A stretch of DNA of 64,000 nt from NCBI GenBank assembly GCA_903844635.1, contig CAIMUF010000074.1, positions 186,001 to 250,000 on the forward strand. The letters run 5' to 3'. The position numbers and the translations under genes were made by a program. Under the pieces are notes generated by a model. That model did not search any database. It was not told the origin of the DNA and saw nothing but the letters and a program-made list of their open reading frames with translations. Positions 1 to 64,000 of the stretch are shown piece after piece; the stretch's first letter is position 1; every line of letters begins with the position of its first letter. The stretch comes from an uncultured Sulfuricurvum sp. (lineage in GTDB: Bacteria; Campylobacterota; Campylobacteria; Campylobacterales; Sulfurimonadaceae).

Positions 1-28
1 ACGCTGCGGCACTATAATTTGAATGCCG

Positions 29-56
29 AAATCTGCCTCTTTTGAGGCAGATTTTT
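29..56. terminator. Hairpin terminator
   Basis: An 11-bp perfect stem (AAATCTGCCTC / GAGGCAGATTT) with a TTTT loop runs into a T-rich tract. A TATAAT box sits just upstream at 13-18, so a transcript begun there would end almost at once. A related hairpin lies before fabG at 49234-49260. The symmetrical A/T flanks mean it could work in both directions. Confidence 0.7.
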
Positions 57-203
57 CTTCTTTTACGACTCGTCTTCTGACAAATCTTTAGCTCCATTTC
101 TCATTGATATTCTTAATTAACATAGGTTTTTATCTTTGAATATTCTTTAAAGCTTGACTGATGTACCATGAATTTACATACATTAAAACCAAGGAAAAAT
201 AAA

Positions 204-350
204 ATGCTTGAAACCATTGCTTTTATACTCATTATCCTCTGGGTACTAGGACTAGTCTCGTCGTATACAATAGGGGGATTTATTCATATCCTTATAGTTA
301 TTGCAGTCGTGGTAATTTTAATCAGAGTTATTCGAGGTCGTCGATTGTAA
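204..350 (+). CDS. Small hydrophobic membrane protein (lmo0937-like)
   Basis: A 48-residue protein with two closely spaced membrane helices (about residues 3-20 and 24-42), a G-G-F turn between them and a basic C-terminus ending RVIRGRRL. It resembles the lmo0937/DUF5670 family of tiny membrane proteins, which has no established function. An upstream in-frame ATG at 168 would add 12 polar residues. The ATG at 204 is preferred because AAGGA (191-195) lies a good distance before it and the family normally begins MLETIA. It appears monocistronic, followed by a hairpin at 358-400. Confidence 0.7.
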   Translation: MLETIAFILIILWVLGLVSSYTIGGFIHILIVIAVVVILIRVIRGRRL

Positions 351-357
351 TCCTTCT

Positions 358-400
358 AAAGGATAGGAAGTTTTTTTTAATTAAAAACTGCTTATCCTTT
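358..400. terminator. Hairpin terminator
   Basis: AAAGGATA pairs with TATCCTTT, and an inner GTTTTT pairs with AAAAAC, giving a long A/T-rich hairpin right after the small membrane protein. The internal T8 run makes a terminator plausible. Confidence 0.55.
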
Positions 401-425
401 CTCTAAAATCACCGAATAGGCAATC

Positions 426-1175
426 ATGCAATACTCTTTCTTAGCCTCCTACGCTCTTATCATCTTTGCTCTGTGGTATTCACGACGTGAACATTTCGGG
501 CTCGAAAAACAGATACTGACCAACTCTATTTTAGCGATGGTTCAGCTGGGATTGCTGGGGTATGCTCTTGTTTATCTTTTTAAAATCTCACACCCATCAC
601 TTTTATTTTTTGTACTGCTTGGGATGGTGACGTTCGGAGCATATACGGCTAAAAAACGTTCACCGCTAGGAAATCATAGTTTTCGGATTGCTTTTTATAC
701 ATTGGGCGCATCGTCTGGAATTGTCTTTGCCTCCATGATGGCGTTTGGTGTCATACACATGGTTCCACACGAGATGATTCCCATCGGAGGGATGATTATC
801 GGCAATGCTCTGAATGTGTACACTCAAAGTATTGAGCGATTTAAAGCAGAAGTCAAAAATACAGTGGAGACCATCGAGGGGATGGTAGCACTAGGAGCAC
901 CGCTCAAGGATGCGCTTGCGTTTGCTTCTAAAGCCTCCGTCAAAGCCTCAATGATCCCGACGCTCAATATGCTCCAAACCGTCGGCATTATCCATATTCC
1001 AGGAATCACGACAGGAATGCTTCTCGCGGGAGCTAACCCGCTCAAAGCAGTCTCCTATCAGTTAGCCGTAATGTACATGATGGTGGCGGTTTCGTTGCTC
1101 GCTGCAGCGTTTAGTGTGCTTTTTTCCTATAAGCATATTTTTGGGGCAGTATACGGGATGAATACAGTGAAATAG
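426..1175 (+). CDS. fetB: FetB-type ABC transporter permease (UPF0014)
   Basis: A 249-residue polytopic membrane protein matching the UPF0014/FetB family, whose E. coli member works with the ATPase FetA in iron export and peroxide resistance. Several hydrophobic helices span the protein. The central loop with the conserved type of segment NTVETIEGMVALGAP (about residues 146-160) and the following helices are typical of the family. The length agrees with other FetB proteins. No fetA-like ATPase lies next to it in the window, so the partner must be encoded elsewhere or upstream. It appears to be transcribed alone, ending before the promoter at 1207. Confidence 0.85.
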   Translation: MQYSFLASYALIIFALWYSRREHFGLEKQILTNSILAMVQLGLLGYALVYLFKISHPSLLFFVLLGMVTFGAYTAKKRSPLGNHSFRIAFYTLGASSGIVFASMMAFGVIHMVPHEMIPIGGMIIGNALNVYTQSIERFKAEVKNTVETIEGMVALGAPLKDALAFASKASVKASMIPTLNMLQTVGIIHIPGITTGMLLAGANPLKAVSYQLAVMYMMVAVSLLAAAFSVLFSYKHIFGAVYGMNTVK

Positions 1176-1206
1176 TATAAGTTTTTTGCATTAAGGATAG
1201 GTGCAC

Positions 1207-1212
1207 TATAAT
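1207..1212 (+). promoter_or_regulatory. -10 box of the FIST-GGDEF-EAL operon
   Basis: A perfect TATAAT lies 31 bases before the preferred start at 1243, with no convincing -35 box, as is usual for the housekeeping sigma factor of Campylobacterota. Confidence 0.5.
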
Positions 1213-1242
1213 TTATAAATATAGTAGAGGGGAATGTATGGT

Positions 1243-3702
1243 ATGCAGCTGAAAAATCATCGATATACGAATCATGAAGAGCTTGTATTATTTTTAGATA
1301 TTCTATTGTCCCACGAACATAAAGCTATTTTAATTCAACTTTTTAGTGGAGTTTTGGATAAACAGCTTATCCAATCCATCCTCGATAATCTCGCTTTAAA
1401 ACTTCCTGATGCCATGCTTATCGGTGCCACTACGGCAGGTGAGATTATGGACGGGGTGATGAGTTCTTCTGACATTATTCTTTCTTTCTCATTATTTGAA
1501 TCGACAGATATCTCAACGTATTATTTCCCCCAATGCGATTTTGAAAACGGTGTTCGTGCAGCAGAGGAGATACTTACCGATCGTACAAAAGTCTGTATCG
1601 CTTTTAGTGAAGGGCTCACAAGTGATTCAGAGTCATTTTTGGATGGATTTACTTCGGTGCGTAATGATGTGATGGTTGCGGGAGGAAATGCAGGGGATGA
1701 TTTAACCTTTACCGGTACTTATGTAATGCAAGGTTCTCATCTTTATGACGTAGGAATTGTTATTGCGGTATTGGACAGTGATCTTCTAGTTGTTAATAAT
1801 GCTTATTCTCTTTCATGGACGCCTGTAGGTAAATTTATGACAATTACCAAGGCAGAGAAAAATGTTATTTATGAGATAGATAATCGTCCGATTCGAGAGC
1901 TTTATACCCACTATTTGGGTGCTGAAACGGTTGAACATATTCCTGCGAGTGCGATTGAATTTCCACTGATAAAAATCGAAGATAATGTTGCGATTGCACG
2001 ATCAATGATTGCCCAAAGCGAGGATGGCGGATTTGTTTATGCGGGGCATTTTCAGAATGGCGATCAGGTTCGATTTGCGATTGGTAATGTTGAAGAAGTG
2101 CTGAATCATGCCATAGATATTCAAGCATCTCTTGCCTCATTTCCGGTTGAGGCAACGTATGTCTATTCGTGCTCGGTTCGGAAGCTTTTTTTGCAAGAAC
2201 AGCTTAATTATGAATTTGGATTGATCAATGAGATAGCACCATGTACAGGATTTTTTACTTACGGTGAATTTTTTCACTCACATGCAGATAATCAACTTTT
2301 GAACATTACGACAACAACACTTTCCCTGAGTGAATCTCAACGTATTGCTACTTTCTTAGAGCCAGTAAATAAGAGTACGTATCATCATTCAATGCTTAAA
2401 TCACTTACCCATCTTGTGAATGTGACCCAAGAAGAATTGGACGAAAACATTCACAAATTGATGACGAAAGAGCAAATGATTGAGCGCCAGCTTCGTGATG
2501 AACTTACCGGGATAAAAAACCGTACAGCCCTTTTTAATGACATGGATATAATCGAAGGAATAATGATATTAGCGGTTTTAAATATTGACTTTTTTTCTAC
2601 GATAAACGATTATTATGGATACGAAAGAGGAGATCAACTACTGGAAATTTTTGCTAAAAGACTGGTTGAAATTGTCGGGGATGATAACGTTTATCGCATT
2701 AGTGGTGACGAATTTGCTGTGATTCGTACCAACACTATTTTGGATCAAGAGTGCAGGGAACGGTTATTAGAGATAATAAAAGCTCTTGAAACGTATCGAT
2801 TTCCTCTAAATGGGCATGACGTTACTTTGAATATTTCAGCAGGAGTTGCCAGTGCAGAACATTCTAATGTCTATAATTTAGCGCATATTGCACTCAAAGA
2901 GGCTAAAAATCGAAGAACTAAAGTTATATTTTTTGATGATTACAAAATGTTGGAAGCTAAAACGCGCAACAATATTATTATGGTCAATAAAATTAAATCC
3001 GCCATTGAAAATGATCGTATAGTCCCCTATTTTCAAGGTATTGTTGACAACAAAACCAAGAAGATTGTCAAATACGAATCGCTGATTCGTCTGATTGATG
3101 AGGATGGCAGTGTTCTGAGTCCCTTTGCATTTCTCGAACACGCCAAAAAGTCTAAACTCTATGACGAACTTACCAAGATTATGATCACTAAGACATTTAA
3201 TGTATTTGAAGCGTTGGATGTTGAGTTCTCGATCAATCTAACGTTACAAGATATTCAGTGCCAGGAGACACGAGGCTTTTTATACGAAATCTTACAAAAT
3301 TCAAAAGCTGCAAAACGCGCAGTTTTTGAAATCGTTGAATCAGAAGGAATTGAAAATTTCGAGGAAGTAGCTCTTTTTATTCTTATCCTCAAATCATACG
3401 GCTGTAAGGTTGCGATTGATGATTTCGGTACTGGGTATTCCAATTTTAGTTATTTGAGTAAGCTTGATATTGATTATATTAAAATTGATGGTTCTCTTAT
3501 CAAGAATATCAACAGTGATGCCGATCATCTCCTCACGGTTGAGAGCATCCTCTTTTTTGCGCACAGAAAAGGGATTGAAACCATTGCTGAATTTGTAGAA
3601 GATGAAGCAACTTTCACTAAACTCTCTGAGCTTGGGGTGACGTATACGCAAGGGTATTTATTTTCGATTCCGTCGGCACATATTAAAGAGGAGGGGTATT
3701 AA
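1243..3702 (+). CDS. FIST sensor with GGDEF and EAL domains
   Basis: An 819-residue cytoplasmic signalling protein. The N-terminal half (about 25-370) is a FIST_N plus FIST_C sensory module, recognisable from LIGATTAGEIMDG and the VAGGNAGDD segment; FIST domains are thought to bind small ligands such as amino acids. A GGDEF domain follows (DELTGIKNR near residue 420; the signature is SGDEF near 487, with Ser for the first Gly and no clear RxxD I-site), then an EAL domain (ESLIRL near 611, DDFGTGYS near 726, KIDGSLI). The EAL catalytic residues look intact, so c-di-GMP hydrolysis is the likely output. ATG 1243 is preferred over ATG 1234 because the GAGGGG Shine-Dalgarno ends at 1232, too close for 1234. 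The stop overlaps the next start (TAATG). Confidence 0.9.
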   Translation: MQLKNHRYTNHEELVLFLDILLSHEHKAILIQLFSGVLDKQLIQSILDNLALKLPDAMLIGATTAGEIMDGVMSSSDIILSFSLFESTDISTYYFPQCDFENGVRAAEEILTDRTKVCIAFSEGLTSDSESFLDGFTSVRNDVMVAGGNAGDDLTFTGTYVMQGSHLYDVGIVIAVLDSDLLVVNNAYSLSWTPVGKFMTITKAEKNVIYEIDNRPIRELYTHYLGAETVEHIPASAIEFPLIKIEDNVAIARSMIAQSEDGGFVYAGHFQNGDQVRFAIGNVEEVLNHAIDIQASLASFPVEATYVYSCSVRKLFLQEQLNYEFGLINEIAPCTGFFTYGEFFHSHADNQLLNITTTTLSLSESQRIATFLEPVNKSTYHHSMLKSLTHLVNVTQEELDENIHKLMTKEQMIERQLRDELTGIKNRTALFNDMDIIEGIMILAVLNIDFFSTINDYYGYERGDQLLEIFAKRLVEIVGDDNVYRISGDEFAVIRTNTILDQECRERLLEIIKALETYRFPLNGHDVTLNISAGVASAEHSNVYNLAHIALKEAKNRRTKVIFFDDYKMLEAKTRNNIIMVNKIKSAIENDRIVPYFQGIVDNKTKKIVKYESLIRLIDEDGSVLSPFAFLEHAKKSKLYDELTKIMITKTFNVFEALDVEFSINLTLQDIQCQETRGFLYEILQNSKAAKRAVFEIVESEGIENFEEVALFILILKSYGCKVAIDDFGTGYSNFSYLSKLDIDYIKIDGSLIKNINSDADHLLTVESILFFAHRKGIETIAEFVEDEATFTKLSELGVTYTQGYLFSIPSAHIKEEGY

Positions 3703-5963
3703 TGAAAATTTTTATTTTTATTTTATTTATCCTTACCTCTTTGATAGCCGAAAAAAGTGCCGAAAAAGTATCGGTACAGCTTGATTGGAAATATCAGTTT
3801 GAGTTTGCCGGATTTATTGCAGCAAAAGAAAAAGGATTTTACCGTGATGCAGGTCTGGATGTAACCCTGCGTGAATACCATGACGGTATTGATATCGGTG
3901 CAGATGTTTTAGCGGGTAGATCGACGTATGGCGTGTACAATTCCAGTATTATGGTTGAGAATGGACGTGTAAAACCAATTGTCTTGATGGGAACGTATTT
4001 TCAACACTCTCCACTTATTTTTGTTGCACGTAAAGGGATTAAAAATCCAAGTGACATGATAGGCAAGACAATAATGGGAACAACTTACGAGCTCAAATAC
4101 AGCTCTTTAGCCCTCTTGCTGAATCATTTTAGTATTTCGCCTAAAAATGCTCACTTTGTTGATCATACTTTTAACATTCAAAATTTCATTGATGGAAAAG
4201 TCGATGTTATGAGTGCTTTTCGTTCCAATCAGCTCTATGAACTTGATCGTAGGGGTATTGAGTACGAAATTATTGATCCGTCACAATACGGATTTATGAT
4301 GAGTGCAGTCAACCTTTTTACTTCTCCACTGGAGGCGATTGAACATACCGATCGAACACAGCGGTTTATTGATGCGACAAATCGCGGATGGAAATATGCG
4401 CTTGATCACCCAGATGAAATGATTGATATTCTCATTCATAAATACGCTGCTCAGAAATCACGTAATGCTCTGAAGTATGAGGCGAAAGTAACAAAACAGC
4501 TGGTGATGACCGATTTTTATCCCATCGGTGAAGTCAATTCTGAGCTGACAGTCCGAGCGTTTAAACAGCTCATGCAAACCGGTGCGCTTAACGGTGATCA
4601 GAAGCTGGGTCGCTATATGTTTAAGGACATAGCTGTCAATTCTCGTGAAAATATTGAGTTTACAAGTGCTGAGAAAAACTATCTTCTCGAAAAGAAAAAA
4701 ATTACGATGTGTGTGGATCCTGAATGGTATCCGCTCGAAGCAATACGTGATGGAAAACATATCGGAATGGCAGCGGATGTGATGCATGTTTTCGAAAAAC
4801 AAATTTCTATACCCATCGAGTTAGTACCGACGATGTCATGGAATCAATCGCTTTTGTATGCAAAAGAGCGGAAATGCGACATTTTATCGCTTGCGACAAC
4901 TGCCCCTGAGAGATTGAAATATATGAATTTTACCTCTTCGTATTTGAGTATTCCTTACGTTATGCTAACGACAAATGAGAAGCCTTTTGTCGAAGATATT
5001 AGGTCATTAACAAAAGAAAAAATAGGAATCGTCAAAGGATATTCCACTGTCGGTATACTAAAAGAGCATTATCCACATTTAAATATTGTAGAGGTCAATT
5101 CGATTACTGAGGGGTTAAGCAAGGTAGAAAGCGGCGAGTTGTATGGCTATGTCGATAATTTGATTGTGGTATCTTCGTACATCCAAAAAGAATATACGGG
5201 AGTTTTAAAGGTATCTTCACGACTTGATGAAAAAGATGAATTGTGTGTCGGTACCCGTAATGATGAACCATTATTATACGGTGTATTTGAGAAAATGGTC
5301 AAAAATATTGATACTGCTGTGATGCAAAGTATCTATAACCGTTGGGTGTCAACAGTCGAAGAAATATCATGGTTCGATCGTGGGGCTTTTTGGAAATTTC
5401 TTTTTATTCTTATCGTGGGTATTTTGGCATTTACATGGCGTTATCTTTTATTGAAGCACCACAATGCTCAACTGCGAAAACTTTCTATTACTGATAAGTT
5501 AACGGGATTGTATAATCGTCAGAAAACGGACATTATTCTCATTAATGAGCAAAAAAAGGTGAATCGATATCGTGATTATCATTGTTCGGTGATGATGATT
5601 GATGTCGATAATTTCAAAGTCATTAATGATACGGTAGGGCATCAGGCAGGGGATAATGTTTTGGAAACTTTGGCCAGTATTATGAAAGACAACCTTCGAG
5701 CTACTGATATATTGGGTCGTTGGGGCGGAGAAGAATTTATTGTCATTTTACCTCATACCACTACGGAAGATGCGATGGCGGTTGCGGAAAATTTTCGACG
5801 TAAAATAGAAAAATCTTCGTTCAGTTTAATAAATCAGGTGACGGTTAGTATCGGCGTAGGAGAATTTATTCAAAACGAAAGTGTACATGAGTGTGTAGGA
5901 AGAGTGGACAGTGCTTTATATGAGGCAAAAGAGAGCGGTCGAAATAGAGTGTGTAAAGCGTAA
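3702..5963 (+). CDS. Periplasmic-binding-domain diguanylate cyclase (NMT1-SBP3-GGDEF)
   Basis: A 753-residue membrane sensor. A signal peptide (1-17) precedes an NMT1/THI5-like solute-binding domain (about 24-240: VQLDWKYQFEFAGF, then AAKEKGFY). A second binding domain of the SBP_bac_3 type follows (about 330-550: CVDPEWYPLEA, later YVDNLIVV). One membrane helix (about 561-583) leads to a cytoplasmic GGDEF domain (DKLTGLYNRQ, GGEEF near 671). An I-site RATD lies five residues before GGEEF, the usual position for product inhibition, so it should be an active, feedback-controlled cyclase. The gene overlaps the FIST-GGDEF-EAL gene by one base (TAATG), so a cyclase and a likely phosphodiesterase are translationally coupled. 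The ligand is unknown; the NMT1 fold suggests a pyrimidine- or taurine-like compound. Confidence 0.9.
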   Translation: MKIFIFILFILTSLIAEKSAEKVSVQLDWKYQFEFAGFIAAKEKGFYRDAGLDVTLREYHDGIDIGADVLAGRSTYGVYNSSIMVENGRVKPIVLMGTYFQHSPLIFVARKGIKNPSDMIGKTIMGTTYELKYSSLALLLNHFSISPKNAHFVDHTFNIQNFIDGKVDVMSAFRSNQLYELDRRGIEYEIIDPSQYGFMMSAVNLFTSPLEAIEHTDRTQRFIDATNRGWKYALDHPDEMIDILIHKYAAQKSRNALKYEAKVTKQLVMTDFYPIGEVNSELTVRAFKQLMQTGALNGDQKLGRYMFKDIAVNSRENIEFTSAEKNYLLEKKKITMCVDPEWYPLEAIRDGKHIGMAADVMHVFEKQISIPIELVPTMSWNQSLLYAKERKCDILSLATTAPERLKYMNFTSSYLSIPYVMLTTNEKPFVEDIRSLTKEKIGIVKGYSTVGILKEHYPHLNIVEVNSITEGLSKVESGELYGYVDNLIVVSSYIQKEYTGVLKVSSRLDEKDELCVGTRNDEPLLYGVFEKMVKNIDTAVMQSIYNRWVSTVEEISWFDRGAFWKFLFILIVGILAFTWRYLLLKHHNAQLRKLSITDKLTGLYNRQKTDIILINEQKKVNRYRDYHCSVMMIDVDNFKVINDTVGHQAGDNVLETLASIMKDNLRATDILGRWGGEEFIVILPHTTTEDAMAVAENFRRKIEKSSFSLINQVTVSIGVGEFIQNESVHECVGRVDSALYEAKESGRNRVCKA

Positions 5964-5976
5964 GTAAGCGTACACT

Positions 5977-6068
5977 CGTCATTCCCGCCTACGCGGGCGA
6001 AGTACTCTTTTGGGTGTATCCAGCTGGATTCACCCGAGGGCACTTCGCCCGTTTTCACGGGAATGACG
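5977..6068. repeat. 92-bp nested palindromic repeat
   Basis: Outer arms CGTCATTCCCG and CGGGAATGACG enclose CGGGCGAAGT / ACTTCGCCCG, which enclose GGGTGtATCC / GGATtCACCC around AGCT. The whole element can form one long hairpin or cruciform. It belongs to the dispersed family also seen at 8052, 52914, 57632 and 58970. It lies between convergent genes and may end transcription from both. Confidence 0.85.
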
Positions 6069-6080
6069 AAAGTATCTTTA

Positions 6081-6359
6081 TTAATTGGATTTAGTGTTTT
6101 GAGTTGCCAATGTCGCCGTATAGCCTGTTTGGGCTACAGCATCTTGCATCATTTTTAAATTCACGGTATCCTCGGTATTTACCAAAGCACTTTCATTTTT
6201 AAAATTTACTTTTGCCTCTTGGACACCGTGAACACTAAGCAGTGCTTTTTTGACCGCCAATGTGCAGGCGATGCAGTGCATCCCGCTGATATGCAGACTC
6301 CACTCTTTTGGGTAAGCGAGAGAAGCTAAGAGTAGTAGTCCCAGTGTTATTCTCCCCAT
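6081..6359 (-). CDS. Periplasmic heavy-metal-associated (MerP-like) protein
   Basis: A 92-residue protein with an N-terminal signal peptide (about 1-17, ending near LAYPKE) and a single HMA domain. The metal-binding motif GMHCIAC (about 26-32) is the CxxC of MerP and copper chaperones. Its gene overlaps the end of the TusA-MerT fusion gene by 13 bases, so the two are coupled, matching the merT-merP pairing of mercury uptake systems. No merA or merR is seen, so the metal or thiol-reactive substrate is uncertain. It is the last gene of the minus-strand selenium/metal cluster. Confidence 0.8.
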   Translation of the reverse strand: MGRITLGLLLLASLAYPKEWSLHISGMHCIACTLAVKKALLSVHGVQEAKVNFKNESALVNTEDTVNLKMMQDAVAQTGYTATLATQNTKSN

Positions 6360-6955
6360 ATTAATGCTTCATAATAGGGATAAAAAAGGGCAGCAAGGCT
6401 AAAGAGGAACAATGCCCAAAAAAGAATTATTAAGATTTTGGAGGTGAGGCTTGGCTCGCAATCGCATTCGATTTGCTTTTTAATCACCATTTGGTAAAAG
6501 CCGATACTGAGCATCACGACAGCGAAAGCGGTAAAAATCCAGCGATAACTGTTCAATTGCGGAACATTGATAACCCCTGCAAAGGAAATTCCAAACACCA
6601 TAAACAGTGTAGGAACCAAACAGCATGAGGCGGAGAGTAACGCCGTAACCAATGCCCCTGAAAGCACGAGTACAGCACTGCGACGCTCTTGCTGCATCAT
6701 GGTATCAAGCGGGTTTTCGTCATCACGTTGTGTATAACCCAGCCCTTTGGTGATGGTCAATCGTGTGGCACCGTCTTCTAGGAGTTCTTCGGTAAAGGTA
6801 CACTGTTGAGAGAGGGCAAAGCGTTTGCAGTTTTCACGACCGCTGAGGGTGTTTACCTCTAGGACGAGCGTGGCATCTTCGGGGAGGGTGTCCAATACTT
6901 TTTTGGTTTCCAGTACGGGACGGGGACACTCCATATCGCGGCAGTCGAGGATCAT
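6347..6955 (-). CDS. TusA-like domain fused to MerT-like membrane domain
   Basis: A 202-residue two-part protein. Residues 1-70 are a TusA/SirA-like sulfur-carrier domain with the signature CRDMECPRPVLETKK (Cys of CPRP, about residue 10). Residues about 90-200 form a membrane domain of three helices with the vicinal pair SASCCLVP in the first helix and a CDC motif (IECDCEPS) in the loop after the second, as in MerT mercury carriers. TusA-like domains pass persulfide or selenide sulfur through the CPxP cysteine; MerT relays metal from periplasmic MerP to the cytosol. The fusion and its place downstream of selD and mnmH suggest transport or delivery of a soft metal, sulfur or selenium species, which is inference. 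The start overlaps the previous stop by four bases (ATGA). Confidence 0.75.
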   Translation of the reverse strand: MILDCRDMECPRPVLETKKVLDTLPEDATLVLEVNTLSGRENCKRFALSQQCTFTEELLEDGATRLTITKGLGYTQRDDENPLDTMMQQERRSAVLVLSGALVTALLSASCCLVPTLFMVFGISFAGVINVPQLNSYRWIFTAFAVVMLSIGFYQMVIKKQIECDCEPSLTSKILIILFWALFLFSLAALFYPYYEALIWGE

Positions 6956-8037
6956 AAAGTCACTTTTTTGGAAAGAATTTTGTATTGATACGCTGAGGGT
7001 TCAAATGGATCGAGGTATTCACTCTCTACTTCCGCATACGGATAGCCAAACGAATCCAGTGAGCCTTGAGTATTGGCAGGATAGAGGTCAAAATCGCGTG
7101 CATGATTAAATGCCATCCAGTTGTTCTCCCAAAATCCGAAAAATTTATCGGCAAGTTCTAGAACACGAGGAGATGTTTTTTCAAGATTTTCTTTTAACAC
7201 CAATTTGGTAATGTCCGCAGGATCACAAGGTACCCATCCCAGAGTAGGGATGAAAAATTCCAGCTTGCAGTGTTGGGATTTAGTAATATCCTCTTTAGCA
7301 CCAAACGCAGGAGAAAGTCGTGAAGGTCCAATCCGAATCCCTAACACTTCACGTGCAGGAATCCCTGATGCTCGCATAAGTGCAACGCAGAGCGCAGACA
7401 TATCGAGGCATTTTCCTCCCATGCGACCATCTTTTTCGAGTTGTGCCAACATCGCATTGGGACTTCCTACCCCGCATCCGTGAACGTTTTCATCGCGGTA
7501 ACCGTTGGCAATAATCCAGTTGTAGATTTTTCGGGCTTTTTTGAGAGGGTCTTTCTCATTACCGACGATTTTTTTGGCTGCTTTGGCAACGGCTCCATCC
7601 GTGGGGATATGAGCTGTTGGAGCTAAAAACTCTTTGGCTTCTTGGATGCTATCGGAGCACACTCGTGTCCGTTTGAAATCACATTGACGGTCGCGTAAAG
7701 CTACTTTCATCGACAGATCAAGGGTTTTATTTGTGGCATTATTATCCCAGTAAGCATAAAATGTTGCACTTTCATAATTATTATGCGTTGTTTGAAAACT
7801 CTTTTTAGCTGTTCCCTCAGCTCCGATTTGCAGAACACTTTGGAATCCTGAAACATCACTGGGAAGCGGAACCCACAATGCACACTCTTTTGCACCATGA
7901 GCGGTGAGATCAAACTTCCATTGGAGGTCATAGAGGGCTAATGTTTTTTTTATCTCCACCGAAGCGGTAAGAAAAGAAGGAGCAAAACAAATTGCCCCTG
8001 TAAGAGCGGTTTTTTTGATGAATTCTCGTCGGTGCAT
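6952..8037 (-). CDS. Exported transglutaminase-like cysteine protein
   Basis: A 361-residue protein with a Tat-like signal sequence (RREFIKKTALTG near the N-terminus) and a transglutaminase-like core. Catalytic-type residues are visible: Cys in GGKCLDMSALC, His in SQHCKLEF and Asp in VPCDPADI. Such domains act as cysteine peptidases or transglutaminases. An in-frame ATG at 8118 would add 27 residues (MDPRVKPEDDE...), but these are a translation of the palindromic repeat at 8052-8118 and not protein. ATG 8037 has AAGGA seven bases upstream and begins at the signal peptide. It sits between selD and the TusA-MerT gene in the same direction, overlapping the latter by four bases. Its substrate is unknown. 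Confidence 0.8.
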   Translation of the reverse strand: MHRREFIKKTALTGAICFAPSFLTASVEIKKTLALYDLQWKFDLTAHGAKECALWVPLPSDVSGFQSVLQIGAEGTAKKSFQTTHNNYESATFYAYWDNNATNKTLDLSMKVALRDRQCDFKRTRVCSDSIQEAKEFLAPTAHIPTDGAVAKAAKKIVGNEKDPLKKARKIYNWIIANGYRDENVHGCGVGSPNAMLAQLEKDGRMGGKCLDMSALCVALMRASGIPAREVLGIRIGPSRLSPAFGAKEDITKSQHCKLEFFIPTLGWVPCDPADITKLVLKENLEKTSPRVLELADKFFGFWENNWMAFNHARDFDLYPANTQGSLDSFGYPYAEVESEYLDPFEPSAYQYKILSKKVTL

Positions 8038-8051
8038 TAATGTCCTTTTTG

Positions 8052-8118
8052 TAGCTGGATTCCCGCCTACGCGGGAATGACGGAGCTCGTCATCCTCGGG
8101 CTTGACCCGGGGATCCAT
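8052..8118. repeat. Dispersed palindromic repeat, double unit
   Basis: Two adjacent palindromes: GATTCCCGCctacGCGGGAATGACG and CGTCATCCTCGGGcttgACCCGGGGATCC. The same two units appear, inverted, at 57632-57706. It lies inside the selD-transglutaminase gap and creates a false upstream start for the latter. Confidence 0.85.
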
Positions 8119-8129
8119 CTCTTTAAATA

Positions 8130-9164
8130 CTAATAGATTACAATATCCCTATCCGCTTTAGAAACAACTTCAGCAACAATGACGGCACTTATCCCCTCAT
8201 TCAGACAGCGTTCGACCATCTTTTGAGCATTTTGAGGTGTTGCGGAGATAAGCAACCCGCCTGATGTCTGTGCATCAAAAAGGATCATCTCCAAATCAGC
8301 ACCAATATTACGCTTGAAATTTACATGTGATTCTAAATATTCTTTGTTGGCATAGCTTCCGGCAGGGATAATGCCCATTGCTGCCATGTCCATTGCTTCG
8401 GGGAAAAATGGGACAGCAGAAGCATTCACTTGGATCGTTTTCGCACCGCCACTCATTTCACGCAAATGTCCCAGAAATCCAAATCCCGTCACATCGGTAC
8501 AGGCATGAGCATCAAATTCCCGTGCGATTAACGACGCTTTATAGTTGAGGGTGCGCATGGTGTCAGCGACTTTTATGACAGTGCCCTCATCCAACAAATC
8601 GGCTTTGATTGCCGTGGTTAAAATCCCAAGACCTAAAGGTTTGGTGATGAGAATCACATCCCCCTCCTGCACTGTATTATTGCGCAGTATTTTATTAGGA
8701 TGGACAAATCCGGTACATGAGAGACCGTAAATCATCTCAGGCGTTTCAATGGTATGACCGCCCACGATGACGGCTCCGCACTCTTGCACTTTGCTCATTC
8801 CGCCACGTAAGATTTCGGTGAGAATCTCGGTGTGGTGGTTTTTGCCGTCAAATCCTACGAGGTTAAGGGCAGTTTTCGCATCGCCTCCCATGGCAAAGAC
8901 ATCGCTTAGAGAATTGGCAGCCGCGATTTGCCCGTAGATAAACGGATCATCGACGACGGGGGTAATAAAATCAACTGTCTGCACCATCGCCAAATCGTCC
9001 GTGATTCGGTAGACTCCAGCGTCCTCGTTCCCCTCAAATCCGACAAGCAAGTCTTTGTGAAACGATTTCAGATGGCACGTGACATTTTCCAGTGACCCAG
9101 GGGAAAGTTTCGCGGCACAACCTGAAGCACGGACAAATTTGGTAAGTTTAGAAGCGTTGTTCAC
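8130..9164 (-). CDS. selD: Selenide, water dikinase (selenophosphate synthetase)
   Basis: A 344-residue enzyme that makes selenophosphate from selenide and ATP. The N-terminal active segment reads SGCAAKLSPG: the catalytic Cys and Lys (E. coli C17 and K20) are kept, while the second Cys of the usual GCGCK is Ala. Downstream are the PurM-type motifs (DDLAMVQTVDFITP, GGHTIETPE, DVTGFGFLGHL). A longer reading from ATG 9209 overlaps mnmH by 62 bases. GTG 9164 is preferred: AAGGA lies eight bases upstream and the product has normal SelD length. It still overlaps the mnmH stop by 17 bases, so mnmH and selD are coupled. With MnmH next to it and no selA or selB seen, selenophosphate probably serves tRNA selenouridine. 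Confidence 0.93.
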   Translation of the reverse strand: MNNASKLTKFVRASGCAAKLSPGSLENVTCHLKSFHKDLLVGFEGNEDAGVYRITDDLAMVQTVDFITPVVDDPFIYGQIAAANSLSDVFAMGGDAKTALNLVGFDGKNHHTEILTEILRGGMSKVQECGAVIVGGHTIETPEMIYGLSCTGFVHPNKILRNNTVQEGDVILITKPLGLGILTTAIKADLLDEGTVIKVADTMRTLNYKASLIAREFDAHACTDVTGFGFLGHLREMSGGAKTIQVNASAVPFFPEAMDMAAMGIIPAGSYANKEYLESHVNFKRNIGADLEMILFDAQTSGGLLISATPQNAQKMVERCLNEGISAVIVAEVVSKADRDIVIY

Positions 9165-10158
9165 GTTGTATTTCCTTGAGGGTTTCAATCGTTTTAGCGT
9201 GGTCGTCATTGCAGATGGTTAGGGTGGGTTTGATGGTGACTTTGTACACTTTATCGTAGTACTGGGTCAATAATATCTCAGAAACACGCGCTAAATCACC
9301 GTTAAGAAATGCAGTGATACTGGAGGCTTTGTCGTCACGGCTGATGTAGGGAGAAATCCGTTCCATCCGTCCCATGAAAAAGCTTTCATCCATATGATCA
9401 TACATTCGCATAATCCGTATTACGCGTTGTTCGATGGGGGCTGTGATTTCTATGCGCAATCCTGAGTCCATTTGATGATACAGGGAGTTTGGAAGCATGA
9501 TTTTACCAATTCGTTTGCTTTCCGCTTCGACAAAAGCACCTTGCGTGACGTCTAATCCTAAAACGGCGTGAACCAAACGATTTTGAAACTCTTTCTGGGT
9601 AGGTTGCGCACCATTGACATCTCCAAATACCGAGCCATAATGATTCGCCATTTTTTCCAAATCGATGACATTGGTTAACTCTTGGAGAAGATCACTTTTA
9701 CCGCATCCCGTATGTCCCATCAGTGTTAAAAAATTAATCGCTGGAAGATTTTCAAGATACCCGGTGATAAACGTTCGGTACGATTTGTAGCCACCGATCA
9801 CCCGTTCGATGGGATAGCCGATACTTGAAAAGATGGTTCCAAGTGAGGAAGAACGCATTCCTCCACGGGCACAATAAATCGCGATTTTTGACCCTGGATT
9901 GTAGGCTGGATAAAGCTCTTGAATATGACGTGCAGCATTGAGACAGACGAAAGATGCACCTTTGAGACGTGCTTCAAACGGGGAAACTTGTTTGTAGATG
10001 GTTCCTACTTGAGCATGCTCTTCATCGCTGAGAGCATAAAAATTGCGCGCACGTGGAATATGAGATTCGCCATATTCACACGGGCTTCGGGCATCGATAA
10101 TCAGATCATAATCATCAAGAGAGGCTAAAAATGTTTCGATTGGTATTGTTTGCATCAT
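9148..10158 (-). CDS. mnmH: tRNA 2-selenouridine synthase
   Basis: A 336-residue enzyme (MnmH/SelU/YbbB) that replaces sulfur by selenium in 2-thiouridine at the wobble position of tRNAs for Lys, Glu and Gln, using selenophosphate. An N-terminal rhodanese domain (about 10-125) carries the active-site loop CARGGMRSS near residue 94. A P-loop domain follows with GHTGCGKSDLL near residue 148. It is first in the run mnmH-selD-transglutaminase-TusA/MerT-MerP, with its substrate producer selD next. Two adjacent ATGs (10158, 10155) could start it; neither has a strong Shine-Dalgarno. Confidence 0.93.
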   Translation of the reverse strand: MMQTIPIETFLASLDDYDLIIDARSPCEYGESHIPRARNFYALSDEEHAQVGTIYKQVSPFEARLKGASFVCLNAARHIQELYPAYNPGSKIAIYCARGGMRSSSLGTIFSSIGYPIERVIGGYKSYRTFITGYLENLPAINFLTLMGHTGCGKSDLLQELTNVIDLEKMANHYGSVFGDVNGAQPTQKEFQNRLVHAVLGLDVTQGAFVEAESKRIGKIMLPNSLYHQMDSGLRIEITAPIEQRVIRIMRMYDHMDESFFMGRMERISPYISRDDKASSITAFLNGDLARVSEILLTQYYDKVYKVTIKPTLTICNDDHAKTIETLKEIQREQRF

Positions 10159-10218
10159 AGTGGAATTTTATCATGGGAAGCCTAATAGCGCTATTAGCGC
10201 TAAAAGAAGAAGGATTTT

Positions 10219-11823
10219 CTAAGTACGATAAACAGAGACTTGATCAGTAAGACTCTCTGTCATCTTGTGTAAATGTTCTGCTGCTGCGGCAATCTCCTCA
10301 ACACTTCGTGCATTGGAAGCTGAAAGTTCATGGATTTTAGAGATCTTGACGATAATTGCATCGGTAGTGTGTGCATTTGCAGTAGTATCAGCGGAAAGTT
10401 TTTCGATGGCTTGAACGGTATCATTAAGTGCGCTTACAGCGGTTGCTGTATGATCGTCTACGGCAGAAGAAGCGTCTACGAGCTGTTCGATACGGCTGGT
10501 ATTGTGGTTCATTTGCTCGGTGATGTCATTGATAGACTGAACGATAACGTTAACCGTTGCATTGGTTTCGATCAAACTTTTTTGAGTGCGTTCAGCGAGT
10601 TTTCGTACTTCATCGGCAACGACGGCAAATCCGCGACCGTGTTCACCGGCGCGAGCTGCTTCGATAGCGGCATTGAGAGCGAGAAGATTGGTTTGATCGG
10701 CAATGTCAGCGATGACGGTGAGAACTTGCTTCACTTGAGACGCTTCTTGAGAAAGAGAATTGAGCCGTTGGTTGATTTCACCTTCCATTTCTACGGTGAT
10801 CGAGAGCTGTTCGATCGTATTGTGAAGGGCTCGTTGAGCCTCTTGGAGATTTTCTCTCGCTCCAATGGCTTGATCACGAACATTTTGTGCTTCACGTGCA
10901 GAAGCTTGCATAGCCGTTTTCATTTGATCCGACTCATGCGTTGTTTCGCGGACGATGCGTGACTCTTCTTCAGCCGCTTTCCCGATGCTCAGAGTTGTTG
11001 CTGAGAGTTGGGCAGAAACGGAAAGATTTTCATTGGACGCCATATGAATGGCTCCAAATGACTCACGTAACATAGCGACAAGTTCGCTTAGTTTTTTCCC
11101 CATTTCAGAGAGTTCATCGTCTCCTTCGATCACCGTATTTTGGGTAAAGTCTCGGTCATGGGCGATTGCTTTGATGGTTGTTTCAAGGCGACTGATTGAA
11201 CGTGAAATATTGCTGATGATGAGGGAAAAGATTCCTATCATAATCGTAGCACTGATAAAAATAAGAACTTCCATAGTGGTTGCATTGGAATCGAGCGTAT
11301 CAAGATTCTTTTTTGTCATTGCCTTGACTAAAGAACGTTCTTCAGTAACAATTTTTTCATGAACCTCTGCTGATTCTTGGGCAATTTTATTGAGAGTCTG
11401 CCCTTCAGGACTTGTTGCAAAAGTATCGGTATAAATTTCTTTTTTATATTTTGTTATCATTTCGAGACGTGGCTTATTGAGGTCTTCCCATGATTTTAGA
11501 TCCGTACTCATTTTAGCAAGACGATCTTTATTTTCCTGAGAGCGAGTCATGGTTAAGAGTTTATTTATGGCGTCATCCAACATCTTAAGACGTTCATTGT
11601 ATTCATCTAAATTTTTTTGTTTAAAAAGGAGTTGATAACCGCTTAATTCCATCATTGCTCCATTGGTATGAGCACGAATGTCACCGACTAAAACCATCCG
11701 TTCAGCGGTTTTTTTAGCATCACTGTTGTTTGAATACGATAAATACCCCAACGTTGTAAAAATAACGATACTTAATAATATAAGGGCATTAAGTTTCCCT
11801 CGGATAGTAGCGATGTTGATCAA
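10219..11823 (-). CDS. Methyl-accepting chemotaxis protein
   Basis: A 534-residue transmembrane chemoreceptor. It has a first helix (about 12-29), a periplasmic four-helix-bundle type sensor of about 150 residues, a second helix (about 185-205), a HAMP domain (to about 260) and a long cytoplasmic coiled coil. The signalling tip is the conserved [21 protein letters not shown] segment followed by [18 protein letters not shown]. It ends in VSVYRT without a CheR/CheB tethering pentapeptide. The ligand cannot be deduced. A -10 box lies at 11856-11861 and AGGAG precedes the ATG. It is transcribed away from the binding-protein operon that follows. Confidence 0.93.
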
Positions 11824-11855
11824 GTCAGACTCCTGATTAGTGTTAATATATAAAA

Positions 11856-11861
11856 ATTATA
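11856..11861 (-). promoter_or_regulatory. -10 box of the chemoreceptor gene
   Basis: TATAAT on the minus strand, 33 bases before the ATG of the chemoreceptor. Confidence 0.45.
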
Positions 11862-11970
11862 ACATAATTACTATGGGTTGCATGTTCACGCTTACAATTC
11901 TTTTAAGCTCATTTTCGATATCTTTTAATTAAGAGAAAGTTATCCTTGATTTTTATTTTATTGGAGAAAG

Positions 11971-12006
11971 ATGTCTACCCCTTTAAAACAGTTGCGTATT
12001 GATTGA
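11971..12006 (+). other. 11-codon leader ORF, possible response-regulator relic
   Basis: ATG at 11971 with GGAGAAAG just upstream encodes MSTPLKQLRID and stops at TGA 12004-12006. That stop overlaps the ATG (12006) of the first binding protein, giving translational coupling. The peptide resembles the first residues of response regulators: the regulator at 17653 begins MPDTLNTLSSLRILYVEDD. It could be the scar of a deleted regulator or a true leader peptide. Confidence 0.45.
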
Positions 12007-12866
12007 TGCATGATAATTTTATGCGGATTATAGTTTTTTTATTTCTATCATCGGTAATGATGTATGGAAATACGCTTCGTGTTGGTATTTTTCAGCCGAT
12101 TATTAACAGTACGGTGCCAAAAAAAGACTACATACTGGGAACAACAGTTTTTATGAAAGCCATTACTGAGGATGCGGGTATCGAAGTAAGCATTGCATAT
12201 TACGATGATCCTCGAAAACTGGGAGAAGATTTTAACAATAAGAAACTCGATTATATCGCTTCTGATGCCCTGACTATCGTTCAAAATATTCCCATTGCCA
12301 ATCTCGAAAATGGAATTATGAGTTTTAAGGACTCCAAAGTCGATTCTCAGACTCTTTTGATCATTGGTCTTAGTAATGATTCACGTCCGATGAATGAAAA
12401 ATTTCGAGGATCGGTGGTGAGTGATGGAGATGTGTGCAGTGAGCTGTATCTCAAAACTCTTTTGCTCCAGCAGTCCCTGTCCTTGGAGCCAAATCTTATT
12501 CGAACGAAAAACGCACAGCAAAGTTTGTTGAAACTCTTTTTTGAAAAAGCGGACATTGCGCTGGTGGATCGTGCAGCGTACAATCTCGCTATTGAACTTA
12601 ATCCGCAAATGAAAACCAAACTGACGGTTCTAAAAATAGTTCCGCTCACCATAGGACCCATAGGCTACATGCGCAAGGGGATTGATTCAGATTTGCGAGC
12701 AAAAGTGATATCATTGGGTAAGCAGCTTAATACGACGAATCGCGGTAAACAACTTTTACAGCTTTTTAGAGCCTCTACTATGGATGATTCATACACGAAA
12801 GATTTGCAAAATATTTACACCTTGTACGCCCACTACCAAACACTAAGCCAAGGGAAAAAAAGATGA
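12006..12866 (+). CDS. PhnD-like periplasmic binding protein (copy 1)
   Basis: A 286-residue exported protein. Its start region has ATGs at 12006 (coupled to the leader ORF) and 12021; a signal peptide runs to about MMYGN. The mature part is a PhnD/phosphonate-type or transferrin-like binding fold (LRVGIFQPI, YDDPRKLGEDF, DYIASDALTIVQ, KADIALVDRAAYNLA). It is clearly paralogous to the next gene (shared YDDP, SDALTIV, KADxALVDR, NRGKQLLQLFR). No ABC ATPase or permease lies nearby. With a histidine kinase at the end of the operon, these proteins may present ligand to the sensor rather than feed a transporter. Confidence 0.8.
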   Translation: MHDNFMRIIVFLFLSSVMMYGNTLRVGIFQPIINSTVPKKDYILGTTVFMKAITEDAGIEVSIAYYDDPRKLGEDFNNKKLDYIASDALTIVQNIPIANLENGIMSFKDSKVDSQTLLIIGLSNDSRPMNEKFRGSVVSDGDVCSELYLKTLLLQQSLSLEPNLIRTKNAQQSLLKLFFEKADIALVDRAAYNLAIELNPQMKTKLTVLKIVPLTIGPIGYMRKGIDSDLRAKVISLGKQLNTTNRGKQLLQLFRASTMDDSYTKDLQNIYTLYAHYQTLSQGKKR

Positions 12867-13732
12867 AAAAAGCTTTTATAGGTGGATTATTGATCCTTCT
12901 AGCCCTCTCTTCTCATGCTGAAAAAATAACGGTTGGTCTGTATGATCCTGTTTTGAGTGCACGTATGTCCAAAAAAGATTATGTATTGGGCATGAATGTA
13001 TTTGTAAAAGAATTGATACGCAGTGAAAAGATAGAGGGCGAGACAATTTCGTACGATGATCCTATTAAGCTTGCGGACGATTTTGAAAGCGGTAAAATCA
13101 ATATGATTGCCTGTGATGCATTGACGATCGTTGATAATATCCCGTTTTCTTACCTGCAAAGCGGAATTATGGGGTATAAAAATAACAAAACCGATAATCA
13201 AACACTTTTACTTATTTCAAATACGGAAGATAGTCGTCCTTTTTCTGAAAAATTACGCGGAAGCATTGCAACGAATGGGGACACTACGGCTGAACTTTAT
13301 GTCAAAACGTTGATGCTCCAAAATGGCCTAAGTGAAAGTGCCAATTGGATTGTCACCAAAAACCCTCAGCAAAGTATCTTAAAACTGTTTTTTAAAAAAG
13401 CAGATTTAGCACTTGTGGACAGAGGTTCTTTTATGATTGCGGCTGAGCTCAATCCGCAGCTAAAAACCAAACTAACGATTGTAAAAAGCATCCCGCTCAC
13501 TGTCGGAGCAGTCAGCTTTATGAGAAAGGGGATGTCCCCTGTATTGCATCAACAAGTGCTTGCGCTGGGAAAAGAGATGAACAGTACACCTAGAGGAAAA
13601 CAGCTTTTACAGCTCTTTCGAGGCACCTATATGGATGAATCATCTCCCAAAGAACTTGAAAACGTATATGCACTCAAAAAACAGTATGAAACTCTGCATA
13701 AAAATACTCTAAAACCAACCCAAGGAAAATAA
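12863..13732 (+). CDS. PhnD-like periplasmic binding protein (copy 2)
   Basis: A 289-residue paralogue of the preceding gene, overlapping it by four bases (ATGA). Signal peptide 1-19 (ending SSHAEK), then the same binding fold: VGLYDPVLSARMSKKDY, YDDPIKLADDFESG, ACDALTIVD, KKADLALVDRGSFM, PRGKQLLQLFRG. The strong match over the whole length shows tandem duplication followed by divergence, which could give two ligand specificities. The C-terminal tail is rich in Lys and Thr. The next gene begins two bases after its stop. Confidence 0.82.
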   Translation: MKKAFIGGLLILLALSSHAEKITVGLYDPVLSARMSKKDYVLGMNVFVKELIRSEKIEGETISYDDPIKLADDFESGKINMIACDALTIVDNIPFSYLQSGIMGYKNNKTDNQTLLLISNTEDSRPFSEKLRGSIATNGDTTAELYVKTLMLQNGLSESANWIVTKNPQQSILKLFFKKADLALVDRGSFMIAAELNPQLKTKLTIVKSIPLTVGAVSFMRKGMSPVLHQQVLALGKEMNSTPRGKQLLQLFRGTYMDESSPKELENVYALKKQYETLHKNTLKPTQGK

Positions 13733-13734
13733 AA

Positions 13735-15129
13735 ATGACAAAAACTTTTTTCTCTCTCGCATTGATAACAACGGGTTTATTTGCTCAAAGCCTCAGCCTT
13801 GATGAGGCTATCCGTATCGCATTGGAAAACAATCGCAATCTCAAAATCTCTCAAACCGCTTTGCAAATCGCCGATGCGCAGTATCATCAGGCATTGAGTG
13901 CTCGTTATCCGCAGCTTACAGCAACGGCCAGTGCAATGCGTATGGATGAAGATCCGTCGTTTCAAATGAAGGGAACATTTTCGTTAGATTCTACTTCACC
14001 TTTAGGTGGAATATTGTATTCAATGACTCATGATTTAAATAGTCTAAATATCCCTCTAAATATGGACGTAAAACAAATGGATCGTGATTTAGGCGTTCTT
14101 CGTTTGGACATGATGTGCCCTCTCTATACCGGCGGTAAAATCGATGCGATTATCAAGCAGGCAACACTTAACAAATCGATCCAGTCCGAAGAGGCACGCC
14201 GAAGTGAGGCGGAGGTGATTTATGATGTCAAGCGTTACTATTACGGTGCGATGCTCGCTCAACAGCTTGGCAAGGAGACCCAAGATACCTTAGAGCGCAT
14301 GACGATGGTTAAAGACCTCACCGAAACGTTCTACCAAGGCGGTTCGCTCAAAGTCAAAAAAACCGATTATCTCCGCACCCTCACGACGGTGAACATGATC
14401 GCTTCCATGAGTGAAGAGATGCATTCCAACACCGAGCTTGCCAAATCCGCTCTCGTAAATGCCATCGGACTACCGTGGAACAGTACCGTTGAGCTTTCTC
14501 AAAACGAGTTCGCTACGCCAAAGCTCGAAGGCGATCTACAAACACTCGTCAATGATGCCTACCGTTTTAACCCGACTCGCAATCAGCTCAAGCTCGCCAT
14601 CGACGTCCAAAGTGCCAAAGTTGACGAAGCGTCCAGCGGGTATCTCCCTAGCATCGCATTGACAGCGAATGCTCAAAAACTCCTCAACAGCTATGATGCA
14701 GGGGTAGTAAATGATACGAACAAAAACTCTTGGACGATCGGAGTCGGATTGCAATGGAATGTGTTTGAGGGATTTAGAACCGATTACGCAGTACAAGAAG
14801 CCAAGCTGAACAAACGAAATTTCGAACATAAAGAAGTGCTTTTACAAGAAGGATTAGCGCTTCAAGTCAAATACGCGTTTATCAAACTCGGACAAAGTGA
14901 ACGTCAAAATACGGCACTGAGCCTAGCAAAAGCCAGCGCATCCGAAAACGCCGATCTCAACACCCGTGCCTATCAAGAGGACATGGTAGAGACCAAAGAC
15001 GTCATCGAAGCGCAGATCATGGAAACGTTCGCAAAAATGGCATATTGGAAAAACCTTCATGATTTTTCCACCTCCAAAGCGCAGCTTGATTACATCATTG
15101 CTTCGCAGAGTTCCAAGGTCAAGGAGTGA
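13735..15129 (+). CDS. TolC-family outer membrane efflux protein
   Basis: A 464-residue outer membrane channel protein. It has a signal peptide (1-17, ...GLFAQ), followed by the family opening LSLDEAIRIALENNRNLKIS and two OEP repeats with long amphipathic helices. The mid-section has PLYTGGKIDAII, a typical TolC-family feature before the coiled-coil hairpin, and the second half has VGLQWNVFEGFRT. It would form trimeric channels for type I secretion or efflux. Its usual partners (an inner-membrane pump and an adaptor) are missing here. Instead it is embedded between binding proteins and a sensor kinase, which is unusual. The stop is overlapped by the GTG of the next gene. Confidence 0.88.
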   Translation: MTKTFFSLALITTGLFAQSLSLDEAIRIALENNRNLKISQTALQIADAQYHQALSARYPQLTATASAMRMDEDPSFQMKGTFSLDSTSPLGGILYSMTHDLNSLNIPLNMDVKQMDRDLGVLRLDMMCPLYTGGKIDAIIKQATLNKSIQSEEARRSEAEVIYDVKRYYYGAMLAQQLGKETQDTLERMTMVKDLTETFYQGGSLKVKKTDYLRTLTTVNMIASMSEEMHSNTELAKSALVNAIGLPWNSTVELSQNEFATPKLEGDLQTLVNDAYRFNPTRNQLKLAIDVQSAKVDEASSGYLPSIALTANAQKLLNSYDAGVVNDTNKNSWTIGVGLQWNVFEGFRTDYAVQEAKLNKRNFEHKEVLLQEGLALQVKYAFIKLGQSERQNTALSLAKASASENADLNTRAYQEDMVETKDVIEAQIMETFAKMAYWKNLHDFSTSKAQLDYIIASQSSKVKE

Positions 15130-16025
15130 ATTTTAGACAAATCATATTTACCTTTTTATTCTTTTTGGGTGTAGTAATTCCTGCCTTTGCGTTAGAGGAA
15201 CCTCTCTATATACATGCAGGGTATGTTTTAGAGGGGGCAAAAGTGCTTCCAGCCCGTGATCTTCAGCTTGGGTATGATTTTTTGGCCAAACGGTACAATA
15301 AAAATTACAACATTATCATAGACGTCACCTATTACTCTAGTCAAGAAGAAGCTATTTCATTATTTAATCAAGGAAAACTGGGTTACATCGGAATGCCTAT
15401 GGCAACGTATGCATCGATGGACACAAAGCTTAAGATGCACATGGGTGAAGTTTTTCTCAGTGCTAAAACCGATGATATACTGGAGCCTTATGTTGCTCTT
15501 GTCAGACAGACGGACGTATCTACGTTAAAATCTTTTCGAGGTAAAAAAGCAGCCTTCGAAGAAAGGGATGTAAATTCGATCGCCTATATTGATATGCTCT
15601 CGTTGCAGCGCTTTAATGCCCGTTATTTTGATTCCTTTCAAATCCAATATACGCCTAGTTCCCAGCGGGCGATTTTAATGGTGTTTTTTCAAAAAGCAGA
15701 TATCGCATTTGTCCCTTTACGCAGTTGGGAGATCGCGAAGCTTATGAATCCGGCTTTGGAAAAAAACCTCAAAATAATTGATAAAAGTCCCAGCGCTTTT
15801 GGTTATGGAGTTGAACTGTATAACAAAGATTTGTCTCCCAGACTGCATACTGCTGTCACAAAAATGCACAATGATTTGACAAGCTCCGAAGATGGAAAAC
15901 AACTGCTGAGTATTATGAAAGTAAAAAAACGCGTTCAAATCGACCCTAGCCAAATTCATTCGTATATTGGTTATTATCTACAGTATGAAACTCTTTTGAA
16001 ACAGTACAAAGGAACTCTAAAATGA
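15126..16025 (+). CDS. PhnD-like periplasmic binding protein (copy 3, divergent)
   Basis: A 299-residue protein starting with GTG inside the TolC-family stop (GTGA), with AAGGA just before it. Signal peptide to about residue 22 (VIPAFALEE). The fold follows the same plan as the two upstream proteins (FQKADIAFVPLRSWEIAKLMNP corresponds to KADxALVDR), but identity is low, so this is an older or faster-changing copy. The C-terminal YIGYYLQYETLLKQ resembles the YALKKQYETL tail of copy 2. It overlaps the kinase gene by four bases, supporting a direct functional link with the sensor. Confidence 0.78.
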   Translation: MNFRQIIFTFLFFLGVVIPAFALEEPLYIHAGYVLEGAKVLPARDLQLGYDFLAKRYNKNYNIIIDVTYYSSQEEAISLFNQGKLGYIGMPMATYASMDTKLKMHMGEVFLSAKTDDILEPYVALVRQTDVSTLKSFRGKKAAFEERDVNSIAYIDMLSLQRFNARYFDSFQIQYTPSSQRAILMVFFQKADIAFVPLRSWEIAKLMNPALEKNLKIIDKSPSAFGYGVELYNKDLSPRLHTAVTKMHNDLTSSEDGKQLLSIMKVKKRVQIDPSQIHSYIGYYLQYETLLKQYKGTLK

Positions 16026-17590
16026 TCTCTTTTTTGCGTAAAAAACTGCTCTATCAGGTCTACACTTTGATTATCACCATTATGGCAATGATGCTGCTGG
16101 TGATTGGTTATTTGGTACTGCAAGAGCAAGAGCGGACGATTTTGGATGTTATGCGTACTCAAGCCCAGACATTGGCCAAATCAATCGAACTTGTCAGTGC
16201 CGATGCGATGGTTACCGATGATCAGAGTTTTTTGGTGGAGCATAATCTGAACGTCCTTGCGCACAGTCCCGCTATTCGTTTTATTATCATTTCTAAAAAC
16301 AAGGGTGAGGCGCTGATGACACGTAAGGATGAGTGGCAGCTCATGGGAAGTATTCCCCAAAACGTGAAACATCTTGAAGGAAGCAGTGAACAACAAACTA
16401 TTATAGTCAATCCGTATGCACAAGGATCAGAGAAAATTTATTATTATACGTATCCTCTTAATTTTGATGGAATATCATGGGGATGGATTCATTTGGGCTT
16501 TTCGCTTGAAAGTCTCAACCATGCCTACGATGCAATTTACAGTGAGATTTTACTGATTTTTTTCATTGTATTTATCGTCCTTACTATCAGTATTTTTTTC
16601 CTATCCCGATATATCGTTGGACCGATTATTGCCTTGAGTCATGCGACCAAAAAAATGGCACAGGGAGATATGGAAATTACGTTTTACTCTTCTCGCAGGG
16701 ATGAAATCGGTGAGCTTACAAACAATTTTAATGCCATGGCGCAGAGTCTTTTAAAAAGCCAAAATGAACTTAAAAACAGCAATGCCCTTTTGGAACAAAA
16801 AGTTGAAGAACGAACCCGAGCACTTGAAGAGATTAACAAAACGTTGGATGATCGTGTACAGCATGAAATTTTGATACGACGAGAACAAGAACAGATACTC
16901 ATCCAGCAATCGCGTTTCGCAGCGATGGGAGAAATGATCGGTAATATCGCGCATCAATGGCGCCAACCTCTTAACGCGCTGTCGCTGCTTTTACAAAACG
17001 TTATTTTTGCGTATGAAACGGGCAATATGGATAAGAAGCTGATGGATCGCGTCAGCACAAAAGGAAATCTTCTTATTAGTAATATGTCTACAACCATCGA
17101 TGATTTTAGAAACTTTTTCAAACCGAATCGGACTAAAGAGCCTTTCAATATTGGCGAGCAACTTAGTAAAACGCTTCAAATGCTCCAAGCCTCTTTAACG
17201 GAACATCAAGTCAGTGTTGAATGCGACATAGAAGAAGGATTGAATGTTGAAGGGTTTGGAAATGAATTTTCTCAGGTTCTGCTGAATATTATCAATAACG
17301 CCAAAGATGCGTTGGAGGAACGTCATATTACCAATAAAATGATCGGAGTCAAGGGCTATTGCAGCGGTAATGATATTATTATTGAGATTAGTGATAACGC
17401 CGGCGGAATTCCAGATGACATCATGGATAAAGTTTTTGATCCTTATTTTACGACAAAAGAAGAGGGAAAAGGGACAGGAATAGGTCTTTATATGTCCAAA
17501 GTAATTATCGAAAACAACATGCAGGGTAAACTTTCAGTACGAAACAGCGATACGGGGGCTTTGTTCACAATCACATTGGCAAAAGGATAA
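16022..17590 (+). CDS. Transmembrane sensor histidine kinase
   Basis: A 522-residue kinase. A first helix (about 12-33), a periplasmic region of about 140 residues, a second helix (about 176-197), a HAMP domain (about 198-250) and a coiled coil (about 245-290) precede the kinase core. The H-box is GNIAHQWRQPLNAL (His near 308), the N-box NIINNAKDAL (near 422), with DNAGGIPDDI, FDPYFTTK and GTGIGLYMSK. The AHQWRQPL type is common in Campylobacterota and related to DctB-like kinases. It is last in the run of overlapping genes from 12006. The likely partner regulator follows 62 bases later. Confidence 0.92.
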   Translation: MISFLRKKLLYQVYTLIITIMAMMLLVIGYLVLQEQERTILDVMRTQAQTLAKSIELVSADAMVTDDQSFLVEHNLNVLAHSPAIRFIIISKNKGEALMTRKDEWQLMGSIPQNVKHLEGSSEQQTIIVNPYAQGSEKIYYYTYPLNFDGISWGWIHLGFSLESLNHAYDAIYSEILLIFFIVFIVLTISIFFLSRYIVGPIIALSHATKKMAQGDMEITFYSSRRDEIGELTNNFNAMAQSLLKSQNELKNSNALLEQKVEERTRALEEINKTLDDRVQHEILIRREQEQILIQQSRFAAMGEMIGNIAHQWRQPLNALSLLLQNVIFAYETGNMDKKLMDRVSTKGNLLISNMSTTIDDFRNFFKPNRTKEPFNIGEQLSKTLQMLQASLTEHQVSVECDIEEGLNVEGFGNEFSQVLLNIINNAKDALEERHITNKMIGVKGYCSGNDIIIEISDNAGGIPDDIMDKVFDPYFTTKEEGKGTGIGLYMSKVIIENNMQGKLSVRNSDTGALFTITLAKG

Positions 17591-17619
17591 ATGCTCTTGG
17601 ATTTTAAGATTAAGCGTAC

Positions 17620-17625
17620 TATACT
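17620..17625 (+). promoter_or_regulatory. -10 box before the response regulator
   Basis: TATACT in the 62-base gap after the kinase gene, 28 bases before the regulator ATG, suggests the regulator can also be transcribed separately. Confidence 0.35.
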
Positions 17626-17652
17626 CAATATATATGATTCAAGGAATGGTTT

Positions 17653-19095
17653 ATGCCAGATACATTAAACACTCTTTCGTCGTTGCGGATACTGTACGTC
17701 GAGGATGATAAAAATACGCAAGAAGAAGTTGCCTTTTTCCTAGAACCGCTTGTTTCTCAACTTTATACCGCATCCAATGGCAAAGAAGGATATGAACTTT
17801 ATGTTCTTCATGCTCCGGACCTCATTATTACTGATATACAAATGCCCATTATGAGCGGTATCGATATGATCAAAAAAATCCGTCAAAATGATTCTAAGAC
17901 GCCTATTTTCATCACGACCGCGTATAACGAAACGGATTATCTTCTCAATGCTATCAACGGTGGAGTCAATCGATATATACTAAAGCCGATTAATTTTAAA
18001 ATTCTTCTTGATACCATCCGTGATGTATGTTTTTATTGTAGCCATCAGCCGTATTCGGTTTCCATTGACCAAAATGGCACGATTCTAGATGCCAGTAAAA
18101 ATTGGTCAAATCTAAGCGGTTATACGTTGGATGAGATGCTTTATACCCCTTTGCACAATTATATTGACCCCAAAAATCACTCGGTATATGATGACTTTCT
18201 TTCTGTTCTTAAGAGTGCTGAAGATCATTTAAAAAAGAAAATTGTCCTTATTCATAAAAATAAAAAAGAGATTGAAACTATTTTGTACGCAGCCAAGGTC
18301 AAATCATCGGATGAGACTACGTCTGTTTTTGAGCTCGAATTTAAAACTCTCTCTGCTTACATCCATTATGAAGAGCTTTTAAGTAAAGAACTCAAAGCAG
18401 AACGTTTTCTCAAAGAACTGATTAAAATGAATCTATTGATCTACAAAGAAATAGCCAGAGAAGAAGAAAAAATTATGTTTTTACAGCATATGGCAGATCT
18501 TTTTACGCAACATGGTCCTTTTGAATTTGCATTTGTAGCTTATACCGATGATTCTCAGCTCGTTTCGATCAACCAGCAAGGTCATCACAGGCAGATAGAT
18601 ATTCAAGCGCTTTTTCCTCATTCCGTGCCGCTTTCAACTATCGATTGCCCTATGGTAGAAGTGATGAAACATCAAAAAATTGTCTTGATCGATAATTTGT
18701 CTACCTTTCCAAATTTTGATACCAAACCGTTTTTGATGGATAATGGAATCCAATCCATCGCAGCATTGCCGCTGCATAAAAAATCACGTACGGAAAAAAG
18801 GGGAACGTTTTGCATTATGCTCAAGCAGTCGTACACCCTAAATGATGAAGTTTTGGAGTTATTTGAAGCAATCACGGAAGTGATCAATATGGGTCTTCAA
18901 TCGATTGAAGATCGTACTGAGCGTGAAACGCTTGAGAAGCAACTCAAAGCAGAGTTAGTAGAGCGTAAAAAGCATGAAGAGATTATTGAGCAACTCGCTT
19001 TTTTCGATCCTCTCACTCAACTGCCAAATCGCCGTTTGTTGAGTGACCATCTTATCAAAACCATCGCATCCAACAAACGTAACGGGCATTTGTAA
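17653..19095 (+). pseudogene. Response regulator REC-PAS-GAF-GGDEF, cut by IS21
   Basis: The surviving 480 residues hold a receiver domain (LYVEDDKNTQEE, phospho-acceptor Asp in LIITDIQMPIMSG, Lys in RYILKPI), a PAS domain (about 133-235), a GAF-like domain (about 265-410) and only the beginning of a GGDEF domain (FDPLTQLPNRRLL near 455). The reading frame enters the IS21-family end at 19091; the stop codon TAA is formed by the IS terminus (ttg|taa). The GGDEF signature and active site are lost, so it cannot be a cyclase, though the receiver may still interact with the kinase. The missing 3' part is not found on the other side of the element. Confidence 0.88.
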
Positions 19096-19190
19096 ATTTC
19101 ACTCCCATGTTTCCACCTGTTTCACTTTTATGTTTCCACCCGTTTCACAAACATGTTTCCACCTATTTCACTCAATGTTTCCACTTGGAA
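19091..19190. repeat. IS21 left-end multiple terminal repeats
   Basis: TGTTTCCACC or a near copy occurs at 19108, 19131, 19154 and 19176, spaced about 23 bases, alternating with TTTCAC motifs. Such arrays are transposase-binding sites of IS21-type elements. Confidence 0.8.
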
Positions 19191-19274
19191 ACAAGGTGTG
19201 AAACAAAGATGAGATTTTCTTTGACGGTTTGATTCAGGCTGATACACTCTCTCCACTAAAATGGTGGAGGAAAA

Positions 19275-20825
19275 ATGGAGAAGCTCAGCATGTTAAAAAT
19301 AAAAGAGCTGTTTCGTTTGGCGATAGAGATGAATTTATCGGCCAGACAGATTGCCCAGTCGCTCAATGTGAGCCACACCGTCATCAATCGTTATTTACAG
19401 CGGTTTCGTCAGTCAAATTGGTCCTATGAATCGCTCATGAAACTTGGAGACAAAGAGATTGTTTCCGCGCTGTATGGCATGGATAACAAACCATCCAAGC
19501 GTCCGCTTCCCGATTGGGATTACATCCATAAGGAAATGAAACGCAAAGGGGTGACGCTTGAACTCCTGCACGAAGAGTATGTGCAGGTCAACCCAGATAA
19601 TCACTACGGCTATACCTGGTTCTGCACCCGTTATAAAAAACACTCATCCAAACTTTCCCCCACCATGCGTATGACTCATAAAGCAGGCGATAAGTGTTTC
19701 ATCGATTTTAGTGGCATGACATTTCCCATAGCCGATCCTCTCACTGGTGAAGTCCGCAATGCTGAAATCTTTGTAGGAGTTCTTGGTGCGTCGGGGTATC
19801 CGTTTGTGATGGCAGTTGCTTCACAGAAAAAAGCCGACTTTATTCATGCCCACGTGATGATGTTTAAATCCTTCGGCGGAGTTCCCCGCCTTCTGGTTCC
19901 AGACAATCTCAAAAGTGCTGTCGTTAAGGGCGGCCGATATGAAGGAGACATTAATCCTGATTACGAACGTCTCGCTGCCCACTATGGATGCGCGGTGATG
20001 CCCGCACGTCCGTTAAAGCCCAAAGATAAACCGCTTGTTGAGAATGGAGTTAAGCTCTCACAACGCTGGATTCTCGCGAAACTGCGTAACCACACGTTCT
20101 TCTCTATTTCTCAACTTAATGTGAAGATCGATGAGCTGTTAGTACTGTATCGTAACAAGGTGATGAAACGCTATGGGCAAAGCCGTCAAGAGATATTCGA
20201 TACGATCGATAAGCCTGAACTCCAGAGTCTTCCTCTAAAACCCTATGAACACAAAGAACTCAAGCTCCTCAAAGTAGGGATCGATTATCACGTTATTCTA
20301 AACCACTGTCTCTACAGCGTTCCCTATCAGCTCGTCGGCGAGAAAGTGGAAGTTTGGTATGGAACACTAAGCGTTACCATCAGTCATAACGGAAAAGTTG
20401 TTGCTAATCATCCCAAGCTAACTCGTAAAGGATCGTTCTCAACTCAAGGCGAACATATGAGCTCTGCTCATCAAAAATACCTCGAATGGTCACCCGGACG
20501 GATACTTAACTGGGGACTTACTATCGGTAAACATACCAGTGAATTGCTCAAGCTCATCATGGAAAAACGTCCTCACCCTGAGATGGGCTACCGCTCTTGT
20601 TTAGGGATCATGCGCGAGTTTAAAAAATACTCCGACAAAGGGCTGGAGGAAGAGAAGCTCGATTCCATTGCAAAGTACGCCATTGCCCACCACCGATTCC
20701 GTCTCAAACAGATCACAGATCTGCTCAAAGACGGTATCGATGAACGCCATGATGATATATCAACCCCATCATTATTTGAAACGCATCACCATGCCAACAT
20801 TCGCGGCAGCGACTATTACCGATAA
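19275..20825 (+). CDS. istA: IS21-family transposase IstA
   Basis: A 516-residue transposase. It has an N-terminal helix-turn-helix (SARQIAQSLNVSHTVINRYL, about 18-37) and an rve/DDE integrase core with Asp in CFIDFSGMTF, Asp in LLVPDNLKSAV and Glu in KDKPLVENGVK. A C-terminal Mu-type beta barrel follows (YSVPYQLVGEKVEVW). GGAGG lies just before the ATG. It is full length and appears intact. istB follows after 11 bases. Confidence 0.95.
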   Translation: MEKLSMLKIKELFRLAIEMNLSARQIAQSLNVSHTVINRYLQRFRQSNWSYESLMKLGDKEIVSALYGMDNKPSKRPLPDWDYIHKEMKRKGVTLELLHEEYVQVNPDNHYGYTWFCTRYKKHSSKLSPTMRMTHKAGDKCFIDFSGMTFPIADPLTGEVRNAEIFVGVLGASGYPFVMAVASQKKADFIHAHVMMFKSFGGVPRLLVPDNLKSAVVKGGRYEGDINPDYERLAAHYGCAVMPARPLKPKDKPLVENGVKLSQRWILAKLRNHTFFSISQLNVKIDELLVLYRNKVMKRYGQSRQEIFDTIDKPELQSLPLKPYEHKELKLLKVGIDYHVILNHCLYSVPYQLVGEKVEVWYGTLSVTISHNGKVVANHPKLTRKGSFSTQGEHMSSAHQKYLEWSPGRILNWGLTIGKHTSELLKLIMEKRPHPEMGYRSCLGIMREFKKYSDKGLEEEKLDSIAKYAIAHHRFRLKQITDLLKDGIDERHDDISTPSLFETHHHANIRGSDYYR

Positions 20826-20836
20826 AGGAAACACCC

Positions 20837-21586
20837 ATGCAGCCAATTAAAAATTTCACCGACGAACTCAAACTCTATGCATTCTACGATGCGATGCAAG
20901 AGCAGCTCACTCAAAGCATCTATGATGATATGCCGTTCAAAGATAGACTATTCTCCCTCCTGCAAGCCGAATCGCTCACCCGTCAGAACCGACGAATCGC
21001 ACAACTGCAAAAAGAGGCAAAGCTTCATGAAAGAACCGCCCGCTTCGAAGAGATCGATTTCTCTGCATCACGAGGACTTCACAAACCGATGCTGATAGAT
21101 TTGTTCAGCAACCAGTATCTCCAACACAATCGAAACATTATTCTCACCGGTCCAACCGGCACAGGCAAGAGTTACATTGCTCAAGCGCTGGCCAATAAAG
21201 CAATGATTCACGGACACAGTGCCCTTTATCTTCGAGTTCCACGATTGATGCAGCTGCTCTCATCTGCCAGAGGCGATGATGAATACCTAAAAACTCTCGC
21301 AAAACTCAAACGTATCAAGTTGTTGATACTAGATGATTTCGGAGTCTCACCACTCAAAGCCGGTGAAGCCAGAGATCTTCTTGAAATCGTAGAAGACCGG
21401 ACCAATAACTCATCCCTGATCATCACTTCCCAGCTTCCAATACAGGAGTGGCATTCCCATCTACACAATCCTACTATCGCTGACGCGATACTCGATCGTA
21501 TCGTTCACAATGCTTATAAAATTGAACTGCAGGGGGAATCACAAAGAAAACTCAAATCGAAGAAAAAAGAAGAGATCGAAGCGTAG
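20837..21586 (+). CDS. istB: IS21-family helper ATPase IstB
   Basis: A 249-residue AAA+ ATPase that assists IstA in target selection and strand transfer. The Walker A motif is GPTGTGKSYIAQAL and the Walker B motif LLILDDFGVSPL; the N-terminal region (to about 85) is the IstB-specific domain. Length and motifs are typical and the gene looks intact. It starts 11 bases after istA. Confidence 0.95.
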   Translation: MQPIKNFTDELKLYAFYDAMQEQLTQSIYDDMPFKDRLFSLLQAESLTRQNRRIAQLQKEAKLHERTARFEEIDFSASRGLHKPMLIDLFSNQYLQHNRNIILTGPTGTGKSYIAQALANKAMIHGHSALYLRVPRLMQLLSSARGDDEYLKTLAKLKRIKLLILDDFGVSPLKAGEARDLLEIVEDRTNNSSLIITSQLPIQEWHSHLHNPTIADAILDRIVHNAYKIELQGESQRKLKSKKKEEIEA

Positions 21587-21588
21587 CT

Positions 21589-22245
21589 TTACGCTACAAT
21601 TTTACAGCCTGATTCGCCATTAAAAAAGTGGAAACATGTTTGTGAAATGGCTGGAAACTTCGAGTGAAATCTACACTCATATTTTTGACTACGTGCTAAA
21701 GTATCAATCAAAGTCGATCTTTTCACCTCAAAAGTTCGGCATACAGCTGCTTTTGACATTCCATTATTTAGAGCTTCGAGAATAGCATCCATTTTTTCTT
21801 GAGGAATCGCTCGCGGTCGTCCGCCGATACGTCCTCGTTTTTTTGCAGCAACAAGCCCAGCATTAACTCTCTCTTTTATCAAAGACCGTTCAAACTGTGC
21901 TAGTGCACCAAATACATGAAATAATAATTCTCCTGAAGGAACTGATGTATCCATTCCTTCAGTCAGAGACTTGAATCCAATACCTTTAGATTTCAACTGA
22001 TTTACTATCTCAATCAAATGTTGAAGCGATCGTCCGAGGCGATCAAGTTTCCACACGACAAGTGTATCGCCAGCTTTAACATATCCAAGTGCTTGTGCCA
22101 AACCGACACGATCATCTTTGGCTCCGGAAGCTTTATCTTCAAAAATATGTCGTTGATCTATTCCTGCACTAATAAGTGCATCAAGTTGGAGATCCGTACT
22201 CTGATGATCACTATCGGTTGAAACTCGCATATATCCTATCAGCAT
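21589..22245 (-). CDS. Serine recombinase (resolvase/invertase type)
   Basis: A 218-residue site-specific recombinase of the small serine family. The N-terminal catalytic domain shows the nucleophile Ser in MRVSTDSDHQSTDLQ, VWKLDRLGRS and ERSLIKERVNAGL. A C-terminal helix-turn-helix (MSKAAVCRTFEVKRSTLI) completes the resolvase plan by about residue 185. The last 28 or so residues (from about KYECRF) are translated from the right end of the IS21-family element, so the natural C-terminus was replaced. The DNA-binding domain is whole, so activity may remain. It probably belongs to another mobile element whose other parts were lost. Confidence 0.88.
   Translation of the reverse strand: MLIGYMRVSTDSDHQSTDLQLDALISAGIDQRHIFEDKASGAKDDRVGLAQALGYVKAGDTLVVWKLDRLGRSLQHLIEIVNQLKSKGIGFKSLTEGMDTSVPSGELLFHVFGALAQFERSLIKERVNAGLVAAKKRGRIGGRPRAIPQEKMDAILEALNNGMSKAAVCRTFEVKRSTLIDTLARSQKYECRFHSKFPAISQTCFHFFNGESGCKIVA
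21622..21675. repeat. IS21 right-end terminal repeats
   Basis: GTGGAAACATGTTTGTGAAAT, then TGGAAAC, then GAGTGAAATCTACA at the tip, the inverted counterparts of the left-end motifs. The resolvase reading frame runs through this segment. Confidence 0.75.
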
Positions 22246-22410
22246 GTCGGAAAACCTTATTTTTTAGTATTCGTATATTATATCATTCCGATAGTGTTTT
22301 TCGTATGCTAATAAGCATATTTTTTAGTTGATTTTGAAAAATAGTAAAAAGTGTCGTAAAACATTTGTTTTCCGTACAACACTATGAATAATTCCTGTAA
22401 AGAAGGTAGA
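22246..22410. other. Resolvase upstream region, possible res site
   Basis: A/T-rich 165 bases between the resolvase start and the small-gene cluster, with TTCGTATATTATATCATTCCG, CGTATGCTAATAAGCATA (an imperfect palindrome) and TATTTTTTAGT repeated in direct orientation. Small serine recombinases usually act at sites beside their own gene, so this may be the crossover site. No site can be proven by eye. Confidence 0.3.
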
Positions 22411-22755
22411 CTAGGATGCTCTCATGAGCATCCCCTGATAAACCTTCGATTTCTTAACAGCTTTCCCCTTCCTAACCTCACCATGATGGAACCATTCCCA
22501 CTCGGAACTTTTTTCGTCATTACAGGCGGTAATCATCAATAAAATGCTCTCACCGCTGGAATCCACAACACTCCTTACAAACACAAAGCTATGTCCGTGA
22601 CGCACGATTATAATGGAGGATGATTGTCCTAAAACAATCTTCCCATTTTTCACAACATCCTGCGCAAACCGAAGTGCTGCTTCTTTAGTCTTGATACCTA
22701 AACGCTTACTGAGCCGTTTTTGGGCATGATGGGTTAGTTTGACCTGTAAAATACC
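22411..22755 (-). pseudogene. Small conserved-type protein, 5' end disrupted
   Basis: The open frame continues upstream of the only usable start (GTG 22653) as VKLTHHAQKRLSKRLGIKTK..., which reads like genuine protein, back to an in-frame TAG at 22756-22758. No ATG, GTG or TTG lies between the stop and 22653. In the shifted frame an ATG upstream (about 22786) runs into TAA soon after. The likely explanation is a frameshift or small indel near 22745-22758, next to the palindrome CCCTATAGGG. From 22653 the protein is 80 residues with KIVLGQSSSIIIVRHGHSFVFV. A perfect hairpin (GGATGCTC/GAGCATCC, 22414-22433) covers its 3' end. Function unknown. Confidence 0.5.
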
Positions 22756-22801
22756 CTATAGGGCACGAACCTCTTTGAGGTGATTGCATGTAGCCTTCCT
22801 T

Positions 22802-22912
22802 TTATTGTCCGCTCAGTGCCCAATAAGCACTGAGCGCTAATCCGCCGCCAAACACGACGACATCCAAACCAATAAGCAGCAAGGCAATCCTCTTCCAATA
22901 TCGTTTAATCAT
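22802..22912 (-). CDS. 36-residue membrane miniprotein
   Basis: ATG 22912 overlaps the stop of the upstream gene by four bases (ATGA) and encodes 36 residues: a basic start (MIKRYWKR), one strongly hydrophobic helix (about 9-30, with VVVFGGGLAL) and a short tail ending in ALSGQ. The tight coupling and a clear membrane-helix design support a real gene. It is last or next to last in the minus-strand small-gene operon. No family recognised. Confidence 0.55.
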   Translation of the reverse strand: MIKRYWKRIALLLIGLDVVVFGGGLALSAYWALSGQ

Positions 22913-23442
22913 TTCTCATTACCTCCATCTTTTCTCCCCTTCCACTGAGTAAAACTCTCAAATTCACCCTCAAATTCTTCTCGCTCTTGGCGGTATTGCT
23001 TATATTCCTCAATATCAAATGTTTCTGAGGCTTTCGGATTGCTGTATACTCGCTCCTCAATGATCCTTGCACACTCAGCATCATCCGCCATTTCTATTGC
23101 AAAGTGCTCGATGGAAAGTTCAATCACACGACTCATGGTGTAGACTTTTCTCTCATCCCCATCAAAACACGCTTCGAGATGTTTAAGTGCGGAGTCGGGC
23201 ATTTTGAAATACCATTTATGAGGATCATAGTCTTTACCTAAACCGGTAATATCATTGACAAATGCCATATACTCTTTATCATGACTGGCTATCTCTGCAC
23301 CTATTTCCCAACGCCGAATTTCTGCCTCATCCTGTACTTTTTTCTTTTTACGCTCTCTATCGCTTTTGTAGAGACTGTACATTGCGAACCCTATCGCGAT
23401 AACGAGTACGATCATGTTGATAATTTGTAATGTTTGTGACAT
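22909..23442 (-). CDS. Single-pass membrane protein of unknown function
   Basis: A 177-residue protein with one N-terminal membrane helix (about 5-23), a basic stretch (KSDRERKKKK) and a soluble, acidic C-terminal domain with regular helices ending in a charged coil (about EEYKQYRQEREEFEGEF). A start at 23469 would add nine residues. ATG 23442 is preferred because AAAAGGA lies seven bases upstream. It overlaps the 36-residue miniprotein gene by four bases. No known domain recognised. Confidence 0.65.
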   Translation of the reverse strand: MSQTLQIINMIVLVIAIGFAMYSLYKSDRERKKKKVQDEAEIRRWEIGAEIASHDKEYMAFVNDITGLGKDYDPHKWYFKMPDSALKHLEACFDGDERKVYTMSRVIELSIEHFAIEMADDAECARIIEERVYSNPKASETFDIEEYKQYRQEREEFEGEFESFTQWKGRKDGGNEK

Positions 23443-23485
23443 GGTGAATCCTTTTATTTTTGTTTTCATTTTTTTTATTGTGCTA

Positions 23486-23668
23486 CTAAAACCAATCCAG
23501 CCACCGTTTTATCTTTGGGTCATTGGGATACAAGACGATGTAACTCACTAGAAACCCAAGAGTAAAGGCACACCCACTGTTGATCCAATCTTTCGTGGTA
23601 TCTCCTGTGAGGGCAAATACAAACCCGGGTACAAAAAACACCATCCCGATAAATATCCATTTCATCAT
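23486..23668 (-). CDS. Small two-helix membrane protein
   Basis: Sixty residues with two hydrophobic segments (about 3-20 and 32-48) separated by GDTTKDWINSG, and a tail PNDPKIKRWLDWF. ATG 23668 or 23665 could start it; neither has a strong ribosome site, so coupling to the upstream gene (stop at 23675) is likely. Part of the minus-strand membrane-protein operon; no family recognised. Confidence 0.6.
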   Translation of the reverse strand: MMKWIFIGMVFFVPGFVFALTGDTTKDWINSGCAFTLGFLVSYIVLYPNDPKIKRWLDWF

Positions 23669-23674
23669 GGTGTC

Positions 23675-24097
23675 TCAATCATTACTATTGATGTTGTAAA
23701 CCGGTTTTGTCTCTGAGAGCCATGCTGCTATCACGGCTACAATAATCACGGCACCCATCGAAATAGGGATGTAAAAGATCATTTGTGCCAAAGAACCGGC
23801 AATGGCATAAATTTTGGGGGCTTGTTTGAAGTTGTTGATGATCACTCCCATGAGTAGAAGTACTCCAACCGCCAATACAATTGCACCATTGAGCCAATCA
23901 TTATTATTTGCCAGTGCCGTTTGCATCCAACTGTTTCCAAAGAACATCAGGGCATACGAGAAGACCATAGCAACGGAATGTTCTTTGGTGAAGAACTCAT
24001 ATTGGGCATGATGATAGGTGTATTTATTAAACCATAGGATAAATGTATAAATGGTGAAAGCTGCTGCTAGCAATCCCATAAGAGTCAGTATTAACAT
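23675..24097 (-). CDS. Four-helix membrane protein of unknown function
   Basis: A 140-residue polytopic protein with four predicted helices (about 2-22, 42-60, 70-88 and 104-128). The first loop holds KYTYHHAQYEFFTKEH, rich in His and Tyr. AAGGAG precedes the ATG with good spacing. The start overlaps the previous gene's stop by seven bases. The second helix has the pattern MVFSYALMFFGNSWMQ. I recognise no family; it may be a pore or scaffold component of the small-gene operon. Confidence 0.65.
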   Translation of the reverse strand: MLILTLMGLLAAAFTIYTFILWFNKYTYHHAQYEFFTKEHSVAMVFSYALMFFGNSWMQTALANNNDWLNGAIVLAVGVLLLMGVIINNFKQAPKIYAIAGSLAQMIFYIPISMGAVIIVAVIAAWLSETKPVYNINSND

Positions 24098-24348
24098 TTG
24101 GGCTCTCCTTGATTATTTTTATATTGGTAAGTATCGATTTGCTCTTGTGTAATACCGCTCTTACACCATCCGCGTTTGATATCACTGTTATTAAGCCATC
24201 TTCCAATGGCTCCTGCAATTCCGATCAATACCAATGCGCCGCCAATGATGATTTCGCTATAGCAATTTACATTACAGACAGGAGAAAAAAGAGCAAAGAT
24301 ACCCGTGACAATTGCGATGAGTAGTAGCATGAGTAGATTTTTAGTCAT
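24091..24348 (-). CDS. Two-helix membrane protein with cysteine pair
   Basis: An 85-residue protein. ATG 24348 has GGGAG six bases upstream and is preferred over 24369. Two hydrophobic segments (about 4-22 and 32-50) flank a short loop with two Cys (SPVCNVNCYSE). The tail has two more Cys (GWCKSG and the final C). It overlaps neighbours on both sides (eight and seven bases). Function unknown. Confidence 0.6.
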   Translation of the reverse strand: MTKNLLMLLLIAIVTGIFALFSPVCNVNCYSEIIIGGALVLIGIAGAIGRWLNNSDIKRGWCKSGITQEQIDTYQYKNNQGEPKC

Positions 24349-24535
24349 AATAATCTCCCATAAACTCATTGAGTTCTTTTAAATCAGGATCGGTTCTATA
24401 CAGCTCTGCCATTTCCGCTGCACCTTTACGGATTTTTTCTTTACGCTTTTCTCTATTTTTCTCACGAGTTTTATCCTCATCACTCACCGGTGCTACGGTA
24501 CTGATATTTGTACTGTTACTGTCGTTTTTATTCAT
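24341..24535 (-). CDS. Small charged soluble protein
   Basis: Sixty-four residues, highly charged in the middle (KTREKNREKRKEKIRKGA) and acidic at the end (DLKELNEFMGDYYD). AAGGAAG lies well placed before the ATG. One of the few non-membrane products in this operon, possibly an RNA- or partner-binding helix. No family recognised. Confidence 0.6.
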   Translation of the reverse strand: MNKNDSNSTNISTVAPVSDEDKTREKNREKRKEKIRKGAAEMAELYRTDPDLKELNEFMGDYYD

Positions 24536-24547
24536 GGTGACTTCCTT

Positions 24548-24784
24548 TTACCTATGATCGGAGGTGTGATACCCCCGTTTATATTTTTGAGCAACAAGAA
24601 CTATCATCTGTTCCTTTGCCTCTTGGGGGCTTTCATAAAGCTCACTGATGACTCTGGTGGGTTTGGCACAACTACATGAACCGTAAGTACGAATCAGCAG
24701 TGTCTCTCCAAACAAGTTAGGAATCAGTTCGATTTGGTAATAGCGCTCACGGGCGTTAAGGGTTCGCTTCATCATGAGTTTCAT
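24548..24784 (-). CDS. WGR-like domain protein
   Basis: A 78-residue protein that reads as a single WGR domain: YYQIELIPNLFGETLLIRTYG, then a turn, then PTRVISELYESPQEAKEQM and a final KYKRGY. These are the strand and helix landmarks of WGR domains, which bind nucleic acids in PARPs and in bacterial proteins near MolR. The usual W/Y-G-R core is YGS here, followed by CSCAKPTR, so the Arg is displaced and two Cys are present. It starts four bases after the RNase H-like gene ends. Role inferred only from the fold. Confidence 0.6.
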   Translation of the reverse strand: MKLMMKRTLNARERYYQIELIPNLFGETLLIRTYGSCSCAKPTRVISELYESPQEAKEQMIVLVAQKYKRGYHTSDHR

Positions 24785-24788
24785 GGTG

Positions 24789-25493
24789 TTATGCCGCTAC
24801 TATTACTCGACACTCATACGCTGAGTCTTCAAACCAGCTCATATCAAAGTTGGAACCTTTGAGCAGTTCGTCGTAATACTTTTGTTTATAGCATTGGATG
24901 TTGCTAAAGTGCTCGGAGAGCTTTTTATGCAGACTCTGGGATCCGGCATACATCAACAAGGCAATAATCTTCTCATTCACCTCTTTGATATTATTGGGAT
25001 ACGGTTTGCTCATAGGTGCTGTGCCACTGATAGCACAAAGGTATCCATACGTTTGTCCACGGGTTAAGGGCATCAATGCACTGACAAGTTCTTCATCGCT
25101 GATTTGACTTGCATGGGTAAGAATCAGTTTGGTCCAGTTGGCATTGCTGCTTTTAGAAAGCCTAGCCCCGCAAGCAAGACGATCGACTTCATGGAGGTAG
25201 TCACGCTTCATCCACAAAAACTGTATCTTCTCAAACATCGGTTTGTAAAACATACCAAGGGCTTGGGTATCGATATTGATGTCATCATAGACAAACACAC
25301 AATTACGGTGGTTATGGGTAAGCGCATGATTGATAGCTTCCAATAACGCAAACTCCTCGGCTTCATGCACGCTGTGAGCATGCATAAAGATGGACAGACA
25401 CAGACCGGTAGAGAGGTTTTTAACCCCGATACCGGCTTCTTTGGTACTATGATCGTAAGAAGCATCGCTTAGATAGATGACATTATTGTCCAT
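24789..25493 (-). CDS. RNase H-like fold protein
   Basis: A 234-residue protein. The first 110 residues follow the RNase HI pattern: IYLSDASYD (first acidic residue), EAEEFALLEAINHAL (Glu in the first helix), FVYDDINID (Asp after the third strand) and KRDYLHEVDRLA (His/Asp near the last helix). All four acidic positions can be assigned, so nuclease activity is possible. The remaining 120 residues are helical and unfamiliar. ATG 25493 is preferred, with AAGGG eight bases upstream. It lies amid membrane-protein genes, overlapping the upstream gene by 11 bases. Confidence 0.6.
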   Translation of the reverse strand: MDNNVIYLSDASYDHSTKEAGIGVKNLSTGLCLSIFMHAHSVHEAEEFALLEAINHALTHNHRNCVFVYDDINIDTQALGMFYKPMFEKIQFLWMKRDYLHEVDRLACGARLSKSSNANWTKLILTHASQISDEELVSALMPLTRGQTYGYLCAISGTAPMSKPYPNNIKEVNEKIIALLMYAGSQSLHKKLSEHFSNIQCYKQKYYDELLKGSNFDMSWFEDSAYECRVIVAA

Positions 25494-25833
25494 GGGAATC
25501 ACCCTTAGGGGGGTTAGTCATCACCTCTGCTTCTTGGATTTTTTGTTTCTCTTCTTCCGCTTCAATCTGGGCAATACGTTTGAGTGCTGCGTTGATCCGC
25601 TGTTTAATCTTCACTATCATGTAAAGAATCACAACTATGGGAAAGAACAATAAAGCCATCACGTGCCAATATGAATCCACATGTAAAGCAAAAACAGCGA
25701 CTTGTGATCCGATCAAGATTATGAGTCCTGCGATCACTACTTTTATATCTTTAAACATGATGAGCAGATACACAGCGGGAATGATAAAGATCGTTCCCAT
25801 AATGAGCAAAGTGGTGTCATTTATTTCGTTCAT
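25483..25833 (-). CDS. Three-helix membrane protein with charged tail
   Basis: A 116-residue protein with three hydrophobic segments (about 6-24, 30-46 and 54-73) and a charged C-terminal helix (RIAQIEAEEEKQKIQEAE). ATG 25833 has AAGGA seven bases before it and is favoured over 25854. It overlaps the genes on both sides, by 17 and 11 bases. No family recognised. Confidence 0.6.
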   Translation of the reverse strand: MNEINDTTLLIMGTIFIIPAVYLLIMFKDIKVVIAGLIILIGSQVAVFALHVDSYWHVMALLFFPIVVILYMIVKIKQRINAALKRIAQIEAEEEKQKIQEAEVMTNPPKGDSHGQ

Positions 25834-26119
25834 TGTTTTTTCCTTGTTCATCATTGTGCAATTCTTTCATGTCACGAATACAGTTCTTGCTTTCACCATA
25901 AAAAACCCATAGGGCGTAATAGGAAGCCAGTATCATAAAACTAATCCCTCCCAGCAAAATCCACTTAAATTCAAGGAACCAGACAGCCCCTGCAACAACA
26001 ATCGTATGGACACCAATCCAATAGAGCAATGCTTTGCGTAATCCGATAAGGACTAAAGTTCCTAATCCAAGAGTATAAAAGAACAGGCTTATCAGTATTA
26101 ATTGCGTTAATTCATTCAT
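25817..26119 (-). CDS. Three-helix membrane protein of unknown function
   Basis: A 100-residue protein with three hydrophobic segments (about 4-24, 30-46 and 50-70) and a charged tail (NDEQGKNNERNK). AAAGGAG lies six bases before ATG 26119. It overlaps the upstream gene by eight bases. Its plan (three helices, charged tail) resembles that of the next gene, so the two may be distant relatives. Confidence 0.6.
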   Translation of the reverse strand: MNELTQLILISLFFYTLGLGTLVLIGLRKALLYWIGVHTIVVAGAVWFLEFKWILLGGISFMILASYYALWVFYGESKNCIRDMKELHNDEQGKNNERNK

Positions 26120-26558
26120 TATCATCTCCTTTATGCATGCTGCGAAACAAAAAGCTCACGGCTAATAAAACCATATAGGCAAACCCATACAGTACGACAG
26201 AAGGCTCAGGTGCCTCTTGAGCTATGACGTTACAGATCCCAGGGTCATTTTGAATCTGGTCTCCTTTTACAAATCCCAGGTTGGGAACATGTTTCCAGCC
26301 GTTATGAGAATCGATAAGGGCGCTTTCACCTCTCCATAAGCCGCACTCGATAGCTTGACCTTCATTGAAACGCTGTAAGACAAATGCTTTGGCTTGATTA
26401 TTTTCTGAGGTTTTGTATGCAATCACCATAATCATCGTCAAGACAATAACCCCTAGCCACGTCATCTCTATATCTTCCACAAATTGAATCATCAAGAAGC
26501 CTGCAAAGGTAAAGAGTATGATGGGAAGCCATTCCCATCCGTTGATGTATTCAAACAT
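26112..26558 (-). CDS. Membrane protein with extracytoplasmic loop
   Basis: A 148-residue protein with two N-terminal helices (about 11-26 and 31-50), a soluble middle of about 65 residues (with CGLWRGESALIDSH and DPGICNV, two Cys) and a C-terminal helix (about 119-137). ATG 26558 has GGAGG upstream and lies one base after the previous stop. Function unknown. The Cys-containing loop may face the periplasm. Confidence 0.6.
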   Translation of the reverse strand: MFEYINGWEWLPIILFTFAGFLMIQFVEDIEMTWLGVIVLTMIMVIAYKTSENNQAKAFVLQRFNEGQAIECGLWRGESALIDSHNGWKHVPNLGFVKGDQIQNDPGICNVIAQEAPEPSVVLYGFAYMVLLAVSFLFRSMHKGDDNE

Positions 26559-26559
26559 C

Positions 26560-26964
26560 TCACACCTCCGATGTACAAGTGCTGGATATGAACTCAAGAC
26601 GTTCATTGATCACATAGGCTTTGTGTTGACAGATATACCGAGAACGTACTTCTCGCTTCATCATTCCATGGACCTTGTACCACGCAAGCCCCAAGAAGGT
26701 GCGTTTGATAATCAACTCAGCGGGATGTTCACATAAAAGCTTTTCGTAGCTTGAAGAGACTCCATTGTGCTCGTTATAGAGTGTTTGAGTCCCCTCAATG
26801 ATATAACGCCCTTCATCATCAATACTAAGAGTGGCATTGGTAAAGATAGAACTTTGCTCTTCACAGGGGATAAAGTAAAAACGTTCCCCTATTGGATTAA
26901 CAAGTATGCTTTTATGGCTCTCATCAAGTGCGAGATCACAGTTGGTATGGTAAATTTTAGACAT
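26560..26964 (-). CDS. Soluble protein of unknown function, operon leader gene
   Basis: A 134-residue soluble protein, first in the minus-strand small-gene operon. ATG 26964 has GAGGAGG eight bases upstream, the best ribosome site of the cluster, and is favoured over 27018. It looks beta-rich in its first half (ILVNPIGERFYFIPCEE, RYIIEGTQTLY), with a C-terminal part containing ICQHKAYVINERLEF and a Cys near the end. No domain recognised. Confidence 0.6.
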   Translation of the reverse strand: MSKIYHTNCDLALDESHKSILVNPIGERFYFIPCEEQSSIFTNATLSIDDEGRYIIEGTQTLYNEHNGVSSSYEKLLCEHPAELIIKRTFLGLAWYKVHGMMKREVRSRYICQHKAYVINERLEFISSTCTSEV

Positions 26965-27354
26965 GGAAATATCCTCCTCGGATTGGGTCTTTTTTAAAAT
27001 ATCTGGTGACAATGGCAAAAATCTGATCAGGATTTAGGATTATTTGAGAAAGAGAGACGATAGCTAATCACCACTCTTTATCAGGAAAAATTTGAGAACG
27101 TTCTCGGTTGCAACTGAGGAAAGTTTACACTGTTTTTCACTATTGCGCAAGAGCATAAAGTACAAATTTATTCCCTTGAAATGGGAAGATGGAGGCGGTT
27201 GTATTTATATTTAGAGTTAGAAAAGTGAGGGCTTTTTTTTCGGGAATGTCAAGAGCAGAAATACAAATAAAGTCAAAAAAACAAGAATGAAAAACGCTTG
27301 CTTTTCAGCATAAAATGTGCAAGAATAAAAAAATCTATGCAAATAGATTTGAGG
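26965..27354. promoter_or_regulatory. Intergenic region with GAGAACGTTCTC palindrome
   Basis: About 390 bases without a gene, upstream of the small-gene operon and downstream of the gene ending at 27355. A perfect 12-base palindrome, GAGAACGTTCTC, lies at 27094-27105, 130 bases before the operon's first start; it is a good candidate for a dimeric repressor site. The rest is A/T-rich with T- and A-runs (about 27230-27350). I see no clear -10 box or RNA gene. Confidence 0.4.
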
Positions 27355-27930
27355 CTATTTCATCCACTTTGTGAGTTTTTTATCAGTTCCAATCATAGAA
27401 TCGATCATTTCAATATACCAGATACGAAAACAATCCTCAACGATTTCTTTCAAAGTTCCAAAACCATTTTTTAAAGCATAATGATACTCTTGTTCATTTA
27501 GCATGGGCAGAGTAGCTTTTTGTTCAGCGATTTTTGTATAAATGAACATACATACTTGATTACGATTAAACTGATCGTTTATCTTGGTGTCTTTTTCAAC
27601 GAAATCGAAAGCAGATCTAATCTGATGTAAGGCATTGTACTTTTGATCAGCATAGAATACATCTTTGATTTTTTTTCTTTTTTGTTCATCAGGAATTTTA
27701 GCCGAATACTTAAGAGTATTTTTTTCAGAGACAATCGACTCATCAAAATCAGATGATGACAAATTATCACCATTGCAAAATTTATGAATAAAGTATGGTG
27801 AAAAAAAGTCCAGCAATTTAACAATGGGTACATTTTTTTTTCGATTGTTTTCTACTGTGCTAGGCAAGCAATTCATAAAACGAGCGATTGCTCTAGTTTT
27901 AGCGTCTACTTTTTTTAATCTACTTGACAT
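27355..27930 (-). CDS. Hypothetical soluble protein
   Basis: A 191-residue basic, helix-rich protein, very A/T-rich in sequence compared with the flanking core genes. Landmarks are FMNCLPSTVENNRKK (possibly DNA- or RNA-binding) and a C-terminal VEDCFRIWYIEMIDSMIG. No domain recognised. Its start overlaps the upstream gene's end by 11 bases, so the two form a pair, such as a toxin-antitoxin or regulator pair; that is speculative. It is transcribed divergently from the AlpA gene. Confidence 0.6.
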   Translation of the reverse strand: MSSRLKKVDAKTRAIARFMNCLPSTVENNRKKNVPIVKLLDFFSPYFIHKFCNGDNLSSSDFDESIVSEKNTLKYSAKIPDEQKRKKIKDVFYADQKYNALHQIRSAFDFVEKDTKINDQFNRNQVCMFIYTKIAEQKATLPMLNEQEYHYALKNGFGTLKEIVEDCFRIWYIEMIDSMIGTDKKLTKWMK

Positions 27931-28210
27931 ATGAACGATTGCTTTTTATGAAATCATAGAAATTAAAATCTGGAGATGTAGATTTATATAAAACTGCTTC
28001 GGAAAGCATTTCAGGTTTTATTTTTTTGGGATCTTTAACAAAGTTTTCAAAAAAAAATTCTAAAAAATCTGGGTCAAATTTTCGTAAAAATTGAATAGCA
28101 AGCGTATTGTTTCTAATCATTTTTTTGATAGTTCTATCATCTTTAATAAGCTCATCTTCTCCTGAAAACATTCTCATAACAATATCGTGGAATCTTTTTT
28201 CATCATTCAT
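27920..28210 (-). CDS. Hypothetical small protein
   Basis: A 96-residue charged protein, first of a two-gene unit. The sequence is mainly helical (RFHDIVMRMFSGEDELIKDD, FLRKFDPDFLEFFFENFV). No family recognised. It is coupled to the 27355-27930 gene by overlap and divergent from alpA across a 147-base gap. Confidence 0.55.
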   Translation of the reverse strand: MNDEKRFHDIVMRMFSGEDELIKDDRTIKKMIRNNTLAIQFLRKFDPDFLEFFFENFVKDPKKIKPEMLSEAVLYKSTSPDFNFYDFIKSNRSYVK

Positions 28211-28357
28211 GCACTAATTCTACTGTTTTTATAAAAAAATAGCAAAAACTTAATTTTTTGCTTTACGAAATGGAGGCAAATCTGATTAAATGTCACCAAC
28301 CCAAATTGATTCATAACAAATCAAACTGGGGAAAATTAAACCAAGGGAGTCCAATAG

Positions 28358-28549
28358 ATGGATCAAATTAAAATAGAAAAACTTCTGTCAATCAAAGAGG
28401 TGTCGTACTACGTAAGTTTGGGTAAGTCAAATATCTGGACGATGGTCAAGAGAGGATCTTTCCCTGCACCAAGAAAGATATCAGTGGGCTGCACAAGGTG
28501 GAAATTATCGGAAATTCAAGCATTTATTAATGGTACTTGGCATGGTTAA
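28358..28549 (+). CDS. AlpA-family DNA-binding regulator
   Basis: A 63-residue winged helix-turn-helix protein: LLSIKEVSYYVSLGKSNIW, then MVKRGSFPAPRKIS and RWKLSEIQAFING, the standard AlpA/excisionase layout. In P4-like elements AlpA-type proteins control integrase genes or act as excisionases. AAGGGAG precedes the ATG. It overlaps the DUF3987 gene by eight bases. It could serve the recombinase at 31715 or the P4-type integrase at 43653. Confidence 0.88.
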   Translation: MDQIKIEKLLSIKEVSYYVSLGKSNIWTMVKRGSFPAPRKISVGCTRWKLSEIQAFINGTWHG

Positions 28550-29864
28550 AGCTACGAATGAAGGTGAAGAGATAGCGCCAACTATCCCTTCTTATGAAGA
28601 TTCTGTCGAAAGAACTGAGACATTCTACCAAAAAAATGAGCTAAAAAACATATTGCCAGCTAATTTGCTGACAGTTGTGAACTGTTTTGATGAGATTAGC
28701 CATGCGCACTTTGACAGTATTGCTATAAGTATCTTGTGTCTTTTACCGTGTTTGTGCTCAGGTGCAAAAGTATCACAAGAAAAGGGGATGCAGGGGCGAG
28801 CAATCATTCTCTACATGCTTTTATTGGCTCCTAGTGGGGTTGGTAAGACGTCCGTTGCGATGATGGGAAGGCACTATCTTCTCAATTTTCTTAATCAAGA
28901 TGATAGTCCAATCGATGAAAATGGTAAAGAAGATCAGTTGAATAATGTTAAAGACCTTTTTGTCGATGGAGCGAGTGCTGAAGGCTTAGAGTCTTCCTTT
29001 TTATCTGGAAGTTCACCGCATTTAGTGATGGATGAATTTGGGAAGTATGCTAGCACTTCTCGCAACGATGTGCTTAAGCAGAATTTTTTACGCATGCTCA
29101 TGCAGATCTATGATAGTGGCACTCTCGTGACCAGAAAGCTGAAAGACACTAAAAATACAAAGCTGATTGTCATCAAGGGTATGGGACTATTTGCGGCATC
29201 GACGATTGGTAAATCCAATCTGACGCCGCAAGATATGCGAAACATGATTTCGGATGGTCTATTGAACCGGTTTTTGGTGATATTCGGTCGATACAAACGT
29301 ATTCCGATTCGACAGGAGCTAACTCTCAAACAGGCTGAAAATGTTGAAGCTTTTGCACGAAAATTTTATGACTTTGCAAAAGAAAAGCATTTTTACCTTG
29401 GGCAAGAGGCATATGACGTGTATGTACGTTTTCATAATTCAATCAATGACACTTACTATGAAAAATATAAAGCCGAAGATGATACAGCAGGTTTGGATAT
29501 CCGCCTTTTAACGGTAAGTCAGCGTATCGCGATGCTTTTTCAAGTATGCAAAAACGTCGAAGATAATCGTCCCGATCAAGTTGAAATCGAAGCGATTTCA
29601 ATGCAGCGAGCAATCCAGCTGTTGGATTACTTGCATAAAAATCATTTTGATCAAATCCTGCTATACGCAAATAGTAAGGATGGTCGTCCAACAACAGAAG
29701 ATCGTGTGAAGAGTCAAATTGAGAAAAAAACAAGGCTTAGTATTCGGAATCTTACTAGTAACTTAAGCCCGCTAAAAACGATACACATTACAACGGCAGT
29801 CGAACAGCTTATAAAAATAGGATGGGCGATTCAGGATGAACATGGATTTATTACAAAAAGATAG
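28542..29864 (+). CDS. DUF3987 P-loop NTPase (replication-type)
   Basis: A 440-residue protein of the DUF3987 group found in phages and integrative elements and related to primase/helicase proteins. Walker A is LLAPSGVGKTSVAMM (about residue 95); a Walker B-type HLVMDEFGKYAST follows, then MGLFAASTIGKSNL and SDGLLNRFLVIFGR. The C-terminus looks like a winged helix (TTAVEQLIKIGWAIQDEHG). ATG 28542 is preferred over 28530, so that the start overlaps the alpA stop. The repeat-rich 29881-30065 segment directly downstream may be its DNA target. Confidence 0.8.
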   Translation: MVKATNEGEEIAPTIPSYEDSVERTETFYQKNELKNILPANLLTVVNCFDEISHAHFDSIAISILCLLPCLCSGAKVSQEKGMQGRAIILYMLLLAPSGVGKTSVAMMGRHYLLNFLNQDDSPIDENGKEDQLNNVKDLFVDGASAEGLESSFLSGSSPHLVMDEFGKYASTSRNDVLKQNFLRMLMQIYDSGTLVTRKLKDTKNTKLIVIKGMGLFAASTIGKSNLTPQDMRNMISDGLLNRFLVIFGRYKRIPIRQELTLKQAENVEAFARKFYDFAKEKHFYLGQEAYDVYVRFHNSINDTYYEKYKAEDDTAGLDIRLLTVSQRIAMLFQVCKNVEDNRPDQVEIEAISMQRAIQLLDYLHKNHFDQILLYANSKDGRPTTEDRVKSQIEKKTRLSIRNLTSNLSPLKTIHITTAVEQLIKIGWAIQDEHGFITKR

Positions 29865-29880
29865 TTTTATCTAAAAGTGT

Positions 29881-30065
29881 CACCGACACCGACAAAACCG
29901 TATAAAAGTTCGATGGCATCGTAGTTTTAACAGTCGGTGAGGAGTGAAATGAAATACCGACACACCCGACAATTGTCGGTGCTCGTCGGTGTCAAATTTA
30001 TCTACTGTTACCGACACGTCAAATGCCTGCCATGCAAGGTTTTAGCGGCATTTGTCGGTTGTCGG
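29881..30065. repeat. CCGACA/TGTCGG motif array (iteron-like)
   Basis: Eight or more copies: CCGACA at 29883, 29889, 29957, 29966 and 30011; TGTCGG at 29974, 30053 and 30060; plus partial copies at 29934 and 29985. The copies at 29966 and 29974 make a perfect 14-base palindrome CCGACAATTGTCGG. Two are in direct tandem (29883-29894). No coding frame fits. The layout resembles an iteron origin or a cluster of binding sites beside a replication-type NTPase. Confidence 0.7.
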
Positions 30066-30100
30066 TAGCTTATTTATAAGAAACAACAAAGGAGTATCTC

Positions 30101-30625
30101 ATGACCGATGATGTAAATGGTTATAAAAACACAATGGACCAATGTTGTGGCATCGCTATTTCTGACCGCCAAAAGTCCTTGAAATGGCTATCCAAACAAA
30201 ATGATCTCATTGTGTATGAAGTTTTCAGACTTCAGAAAAAACACTTTCACCGCTTTAAAAGCGGTTACCCAAATGAGAATCCAATACTAATGGCGCAAGT
30301 GTCATTTTTCCAAGCACTCAGAGAGTATATAAGTGACATTGAGGACTTAAATCGAAAAAGCCGTTCTACGAATTTTGGATACTTGAAAAAAGTTAGTAAA
30401 AACCGCGCAAAACAATTCCGAAAACCACGTTTGAATTCAAAGCATGAAAAGCTTTTAAATTTACAAAACGTTGTTCTGAATTTGCGTAATTCAGAGGGAT
30501 ATTCCTCTCGTGATGTATCAGCATACTTGCTAAAAATCCACAATTTCGAAATATCCCATACGGAAATTTTGAAATTTGAAAAACTTCTTCAAAAAGGAAA
30601 AGATCATGACGATTCAAATTCATAA
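30101..30625 (+). CDS. Hypothetical basic protein with C-terminal HTH-like segment
   Basis: A 174-residue protein. The first half is helical; the middle is very basic (KKVSKNRAKQFRKPRLNSKH). The C-terminal SSRDVSAYLLKIHNFEISHTEI resembles a helix-turn-helix. AAAGGAG precedes the ATG. It is the first gene after the CCGACA array, so a DNA-binding role such as mobilisation or copy control is possible but unproven. The next gene overlaps its end. Confidence 0.55.
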   Translation: MTDDVNGYKNTMDQCCGIAISDRQKSLKWLSKQNDLIVYEVFRLQKKHFHRFKSGYPNENPILMAQVSFFQALREYISDIEDLNRKSRSTNFGYLKKVSKNRAKQFRKPRLNSKHEKLLNLQNVVLNLRNSEGYSSRDVSAYLLKIHNFEISHTEILKFEKLLQKGKDHDDSNS

Positions 30626-30983
30626 TGGCATCACGTGCCATTTAATAGTGAGAGAAGACCCTAAAAAAATCATTAAGCGTTATGAGATTTACTCTGTGAC
30701 GCTTGCTTCGAAAATAGTCGCTGAATCATGGAGTGAAGTTGCTGATTTTGCGGAAATATTTAATGCATTTAATAGAAATGCATTGGTCAACGAAGTTAAA
30801 TATCATATAAATAAAGTCCATTATGCGCTCATTTTAGCCGATAAGCAACCGCCAAAAGTTGCAATTGCACTTTATGAAGAAGATGAAAAAGAATGGAAAT
30901 ATTATAAATTTACAAAAGTTGAATCTTTGTTAATTTACAACAAATTGACAAAGATTCTCAATAAATGCGATTTTGGTGAATAA
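30606..30983 (+). CDS. Hypothetical protein
   Basis: A 125-residue soluble protein with a beta-rich first half (GITCHLIVREDP, RYEIYSVTLASK) and a helical C-terminus. ATG 30606 has AAAAAGGA upstream and is preferred over 30576. It overlaps the previous gene by 20 bases and precedes the next by three. No family recognised. Confidence 0.55.
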   Translation: MTIQIHNGITCHLIVREDPKKIIKRYEIYSVTLASKIVAESWSEVADFAEIFNAFNRNALVNEVKYHINKVHYALILADKQPPKVAIALYEEDEKEWKYYKFTKVESLLIYNKLTKILNKCDFGE

Positions 30984-30986
30984 GCT

Positions 30987-31442
30987 GTGAAAAAACAACA
31001 TAGCTATAGCGATAATGTGAACTGGGTTCAAAAACAATATGAAGATGCAATTTTAAAAAATCACGAGAAGGGTATAGATGAAGAGATGCAAATAGCTTTA
31101 AGTATTTTTCTTGAATCACAAGAGAGCAAAGCACTTTATTATGAAACTGCCAGAATGATTGGCTATCCTCAGCCGCTTTGGTGGGTGCGGCTGATTGCAA
31201 ATTGGAAATTAAGTTTACTTACCAAAGGATCACCACTCGCGATCGTGAAGCCAATTTTGTTGGAAGAACTGATTAGAAATGCAACGAGAGTGACGATTAA
31301 AAAGCCAGCTAATTTTAGTCGAAATAATGATTGTTTCTCAAATTATCAACAAAAATACAAGAAAAAATCTTTTCAGTTTGTAAAGTTGGCTGTAAAGCAA
31401 TTGGAAACTTTTCTGGAAAGTTGTCGTAGGAAAAAATTGTAA
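30987..31442 (+). CDS. Hypothetical helical protein
   Basis: A 151-residue basic, helical protein starting with GTG. Landmarks are PQPLWWVRLIANWK and a C-terminal CRRKKL. It is the third gene of a tightly spaced run (30101-31442) that ends just before the TATAAT/stem-loop segment. No domain recognised. Confidence 0.5.
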   Translation: MKKQHSYSDNVNWVQKQYEDAILKNHEKGIDEEMQIALSIFLESQESKALYYETARMIGYPQPLWWVRLIANWKLSLLTKGSPLAIVKPILLEELIRNATRVTIKKPANFSRNNDCFSNYQQKYKKKSFQFVKLAVKQLETFLESCRRKKL

Positions 31443-31444
31443 AC

Positions 31445-31530
31445 TATAATTCTAGAAACCCCTATGTTATCGCACTTTCTAGCCTTCTGTTCTCTACCGA
31501 AGGAAACGGGGGGGCAAAAGTGCGTAACGC
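31445..31530 (+). ncRNA. Candidate structured small RNA or site
   Basis: A perfect TATAAT at 31445-31450 is followed by a nested hairpin. The outer arms are GTTAtCGCACTTT (31466-31478) and AAAGTGCGTAAC (31517-31528), a 12-bp stem with one bulge; the inner arms are CCTTC (31483-31487) and GAAGG (31499-31503). A G7 run lies between them. Expected transcription start is about 31457. It lies in the 272-base gap before the tyrosine recombinase. It could be a regulatory RNA, a recombination site or a transfer origin. Confidence 0.4.
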
Positions 31531-31714
31531 TATTGTTCCAAAATGAGTCATGCTCAACATTACAAAATCCTCGTTATACTTTTTTCATATTTTTATTTTT
31601 CATCTCGTTGTATTTTAAGTCAAGAAAACTGTTTATGCTTCAGTAAAAAGCAGATTGACTCAACACCCTTACCCATACAATGGGAATAAACGATTTCAAC
31701 ACAACGAGTAAAAA

Positions 31715-32632
31715 ATGAGAGGAAGCATCTACTATCAAACCGCCGAATTGACGAAAGTTATTTTTGTTGAGGGAGCAAAAAAAGAGGAACGAGTTGATCC
31801 AACTCATCCAAATTTTCAATGTGTTTCCAGCTTCAAAACCATGGAAACCTATCGAGGAGTTTGGAATAACTTTGGCCATTATCTAAAAGAGCATTGGGGA
31901 ATCAAAGATTTCGAACAAATTGATAGTGAACACATTCAAGCTTATATGGCGTATAAAATAGAATATTATCCAACCAAGCAATATCTCGAAAAAATCTCCG
32001 CTGCTCTTGGAAAACTAGAGAGGGCTCTCATAAACTACACTGCATATAAGTATGGTGAACTACGTGAATATGATTTCAATATTCGACAAAACACGCTTGA
32101 TAATGCGCGTGCATTAAAGCAAGTGGCCAATGGTTATCATAATCGCGTCTACAAAGATCCTCAAGCTCTGATTGGGTTATTATCAAATCCAAACCATCAG
32201 CTAGGGGCTATGATACAGCTTCATGGCGGTGCGCGATCTGAGGGAATTACACTAATCAAACCTCACCAACTCCATGGATATAAAACTGATGAAATTACGG
32301 GTAAAGAAGTTGCCGTAATCAAAACCACTGAAAAAGGAGGCAAGACAGGAGATATTTTGATACCTATTATCATATACAAGCAACTTGAAAAGATTATTGC
32401 TGATAATGGTAAATTTAAAATCAATTACAAAGCATATGTTGAGGATATCCGTAAGAGTTGCCTTATAAATCAAATGGAGTGCCACTCCTCACATGGCTTC
32501 CGATGGACGTTTGCTCAAAACCGTGTTCGTGAATATCAAAGGTTTGGATATTCGTATGAAGAAGCGCTTCAAGGTGTTTCATGGGAAATAAAGCACTTCA
32601 GAAGTTCGGTCACCGAGCATTATTTGGGGTGA
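31715..32632 (+). CDS. Tyrosine recombinase (phage-integrase family, divergent)
   Basis: A 305-residue site-specific recombinase. The N-terminal half is a SAM-like core-binding domain (YRGVWNNFGHYLKEHWG, QYLEKISAALGKLERAL). The catalytic half shows box I Arg in LHGGARSEGITL, a Lys-bearing hairpin TEKGGKTGDILIP, the H-x-x-R motif SHGFRWTFAQN and the nucleophile Tyr in TEHYLG. All key residues are present. It is not of the P4 integrase type seen at 43653, so two different recombinases occur in this island. It converges with hsdR four bases away. Confidence 0.85.
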   Translation: MRGSIYYQTAELTKVIFVEGAKKEERVDPTHPNFQCVSSFKTMETYRGVWNNFGHYLKEHWGIKDFEQIDSEHIQAYMAYKIEYYPTKQYLEKISAALGKLERALINYTAYKYGELREYDFNIRQNTLDNARALKQVANGYHNRVYKDPQALIGLLSNPNHQLGAMIQLHGGARSEGITLIKPHQLHGYKTDEITGKEVAVIKTTEKGGKTGDILIPIIIYKQLEKIIADNGKFKINYKAYVEDIRKSCLINQMECHSSHGFRWTFAQNRVREYQRFGYSYEEALQGVSWEIKHFRSSVTEHYLG

Positions 32633-32635
32633 GCA

Positions 32636-35600
32636 CTATGCGTGCATCACCTTGCCCATATCCTGATAAATCATATCGAGAACGATTCGAGCAAATCCAT
32701 CCCTCACTTTGTCTTCATTGAGCAACTGTGATGCCATGTTCTTGTGTGCATCCATGCTCAAAATGATGGCATCGGTCATGGCTACTGGAAAATCTCCCAT
32801 CATGGCTTGTTCTTTTGAATTGGTGCGAAACTGCTCGACTACTTTATCATTTTCCATCACCTTATCTCTGATCGTACGCGCATAATTGAGTTTATCTTCG
32901 TCACTCAGTTCTCCAGCGAAAAGTTCGTTCATTTTTTCGACGATATGTTCGATGGTATCCGTTGCAGAATCACGCGCTATTCCACCACCCGGAGCATCGG
33001 GGTCAATGGTTCCGCTCTCAAGATTAATGGATTGTATTTTTTTATTGCGTAGACTGTAGTGTGTCATCTGAACACTTCCAATATCGATCGGCGGTGTGAT
33101 GTCAATTACTTTGAGATTTGGAAGCAAGCCTCGCGCGTAGGCACAAAGTTTTTCGAGCTCGGAATCATCGTAATCGACGATTTGTGAGAGGAACTCATAC
33201 ATTCGGACAAATGTGCCAAGATCTTTTTTGAAAAGATCAAGTGCGTCTTTATCTTCTTTTGCGCCAGTGATGTCACGCTGAGCATTATGAATACCCGCTT
33301 CGTCCTTATTGGTTGTTGCATTATCATGCGCCGTGTGAGCTGCTTTAATGGCATCGAGTGCCGCTTTGTAGCGAGTCTTATAACGATCGGCTGCGGGCTT
33401 GACCGCCGAACTCATGGCTTCTTGCGTTCCTTTAGGATCAAAGTAGGCTTTGGCAAACTGTTCAACTTCATTATGCGTATAGATTCCATGCGCATCGAGT
33501 TTCATTTGAATTTCAAAAATACCATTAGGATCACTCACGTCGGTTAGCGAAGCAGTAGTGTAATAGGGATCAAACGCCTCTTTAATCTCTTCGGGCTTGT
33601 TGAAAAAATCGAGGATAAAGACAACTTCTTTACCGGGATACGTACGGTTGAGGCGTGAGAGAGTTTGAACGGCTTCGACACCACTGAGCTTTTTATCGAC
33701 ATACATCGCACACAGTTTGGGCTGATCAAAACCTGTCTGGAACTTGTTAGCGACGATCATTACCTGATAATCGTCACTGTCAAAGGCTTTACGCATATTG
33801 CGCCCTTTGAGATTCGGATTCATAGTGGCTTCGGTGTATTCGTTGCTAACCCCCTCTGCATCATCGATGACACTCCCAGAAAAAGCTACCATAGCAGCGA
33901 TATTCGAGTAGCTGTTCTCTTTGATATACTGATCGAAAGCCAGCTTGTAACGTACTGCCTCTTTACGCGAACCGGTGACAACCATTGCTTTGGCTTGTCC
34001 ATCGAGGAGATGAGCGATATGAGTACGGAAATGCTCTATGATGATTTCTATCTTTTGCGCAATGTTGTAAGGATGGAGTTTAATCCACTTAGCAAGTTGC
34101 ACTTTGGCTTTTTTGGAATCAACTTCTCTCTCACCTTCAGCGGTAGCAAGTTTATATGCCATATCGTAGGTGGTGTAGGATTTGAGAATATCGAGGATAA
34201 ATCCTTCTTCAATCGCTTGGCGCATGGTGTAGGAGTGAAACGGATGAGGGATATTATCGGATGCCGCCGGACGAGTCGGATCAGGAAGTGTTCCGAACAT
34301 TTGAAGTGTTTTACTTTTGGGCGTTGCAGTAAAAGCGAAATAGCTGATATTGTCACTCTCTGAACGGGCAGTGAGTGCAGCGGCGATTACATCTTCGGCA
34401 CTGATTTCCTCACCTTCGGCGATTTGTTGTGTAGTGAGAACCTCGCGGAGTTTTTTAGCCGTCGCTCCCGTTTGAGAAGAGTGGGCTTCATCGGCAATGA
34501 TGGCGTACCTTTTACCTTTAAGAGTAGTGCGCTCACGTATCGCATCGATCACAAATGGGAAAGTTTGGATAGTTACGATGATGATTGCAGCTCCTTTTTC
34601 AAGAGCATTTACTAACTGTTCGGATTTACTTCCCTCACCCTCATCTCGATTAATCGCAACTACAACACCGTCTTTATGCTCAAATTGCGAGATTGTCTCT
34701 TGGAGCTGAGAATCAAGAACCGTTCGATCGGTGATAACAATGACCGAATTAAAAATCCGCTCACTTGTCTCACTGTGCAATGATGAGAGCTGATGTGCAA
34801 GCCATGCGATAGAGTTTGATTTTCCACTGCCCGCACTGTGCTGGATGAGATAGCGTTGACCAGCTCCGTTAACTTTGGAATCCTCAATAAGTGCCGTCAC
34901 GACATCGAGCTGATGATAGCGGGGAAAGATCAAACTTTCGCTTTTGTACTTTTTACCGGTGAAGTCCTCTTTATCTTTGACTTCGAGGTGGATATAGCGA
35001 CCAATGATCTTTAGCCACGTCTCTTTAGAGAACACTTCTTCCCACAAATACGAGGTTGCATAGCCATTGGGATTATGAGGATTTCCCGCCGCTCCGCCAT
35101 TGCCTTTGTTAAATGGTAAAAAGAATGTATCTTTGCCCTTGAGCTGACTCGTCATATAGACTTCATCGGTACTTACTGCAAAATGTACCAGTGAGCGTCG
35201 TTTAAAAGCCAATAGCGGCTCTTCGTGCTTGGTTGCAGGGTCTTTTGGGTTACGATCATATTTGTACTGATTAATAGCATCTTGGACGTTTTGAGTAAAA
35301 TCAGTTTTTAACTCGATAGTAGCGACGGGAATACCGTTGAGGAAGAGCATCAAATCAATGCTGTTACGGTTGTGCTGTGAATAATAAACCTGTCGCACTA
35401 CTCGAAGGATATTAGTATCATAATCGACTTGGAGCTTATCGGAATACAGATCAGGCTTAAATTGACAAAGTTTAAAACGGGCGTTGATCTCTTTGAGCTC
35501 GTGGCGGAGGAAATAGAGAGAGCCTTGTTTATCCATCATCGAAGCGACATGACGGCATAGGGCTAAATCTGTGTTACTTTGATGGCGCTTGGAGAACTTC

Positions 35601-35761
35601 TCGTACTCTTGTGCCTGAGTGGTTTGAATATAGGCGATGAGATCTTCGGGGTAGAGAGCGAGTGATTTATTATAACCTTCACTGCTCCCCTCCACCCAGT
35701 TATGATTGGTCAAATACTCAACTATCTCGGTTTCAAAAGTGATCTCTTTGTGTTTGCTCAT
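32636..35761 (-). CDS. hsdR: Type I restriction enzyme, restriction/translocase subunit
   Basis: A 1041-residue HsdR. The N-terminal nuclease domain has the PD-ExK signature NSIDLMLFLNGIPVATIELK (about 135-155). The SF2 motor follows: motif I QHSAGSGKSNSIAWL (about 308), Walker B IADEAHSSQTG (about 422), motif III FAFTATPKS and motif VI QTLSRLNRTYPGK. The C-terminal helical region contacts the methylase complex. GAGGG precedes the ATG. It is separated from the rest of the hsd operon by four extra genes and a 307-base gap, so it probably has its own promoter. It looks intact. Confidence 0.96.
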   Translation of the reverse strand: MSKHKEITFETEIVEYLTNHNWVEGSSEGYNKSLALYPEDLIAYIQTTQAQEYEKFSKRHQSNTDLALCRHVASMMDKQGSLYFLRHELKEINARFKLCQFKPDLYSDKLQVDYDTNILRVVRQVYYSQHNRNSIDLMLFLNGIPVATIELKTDFTQNVQDAINQYKYDRNPKDPATKHEEPLLAFKRRSLVHFAVSTDEVYMTSQLKGKDTFFLPFNKGNGGAAGNPHNPNGYATSYLWEEVFSKETWLKIIGRYIHLEVKDKEDFTGKKYKSESLIFPRYHQLDVVTALIEDSKVNGAGQRYLIQHSAGSGKSNSIAWLAHQLSSLHSETSERIFNSVIVITDRTVLDSQLQETISQFEHKDGVVVAINRDEGEGSKSEQLVNALEKGAAIIIVTIQTFPFVIDAIRERTTLKGKRYAIIADEAHSSQTGATAKKLREVLTTQQIAEGEEISAEDVIAAALTARSESDNISYFAFTATPKSKTLQMFGTLPDPTRPAASDNIPHPFHSYTMRQAIEEGFILDILKSYTTYDMAYKLATAEGEREVDSKKAKVQLAKWIKLHPYNIAQKIEIIIEHFRTHIAHLLDGQAKAMVVTGSRKEAVRYKLAFDQYIKENSYSNIAAMVAFSGSVIDDAEGVSNEYTEATMNPNLKGRNMRKAFDSDDYQVMIVANKFQTGFDQPKLCAMYVDKKLSGVEAVQTLSRLNRTYPGKEVVFILDFFNKPEEIKEAFDPYYTTASLTDVSDPNGIFEIQMKLDAHGIYTHNEVEQFAKAYFDPKGTQEAMSSAVKPAADRYKTRYKAALDAIKAAHTAHDNATTNKDEAGIHNAQRDITGAKEDKDALDLFKKDLGTFVRMYEFLSQIVDYDDSELEKLCAYARGLLPNLKVIDITPPIDIGSVQMTHYSLRNKKIQSINLESGTIDPDAPGGGIARDSATDTIEHIVEKMNELFAGELSDEDKLNYARTIRDKVMENDKVVEQFRTNSKEQAMMGDFPVAMTDAIILSMDAHKNMASQLLNEDKVRDGFARIVLDMIYQDMGKVMHA

Positions 35762-36068
35762 CTATTTCCCTCTATACCTTGGCTAAAATGTGTCTAACCT
35801 TGTCTAATTTTTTGGATTCGTAAAAACCCATACACCTTTTTGCGAAGTGCCCTTAAATACGACACTTTTATCTCTTACAGACATTGCGTATAAAATATTC
35901 ATTCCTTATTTTGCATCTAAAATATCAGGGAGCTTGTCTAAAAAATTTAATACAGTAATAAGTTTTATCCACTTTTCATTCTTTTTAGTATATCATTCTC
36001 TTGCTCAACTACCATTGTGTATGTAAGAGGTGACCGCGAGTTCGCTCGGTCCATAATAAGCGACCCTT
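35762..36068. other. Non-coding spacer upstream of hsdR
   Basis: A 307-base A/T-rich gap between the accessory cassette and hsdR. Near its distal end a hairpin can form: GACC-GCGA (gt) TCGC-tc-GGTC at 36032-36052, just after the BECR-like gene stop, possibly a terminator or attenuator. No gene or convincing -10 box for hsdR was found by eye. Confidence 0.45.
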
Positions 36069-36614
36069 TCAAAACCATTCACATCCTACCAAATCACCGT
36101 CTTTTTTATTTACATATTTTTCAAAACGTTCCTGATATTCATCTCTTTTGTCATCATATGTAATATAAAAACTTGTTACCAAAAAAGAATCATTAGCCCC
36201 TAGTTTTTGAAGAATAACAACGAAATCTTTTTGATAGAGCCACAAATACAATCTTATAGGCTTTTTGTCGGTCGTCTCTTTACGATAAAAAAGTTTGATT
36301 TGAGGATCAGTATGATTTTCAATAATAAGCTTAACCCATTCCAGTCGTTCAGCTCGAGCAAAATCAGGTAAACGCTCTTTGCGTGGAACAGTTTTCTTCC
36401 CTTCTTTAACTTGGTAGGACTGCTCCCGTGAGGTTAGATGCCAAAAGCTTTTTTCTTTTCCGTCTTCTTTTTTATACGTTTGAGGGTTGATGTAGATAGT
36501 AGAATTCAAATATGTTTTGCTATCGATAAAATCCACACAAAAATAGTCATCATAAAGCACCTCAAAAAGTTCGGAAACTTCTAAATCTTCCAATGGAATA
36601 AGGCTACTAAACAT
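36069..36614 (-). CDS. Possible BECR-fold RNase, accessory to type I RM
   Basis: A 181-residue protein. The C-terminal half has the outline of barnase/EndoU/colicin/RelE-like (BECR) nucleases: FWHLTSREQSY, then ERLEWVKLIIENH, a strand with RLYLWLYQKDFVVILQKLG and SFLVTSFYITYDDKRDEY. The His/Arg/Thr placement fits phage-type BECR domains, but I cannot confirm it. ATG 36614 overlaps the DUF3800 stop by eight bases (ATGTTTAG); an ATG at 36668 would give 199 residues and a 62-base overlap. Last gene of the hsdS-linked cassette. Confidence 0.5.
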   Translation of the reverse strand: MFSSLIPLEDLEVSELFEVLYDDYFCVDFIDSKTYLNSTIYINPQTYKKEDGKEKSFWHLTSREQSYQVKEGKKTVPRKERLPDFARAERLEWVKLIIENHTDPQIKLFYRKETTDKKPIRLYLWLYQKDFVVILQKLGANDSFLVTSFYITYDDKRDEYQERFEKYVNKKDGDLVGCEWF

Positions 36615-37308
36615 CTGAGAGAGTCCATCTAAAAATATTGCATTTTTTTGCCCACGGCTTTGTTCCATGAATATCGCCGATATTACTTCCCTCTGTTTTT
36701 ATTTTGGAATCAATATGCTCCGCAATATAGGTTTTTATCTCACTGCTGTGCTTAATATCTTCCCTGTTAACATACCCAATAGCCCCGATAAAAAGGTCAC
36801 ACAACTGTATTAGTTGTGATTCATGCGAATGTATAATATTAAAAAGAGGTGTTCCGTAATTGGCATTTTCAAGCACTTTGGCAAGTTCACCCACCCGTTT
36901 TGATCCCAATGAATCCTTGTAGTCAAAATAGATTTTAAATTGATCGTTTTTATTGAGCAAGTCTCGCAAGGTGTAATAGTACACGACATAGTAAAATTCA
37001 TCATGCGTTCGACCATATCGTTCATGATTGACTTTGGATTTGTTCATTACAAGAGTCGCTTTAAACTGCATGAATTCTGATGTGAAAAAATAATCTATCA
37101 GTTCTTTGTAGAATTCTTTTTGTTTGGCGACGAGCTTAGTCCATTTTAATTCAGTTTGATAGTTGTGCTTATGGCGTAAGAACTTGATATGTTTATTGGC
37201 TTCTATAATCCTCGATTCTTCTATTCGGATCGCACCATTGACCATTAAATTGGAATTGTCGGATAGTAGATGATTACTTTCATCACAAAAGATTTTATAG
37301 GCACTCAT
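36607..37308 (-). CDS. DUF3800 protein (RNase H-like fold)
   Basis: A 233-residue DUF3800 member. The N-terminal FCDESNHLLSDNSN carries the conserved D-E-S; later parts include KIYFDYKDSLGSKR (Asp) and the closing motif HSHESQLIQLCDLFIGAIGY, in which the acidic/Gln-Leu-x-D-L pattern is typical. DUF3800 proteins have an RNase H-like fold and are common next to defence and mobile genes; activity is mostly unproven. It overlaps the membrane-protein stop by four bases and is coupled to the possible BECR nuclease. Confidence 0.8.
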   Translation of the reverse strand: MSAYKIFCDESNHLLSDNSNLMVNGAIRIEESRIIEANKHIKFLRHKHNYQTELKWTKLVAKQKEFYKELIDYFFTSEFMQFKATLVMNKSKVNHERYGRTHDEFYYVVYYYTLRDLLNKNDQFKIYFDYKDSLGSKRVGELAKVLENANYGTPLFNIIHSHESQLIQLCDLFIGAIGYVNREDIKHSSEIKTYIAEHIDSKIKTEGSNIGDIHGTKPWAKKCNIFRWTLSDV

Positions 37309-38246
37309 TGTTTTATTCCTTTTATCATTTCAACCAGCTTTAGCCCACCGGCAGTAGTAATCTGGATTTGATTGCTTGAATTTTTAGACAAAATCTCTTG
37401 TTGTATCAAGTCGTTGAGAATATTCCTTGCAACAGCTTTTGGTATATTAAATTCTTTGTACATCGTATCTAAAATGTTGGCTTCGTAAGTTGTGTCATAA
37501 GAATCATGCAAATATTGTACAACTTTTGAAAATTCATTATCAGGAATCATAGTAGCTACTGAACTATCTACTTGAACCCCTCCCACTTGGACAGTTGCAT
37601 TGACTACCCCAACTGATGCCAATTGTTTTTCAAGTTCAATTACTTTTTTCTCCAATTCAGCGTATTCATCATTCTTCGCTGATAAGAATCCTTTAACTTG
37701 ATTTAATTGATTTTCAAGTTGCCCATTAGTCGTTTTCATGGACTCAATCATTGTATTTGAAATATTCGCAGCTACTTTATAAGCCTCTATTTCATTTTGA
37801 AGGGGCTTAAGATCATTCTCCAATTTTATTTTATATTCTTCCTCTTTTTTTCTAAGTTTAGTTAAAACTTCATCTTTTTCTTCAGTAAGCCGAGAAACTT
37901 CTTTTCTAATTTCACGTGCTTCTTCTTGTGTTAAAGGTGTTTCATCCTCGATTTTTTGCTTGACCCATTTGGACCATTTATTGTAAAAGAGCGTCGCATA
38001 GTAAAATCCTAGTGCAAAAGCTGGATAAATAAATACATATACCAAAGCGATGTAGAGCGGATATAAAAATTCGATGTGATATACACTGAGATGCATAAGT
38101 TTTTTTTCGAGTGTGCTGTCGCCAAAATAAACTAACAAATATTTGTGATTTAGAAGTACCCATGAGATAATATATGAACTCATAAACGGAGTATAAGCAA
38201 AATCGTAAAGCTTAGCTTTAATCGAGTCTTTTATGTCATCAAGCAT
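37305..38246 (-). CDS. Membrane-anchored coiled-coil protein with winged-helix end
   Basis: A 313-residue protein. Two N-terminal membrane segments (about 20-40 and 55-88) are followed by a long charged coiled coil (about 95-215, with RKEVSRLTEEKDEVLTKL and ELEKKVIELEKQL). A linker with VQVGGVQVDSS follows, and the C-terminal 75 residues look like a winged helix (NIPKAVARNILNDLIQQEIL, ITTAGGLKLVEMI). It follows the KAP NTPase by 13 bases. The design suggests a membrane sensor or effector that senses or contacts DNA or partners through its C-terminus. No named family recognised. Confidence 0.7.
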   Translation of the reverse strand: MLDDIKDSIKAKLYDFAYTPFMSSYIISWVLLNHKYLLVYFGDSTLEKKLMHLSVYHIEFLYPLYIALVYVFIYPAFALGFYYATLFYNKWSKWVKQKIEDETPLTQEEAREIRKEVSRLTEEKDEVLTKLRKKEEEYKIKLENDLKPLQNEIEAYKVAANISNTMIESMKTTNGQLENQLNQVKGFLSAKNDEYAELEKKVIELEKQLASVGVVNATVQVGGVQVDSSVATMIPDNEFSKVVQYLHDSYDTTYEANILDTMYKEFNIPKAVARNILNDLIQQEILSKNSSNQIQITTAGGLKLVEMIKGIKQ

Positions 38247-38259
38247 TCTTCATCCTCTT

Positions 38260-39594
38260 TTAGCTCATTTCCATCTGTAAATCAATTTCTTTATTCAACG
38301 CTTCAAATATTTGATCTATACCAATATCATATTGCCCTAAATGTCCAGCATAATTTTTAAATTTATCTGTTACTTTATCAAAGCCTTCAATATGACCTTT
38401 GTGCCACTCTGACAGAGCATTTAAGTAGTAATCTCCAGTAGGGTTATGAATCAATCGAGCATTTATTGAATCAATTCGTTCTTTTGCAATTCGGTGTGCG
38501 GTTGGATCGTTTGCCAATATTCGTACAAAAAGGGCAGAATCTGAGACTTTTAAAGCAGTCACATATGCTAGTAGATGGTCTGATATATTATGAGGATATG
38601 CAAATGCATATAGAGCGATACAACGTTCAATGTCTCTCAAAGAAAGATTGAGAACGGGAGCAAGTAGTGAGATTCCCTGGACAAAACTTTCTATTTGACT
38701 ACCGGCATCAAATTTATAGTTCTTGGCGACATTCTGAACAAAACGTTTTGTACGCTCATAACGTAAAGTTTCACCAACTTGTTCCTTTGGTAGTTTAAAG
38801 AAAAAATTGACAAACTTACTCAAATACAATGCAGCATCGGTTTCAGCTCCATATACTCCTTTGACAGCTTTTTCGAGCTGATTTCGATTGAGCAATAATA
38901 CGAAGACAATATTCGGCACATCAAAAAAATGTTTTATTCGTTCGATTAACTCTACTGCAAATGTTGGTTTGCAGCGGTCAAGTTCGTCGATAAAAATGAC
39001 AACGGGTCTATCTGGATCAGAATTGGCGAACTGGGTCAATTGCGCTTTGAACTCTTGCATAAGCACTTTATCACCAGCATGCTTTGTAAGCCTGTCTTTG
39101 ATCCATACGCTACTGGTGTCAGCACTATCATCAACGGCACTCTCTAAAATATCATTTGCTTTATCGGAAAGATTGCTTGTACCAAGAGCCCAATGACCAA
39201 TAGCATTAACAAGTATCTTAGTTCCTAATGGCAAAAGAGCTTTTGCAATATTCGCCGCTGTTTCAGTCAGTTTAGGAGCAAGATCATTTTCACCGATAAC
39301 TTCCAATATCTCAGCACTAAGAAGCATAAATGGATCTTCAATATAGTCTTGCTCGAATGCATCGATATAAATCACACTGTGTGCTTCGTTTTTGAGATGC
39401 TCAGCCCAATTACGACCAAACCAGGTTTTTCCTTCTCCCCATGAAGCATCGATGGCGAGTACGGCACCAGCTTGTAACCGATAGAGGTAAGTGGTCAAAT
39501 GTACTGCCAGCTGTTTTCTATTTAGTAAATCCCCTTGAAAAGGTTGCTCACCAACGATTGGAAGACGTGGTAATGCTAAAATTGGATCACTCAT
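38260..39594 (-). CDS. KAP-family P-loop NTPase
   Basis: A 444-residue KAP NTPase. Walker A is IDASWGEGKTWFGRNW (about 48-60) and Walker B is VVIFIDELDRCKP (about 197-208), both close to the KAP consensus. A moderately hydrophobic segment (LLPLGTKILVNAIGHW, about 124-140) could contact the membrane. KAP NTPases include F-plasmid PifA, which excludes phage T7. The ATG overlaps the hsdS stop by four bases, so it is made with the modification subunits. It heads a four-gene cassette ending at 36069. Confidence 0.9.
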   Translation of the reverse strand: MSDPILALPRLPIVGEQPFQGDLLNRKQLAVHLTTYLYRLQAGAVLAIDASWGEGKTWFGRNWAEHLKNEAHSVIYIDAFEQDYIEDPFMLLSAEILEVIGENDLAPKLTETAANIAKALLPLGTKILVNAIGHWALGTSNLSDKANDILESAVDDSADTSSVWIKDRLTKHAGDKVLMQEFKAQLTQFANSDPDRPVVIFIDELDRCKPTFAVELIERIKHFFDVPNIVFVLLLNRNQLEKAVKGVYGAETDAALYLSKFVNFFFKLPKEQVGETLRYERTKRFVQNVAKNYKFDAGSQIESFVQGISLLAPVLNLSLRDIERCIALYAFAYPHNISDHLLAYVTALKVSDSALFVRILANDPTAHRIAKERIDSINARLIHNPTGDYYLNALSEWHKGHIEGFDKVTDKFKNYAGHLGQYDIGIDQIFEALNKEIDLQMEMS

Positions 39595-40853
39595 GCTTCC
39601 CTTCTCACATCAATCTTCCCTGTAACCGCTGCAGAGATCAAAGCCGTGCGCCGTTCTTTCATCAATTCTATCGTTTGACGGGCTTTGGCAATGAGGGTAT
39701 CAATTTTAGCGGTTTGGGTGTCGATATAACCTGTGATAGCGATTTGCTCTAGGAGTGGAGGTAAAGCAATTTGAATGTTAGCAATTTGTTCAAAATTCAA
39801 TCCTTCTCTAGCAGCACCATTTTGAAAAGCATCTATTTGAGTTTTTGCAGTAGCTGATTTCATTACCAGTGCAATGTAAGGTCTCATTTCTATTGAGCTT
39901 ATTCGAATGATACAGACATGCTGATTTACATTTGCTACATCAAAATCATATGGCACTAACGTAGTTCTACCAATTGAGGCACCCGTAACATTCAAAAGTA
40001 TATCGCCAGCTTTTACTCTAGTATTTGCCATCTCTTCATCTATTTCTTTTGAAATAAATACTACATCGTCAAGTCGTAAACCTTCATCATAAACATTTTG
40101 ACTTCGAATAAAAACAATCCCTTCATCAGCATATACTTCACTTCCGCCTCTAGGTGTTTTTCCACTTCCGATTTTACTAGATAAAAAGCCTATTTTACTT
40201 ATTTCCCAGTGCTCAGGCACTTCCCCCAACCACTCAACCCCACTATCTTTCAAAGTCACATCAGGATCAATCCCTTTGGTAACGGCATGAGAAATCATAG
40301 CAGAGCGTTTTTCCCCCAACAGCTCGATCATTCGCTGTTGTTTAGCGATGAGGGTATCGATTTTGGCGGTTTGAATGTCGAGGAAGTTGGCGATGGCGGT
40401 TTGTTCTTCGTATGACGGGGTTGCGAAATCAATATTGTGCAAATTCTCTTGGGTCATACTTGGTACTGCTGATCCATATTGATAGTAATCAAACTTAATT
40501 GTCAGGCAAGAATAATAGAGAAACTTTGGGAATGTAGTTTTAGCAATATCAGTGTAGTACATAGTATCTACAGTCCAAAACGGCTCAATAATGAAAAGAG
40601 GTTTATCGATAGTTCCCTTACGTCCCAGCAATACTGATGGCTTATCATAGAGATATTCATTAGCTCTGCCAAATTCTCCACCTGAGCCATAAACTGGATA
40701 CTGTCCATTATCTGACAAAACCTTTTTTTGGTCTTGCCCATTTTTTATTCGTGCATGATATTTGAGTCTTTTAGGTAGCCAATCTTTTGGCACTTCTCCC
40801 AACCATTCAACACCACTGTCTTTGTAACTCGGATAAGGTTGGTAACGGCTCAT
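39591..40853 (-). CDS. hsdS: Type I restriction-modification specificity subunit
   Basis: A 420-residue HsdS with two target-recognition domains. Each half begins with KDSGVEWLGEVP (about residues 11 and 205) and ends with a conserved helix QTAKIDTLIAK...ELL.EKR, showing internal duplication. The variable parts (about 25-150 and 225-370) decide the two half-sites and cannot be read by eye. The overlaps with the DUF1016 gene upstream and the KAP gene downstream are four bases each. It looks intact. Confidence 0.95.
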   Translation of the reverse strand: MSRYQPYPSYKDSGVEWLGEVPKDWLPKRLKYHARIKNGQDQKKVLSDNGQYPVYGSGGEFGRANEYLYDKPSVLLGRKGTIDKPLFIIEPFWTVDTMYYTDIAKTTFPKFLYYSCLTIKFDYYQYGSAVPSMTQENLHNIDFATPSYEEQTAIANFLDIQTAKIDTLIAKQQRMIELLGEKRSAMISHAVTKGIDPDVTLKDSGVEWLGEVPEHWEISKIGFLSSKIGSGKTPRGGSEVYADEGIVFIRSQNVYDEGLRLDDVVFISKEIDEEMANTRVKAGDILLNVTGASIGRTTLVPYDFDVANVNQHVCIIRISSIEMRPYIALVMKSATAKTQIDAFQNGAAREGLNFEQIANIQIALPPLLEQIAITGYIDTQTAKIDTLIAKARQTIELMKERRTALISAAVTGKIDVRREA

Positions 40854-41851
40854 GCTTCCTCCCTAGAGCTGTCATACAAAAGCTCATGGAGTTTGGCACG
40901 AATGAGTTTTTTATCGGGGAGCTGTGTCTCATAGTGTGCGACTAGTGTCGGAGAGATATTGCGACTCAGGGCGTATTCTACGACTTCATCATCTTTGTCC
41001 CTGCAAATGAGCACCCCAATACTTGGGTTCTCATGCGTTTTTTTGACATCACGATCCAGTGCTTCGAGATAAAAATTGAGTTGCCCTAAGTGTTCGGGTT
41101 CAAACTTGCCGATCTTGAGCTCAAACGCCACCAAAGCTGCCAGCTCTCGATGAAAGAAAAGCAAATCGATGTAAAAGTCACGGTTACCCACCTGCAAGCG
41201 ATACTCTTCCCCCACAAAGATAAAATCTCCCCCAAGTTCGAGGATAAATTGCTTCATCTGGGCTATGAGTGATTTTTGGAGAGTGGATTCACTATGTTTT
41301 TGTGGAAGTCCCAAAAACTCTAAAACATAACTGTCTTTGAAGGTGTTTTCGATGTTTGGATGTATTTCTCTCAGCACTGCCGAGAGTTTTGTATTGCCTA
41401 TCATGGTGCGCTCAAAGAATGAAGCATCGATTTGCCGATCCAGTTCTCTTGACGAGTATCGCTCTTTGGTCGCCAATAGTAGATAAAACTCTCGTTCTTC
41501 AGATGTTTTACAGCGTGAAAAGATAATGGTGTTATTCGTCCATGTCAATTCTCTCACCAGTGGCGAGAGTTTTTCATCTCCACTATAGGTCTCATAAAAC
41601 TGCTTCATTCTCCAGAGGTTTTTATCACTAAAGCCTTTTAACTCAGGTTCTGTTTGAGCGATAAAAGTTGCCAACTCTTTGACTACCCCTTTGCCCCAAG
41701 ATGCGTTTTGAACCTTTTGGCTGATGGTCTGACCAATGTTCCAGTAGAGTTCTATAAGCGATGAATTGATGGTGGCATAGATTTTTTGTTTCGATGTTTT
41801 AATATGCTCTAAGATCGGAGAAAAGTCTTGATGAGAGGGTTTTATATTCAC
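40850..41851 (-). CDS. DUF1016 (YhcG-type) PDDEXK nuclease
   Basis: A 333-residue protein. The N-terminal half has the DUF1016 layout ([17 protein letters not shown], then [10 protein letters not shown] and LWRMKQFYE). The C-terminal half is a PDDEXK nuclease: [26 protein letters not shown] (Asp about 229, E-x-K about 243) with [11 protein letters not shown]. Members are often carried next to type I RM genes and are thought to be accessory nucleases. It sits between hsdM and hsdS with four-base overlaps on both sides, so it is part of the operon and not a later insertion between transcripts. Confidence 0.9.
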
Positions 41852-43587
41852 GAATGTACCTCATTGAGCAGATCAAGAATCTCTTTGGTAATACCGTCAA
41901 GTTCCGTATCGATTTCATGCAGGCTTCGTGGCGGTGTGTATTCGTAGAAATGGCGGTTAAATGGAATCTCGTAGCCCACGATACCGATCTTCCCATCTTT
42001 GGGATCGATATGTTTTTTATCCTCACTGATCCATGCGTCGGGAACATGAGGGAGAACTTCACGTTTGAAATACGTTTGGATATTTTCAGACAGTGGAATG
42101 TTTTCGTTATCACGCAGTGAAGTATCTGGCTTAGGTTTCCCTTTTGTCATCACAACTTTACCCTCTTCGATTACGGGACGTTCGACGGTGATGCGACGGT
42201 ATCCGAAATCAGTGGTATCAAAAATCTTGCACACTTTACTCTCTTCGAATGCACCGTAAATACGGGTAATCTCATCGATAGCAGGCTCTTTGAGTTCTTT
42301 ACGCTTGCTTCCCAGTGATTTACGCATACTCTCACCCATCCCTGTAGCATTGACGAGTTGGACTTTGCCTTTGCGTTCAGGGGCTTTGTGATTTGAAAGT
42401 ATCCAGATATAGGTGGAAATACCGGTATTGAAAAACATATCGGTAGGCATCGCTACGATACCCTCTAGTAGATCATTTTCCAAGATATAACGGCGAATTT
42501 CACTCTCACCGCTTCCTGCACCGCCGGTAAAGAGGGGCGAACCGTTGAGAATGATCCCGATGCGGCTACCACCCTCTGATTTAGGACGCATTTTTGAGAT
42601 GAGATGAAGCAAGAAGAGCAAACTTCCATCACTCACACGAGGTAATCCAGGACCAAAACGTCCGCCGAAACCTTTTTCTAACTGCTCCTTTTTAACTTCT
42701 TTTTCAACTTTTTTCCACTCAACACCAAACGGGGGATTGGAGAGCATATAGTCGAACTTCTTATCATAGAGCTGATCGTCGCTCAGAGTATTACCGTATT
42801 TGATATTGGCGACATCCTGACCCTTTATGAGCATATCCGCTTTACATATAGCATACGATTCAGGATTTAATTCTTGACCAAACGTCACCAGTTTTGCTTT
42901 TGGATTCATCTCATAAACGTATTCACTCCCGGAGGAGAGAAATCCTCCAGTACCAGCTGTAGGATCGTAGAGACTGCGAACAATCCCAGCTTTGGTCAAT
43001 ACAGAATCATCACCGATAAAGATGAGTGACGTAGTGAGACGCACAATGTCACGAGGGGTGAAATGCTCTCCTGCGGTTTCGTTAGAAGCTTCGGCAAATC
43101 GGCGAATGAGTTCCTCAAACACCAATCCCATCTGATGATTGCTGATAGCGTCAGGATGGAGATCAACGGTTGCGAATTTCTCTACAGTCTTATAGAGGAG
43201 GTTTGATTCATCCAAATAGGCTAACTGCTCGGTAAATTTATACCGCTCAAAAATCTCACGGGCATTAGGGCTGAAATCGGTTATAAGAGTTTCGAGATTG
43301 TGACAAAGATTCGCAGGATCTGCCAAAAGAGTAGATAGGGTAAAACGGGAAATATTATAAAAACTTTGCCCCGCTTTTTTGGTGAGGAATACATCGAGAG
43401 CGATTCCGAGATCTTTACGAGCTTGATATTCAGCGAGGACATCCGCGCGTGTTGGTTCGAGCACACATTCCAGACGGCGCAAAAGCGTAAAAGGCAAGAT
43501 AACCTTGCCATAATCAGATTGCTTGTAGTCACCTCGAAGGAGGTCGGCAACTGACCAGATAAACGCCGCTGTAGAAGAAAAACTCAT
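41848..43587 (-). CDS. hsdM: Type I restriction-modification DNA methyltransferase
   Basis: A 579-residue N6-adenine methyltransferase. An N-terminal helical domain ([20 protein letters not shown]) leads to the catalytic domain. SAM-binding motif I is [13 protein letters not shown] (about 204) and the catalytic motif IV is NPPFGVEW (about 282). The C-terminus ends in helices that contact HsdS. It heads the operon hsdM-DUF1016-hsdS-KAP-membrane-DUF3800-BECR and follows the integrase by 65 bases in the same direction. Confidence 0.96.
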
Positions 43588-43652
43588 TAATAATCAACCT
43601 TGATGCTTTTTGTTAAATGATTATACATTAAGAGGCTGAAAGAAGCTAAAAA

Positions 43653-45011
43653 TCAATCTTTCCGTTCTTTGGTTTTATCAAGAAAATTAGCCCACCATTG
43701 CATTAATGGACGCATCTGTTCAGTGTAATCGGCCATGTGGGTATAGGCACGAATGGCTTTATTGTTTTCATGATGGTCGAGCACACGTTCGCGAGTTTCA
43801 AATAAGGCATCGTGTTCTTTTGCATAGGTTTCGCTGAGGCTGCGAAAAGTTCCACGAAAACTATGTGTGGTTTGTTTACGACCTTTGGATTCATCTGTAA
43901 AACCCATAATGCGAAGGGCTTTATTGCATGTCTCTTCATTCATGTGATCTTCGAAATCTTTAATACCGTGAAATATCCATGCTCCCCAACCGGTAATTTC
44001 TCGTGTCTCATTTAAAATTGAGATGGCTTGATCGGGTAAAGGTAGCACAAAATCAGGCAATGAGGGGTCAGGAACCTTCATTGCTGGTCGAGGTATGGTC
44101 AAGGTGCGTTTATCAAAATCGATCATATCCCATCGGAGCGTTGTGAGATTTTCCGCACGATAGGGAAGAATTACTACAAGTCGTAACGCATTGCGAACTA
44201 TTTTGCTATGTTTGTAGCCATCAATTGCGCGGAGGAGTTCACCTAAGATTTTTTCGTCAGTAATTTTTGCATAGTGATGATTTCCTTTACTTGGCGGAAC
44301 GATTTCATTAATATCGATTTCCATCGTAATATTAATGGGGGTTCGCTTATTGGCTTTTGCCCATTTCCATAGTTGCTTGCAGATGTCAAAAACACGACGG
44401 GCAGTTTCCGCTTTACCGTCAATAGCTTTATGACTTTTTGGAGTTACAACGTTAGGAACATTTTTGATGCAATTAATAATATCGCTGTCCGTAATATCCT
44501 CGATTACCTTTTCTCCGAGAGCAGGGAGAATATAGTGTTTCATGCGACTTTGGTAACGATCTACTTGACCGAGGCTGATAGCGTTGCTTTTAAAAATTAG
44601 AAAATCATTGAGAACATATTTTAGAAGATTCTGCTGCTTTTCTTTGTCAAGAGTAGCATGCAGTTTAATTTCGGCTTTTTCATCTTTACGTTTTTCAGAA
44701 GGGTTAATACCTTGAGATAGAAGAGTTCTGTACTCTCGACATAAATCTCGAGCATCACTAAGTGAAATTTCGGGGTATTTTCCTAGTGAGAGCGTGTTTT
44801 CTTTCTCGTTAAAATGATATTTAAATCTCCAAAGTTTAGAACCTTGTATTGTTATTTCTTTTATGGTTTGATCAGGAAGTACTTCTTTGATTTTTTTATA
44901 GGCTTTGATGATTAAAATGAGACCATCACCATCATAAAGCTTTTTGTCTTTTTCAATTGATGCTATTTTTTTGAGTAAGGAATCGCTTAAAGGTTTCGTT
45001 ATACGTGCCAT
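43653..45011 (-). CDS. P4-type tyrosine integrase
   Basis: A 452-residue integrase with an N-terminal DUF4102-like arm-binding domain (LSDSLLKKIASIEKDKKLYDGDGL, SLSDARDLCREYR) and a core-binding domain, then the catalytic domain with Arg in LPYRAENLTTLRW, His-x-x-Arg in THSFRGTFRSL and Tyr in NKAIRAYTHMA. The frame stays open upstream to 45272, into the tRNA region, but ATG 45011 (MARITKPLSD) is the natural start. It is oriented away from tRNA-Phe and lies 216 bases from its 3' end, the classic place for a tRNA-targeted island integrase. Confidence 0.92.
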   Translation of the reverse strand: MARITKPLSDSLLKKIASIEKDKKLYDGDGLILIIKAYKKIKEVLPDQTIKEITIQGSKLWRFKYHFNEKENTLSLGKYPEISLSDARDLCREYRTLLSQGINPSEKRKDEKAEIKLHATLDKEKQQNLLKYVLNDFLIFKSNAISLGQVDRYQSRMKHYILPALGEKVIEDITDSDIINCIKNVPNVVTPKSHKAIDGKAETARRVFDICKQLWKWAKANKRTPINITMEIDINEIVPPSKGNHHYAKITDEKILGELLRAIDGYKHSKIVRNALRLVVILPYRAENLTTLRWDMIDFDKRTLTIPRPAMKVPDPSLPDFVLPLPDQAISILNETREITGWGAWIFHGIKDFEDHMNEETCNKALRIMGFTDESKGRKQTTHSFRGTFRSLSETYAKEHDALFETRERVLDHHENNKAIRAYTHMADYTEQMRPLMQWWANFLDKTKERKD

Positions 45012-45171
45012 TTTGAGCCTTTTTAAGGGTACTTTTTTTATATAAAATGATTGTACCGAAAAGATACCCCTAAACGTACCCCTAAAAATCTTGGATTTGG
45101 ATAAATGACTATGGATGAGGCTGGACGGGTAAAATAGCTTAAAGTGCTTGAATGACGAGATTTGTAAGGTA

Positions 45172-45210
45172 TTTTTGGATGAGTTTGGATGAGTTTGGAT
45201 GAGTTTGGAT
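45172..45210. repeat. Tandem 10-bp repeat beside tRNA-Phe
   Basis: TTTGGATGAG is repeated head to tail about four times (three exact GAGTTTGGAT units at 45181-45210, and one before), 17 bases from the tRNA 3' end. Together with two TACCCCTAAA copies near 45066-45086, these may be integrase arm sites. Confidence 0.65.
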
Positions 45211-45227
45211 TGCTTTGGAAGTGTTGG

Positions 45228-45303
45228 TGGTGGCCAATCTCGGAATCGAACCAAGGACACGCAGATTTTCAATCTACTGCTCTACCGACTGAGCTAATTG
45301 GCC
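45228..45303 (-). tRNA. tRNA-Phe (GAA)
   Basis: A 76-nt cloverleaf on the minus strand with encoded CCA. The acceptor stem is GGCCAAT/ATTGGCC, the D-arm AGCTCAGTCGGTAGAGC, the anticodon loop TTGAAAA (GAA) and the T-arm GGTTCGATTCC. It is the presumed integration target: its 3' end faces the integrase. No second copy of the 3' end was seen in the window. Confidence 0.97.
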
Positions 45304-45361
45304 ACGTTTTGTGGAGTGCAAGTATAGCTAGCAAAGCTTAAAAATAAGCTTAATGCTTGTT

Positions 45362-46564
45362 TTATTTTTGCGCAAGCTCTTTAAAGAGATTTCCTCGCAC
45401 GGCATAAGAGGTAAATTGGTCCAGACTGGCAGCGGCTGGAGAGAGCATTGCGACGCTTTGACGATTGTGTTTTTGTTTGATCTGTTCTACTGCGACATCG
45501 AGAGTATTGCACAGTGTGCAAGGGATATTGTATTGTTTGCACAGTGCTTCAAGTCTGGTTGCGTTAGCACCGATAGCATAAACCGTGAGTTCGTACTTTT
45601 TGAGAGGGATAAACAGCTCTTCAAGTTCAACACCCTTGTCATCGCCACCGAGGACTAAGTGTATCGGGAATTCGCCATAGGTACGTAATGCTGCAAGTGT
45701 AGCATCGATATTCGTTGCTTTGGAATCATTGACCCAGAGGCGGTTTTTGCTATCACGAAACTCTTCTTGGCGGTGAGGATCGAGGATAAAGGCATTGATG
45801 CGGTCATAATCAACACGATCATAAAGGATTTTATCAATCCCCATCGCGATCATGGCATCCATCAAAAATGCTCCTTTAAATTTGATTTTAGACGCATCAA
45901 ATCCGAAATACTTCGCTAAATCTTTTTCATTTTCGTAGAGGATTTTAAATCCCTTTGTTGGAACATCCGCAAACATTTTGGGCAAGATGATGGCTTCTCC
46001 CTCTTTCATCATCGAGAGCGGTTTGAGTTTGGCTTCAAAATACGCTTCCATGCTTCCATGCCAGCTCACGTGATCGGGAGTGACAGGAAGCAGGGCATAA
46101 ATATTCGGACGGGCTACTTCGTTATAGTGCATACTAAAGGAACTTGTTTCTAAAATCCAAATAGGTGCATCGGGTGATAGATCAGCCAGCGGAGTTCCAA
46201 TGTTTCCGCCGCTGATCGCCCCTTTGTCTTTTAGTAGATGTTCGACCATTTGTGTGGTGGTAGTTTTTCCGTTAGTCCCACTGATCCAGATGGAAAAAGG
46301 CATTTTAGGAGCAAAAAAATCGTACTCACTGATGAGATGCGATGCACTTTGAATCAGCGGATGGGATGGTGGAAATCCGGGAGAGGGGATTTCATGGGTA
46401 AAAGCTCTTGTATCAAATTCGCTAACAGGTTTGAGCTGATTTCCTTCCTCATCAATAAAAGGCTTGGTCACTTTGTCATCAAAAAAAGTACAAGATCCCA
46501 TACGTTTAGCAATAGCACGGGTTGTTTTGCCGTACCCGAAACAGGCAATTTTCATGTTTTCCAT
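45362..46564 (-). CDS. murD: UDP-N-acetylmuramoylalanine-D-glutamate ligase
   Basis: A 400-residue Mur ligase that adds D-Glu to UDP-MurNAc-L-Ala in peptidoglycan synthesis. The ATP-binding motif is WISGTNGKTTTTQMVEHL (about 95). The later DPHRQEEFRDSKNRLWVNDSKATN is the central/C-terminal Mur signature, and HLVLGGDDKGVE lies in the C-terminal domain. The length is short, as in other Campylobacterota. Its ATG overlaps the mraY stop by one base (TAATG). Confidence 0.96.
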   Translation of the reverse strand: MENMKIACFGYGKTTRAIAKRMGSCTFFDDKVTKPFIDEEGNQLKPVSEFDTRAFTHEIPSPGFPPSHPLIQSASHLISEYDFFAPKMPFSIWISGTNGKTTTTQMVEHLLKDKGAISGGNIGTPLADLSPDAPIWILETSSFSMHYNEVARPNIYALLPVTPDHVSWHGSMEAYFEAKLKPLSMMKEGEAIILPKMFADVPTKGFKILYENEKDLAKYFGFDASKIKFKGAFLMDAMIAMGIDKILYDRVDYDRINAFILDPHRQEEFRDSKNRLWVNDSKATNIDATLAALRTYGEFPIHLVLGGDDKGVELEELFIPLKKYELTVYAIGANATRLEALCKQYNIPCTLCNTLDVAVEQIKQKHNRQSVAMLSPAAASLDQFTSYAVRGNLFKELAQK

Positions 46565-47622
46565 TAACGAATCTTCATTGTGATCAGGGCAAGGATGTTA
46601 GAAAGCATCGCAATAATCCAAAATCGAACGATAATTTTGTTTTCTGCCCACTGTTTCATTTCAAAATGATGATGGATCGGTGCCATTAAAAAGACCCTTT
46701 TTTTGCGGAGTTTGTAGCTTCCTACTTGTAAGATGACCGATACCGTTTCAATGACGAAAATAAAGCCGATGAGAATAAGTAAAATTTCACTTTTCCCGAT
46801 AATCGCCATATACGCGATAAAAGCACCCAATGTAAGTGAACCGCTGTCTCCCATAAAGACTTGAGCAGGATGACAGTTGAACCATAAAAATCCAACCAGT
46901 GAGCCAATAAGTGCTGCCGCGATGACGACCACTTCTCCCGCAGGGATTTTAGGCATCAAGAGATAGTGAGAGAGGGCGGCATTACCGACAACATAGACGA
47001 TAACACTCAAGGAAAGGAGGGCAAATACCGAGGGAACAGTCGCAAGACCATCCAGCCCATCGGTAAGATTAACGGCATTCGAAGTAGCAATGATGACCAA
47101 AACCCAAAATCCGATACTAAAATAGCCCATATCAAAAAGACTTGATTTGACAAACGGCACATAAAAACCGGTTTCGAGTTTTGCAAAATAGATCAAAAAA
47201 GCCCCAATAGCCAGTCCAAAAACGAGCTGAAGAGCAAGTTTTGATTTAGCACTCAGACCTGCAAGATTATCACTGCCCCGAATTTTTCCCCAATCGTCCG
47301 TAAAACCGATGTAGCCATAAAAAACCAGTGTGAGCAATCCACCAATAGCAAAAGGATTCATAATATTGACAGTTAGCAAGGAAGCAATAACAGTGGAAGC
47401 GATAAAGACGATTCCTCCCATGGTTGGTGTTTTGGCTTTACTTTGGTGAGCACTGACATATTCATTAATGGGTTGCACTTTAGCGGATCGTTGCGCCCAT
47501 GAGATGAAACGGGGCATAATAAAAAGTGTAAGTAATAAGCCGATAAAAAAAGCAAGACCTGCTCGAACAGTGATGTATTGAAGAATATTAATACCGAGAT
47601 GTAGATGAAACCAATATAACAT
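46564..47622 (-). CDS. mraY: Phospho-N-acetylmuramoyl-pentapeptide transferase
   Basis: A 352-residue membrane enzyme that transfers phospho-MurNAc-pentapeptide to undecaprenyl phosphate (lipid I). It has about ten membrane helices, with [38 protein letters not shown] and [10 protein letters not shown], all hallmark MraY sites. ATG 47622 ([10 protein letters not shown]) fits the family; an upstream frame from 47643 would add seven residues. It is divergent from gpmI. Confidence 0.96.
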
Positions 47623-47668
47623 TAAATGACTCTTTGTCGACAAAATTGTAAAGCAAGTGACATTTTAA

Positions 47669-47674
47669 TATAAT
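47669..47674 (+). promoter_or_regulatory. -10 box of gpmI
   Basis: TATAAT 32 bases before the gpmI ATG. AGGAGG at 47697-47702 is the ribosome site. Confidence 0.5.
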
Positions 47675-47705
47675 TAGTCAAAAGTTTGATTAATCAGGAG
47701 GCAAA

Positions 47706-49181
47706 ATGAACAAAAAAACCGTTTTGGTCATTACCGATGGGATTGGGTACTCGCCCAAACACTCTTTTAATGCCTTTCATGCTGCACATAAACCGACGTA
47801 TACTCAGTTATTTGCACACGTTCCTCATTCTCTTATCGACACCTTTGGTTTAAGTGTCGGTTTGCCTGAGGGACAGATGGGAAATTCTGAAGTAGGGCAC
47901 ATGAGTATGGGAAGTGGACGGGTACTGTATCAAGATCTGGTCAAAATTTCTCTCGCGCTGGAAGATGGCAGTTTTGAACGTAACGAAGTCTTTAATGCTT
48001 TATTAAAAACAAGTAATCGGCTCCATCTCATAGCTCTTATGAGTGATGGCGGAGTTCATTCGCATATTGATCACTTGATAGGCGTTGCAGAGATTGCCGC
48101 CGATGCAGGCAAGGAAGTATGGCTTCATCTCATTAGTGACGGACGAGATGTTTCTCCTACTTCTGCGATCCATTTTGTCCAAACTATCAAAGCGCATGGA
48201 CGTCGTAACATTCGAATTGGTTCATTGGGCGGGCGTTTTTATGCGATGGATCGGGATAATCGTTGGGAACGTATTGAACGCGGCTATAACGCCATTGTCA
48301 ACGCAACGCCAAAAAGTGAACAAAGTGTTACCGATTACATTGAAAATTCGTACGCCAAAGGTGAACAGGATGAATTTATCGTCCCGACTGCCTTCGATGG
48401 ATACGAAGGAATTAGTGAAGGGGATGCGGTTTTAACCCTTAACTTTAGAAGCGATCGGATGAGACAATTCGCAACTGCTTTAGGTGATGAACAATTTGAG
48501 GGGTTTGAACGTCGTTTTGTCCCTATCCATTTTGCTACGATGACGCAGTATGATAAAAGCTTTCCATTTCCCGTTTTATTTCCTAAAGATGCACCGGTAA
48601 ATACGCTTTCTGAAGTGATTTCACGTGCCGGAAAACGTCAGCTTCATACGGCGGAAACAGAAAAATATGCGCATGTCACCTTTTTCTTTAATGGCGGTAT
48701 CGAAGAACCGTATGAGAATGAAACACGTGTTTTGATCCCCAGTCCTCAAGTCAAAACCTACGATATGAAACCTGAGATGAGTGCTGCAGAAGTAGGCGAT
48801 GTCGTGGTAAAAGCGATTGCTGAGGGGATTGACTTTATTGTGGTAAACTTTGCCAATGGTGATATGGTGGGGCACACGGGCAATTTTGAAGCGGCTACAC
48901 GTGCAGTTGAAGCCGTGGATGAGCAGCTTGGACGGATTGTCGAAGCTGCAAAAGCCCAAGGATACGCGATGGTACTTACATCCGATCACGGAAACTGTGA
49001 AGAGATGCGTGATGATGCAGGTAATACCTTGACCAATCATACGGTTGGTAAAGTATGGTGTTTTGTTGTGGCGGATGAGGTCAAAGAAGTCCATCCGGGT
49101 GCACTCAATAACATTGCGCCGACAGTTTTAAAATTGATGGGAATTGAAATCCCATCTGAGATGGACACACCATTGATTTGA
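47706..49181 (+). CDS. gpmI: Cofactor-independent phosphoglycerate mutase
   Basis: A 491-residue enzyme interconverting 3- and 2-phosphoglycerate without bisphosphoglycerate. Alkaline-phosphatase-type metal sites are seen: ITDGIGYSP at the N-terminus, the phosphoserine segment GQMGNSEVGHMSMGSG (about 57), DGRDVSP, NFANGDMVGHTG and TSDHGNCEEM, with the final NHTVG. It is full length, with strong AGGAGG before the ATG. It is followed by two hairpins before fabG. Confidence 0.96.
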   Translation: MNKKTVLVITDGIGYSPKHSFNAFHAAHKPTYTQLFAHVPHSLIDTFGLSVGLPEGQMGNSEVGHMSMGSGRVLYQDLVKISLALEDGSFERNEVFNALLKTSNRLHLIALMSDGGVHSHIDHLIGVAEIAADAGKEVWLHLISDGRDVSPTSAIHFVQTIKAHGRRNIRIGSLGGRFYAMDRDNRWERIERGYNAIVNATPKSEQSVTDYIENSYAKGEQDEFIVPTAFDGYEGISEGDAVLTLNFRSDRMRQFATALGDEQFEGFERRFVPIHFATMTQYDKSFPFPVLFPKDAPVNTLSEVISRAGKRQLHTAETEKYAHVTFFFNGGIEEPYENETRVLIPSPQVKTYDMKPEMSAAEVGDVVVKAIAEGIDFIVVNFANGDMVGHTGNFEAATRAVEAVDEQLGRIVEAAKAQGYAMVLTSDHGNCEEMRDDAGNTLTNHTVGKVWCFVVADEVKEVHPGALNNIAPTVLKLMGIEIPSEMDTPLI

Positions 49182-49233
49182 ACGCCAAAGGAATAAAATC
49201 CCTTTGGCTACGCTCGCCGCTAAGGCACTGAAG

Positions 49234-49260
49234 CTTGCCTCTTTCGAGGCAGATTATTTT
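49234..49260. terminator. Hairpin terminator upstream of fabG
   Basis: TGCCTC-tttc-GAGGCA followed by a T-rich run, similar to the hairpin at 29-56. A second small stem (CCAAAGG/CCTTTGG, about 49184-49207) lies just before it, after the gpmI stop. Confidence 0.55.
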
Positions 49261-49280
49261 ATGAAAAAGGGTATAAATAA

Positions 49281-50024
49281 ATGAAATTCACAGGTAAAAA
49301 TGTTTTAGTAACCGGTTCAAGCCGAGGTATCGGTGCCGAAGTAGCAAAAGTATTGGCAGGATATGGTTTAAAAGTATGGATTAACTACCGCAGCGGAGCA
49401 ACGGCAGCCGATGCAGTTAAAGATGAGATTGAGCGTGCTGGCGGAAAAGCAGCTGTTATTGGATTCGATGTGAGCGATGAAGCAGCCTTTGTCGATGCGG
49501 TCAAAACAATTATTGATGCGGATGGCGAATTATCGTACTTGGTTAACAATGCAGGGATCACGAACGATAAATTGGCAATGCGCATGAAAGCCGAAGAGTT
49601 CACCAGCGTCATCGATGCCAATCTTACTTCTGCATTTATTGGTTGTCGAGAAGCGATGAAAGCGATGCGCAAACAAAAATTTGGAAGCGTTGTCAACATG
49701 GCATCCATCGTCGGTGAAACCGGCAATGCAGGTCAAACCAACTATGCGGCCTCCAAGGGCGGAATGATTGCAATGACAAAAAGTTTTGCGATAGAAGCAG
49801 CAACGAGCGGTATTCGCTATAACTGTATCACTCCAGGCTTTATTGCAACCGACATGACCGATGAGCTAAAAGAGGAAGTGAAAGCAGCCTTTACCGCTAA
49901 AATCCCAATGGCTCGTTTTGGTAACGCTGCGGAAGTGGCAGAAGCAACAGCATTTTTACTCAGTGATCATGCAAGCTACATCACGGGTGAAACACTTAAA
50001 GTAAATGGTGGAATGTATATGTGA
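49281..50024 (+). CDS. fabG: 3-oxoacyl-ACP reductase
   Basis: A 247-residue short-chain dehydrogenase that reduces 3-oxoacyl-ACP in fatty acid elongation with NADPH. It has TGSSRGIGAEVAK for cofactor binding, NNAG, catalytic Ser in MASIVGETG and Y-x-x-x-K in TNYAASKGG, and the C-terminal SDHASYITGETLKVNGG. The start follows AAAGGG. It is the first of the fatty-acid genes fabG-acpP-fabF-accA, all in the same direction. Confidence 0.96.
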   Translation: MKFTGKNVLVTGSSRGIGAEVAKVLAGYGLKVWINYRSGATAADAVKDEIERAGGKAAVIGFDVSDEAAFVDAVKTIIDADGELSYLVNNAGITNDKLAMRMKAEEFTSVIDANLTSAFIGCREAMKAMRKQKFGSVVNMASIVGETGNAGQTNYAASKGGMIAMTKSFAIEAATSGIRYNCITPGFIATDMTDELKEEVKAAFTAKIPMARFGNAAEVAEATAFLLSDHASYITGETLKVNGGMYM

Positions 50025-50039
50025 AAAGCGTATTAAAAA

Positions 50040-50178
50040 GCCAACTGCTTGGCTTTTTTAGCTTTGAAACCAAAGGCTATATGCGTAAGCATAGCCGAAG
50101 GTGGGCGTCACATTAATGCCAACTGCTTGGCTTTTTTAGCTTTGAAACCGAAGGCTGTGTGCGAAAGCAAAGCCGAAG
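50040..50178. repeat. Duplicated 61-bp terminator-containing repeat
   Basis: Two near-identical 61-base copies at 50040-50100 and 50118-50178. Each starts with the hairpin GCCAActgcTTGGC followed by T6 and ends in AGCCGAAG. In the first copy the flanking A5/T6 makes a strong two-way terminator (50035-50059). The copies differ at a few bases, so the duplication is not brand new. Confidence 0.85.
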
Positions 50179-50222
50179 AAAGGTAAATTAGAGGGAAATT
50201 TCCCAACTTAAGCTAAATATGT

Positions 50223-50228
50223 TATAAT
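50223..50228 (+). promoter_or_regulatory. -10 box of acpP
   Basis: TATAAT 34 bases before the acpP ATG, after the duplicated terminators, so acpP has its own promoter apart from fabG. Confidence 0.6.
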
Positions 50229-50261
50229 TTGGCGATTTTATTCATATGAACAGGAGCTATT

Positions 50262-50492
50262 ATGGCACTTTTGGAAGACATTAAAGAAGTAGTGGTTGAG
50301 CAACTTAGCGTAAACCCGGACGAAGTAAAAGCGGATTCTAAATTCGTAGAAGATCTTGGCGCTGATAGCCTTGATGTTGTTGAATTGGTAATGGCTCTTG
50401 AAGAGAAATTCGATATCGAAATTCCTGATGATGAAGCGGAAAAAATCCAAACGGTTCAAGATGTAATCAATTACATCGAAGGCAAAAAGTAA
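50262..50492 (+). CDS. acpP: Acyl carrier protein
   Basis: A 76-residue acidic carrier protein. The 4'-phosphopantetheine attachment Ser lies in [12 protein letters not shown] (about residue 36), with the conserved [10 protein letters not shown]. The length is typical. AGGAGC precedes the ATG. It sits between fabG and fabF, the usual place. Confidence 0.98.
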
Positions 50493-50682
50493 TCACTATT
50501 GATTATGTATCTCTAAATTCTCAAAAAATTTGTTTTTTGAAGCTTTAGGGGATTGCAAAGGACTCAAGTCCTTGCTATAAAAACGGATGAGTTCGTTTTT
50601 ATGTAACATTAAAGATGAGAGTGATTTTAACTGTTGGCTTGTATGAGCCATCGTTTAAGACCATTGATACGCAGGAGAAAAT

Positions 50683-51906
50683 GTGAAACGAGTAGTAGTA
50701 ACCGGCATGGGAATGATCAACGCATTGGGCCATGACAAAGAAAGTTCTTTTAAGGCTATTTGCGAGGGAGAATGCGGTATCGATATGATTACTATTTTTG
50801 ACGCATCTCAGCACAGTGTACAAATTGCTGGAGAAGTAAAAGGATTTGATCCTGAAACCGTAATGCATCCAAAAGAAGTAAAAAAAGCGGATCGTTTTAT
50901 CCATTTCGGACTTAAAGCAGCGCAAGAAGCAATGCTGGATGCAGGATTGAATGCAGACATAGACAAAGACCGTTTTGGTATCAGTGCAGCAGCAGGAATT
51001 GGTGGTTTGGCAGCGATTGAAGCGAGTTCTATCGTATTAGAGACCAAAGGTCCACGTCGTATTTCTCCATTTTTTATCCCTTCGGCACTTGTTAATATGC
51101 TTGGCGGATTTGTTTCGATTGAGCACGGGCTTAAGGGTCCTAATCTTTCAAGTGTAACAGCGTGTGCAGCAGGAACGCATGGAATTAGTGAAGCAGCAAA
51201 AACTATTATGGTTGGCGGCGCAGATCAGATGCTCGTAGTTGCCGCTGAATCAGCGATTTGTGGAGTAGGCATCGGTGGGTTTGCAGCAATGAAAGCGCTC
51301 TCTACAAGAAACGATGAGCCTAAAAAAGCGTCTCGTCCTTTTGATGCAGATCGTACAGGATTTGTAATGGGTGAGGGTGCTGCGGCCTTAGTACTTGAAG
51401 AATATGAGAGTGCAATTGCGCGCGGAGCACGTATTTATGCAGAGCTTATCGGCTTTGGTGAAAGTGGTGATGCCAATCACATTACAACTCCTGCTCCTGG
51501 CGGAGAGGGTGCAGCGCGCGCGATGAAAGCAGCGATGAAAATGGCTGGTCAGCCAAAAGTTGATTACATCAATGCTCACGGAACCAGCACCAAGTACAAT
51601 GACTGGTATGAAACAATGGCAACAAAAGCAACATTCGGTGGGGCTGAAAATTGTCCTCCAATCAGCTCAACCAAAGGTCAAACAGGTCACTGTCTCGGTG
51701 CTGCAGGCGGGATAGAAGCCGTTGTTAGTATCATGGCAATGCGCGATAGCATTATTCCTCCGACCATCAACTATGAAACACCTGATGTTGATTGCGATTT
51801 GGATATTGTCCCTAATGTAGCACGAAAAGCTGAGCTTAACGTGGTTATGAGTAATTCATTTGGATTTGGCGGCACGAACGGTGTTGTTATTTTCAGAAAA
51901 ATCTAA
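50683..51906 (+). CDS. fabF: 3-oxoacyl-ACP synthase II
   Basis: A 407-residue condensing enzyme. The catalytic triad is Cys in VTACAAGTHG (about 162), His in NAHGTSTKYND (about 300) and His in KGQTGHCLGAAGG (about 336). The start is GTG 50683, with AGGAG five bases before it; the overlapping ATG at 50681 is out of frame. accA follows after nine bases, so the two are co-transcribed. Confidence 0.97.
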   Translation: MKRVVVTGMGMINALGHDKESSFKAICEGECGIDMITIFDASQHSVQIAGEVKGFDPETVMHPKEVKKADRFIHFGLKAAQEAMLDAGLNADIDKDRFGISAAAGIGGLAAIEASSIVLETKGPRRISPFFIPSALVNMLGGFVSIEHGLKGPNLSSVTACAAGTHGISEAAKTIMVGGADQMLVVAAESAICGVGIGGFAAMKALSTRNDEPKKASRPFDADRTGFVMGEGAAALVLEEYESAIARGARIYAELIGFGESGDANHITTPAPGGEGAARAMKAAMKMAGQPKVDYINAHGTSTKYNDWYETMATKATFGGAENCPPISSTKGQTGHCLGAAGGIEAVVSIMAMRDSIIPPTINYETPDVDCDLDIVPNVARKAELNVVMSNSFGFGGTNGVVIFRKI

Positions 51907-51915
51907 GGCACTCTT

Positions 51916-52851
51916 TTGGCTACTTATCTCGATTTTGAACAAAAAATTTGCCAAATTCAAGAAGAGATTATTGCTGCTGAGGTCCGTTATGACCATCATG
52001 CAGTAACCATTCTCAAACAAGATTTGGATAAAGAAGTTCAGCAAACCTACACAAATTTATCTCCCTATCAAGAGCTTCAGCTTGCACGGCATCAAGATCG
52101 TCCGTATGCGCTTGATTATATTAACCTTCTTTTTGACAAAAAATACGAGCTTCATGGGGATCGCCATTATCGCGATGACCTCTCTATTATTTGTTATTTG
52201 GGTATGATTGGCGATGAGCGTGTGATGATTATTGGTGAACAAAAAGGACGCGGGACTAAAAACAAGCTCAAGCGTAATTTTGGTATGCCAAATCCTGAAG
52301 GATACCGTAAAGCTTTGCGTATGGCAAAAATGGCGGAAAAATTTAAAATCCCACTTTTGATGTTAATCGATACTCCGGGCGCATATCCGGGATTGGGCGC
52401 AGAAGAACGTAATCAAAGTGAAGCGATTGCTCGCAATTTACTTGAACTTTCCAATCTTAATACCATTACGGTTTCGGTCGTTATCGGAGAAGGCGGAAGT
52501 GGCGGTGCATTGGCTATCGGTGTCGCAGATCGCCTTGCAATGATGCGTTACTCCGTATTTAGTGTTATTTCGCCGGAAGGGTGTTCTGCAATTTTGTGGA
52601 ATGACCCCAGCAAAGTAGAAGCTGCAACCAAGGCACTGAAAATTACCAGTGAAGATCTTAAATCACTCGATTTAATTGATGATGTCATTGACGAACCGTT
52701 GATTGGTGCTCATCGTGATAAAGTGGGCGCAGCAAACATGCTCAAAGATTATTTTCTCTCATCTGTTGCGTCTTTACGTAAACTTAGTGACTCAGAACGT
52801 CTTGAAAAACGATACAACCGTCTTGTCGGTGTCGGGCGTTATAGCGAATAA
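51916..52851 (+). CDS. accA: Acetyl-CoA carboxylase carboxyltransferase, alpha subunit
   Basis: A 311-residue AccA. It shows the carboxyltransferase motifs [56 protein letters not shown] and [11 protein letters not shown]. The start appears to be TTG 51916 (MATYLDFEQ), which fits the family N-terminus; no ATG is available nearby. It makes malonyl-CoA with AccD, BirA-loaded AccB and AccC, none of which is in this window. Confidence 0.96.
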
Positions 52852-52912
52852 AACATTCCTCCAGCATAGGCTGACGAATTGCCCTTTGGTTGAATTTAGT
52901 TCTACTTTTAGG

Positions 52913-53698
52913 CTAGATTCCCGCCTTTGCGGGAATGACGAGTGGTGCCGGTTTTAGCCTCTTCATTCTCGCAGCCTCTTTTGAAAACGCAATCAACTCT
53001 TCAGTCGTCTGGATATTTTTAGGAACCATCCCAAGTACTTGTGCCAGTAGATTTGTCGTGGTAATGGCATCTGATAGCGCACGGTGATACGTGGCTTCAG
53101 AATGAAGATCATACATTTCATTTAAATATCTCAAACCATACCGCTCAGACTCAAATGTTCGCTCAGCTAGATCAATCGTACACAATTGGCGATTAAGCAA
53201 TACGCCCAGACCTGCTCGCTCCATCATGGCAGAGACAAATTTATAATCAAATTTTGCATCATGCCCAACAAAAACAGCATCGCCTAAATAGAGGCGAAAA
53301 TCAGACATTACTTTTGAAAGCGGTGGAGCATGAATGGTTTGTTCAACGCTGATACCAGTAATTTCAGCAATTGCATCTGAGATACTCTCACAATGGACCA
53401 GGCTTTCAAAAGTATCGATGATTTTCCCATTTTGAAACCTTACCGCACCAATTTCTATGATCTGATGGTGGGCAGTTTTGGATCCGTTGGTCTCAACATC
53501 TACAATACAAAAGAGGGTATCGTTAACCGGAGTCAAAGAAGTACGAAATTTATAGGCCTTTGAGTGCAAAATGACGTTCAACCCTTGAGCTTTTAACATT
53601 TCAAGGGCAAGATCATCGCCTACTTTTTCTTCAAACTCTTCTTTTGGAATCCCATTTTTAGAGAGGCGATTAACTATTTTTGGATCCAATGGAATCAT
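52913..53698 (-). CDS. DnaQ-like 3'-5' exonuclease
   Basis: A 261-residue protein. After about 65 N-terminal residues comes a DEDDh exonuclease domain: VDVETNGSKT (Asp, Glu), then GHDAKFDYKF (Asp) and YHRALSDAITT (His, Asp). It resembles DNA polymerase III epsilon, but the N-terminal extension and context suggest an auxiliary exonuclease. The last residues LVIPAKAGI are encoded by the palindromic repeat at 52914, so its original stop was changed by the repeat. It overlaps trpF by four bases. Confidence 0.88.
   Translation of the reverse strand: MIPLDPKIVNRLSKNGIPKEEFEEKVGDDLALEMLKAQGLNVILHSKAYKFRTSLTPVNDTLFCIVDVETNGSKTAHHQIIEIGAVRFQNGKIIDTFESLVHCESISDAIAEITGISVEQTIHAPPLSKVMSDFRLYLGDAVFVGHDAKFDYKFVSAMMERAGLGVLLNRQLCTIDLAERTFESERYGLRYLNEMYDLHSEATYHRALSDAITTTNLLAQVLGMVPKNIQTTEELIAFSKEAARMKRLKPAPLVIPAKAGI
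52914..52940. repeat. Dispersed palindromic repeat, single unit
   Basis: GATTCCCGCctttGCGGGAATGACG between accA and the convergent dnaQ-like gene. The dnaQ-like frame ends within it. Confidence 0.85.
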
Positions 53699-54282
53699 AA
53701 TTTCGCCTGTGTGATAAAATTAAATACTTTTTGGTGATCTTTTTTTCCGTGGGATAATTCAACACCGCTGCTCACATCCACACCATAAAAACCATATTCT
53801 TTAATCGAAGGTATATTGTCAGGATCAAGCCCGCCTGCTAAAATAATTTTTGAGCAATCAATGTTCTTAAACCATTCGATATTAAGACGTTTCCCGCTTC
53901 CTCCGTAACTCTCACAGTAAGCATCAATAAGACGATATTCGTCTGGGTAACGCAGGACATCTTCACGGTTTTTTGCTCGAATCACTTTGAGAGAGGGGAA
54001 ATGTAATGATGTATAAAAATCATCACTGACGTCGAAATGAATTTGAGCCAGAGTACATCCTGTCTCTAAGCAGAGTGATTGGATTGTTTCAGGTGTTTCA
54101 TTAACAAAAAGAGCTACTTTTTCGACAAAAGGGGGAAGTTTAGCGATAATAGTTTGGGCCTCTTGAGGAGTAATATATCGGGGAGACTCAGGATAAAAGA
54201 CAAACCCGAGGGCGTCCGCTCCCGATTCTATTGCATTAAAGGCATCCTCAAAATTGGTAATACCGCAGATTTTTACTCTCAT
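53695..54282 (-). CDS. trpF: Phosphoribosylanthranilate isomerase
   Basis: A 195-residue TIM-barrel enzyme of tryptophan synthesis. Catalytic Cys lies in VKICGITNFEDA, GADALGFVFYPESPRYI follows, and the phosphate/Asp region is ILAGGLDPDNI with GVDVSSGVE near the end. It follows rpe by six bases. No other trp genes are near, so it stands outside a trp operon. Confidence 0.94.
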   Translation of the reverse strand: MRVKICGITNFEDAFNAIESGADALGFVFYPESPRYITPQEAQTIIAKLPPFVEKVALFVNETPETIQSLCLETGCTLAQIHFDVSDDFYTSLHFPSLKVIRAKNREDVLRYPDEYRLIDAYCESYGGSGKRLNIEWFKNIDCSKIILAGGLDPDNIPSIKEYGFYGVDVSSGVELSHGKKDHQKVFNFITQAKL

Positions 54283-54288
54283 TATAGG

Positions 54289-54930
54289 TTAGACACGCAG
54301 GCTATCGATAGCGGTTTTAAAATCATCGGCTCCAAAAACATAGCTTCCGGCAACACAGACATCGACACCTGCCTCTTTAAGCATTTGGATATTACCGCTT
54401 CCTACACCGCCATCGATTTCGATAAGACAATTAGGGTTAATGGCATCCCGTAAAACTTTGAGTCGTTTAATTTTTTCAACGACAGTGGGAATAAACTTTT
54501 GCCCGCCAAATCCTGGATTAACACTCATAACGAGAACCATATCCAAATCACCCAAGAGATATTCAATCGCTTCAGCAGGAGTATGGGGATTGAGCACAAC
54601 AGCAGGCTTGATCCCCAGTGATCGTATGTATTGGACCAGGCGATGAGGATTTTTTTCCTCTTCGATGTGAAAAGAGATAAATTCTGGTTTGAGCGGAGCA
54701 AAAAGATCGACAAAAAAAGTATTGTTTTGAACCATAAGGTGAATATCAAGAGGCTTGGTAGCAGCTTTCGCAATGGCGCTGACGACGACAGGCCCTATGG
54801 TCATATTAGGAACAAAATGACCGTCCATCACATCGACGTGGACGAAATCACATCCTGCATCACAGATGGCACGAACATCACGGGCTAAATTACCAAAATC
54901 AGCCGAAAGAACACTGGGTGCGATGAGCAT
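54289..54930 (-). CDS. rpe: Ribulose-phosphate 3-epimerase
   Basis: A 213-residue TIM-barrel enzyme of the pentose phosphate/Calvin pathways. Motifs: IAPSVLSADFGNL, DFVHVDVMDGHFVPN, HLMVQN, VMSVNPGFGGQKF and EIDGGVGSGN. All metal and catalytic positions appear present. First of the rpe-trpF-dnaQ-like run. Confidence 0.96.
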   Translation of the reverse strand: MLIAPSVLSADFGNLARDVRAICDAGCDFVHVDVMDGHFVPNMTIGPVVVSAIAKAATKPLDIHLMVQNNTFFVDLFAPLKPEFISFHIEEEKNPHRLVQYIRSLGIKPAVVLNPHTPAEAIEYLLGDLDMVLVMSVNPGFGGQKFIPTVVEKIKRLKVLRDAINPNCLIEIDGGVGSGNIQMLKEAGVDVCVAGSYVFGADDFKTAIDSLRV

Positions 54931-54972
54931 AATAAAAACCTTCGTTATTTTTTTGACATTTTAGCGAAAAAG

Positions 54973-56367
54973 TCAGCGTGTCAGGAAAAAGATGAAATTT
55001 TGCCCTTCAAAATTCAAATCAACTTGAACCCCTTTTTTGTCTTGAGCAATTTCCAAGAGAGTTTTCACATCGGCATACGTCCGAGGCAAGGTAATATCAA
55101 GACGCTTTTTGTTTTCAGAGAGGAGTACTTTAGCACGTCCTCCGATAATATTGACAAATTCAGCCAAGGAATCGAGGATGTCTTCATCAGTAACATTTGC
55201 GTCACCAATAAGAAGTTCACATGCTTTTTTGGCAATGCTGCGAGGGAAAATGAGGATGATTAATCCATCAAGATCTCCATAAAAACCAATAGAGCTAGCC
55301 ACCTGATCAGCAGAATCAGTCACGGTGAGCGTCTGAATCTTTACGGACTCTCTGGTTGCCTCAGCATTGGTCATCATAGCAATGGTAGAGACGGTTGCAT
55401 CAATGAAATGGGGAAGTTCATTGACCAGTGCTTTGTTGAGAGATCGATGCTGCTTAACCGTTGCTCCACCACCACCGCCAAGATCGCTTAATAATTCTTT
55501 ATTTTTGAGGATGTCTTCCATATTGTCAAAGAAAAGCATTCCGGCATCTTCAAGATCATTCTTAAAGGCTTGAGGTGTTTTTTCAAAGGTGAGTCCGACA
55601 AAGCAGATAGTAGCATTGTATTCAGCGCCTGCGGAGGCGAGTTTAGTAAAAAAATTCAGTGCATGAATATTCATGGAGACGACTTTATAGGCATCGAAAA
55701 TAAACAGACGAAATCCAACATTGAGTGAATTGTTATGGTAAGCAATGTTAAACGTATCGCTGATCTCCGCATCCAAAAAATTGGAAATAGTATAAATAAT
55801 TGCATTACCGGTGACGCGTGTGGCTACTTTTTGTCCAAAATATCCCAAATAAGTATCTTCGATAATGGCATAGTAAAGTTCTGGATGTTGTCTTTTCTCT
55901 TCGAATTCATTTAAACTTTGGGCGATTACGGGATTGTGGCCATAGTCAAACAGCTCGATAGCCATAGCAGAGCGTTGCGAATGGTCGCTATTGTAAAGTA
56001 AAACTGTTTTGGACTCATTTTTATTACTGGAGACGAAGAGTTCGGCAATTTTTTCACTTTTAAATAAAGAAAAGCTCAGTTCATTTCCATAAAAAGCATT
56101 GATGGCTTTAAATTTTGAGTGATCATAGTCACAAAACCCAACGACAATGTGCTTTTGAATTCGTATATTGGTTAGAAGTCGGACAAAGGTATCCAGCCCG
56201 TTTTTATTGAAAAAAATGACCTTTTTAAGCGATACCAATAACATATCTACATTTAGAGCTTCAGTTGCTCTGATATCGTCAATGGTTAAAAAAGAGGGAG
56301 CATTGTTTCCATCCAAAAAGCCTTGAAGATGAAAAACACCAATACGTCCACGAACAACGGCGCGCAT
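54973..56367 (-). CDS. Multi-domain protein with C-terminal CheX-like domain
   Basis: A 464-residue protein. The C-terminal part (about 310-464) matches the CheX/CheC-type phosphatase fold: VNELPHFIDATVSTIAMM, FPRSIAKKACELLIGD and DSLAEFVNIIGGRAK, where E-x-x-N (EFVN) is the phosphatase signature. The N-terminal part is unfamiliar; segments such as VGFRLFIFDAYKV (about 217) resemble STAS- or receiver-like folds. It may act on CheY-like proteins. The GGGGGAT linker (about 294) separates the halves. The HDOD gene ends two bases before its start, so the two are coupled. Confidence 0.75.
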   Translation of the reverse strand: MRAVVRGRIGVFHLQGFLDGNNAPSFLTIDDIRATEALNVDMLLVSLKKVIFFNKNGLDTFVRLLTNIRIQKHIVVGFCDYDHSKFKAINAFYGNELSFSLFKSEKIAELFVSSNKNESKTVLLYNSDHSQRSAMAIELFDYGHNPVIAQSLNEFEEKRQHPELYYAIIEDTYLGYFGQKVATRVTGNAIIYTISNFLDAEISDTFNIAYHNNSLNVGFRLFIFDAYKVVSMNIHALNFFTKLASAGAEYNATICFVGLTFEKTPQAFKNDLEDAGMLFFDNMEDILKNKELLSDLGGGGGATVKQHRSLNKALVNELPHFIDATVSTIAMMTNAEATRESVKIQTLTVTDSADQVASSIGFYGDLDGLIILIFPRSIAKKACELLIGDANVTDEDILDSLAEFVNIIGGRAKVLLSENKKRLDITLPRTYADVKTLLEIAQDKKGVQVDLNFEGQNFIFFLTR

Positions 56368-56369
56368 GT

Positions 56370-57161
56370 TTAAGCCATCACTTGCATAAAGGGTTCATAA
56401 ATATCCCCAACAAAATCGATTTGGAAGTCAATAAATTCATTGAGTCCAGCACTGACATAAACACTTTGACTCAGTTCATAAAAAAGAAGCAAATGCATCC
56501 ATTGTGAAAGTGTTTTTTCTTCAGCATTGAGAGTCTCTCTTAGTCCAGATGCCCCTTCTATAAGGCTAATTGTTTTATCGCTCATTTCCCATGTACGTGC
56601 AATTTCACCTGCAAGATCAAAAAGATCACGGCCGCTTAAGCGTTTTAATATGGTATTAAAATCAAGCGCTTTAACGCTGCGCAGTTGGACGACTTCCGCT
56701 TTTCTGGAAGCAAAAAGAGCTTCACACACAATAATAGTAGCGGGGATAAGAGCAATGGCACTGTGCAACTCTTTATCATTAACAGATAGGTGAAGCAAGA
56801 TTTTTTCCCAGCGTTTACTCAAGGATGCTTGTAAATCGTAGAATTGGTGATCGGTGAGGGTGAACAGTTCCCATTTTTTGGGAGTAAGCAAACTTAATAG
56901 ATAGTTATAAAGAGTTTGAACCGTTGCAGAAACGCCGAGAATACTAAAAATCTGACTGACATCACTTACTTCGTTTTTGAAACCATAGAGCGGACGGTTG
57001 ACTAATATCTTGAGGTAATGACGAAGAGCCGGATCTTCAGAAGCACATTTAGCTGCTTTGGGTAAATCTCCTGCACGGGCGTAATCCAATGCTTGACGTA
57101 CAACAGCAGGCGCAGGAGGAATGTTTTGAATATAATGAGTTACTTCTTCAGATGTTATCAC
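56370..57161 (-). CDS. HDOD-domain protein
   Basis: A 263-residue protein resembling HDOD domains, the non-catalytic relatives of HD phosphohydrolases found in signalling proteins. The N-terminal IPPAPAVVRQALDYARAGDLPKA and DPALRHYLKILVNRPLYGF segments correspond to the HDOD start, followed by SQIFSILGVSATVQTL. The metal-binding HD pair is not evident, as expected. It is coupled to the CheX-like protein, suggesting a joint role in chemotaxis or motility control. Confidence 0.78.
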   Translation of the reverse strand: MITSEEVTHYIQNIPPAPAVVRQALDYARAGDLPKAAKCASEDPALRHYLKILVNRPLYGFKNEVSDVSQIFSILGVSATVQTLYNYLLSLLTPKKWELFTLTDHQFYDLQASLSKRWEKILLHLSVNDKELHSAIALIPATIIVCEALFASRKAEVVQLRSVKALDFNTILKRLSGRDLFDLAGEIARTWEMSDKTISLIEGASGLRETLNAEEKTLSQWMHLLLFYELSQSVYVSAGLNEFIDFQIDFVGDIYEPFMQVMA

Positions 57162-57267
57162 AGCAGCATATGTCCAATGTTTTTCTCAATTGTAATACTT
57201 CTTAGTTAAAGGGAACTTTAGCAGGATAAAAAGTAATAGCTTAAGGTAAACTTTGGGTTCATTGAGG

Positions 57268-57273
57268 TAGAAT
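57268..57273 (+). promoter_or_regulatory. -10 box of rpmB
   Basis: TAGAAT 33 bases before the rpmB ATG. AAGGAG lies close before the ATG. Confidence 0.5.
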
Positions 57274-57305
57274 TCGCAACCTAAATTTACGCAAGGAGCC
57301 CCAAG

Positions 57306-57494
57306 ATGGCAAGAAGATGTGCTATTAGTGGTAAAGGCCCAATGAGCGGGAACAACGTTTCTCACGCGAAAAACAGAACAAAACGTCGTTTTTTACCAAA
57401 CCTTCGCACTGTACGTGTTACACTTGAAGATGGTACAACAAAAAAACTTCGTATCGCTGCTTCTGAGCTTCGTACACTTAAAAAAGATTCGTAA
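57306..57494 (+). CDS. rpmB: 50S ribosomal protein L28
   Basis: A 62-residue basic ribosomal protein: [36 protein letters not shown] and a C-terminal [12 protein letters not shown]. The start has AAGGAG upstream. It appears monocistronic; rpmG is not adjacent. Confidence 0.97.
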
Positions 57495-57631
57495 CCCCCG
57501 CACTTAGTGCTTCGATAGTCGGGAGTCTTTCCCGATTAACCCTCTCATTTTTCTTTATACATTCTCTTTTTTTAATTAAAACATGATCTTATATTTTGTA
57601 GTATTTTAGTACATCAAAAGCTTATAGTATT

Positions 57632-57706
57632 CGTCATTCCCGCGAAGGCGGGAATCTAGCTTTCTATTTGTGGTCATGGATCCCCGGGTCAAGCCCGAGG
57701 ATGACG
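57632..57706. repeat. Dispersed palindromic repeat, double unit
   Basis: CGTCATTCCCGCgaagGCGGGAATC, then a 20-base spacer, then GGATCCCCGGGtcaaGCCCGAGGATGACGG. It is the inverted counterpart of 8052-8118. It occupies the rpmB-argJ gap (57495-57774), where no gene is seen. Confidence 0.85.
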
Positions 57707-57739
57707 GAAAAAAAGAGATTAGTGATTAATAGAGAGTGC

Positions 57740-57745
57740 TATAAT
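57740..57745 (+). promoter_or_regulatory. -10 box of argJ
   Basis: TATAAT 35 bases before the argJ ATG, downstream of the palindromic repeat. Confidence 0.55.
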
Positions 57746-57774
57746 AATACAGTTTATTTTTTGGAGATTTTTTG

Positions 57775-58962
57775 ATGTTTACACTTAAAAATATTGATGG
57801 TGGAGTATGCGCTGCGACAGGTTTTTATGCCGATGGAATCGCTATTGGTCTGAAAAAAGAGGGAGCACTGGATATCGCTTTTATCTATTCGGATTCTCTT
57901 TGTGTGAATGCTTCGGTTTTTACTACGAACAAAATGACAGCCGCGCCGATACGTCATTTTCGTCAAAAAGAAAATTTTCAAGGAAATTTTGTTTTGATTA
58001 ATTCCAAAAATGCGAACGCTATGACAGGTCCGGCAGGTATTAAAGATATCGATGAAGTTTTATTCCGCGTTCAAGAAGCATTTCCTCAAATACAAAATCC
58101 CGTGATGAGCTCGACAGGAGTCATCGGTGTGCGTCTACCAAAAGCAAAGATCATTGAGGGTGCGTTAAACTTTGATCTAACTCATCGTGACGGGGTGTCG
58201 GCATCCGAAGCGATTATGACGACGGATACGTTTTCAAAGCGTATTGCCTTTGAAGTAACTCTTGAAAACGGGACCTCGTTTTGCATCGGTGCGATGGCGA
58301 AGGGGGCAGGGATGATCAATCCTGCCATGGCTACGATGCTGTGCTTTATTACGACGGATGCGCTCGTCGATAAAGCCACGATGCAAGGTATTCTCGATGA
58401 GTGTACCCGTACGACGTTTAATGCCGCAAGCGTGGATGGTGATACCTCGACGAATGACACGGTGCTTGTCATGGCAAATGGACAAAGCGGTGCATTTGAT
58501 GCAGATGCATTTAAAGAAGCGCTGTGGACAATCATGCTTTTTTTAGCCAAAGAGATGGTGCGTGACGGCGAAGGGGCAACGAAGCTTGTCACCTACAAAG
58601 TTACCGGTGCGACAGACGATCATGAGGCAGAAGTTGCTGCGAAAGCACTCTCAAATTCTTTACTCGTAAAAACAGCACTTTTCGGACAAGACCCTAACTG
58701 GGGGCGCATTGCTTCAACGGTGGGTGCGAGTGGCGTGATGTGTGATGAAGAAACATTGAGTATCTGGTTTGATGACGTGTGTGTGTACCAAAAGGGAGAC
58801 CTTCTTTTTGATGAAAAACTTGAACCTTTTGCGGCTGCTGTAATGCAAAAACCAGCCTTTACAATTCATTGTGATATTGGTCAGGGTGAAGGTAACTTTA
58901 TTGCTTACGGGTGTGATTTGGGACATGAATACGTCAAAATAAACGCGGATTACAGAACCTAA
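57775..58962 (+). CDS. argJ: Glutamate N-acetyltransferase / ornithine acetyltransferase
   Basis: A 395-residue self-cleaving enzyme of arginine synthesis that moves acetyl from N-acetylornithine to glutamate. The autocleavage site is GAGMINPAMATML, with the new N-terminal Thr in ATML. Other motifs are SSTGVIGVRLP, DGDTSTND and a C-terminal YGCDLGHEYVKINADYRT. ATG 57775 is preferred over TTG 57772 because GGAG lies eight bases upstream. Confidence 0.95.
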   Translation: MFTLKNIDGGVCAATGFYADGIAIGLKKEGALDIAFIYSDSLCVNASVFTTNKMTAAPIRHFRQKENFQGNFVLINSKNANAMTGPAGIKDIDEVLFRVQEAFPQIQNPVMSSTGVIGVRLPKAKIIEGALNFDLTHRDGVSASEAIMTTDTFSKRIAFEVTLENGTSFCIGAMAKGAGMINPAMATMLCFITTDALVDKATMQGILDECTRTTFNAASVDGDTSTNDTVLVMANGQSGAFDADAFKEALWTIMLFLAKEMVRDGEGATKLVTYKVTGATDDHEAEVAAKALSNSLLVKTALFGQDPNWGRIASTVGASGVMCDEETLSIWFDDVCVYQKGDLLFDEKLEPFAAAVMQKPAFTIHCDIGQGEGNFIAYGCDLGHEYVKINADYRT

Positions 58963-58969
58963 AACCTTT

Positions 58970-59024
58970 CGTCATTCCGTGCTTGACACGGAATCTAAGA
59001 TCCTGAATCAAGTTCAGGATGACA
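58970..59024. repeat. Dispersed palindromic repeat variant
   Basis: CGTCATTCCGTGcttgaCACGGAATC followed by GATCCTGaatcaagttCAGGATGAC, a variant of the repeat family at 57632. It creates a false upstream start for prs. Confidence 0.8.
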
Positions 59025-59058
59025 ATGTTGTATTATCTCACCCTAAGTCTCCTCTTGC

Positions 59059-59064
59059 TATAAT
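59059..59064 (+). promoter_or_regulatory. -10 box of prs
   Basis: TATAAT 32 bases before ATG 59096; it would make a transcript that cannot include the upstream start at 58979. Confidence 0.6.
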
Positions 59065-59095
59065 CGCAGCAATTATTATAGTAATAGGGACTTCC

Positions 59096-60025
59096 ATGCG
59101 CGGATACAAAATTTTCAGCGGTTCAGCTTGTCAGGCATTTTCAGTAGAAGTGTGCAAAACCCTCGGTGTTCCTCTCTCAAAAGCGGAAATCAAACGTTTT
59201 AGTGATGGTGAGATTAATGTTCAAATCTCTGAGAGTGTTCGTGGACGTGATGTTTTTATTATCCAAAGCACAGGTGCGCCATCCAATGACAATTTGATGG
59301 AACTGTTGATTATGACGGATGCTCTTCGTCGTTCATCGGCGAGCTCTATTACTGCTGTCGTTCCTTATTTTGGATATGCTCGCCAAGATCGTAAAGCAGC
59401 TCCGCGTGTTCCTATCACGGCAAAATTGGTTGCCGATATGTTTGAAACCGCTGGGATTGACCGTGTTATTACGATTGATTTGCATGCGGGACAAATCCAG
59501 GGATTCTTTGACATTCCTGTTGATAATCTTTACGGTGCGATCATTTTCCAAGAGTACATCAGTTCTAAAAACCTTGCTAATCCGGTTATTGCTTCTCCGG
59601 ATATCGGCGGCGTAGCACGCGCTCGCTATTTTGCTCAAAAGCTCGGACTTGATATGGTTATTGTCGATAAACGCCGTGAAAAAGCAAATGAATCGGAAGT
59701 CATGAATATTATCGGTGACGTAGCAGGCAAAGATATCATCATGATCGATGATATGGTCGATACTGCCGGAACGATGGTAAAAGCGGCGGCTGCACTGAAA
59801 AAACGTGGAGCAACGTCGGTTATGGCCTGTGCTACTCATGGTGTTTTGAGCGGTAACGCGTATGAAAACATCAACAACGGCGAACTCGATGAGCTGGTTA
59901 TTTCAAATACTCTTGTTTTACGTGGTCAAAGTGACAAGATTAAAGTCCTAAGCGTCGCTCCGCTCTTTGCTGAAGTCATCCGCCGTGTTTATCACAATGA
60001 GAGTGTTAACAGTCTTTTCAGCTAA
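59096..60025 (+). CDS. prs: Ribose-phosphate pyrophosphokinase
   Basis: A 309-residue PRPP synthase. It begins MRGYKIFSGSACQAF, with RFSDGEINVQI, YFGYARQDRK, DLHAGQIQGFF and the PRPP-binding loop IMIDDMVDTAGTM. A frame open from 58979 would add 39 residues (MLDTESKILNQVQDD...) translated from the palindromic repeat; the -10 box at 59059 and the family length support 59096. A hairpin at 60040 follows the stop. Confidence 0.97.
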   Translation: MRGYKIFSGSACQAFSVEVCKTLGVPLSKAEIKRFSDGEINVQISESVRGRDVFIIQSTGAPSNDNLMELLIMTDALRRSSASSITAVVPYFGYARQDRKAAPRVPITAKLVADMFETAGIDRVITIDLHAGQIQGFFDIPVDNLYGAIIFQEYISSKNLANPVIASPDIGGVARARYFAQKLGLDMVIVDKRREKANESEVMNIIGDVAGKDIIMIDDMVDTAGTMVKAAAALKKRGATSVMACATHGVLSGNAYENINNGELDELVISNTLVLRGQSDKIKVLSVAPLFAEVIRRVYHNESVNSLFS

Positions 60026-60039
60026 CCACTTTTATAAAT

Positions 60040-60061
60040 CTCTAAAGAATCTTCTTTGGAG
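60040..60061 (+). terminator. Hairpin after prs
   Basis: CTCTAAAGAA (tc) TTCTTTGGAG, a 10-bp stem with one G-U pair, 15 bases after the prs stop, followed by a pyrimidine-rich stretch. The remaining intergenic region to 60262 holds no gene that I can see. Confidence 0.6.
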
Positions 60062-60268
60062 TCTTCCCCCTCTCCCTCTTTTTAGCTACTTTCATAATCA
60101 CATTGGACCTTGTAACGGAAATTGCATATCTGTATCCGAACGGTAATATCTGTTAGTTTTAAGCAATAATTTTAAACAAATCAGATACAATTAAGTTTAT
60201 ATATTTTCTGTTAAATTCAGGGGTTATTTGATCCTTGATTCTTACAAAATACGATTAAAAGGGTGCAT

Positions 60269-61084
60269 GTGAAGAGTACATTTTATTGGATTGCTGTTGT
60301 TCTACTTATCAGCGGATGTTCGACAACCTCGTTTAAAATGTTAGATGCTAATGGTGTGGCTATTCGAAATGTAGCCGATGCTAACTATACAGAAGAGACG
60401 CAGTTTGAATGGAAAATTACGAAAGGAGATCGTATTGAGATTATCGTTGCTAACCAATCCTCGGGTGAAGGGGATAAGCAGCTCAATACATTGATCAACA
60501 CGGCCGGCGGGACGACTACTTACCAAACACGTGATGGTTCTGAGGGATATTTGATCCCAACAGATGGAATGGTGCGCTTACCGCTTGTGGGCCCTGTGAA
60601 ATTAGCCGGATTGACAGAGACACAGGCAGTCGATAAGCTGACGAATGAATATCGCAGCTATTTGAAAAACCCTTTTGCCAGCGTAAAAATACTCAATCAA
60701 AAGCTCTTTGTTTTGGGTGAAGTACGTAAACCAGGGGTTGTCCAGGTTACAAACGGTACGATGACACTTTTTGAGGCATTAGCCTATTCGGGAGATCTCA
60801 CCGATGATGCGGAACGGACGAATGTTCGGGTCATTCGCGGAGGACTTCGTAATCCTCAGATGCGTGAGATTAATCTTGCTAATCTCTCCGAAATGAAGCT
60901 CACGAGTTTATTGCTGCAGCCCAACGATATCATCTACGTTCAACCCCGTGATATGAAAGCGTTCAACGTAGCCTTCAAAGAGCAAATGCCGTTCTTTGAC
61001 CTTATCACCTCGATGTTATCCCCTTTCGTTAGTTACACCTCTATTAAGAATGGAAAAGCTGTAGATGTCTTCTTATTTAAATAA
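60269..61084 (+). CDS. Wza-type polysaccharide export lipoprotein
   Basis: A 271-residue outer-membrane lipoprotein. The signal sequence ends in the lipobox LISGC (Cys about residue 18). A polysaccharide export domain (KGDRIEIIVANQ, GYLIPTDGMVRLPLVGPVKLAG) and an SLBB-type region (VLGEVRKPGVVQV, LLQPNDIIYVQPRD) follow. GTG 60269 is preferred over GTG 60263 because AAAAGGG ends five bases before it. It overlaps the Wzz-type gene by 20 bases. Confidence 0.88.
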   Translation: MKSTFYWIAVVLLISGCSTTSFKMLDANGVAIRNVADANYTEETQFEWKITKGDRIEIIVANQSSGEGDKQLNTLINTAGGTTTYQTRDGSEGYLIPTDGMVRLPLVGPVKLAGLTETQAVDKLTNEYRSYLKNPFASVKILNQKLFVLGEVRKPGVVQVTNGTMTLFEALAYSGDLTDDAERTNVRVIRGGLRNPQMREINLANLSEMKLTSLLLQPNDIIYVQPRDMKAFNVAFKEQMPFFDLITSMLSPFVSYTSIKNGKAVDVFLFK

Positions 61085-62738
61085 CCAAAACATGCAACCC
61101 AACACGCTGGAGGAAGAGATCGATTTAAAAGATATCTTCGCAACGCTTGGGCGTTATAAAACATCGATCGCTGCTATCGCTGTGGCAACAACATTGTTGG
61201 CGGCAATTTTTACCTATTTTAGTACCAGCATTTATCAAGCAGATTTGACATTGCAGATACAGCAGCCTACTGTTAGCTCCAAAAGCGCAGAAGGTGATTT
61301 CATGGCAGCTGCTTTGGAAGCACAGGGACAAAATATTGACAATGAAATTCCGATTTTGCAATCGTATTTCATTGCCCAAAAAGCTCTTGAAAAGATTCAG
61401 GTAGGGACTCGTTACTATACGACCAAACATTTTAAAACAGTTGAGCTCTATAAAGACACCCCGTTTGTGGTCAATGCTGACGCCATTGTCGAAAGACTGA
61501 TTGGATATAAGTTTGGGCTTCATCCTGTCGATGCTAATCATTTTGAACTGGTTATTGAACCGACATTGTCCATGAAAATCAGCAATGTTTTTCGTGCATT
61601 GGGTGGGTCTGTTTCTATTGAAAAGCAATTGATCTATTTCAAAGGCACCTATACGTACGGTTCATTGATCAGTTCTCCGTTGTTTAAAATAACGGTTAAT
61701 AAAATCGGTGATATGGATAATAGCAATTATGGATTTTCCATCACTCCCAATGAGTATATGTTCCCCTTGATCCAAGAATCTTTAAAAGTATCCGTTGCCT
61801 CGGATAAAAGTTCTGTCTTGCAACTGAGCTATGAAGACAACGTGCCCGAACGTGCTCAAACTATTCTAAACGCAATAGCTGATGCGTATAAAGAGCAAAC
61901 AATCGAAGTTAAAAACAGCGGTGCGAAAAAAACATTAACCTTTATCGATCAACAGTTAAAGGGAATCAATGACGCCCTTCAAAATTCAGCCACCAATCTA
62001 GAAAACTACAAATCCGCGCATATTGTCATTGACCCAAAAGAAAAAGGGGTTTTGGCATCGCAAAAAATAGCAGAACTTCAAACACAGCGTGATGAGATCG
62101 ACATGCAAGTAAGTGTCATGGAGAATCTTCTTAACTACATTAACAGTAACAAAGATACGACAGGGATTGATGTCGGATCGATGAGTACCATCAGTGCACC
62201 GATTCTTTCCCTGATCGAGAAAATACAAGCTGCCGATGCCCAACATACCGCATTGGTCAATGATTATACCGACAAGCACCCGTCTGTGGTAAAAATTACC
62301 GATCAAATCAGTAAACTTCGCAGTAATCTAAAAGCGACCATTGAGAGCAGTCTACGTGGTATCCGACAGCGTAAAGCGACGTTGGATAATATTATTAGTC
62401 AAAACAATGCTGCTCTTGAAGCGATTCCAGCCCAAGAAAAACAGCTCTCTCAACTCTCTAACAGTTTTACCGTCAATCAAAAAGTCTATGAATATCTTCT
62501 TCAAAAACGGGCTGAAACGGCGATTGTCGAATCTTCGACAGTCTCTTCGGTTCGAGTCATTGACCAGGCTCTCGTAGGGGACATCCCGATCAAGCCCAAA
62601 TCGCTTCTTGTTATATTGGTTGGATTGATTTTAGGATTTATTATCGGAGTTGCGCAAGCATTCATCCGGAACTATCTTTCCAATACGATTCAGACAATCA
62701 GTGATTTGGAAAAAAATTGGCTTCACTCGTTGTGGTAG
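61065..62738 (+). CDS. Wzz-type chain-length protein, C-terminus cut
   Basis: A 557-residue polysaccharide co-polymerase. There is an N-terminal Wzz helix (about 33-52), a large periplasmic part with coiled coils (GNVR-type, about 280-490) and a second helix (about 515-535). After [18 protein letters not shown] the sequence switches to NWLHSLW and stops. In relatives this region continues into a LEK..GLPVLG segment and often a tyrosine kinase domain. The switch coincides with the end of the convergent wecB remnant, so the 3' end was lost by rearrangement. The export-gene pair here is probably incomplete. Confidence 0.82.
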
Positions 62739-63186
62739 GAGCAAAATGATATGCTGTAATTTGTGTTGTTAGTTGACGGTTTGCTTCTTCGGGCCATGGG
62801 CTGTAGATGTCTCCGGTGCGCAGACCGGCTTCGATATGGGCAATTTTAATCTGTTGGTAAAAGGCAGCGAGGGATGCAGCAAACGTAGTTGTGGTATCTC
62901 CGTGGACAAAAACAATATCGGGTTTGTAATCGCTCAAAACCTCTTTCATTCCAAGTAGAACGTTAGCGGTAATGTCGTAAAGATCTTACCCCGGCTTCAT
63001 GATATTGAGGTCATAGTCAGGGGTAATGTCAAAAAGGTCTAATACCTGATCGAGCATTTCTCGATGCTGGGCTGTAACACATACCTTAGTTTCAAAATCT
63101 TCAGAGTTATTTTGAAAGGCTTTGACTAATGGAGCCATTTTAATAGCTTCAGGGCGAGTTCCAAAAACGATGAGTATCTTTTTCAT
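62698..63186 (-). pseudogene. wecB: UDP-GlcNAc 2-epimerase remnant
   Basis: The N-terminal part of Wec[44 protein letters not shown], then an in-frame TAA (62986-62988) where the family has Gln in MKPGQDL (CAA to TAA). The frame continues unshifted: [52 protein letters not shown]. It reaches [12 protein letters not shown] near 62718, where it is cut; the true enzyme is about 370 residues. Two defects (nonsense and deletion) make it non-functional. Confidence 0.9.
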
Positions 63187-63262
63187 AAGTTTATTTTCCA
63201 TTTTTTCATAAGTGTAACTTTTTCATACTACATCTTTTTTTGTCGGCGGTATTCTACCATTT

Positions 63263-64000
63263 TTAATCTAATTTAACATTAATGACAAGCCCCATTGAAT
63301 CATGCTTGTCAAAGGGCTTGCTGATTCGAGCGGTTTCTATGCAGAGCATATGGCAATAATCATTCGCCTCCATATCTGCAATCTCGGCGGAGCGTTCGAT
63401 CCATGGATTCCAAACCACAACATCACTGTGCCCTTGGTGGATTAGACGGAGCGTTTGCTCAGGGGTGGTGAGGAGATTTTCACTCTGAGGATGGCTGTAG
63501 ATGCGGTCTACTTCGTTGTGAATTTGGAGAGTCGCTTCTGCTGTGGTGACATGAGTGTTTTCTTGGAGGGAATCACTATAACAATCCCCTAAACCGCTGA
63601 TAGTTGAATGGGCAATGTCAGAGGTGGAGAGATAGGTGTGCAGTGCGCCTGTTGTTGGGATCGGTGCGTCGATATTCAGCTGTATTTCACATGTTGACCC
63701 TAAATGCATCTGAAGTGTGAGGGTGAAAGGGTGAGGCCAAATCTCTCTTGTTTTTGGGGAGTCGCTTAGGCGAAACTCAAGGTGAACGCCACTGTTGGTA
63801 TCGTCTCGACTGATCAGTTCCCAGGGCATCAGTCTGGCAAAACCGTGTGCGGGAGAGAATGCTTTGCCAAACCACGGCCAGCAAATAGGGACACCGCCTC
63901 GAAAGGCTTTATCCGAAGTGTAGTGGGAAATGTCACTGGACCAAAGAACATCTGAAGTGCCAGTTGGGATCCAACTGATCAGTTGTGCCCCTTGGTGCAA
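63263..64000 (-). CDS. Hexose-6-phosphate mutarotase (YeaD-type), partial
   Basis: The C-terminal 245 residues of an aldose 1-epimerase-family protein, open at the window edge. Motifs: HQGAQLISW, AFRGGVPICWPWFG, HGFARLMPWEL and, near the end, VVWNPWIERSAEIADM and YCHMLCIETAR, with acidic residues in the usual place for YeaD. The codon at 64000 (TTG) is not the real start; the gene continues beyond the window. It would interconvert anomers of a hexose 6-phosphate. Confidence 0.88.
   Translation of the reverse strand: MHQGAQLISWIPTGTSDVLWSSDISHYTSDKAFRGGVPICWPWFGKAFSPAHGFARLMPWELISRDDTNSGVHLEFRLSDSPKTREIWPHPFTLTLQMHLGSTCEIQLNIDAPIPTTGALHTYLSTSDIAHSTISGLGDCYSDSLQENTHVTTAEATLQIHNEVDRIYSHPQSENLLTTPEQTLRLIHQGHSDVVVWNPWIERSAEIADMEANDYCHMLCIETARISKPFDKHDSMGLVINVKLD

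Follow-up and report, generated by a model that had tools for sequence, protein, structure and literature searches.

Entry-exclusion proteins such as TraS, Eex and TrbK are small inner-membrane proteins of mobile elements, and their genes typically sit in conjugation operons. The exclusion systems known to us require one or two proteins, not ten. The locus described here, an operon in a window of 64,000 nucleotides from an uncultured Sulfuricurvum sp., likewise encodes small inner-membrane proteins in a mobile setting, but no sequence similarity between its products and the entry-exclusion proteins was found; it is multi-gene, its carriers are without conjugation genes and nucleic-acid proteins are encoded alongside. 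TraT surface exclusion offers a parallel in a host species of the operon: S. kujiense is reported to have a plasmid-borne exclusion gene outside a tra operon, traT on pSULKU01 (PMC11733297), whereas the present operon is found on pSULKU02 and pSULKU03. The neighbouring secreted proteins and lipoproteins that were tested gave no match to TraT or another known exclusion lipoprotein.

Individual products also have described counterparts. The g4 protein shares fold and DEDD residues with the RNase HI/RVT_3 family, but differs in having an extra conserved helical C-terminal domain. The g5 protein resembles the stand-alone WGR proteins of bacterial plasmids, with a Pfam WGR match across the full domain, yet is encoded within a membrane-protein operon; pSULFM1 likewise has an annotated WGR gene. 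The tail of g10 is similar to the Phd/YefM antitoxins, and Phd-type proteins occur in two related operons; g10 differs, however, in being membrane-anchored and in having no Pfam Phd match of its own.

The operon consists of 12 minus-strand genes at 22,802-26,964 and a 13th, g12, at about 22,411-22,752, transcribed in the order g0 to g12 (Table 1). Six neighbouring pairs overlap (g1/g2, g2/g3, g3/g4, g6/g7, g7/g8 and g10/g11) and the remaining gaps within g0-g11 are 1-43 nt, mostly 12 nt or less. A purine-rich Shine-Dalgarno sequence precedes most starts and is weak at g4, g5 and g9. Hydropathy gives eight membrane products (g1, g2, g3, g7, g8, g9, g10 and g11). The sequence-only reading had described about 13 overlapping minus-strand genes, nearly every one with its own Shine-Dalgarno sequence, at least eight membrane products and two members related to nucleic acids; its coordinates and gene count were right, and the other points agree with what we find, the ribosome-binding sites at most starts. 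We judge the genes to be real and under purifying selection because each gene with measurable dS has a dN/dS of 0.065-0.47 in comparison with two near relatives. There was no sign of diversifying selection, all measurable values being below 0.5.

Table 1. Positions of the operon genes and associated features in the window.
Feature	Position	Strand	Description
g0	26560-26964	minus	soluble, all-beta (predicted), 134 aa
g1	26112-26558	minus	3-TM; predicted periplasmic loop with two invariant cysteines
g2	25817-26119	minus	3-TM, 100 aa
g3	25483-25833	minus	3-TM, 116 aa; charged C-terminal tail
g4	24789-25493	minus	RNase H domain (D10, E46, D70, D104) and helical C-terminal domain
g5	24548-24784	minus	stand-alone WGR domain, 78 aa
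g6	24341-24535	minus	soluble, 64 aa; C-terminal remnant of a second g1-type protein
g7	24091-24348	minus	2-TM
g8	23675-24097	minus	3-TM
g9	23486-23668	minus	membrane protein, 60 aa; small family with basic/aromatic tail at the end
g10	22909-23442	minus	one TM helix and soluble region; C-terminal part resembles Phd-type antitoxin tail
g11	22802-22912	minus	single-TM, 36 aa
g12	about 22411-22752	minus	soluble, HAxxRxxKR motif; probably frameshifted near start, intact in relatives
Promoter and conserved 5' leader	26960-27150	minus	predicted promoter TTGCGC-17-TAAACT at 27122-27150
Adjacent palindromes GTTGCAAC and GAGAACGTTCTC	27094-27114		at transcript start predicted near 27116; compensating changes in relatives
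Leader hairpin	27045-27083	minus	stem differs among islands, pairing kept (single-sequence folds)
Genomic island holding the operon	19091-45095		26 kb; adjoins tRNA-Phe (45228-45303)
Serine recombinase-like gene	21589-22245	minus	recognised by eye; directly downstream, outside the operon

The closest relative, G074, matches the window at 92-96% over 13.6-19.09 kb and 45.10-57.6 kb in one stretch and carries only about 0.9 kb between the segments that flank the island. The serine recombinase-like gene has one relative, in locus L038.

Model and alignment together assign g4 to the RNase H fold and show that its DEDD residues are conserved. Its match to Pfam RVT_3 (E 7e-4) falls slightly below the cut-off, but the predicted AF2 model has the strand and helix order of the canonical five-stranded RNase H fold and Foldseek retrieves retroviral reverse-transcriptase chains bearing RNase H (E 9e-5, prob 1.00). 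Across 15-19 relatives D10, E46 and D104 are invariant and D70 nearly so. A profile search of the C-terminal part against solved structures returned chance matches only. For g5 the Pfam WGR match (PF05406; E 1.1e-6, 29.0 bits) exceeds the curated cut-off of 22. The WGR gene is present at 20 of 20 tabulated Sulfuricurvum-type loci and accompanies the RNase H gene in every Sulfuricurvum operon that carries the latter.

Beyond RVT_3 and WGR, the operon products had no meaningful match in Pfam, PHROGs, NCBIfam or PADLOC; the same searches of relatives' operons added NYN and Phd. The operon is undescribed in the libraries searched. The anti-phage defence models of PADLOC-DB 2.0.0 gave two weak TM-type matches only (E about 0.01), and no operon member showed homology to a known exclusion or defence protein. 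PHROGs yielded no convincing phage structural or morphogenesis gene, tblastn of g4 against phage records found no match and viral contigs held no relative of g4 or g0. None of the operon genes matched a relaxase, coupling ATPase, VirB4 or pilin family in Pfam, PHROGs or NCBIfam. The earlier view that a standard conjugation or secretion system does not explain the locus is borne out by these searches, and a standard phage module does not explain it either.

The operon has relatives on pSULKU02 and pSULKU03, on further elements of Sulfuricurvum and Sulfurimonas and on plasmids of Aliarcobacter, as had been expected of dedicated small membrane proteins with nucleic-acid partners on mobile elements: the carriers are plasmids and islands, on which the operon recurs in reshuffled form across Campylobacterota. 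The islands hold AlpA, DUF3987 and integrase genes, and restriction-modification or toxin-antitoxin genes often lie beside the operon. A small XRE regulator gene adjoining several tiny membrane proteins is a recurring theme, with an XRE homologue at 28 of 47 loci. Elements from another Campylobacterota family also carry relatives of g8 (E 1e-29). The recurring core is XRE, g0 and the cysteine-loop protein, often with WGR; on the S. kujiense chromosome (L152) a minimal set of XRE, g0, g1 and g5 is present. The nucleic-acid partners are exchangeable: the partner is an NYN nuclease in L060 and Phd-like in L063 and L142. The unit described from sequence, which included RNase H, is not fixed: RNase H is missing from several otherwise similar operons (L058, L059, L102, L151 and L152) and we therefore regard it as optional cargo. 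In the window, the g4-g5 block is near-identical to that of L029 (dS 0.045 and 0), with dS of 0.29-0.52 in the flanking genes.

These observations bear on the idea that the operon helps DNA transfer or replication, as a membrane anchor for element DNA whose RNase H and WGR proteins would process hybrids while the element replicates or is mobilised by another. Its proponents could point to the Campylobacterota elements L009 and L042, where RNase H and WGR proteins occur separately from each other and without membrane genes, and to the ParAB/replication genes near the operon on plasmids pSULKU02 and pSULKU03. Nevertheless, those carriers that come from the plasmid collection are classed as non-mobilizable, no motor, relaxase or pilin is encoded in the operon, and RNase H is dispensable; in L040 an in-frame deletion has removed the RNase H core. 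We consider such a helper very unlikely, and DNA transfer is the least supported of the three functions (transfer, exclusion and defence) proposed from sequence.

A maintenance module, ensuring addiction or stability, would cast g10 as antitoxin-like, g12 as toxin and the small membrane proteins as toxins or regulators checked by XRE. The operon of L063 encodes a soluble Phd protein (Pfam E 4e-8), and that of L142 a TM-Phd protein resembling g10 (E 2e-4, below the cut-off) together with a g0 protein whose additional N-terminal segment looks Phd-like at E 0.016 only; in L058, L059 and L151 the operon ends with a relative of g12. For g10 itself the similarity is weak and unseen by Pfam, emerging when the profiles of g10 and of the TM-Phd relatives are compared (83%, E 9e-6, 47 columns), and a profile search against solved structures found nothing. 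No toxin family was matched by g12 in Pfam or a further family search, and a RelE-like reading of it would draw on its motif only. It has no in-frame ATG, and the intact relatives point to a probable frameshift near the start in the window; the operon persists all the same. Addiction would also leave ten conserved membrane genes unexplained, and we hold it to be unlikely.

The 5' leader is common to the window and seven other islands. It has no Rfam match and little RNAalifold support as a consensus RNA, and its hairpin lies outside the RNAalifold consensus. A link between leader and RNase H was dropped, since the two occur independently. The palindromes GTTGCAAC and GAGAACGTTCTC are probably an operator: because the compensating changes extend to the innermost positions, where pairing in RNA is impossible, they would speak for a DNA operator rather than an RNA hairpin. 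For XRE, only recurring TATCTA...TAGATA sites suggest an operator, since the XRE intergenic regions show no excess of inverted repeats over shuffled sequence.

Among the other soluble products, g0 is modelled with high confidence (AF2 pLDDT 91) and has 24 invariant residues across 17 relatives; Foldseek gave no significant PDB match and a second comparison reached Z of at most 2.7. The g6 protein is what is left, at the C-terminal end, of a g1 paralogue that relatives carry in longer form. The g1-type family consists of tiny membrane proteins whose predicted periplasmic loop holds two invariant cysteines. A first g1 profile gave weak single matches across many genomes, which were discounted because TM helices may have driven them; a domain model built without TM helices separated the mobile copies from a chromosomal relative and, at E <= 1e-10, detected the domain in 22 of the 397 Campylobacteria genomes, frequently with multiple copies per genome.

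That chromosomal relative (hhalign 97.5%, E 8e-12) lies near genes for a NorB-like cytochrome c, a CRP-type regulator and a siroheme decarboxylase of NirDL type. The operon might accordingly be of benefit to the host under envelope stress, for example in inner-membrane redox or respiratory adaptation, and derive from a chromosomal membrane protein. This is improbable in our view: the mobile versions are multi-copy and travel with nuclease, WGR and antitoxin partners, no respiratory genes were seen in the operons read, and the gene surroundings of the chromosomal relative were inspected at four places only.

In one other genome an 85-aa cysteine-pair gene lies within a MobF/T4SS conjugation operon that has a TrwC relaxase, a TrwB/TraD coupling protein and an S26 peptidase. 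A small inner-membrane protein is thus encoded with a transfer region in one relative, and not in the window. Exclusion, which had also been proposed, is not established, and neither is defence or the assembly of the proteins into one complex; this single case provides a hint of exclusion, since it is the kind of site where exclusion genes sit.

We tentatively prefer, as possible rather than probable, an accessory envelope module of mobile elements that guards element and host against competing mobile DNA or phage. The conserved operon, mobile carriers, eight predicted membrane products, RNase H fold, WGR domain and partner exchange have direct support. The competitors kept out would be a conjugating relative or a phage injecting DNA. 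The cysteine-loop and other small proteins may form or modify an inner-membrane patch facing the periplasm, which would block or sense the entry of foreign DNA, with g0 and the membrane-tethered, antitoxin-like g10 linking it to the cytosol. Incoming or early-transcribed DNA or RNA would be acted on by the nucleic-acid partner, which is RNase H and WGR here and an NYN nuclease or a Phd-like protein elsewhere. Expression may be repressed by a dedicated XRE regulator or, in the branch of the window, through the palindromic operator at the promoter and a structured leader.

Counting for exclusion are the mobile carriers, the restriction-modification and toxin-antitoxin neighbours, XRE at 28/47 loci, the exchangeable soluble partner, the cysteine-pair domain in 22/397 genomes and the near-identity of the g4-g5 block to that of L029. 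Counting against it are the lack of a known homologue, the many genes, the lack of diversifying selection (dN/dS <0.5) and the chromosomal relative near nitric oxide/heme-type genes, which hints at a respiratory or redox role. Rather doubtful is the more specific proposal of a new kind of modular system spread through Campylobacterota, in which an XRE-controlled inner-membrane assembly of several tiny proteins with a disulphide-type periplasmic domain and plug-in effectors (RNase H with WGR, NYN or Phd-like) acts as barrier or sensor for incoming DNA.

Tiny membrane genes annotated as hypothetical are abundant on Campylobacterota plasmids and islands, and many of them fall into a few recurring families of one modular operon. 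If a role in exclusion or defence is true, it would explain how elements that lack known conjugation genes compete, in a phylum to which the foodborne Aliarcobacter belongs.

An arrangement of about 13 overlapping genes had been proposed in the sequence-only reading, and this holds well: 12 minus-strand genes (g0–g11, in order of transcription) are clear and a 13th, g12, is probably damaged. Six adjacent pairs overlap, by 4–17 nt, and the remaining spacings from g0 to g11 are 1–12 nt with the single exception of one of 43 nt. There is no in-frame ATG for g12, and the starts of intact relatives suggest that the gene is frameshifted in the window. Codon comparison with two near relatives gave dN/dS values of 0.065–0.47 in each gene with measurable dS, so the reading frames are protein genes under selection rather than chance occurrences. 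By hydropathy, eight products (g1, g2, g3, g7, g8, g9, g10 and g11) carry one to three membrane helices (TM). The g6 product corresponds to the C-terminal end of a longer protein of the g1 type that is present in relatives. Beyond g4 and g5, nothing was recognized in Pfam, PHROGs, NCBIfam or PADLOC for g0–g3 or g6–g12.

The AF2 model of g4 (mean pLDDT 86.5) displays the canonical order of RNase H elements followed by a helical domain, and its Foldseek matches are reverse transcriptase chains that carry RNase H (probability 1.00, E 9e-5). Asp10, Glu46 and Asp104 are invariant and Asp70 is nearly so; the Pfam RVT_3 score falls slightly below the cut-off. The g5 product is a WGR domain that exceeds the Pfam cut-off. 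A confident all-beta model was obtained for g0 (pLDDT 91), to which solved structures give no significant match.

Relatives of the RNase H protein occur on the Sulfuricurvum kujiense plasmids pSULKU02 and pSULKU03 (75% identity) and, distant matches included, in 13 of the 151 genomes of the family, which adds further Sulfuricurvum loci. When the neighbourhoods are aligned the gene set is constant and the gene order variable. The g4–g5 segment is near-identical to that of a related locus, L029 (dS 0.045 and 0), whereas the neighbours g2, g3, g6, g7 and g8 differ from it with dS of 0.29–0.52; the RNase H and WGR genes have therefore been exchanged recently as a pair. A profile of g0 led to operons that lack the RNase H gene, namely L058, L059 and L102 (the latter two from a single further Sulfuricurvum genome), as well as loci from a different genus within the family. 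The smallest version, at L152 on a chromosome taken as that of S. kujiense, consists of the small regulator gene XRE with g0, g1 and WGR; the assignment to S. kujiense rests on contigs C2 and C3 of that genome (G062), whose matches agree in position with pSULKU02/03. The L040 operon, its g4 shortened (see table), also has a frameshifted g0. Among the operons that lack RNase H, L060 has an NYN-domain protein (Pfam E 7e-6) and L063 a Phd antitoxin-like protein (E 4e-8) as soluble partner; Phd-like segments, one of them only weakly so, recur at L142. That such operons are maintenance modules, acting in addiction or stability, is in our judgement unlikely.

Positions of the features discussed, in the window and in related loci
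Locus	Feature	Coordinates	Description
Window	Window-branch promoter	27,122–27,150	Followed by palindrome pair
Window	Two palindromes	27,094–27,114	Changes in relatives keep symmetry, centre included
L040	g4	9488–9891	RNase H core lost by in-frame deletion, C-terminal part kept
L058	Second operon copy in window's own genome	6502–10201 (contig C79)	Divergent XRE, no RNase H, g12 intact
L142	g0	5635–6315	Additional N-terminal segment, weakly Phd-like (E 0.016)
L142	g10-like protein, same operon	4871–5413	One TM helix and Phd-like domain (E 2e-4)
L133	Chromosomal 3-TM member	1414–1818	Related to g1 loop
L136	Chromosomal 3-TM member	1309–1683	Related to g1 loop
L137	Chromosomal 3-TM member	168–542	Related to g1 loop
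L139	Chromosomal 3-TM member	1303–1686	Related to g1 loop
L154	Conjugation operon	8409–19807	Holds one mobile cysteine-loop gene (85 aa), flanked by an S26 peptidase gene and genes for other secreted proteins

Two promoter types are found among the related operons. Those with a divergent XRE gene have a strong TTGACA/TATAAT-like promoter and repeated ATATRAGTATAT elements, with inverted repeats no more frequent than in shuffles. The other type, comprising promoter, twin palindromes and leader hairpin (26960–27150, minus strand), is common to eight islands. Changes in the palindromes between relatives keep the symmetry right through the middle, the behaviour expected of a DNA operator. In the hairpin that follows, the sequence changes and the pairing is kept; the automatic consensus fold of the leader backs few covarying pairs only, and no Rfam family matched.

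In G074, the closest relative found with the locus, 19,091–45,095 is missing and the flanks are contiguous at 92–96% save for about 0.9 kb. The operon therefore lies on a 26-kb island adjoining tRNA-Phe. The island holds AlpA, a DUF3987 protein, an integrase-like gene, an IS21-type pair (recognized by eye) and restriction-type genes that include HsdR, HsdM, DUF1016/YhcG, DUF3800 and a KAP NTPase. From the integrase to a 191-aa gene upstream of the operon it matches another island (L102) at 79%.

The g1 family consists of small membrane proteins in which a loop of roughly 50 residues carries two invariant cysteines; judging from the positive N-termini of one-helix members, this loop probably faces the periplasm. 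Of 397 Campylobacteria genomes, 59 matched a profile of the loop only, TM helices excluded, at E <= 1e-3, and 22 did so at E <= 1e-10. The strong matches examined lie on mobile elements, Aliarcobacter plasmids included, where a small XRE gene typically diverges from four or five genes of 60–130 aa; after these come a second, likewise small HTH gene and genes for secreted proteins or lipoproteins. XRE is present at 28 of the 47 tabulated loci. Relatives of g8 and g9 also occur on elements of another Campylobacterota family.

Further observations concern the surroundings. At L143–L149 (e.g. L144, 7430–10547), on elements of the other family, the second HTH gene (85 aa in L144) is divergent from lipoprotein/secreted-protein genes and adjoins the membrane operon, and in some Sulfuricurvum loci HTH relatives and other lipoproteins come after it. 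A type II secretion-like set (GspE, secretin, GspF, GspG) lies near the operon on the Aliarcobacter plasmid pACRY43158 (L161, 26579–36818). On the Sulfurimonas aquatica plasmid pSULFM1 (L160, 3208–14219), a WGR gene and an XRE relative have caspase-family and LPP20 lipoprotein genes a few kilobases away.

Weaker loop matches are to a chromosomal protein with three TM helices (hhalign 97.5%, E 8e-12); the two members searched against Pfam matched no family. Its neighbours at the four places examined are NorB-like cytochrome c, CRP-type regulators, NirDL-type siroheme decarboxylase or an MFS-type transporter. Host or envelope adaptation would be another role for the operon, which we consider improbable, on a par with maintenance. 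The conjugation operon at L154 encodes a TrwC (MobF) relaxase and a TrwB/TraD coupling protein. Help in transfer or replication, as a role for the operon of the window, seems to us less likely again.

The account that we tentatively prefer, without holding it probable, starts from the operon and its carriers, the predicted membrane proteins, the RNase H fold, the WGR domain, the modular soluble partner and the recurrent XRE gene. A membrane–periplasm assembly would hinder or sense the entry of competing DNA, and a nuclease or DNA-binding partner would act on the cytosolic side. We note that one paper traces TraT surface exclusion to a plasmid of S. kujiense, pSULKU01, at a site outside a tra operon (PMC11733297), so in this species such genes do move without a tra operon around them; plasmid and protein both differ from those of the present operon. 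The gene set matches no known system; that it represents a categorically new membrane system is conceivable, with low probability. If the preferred explanation is true, element-encoded exclusion or immunity would gain a new variant.
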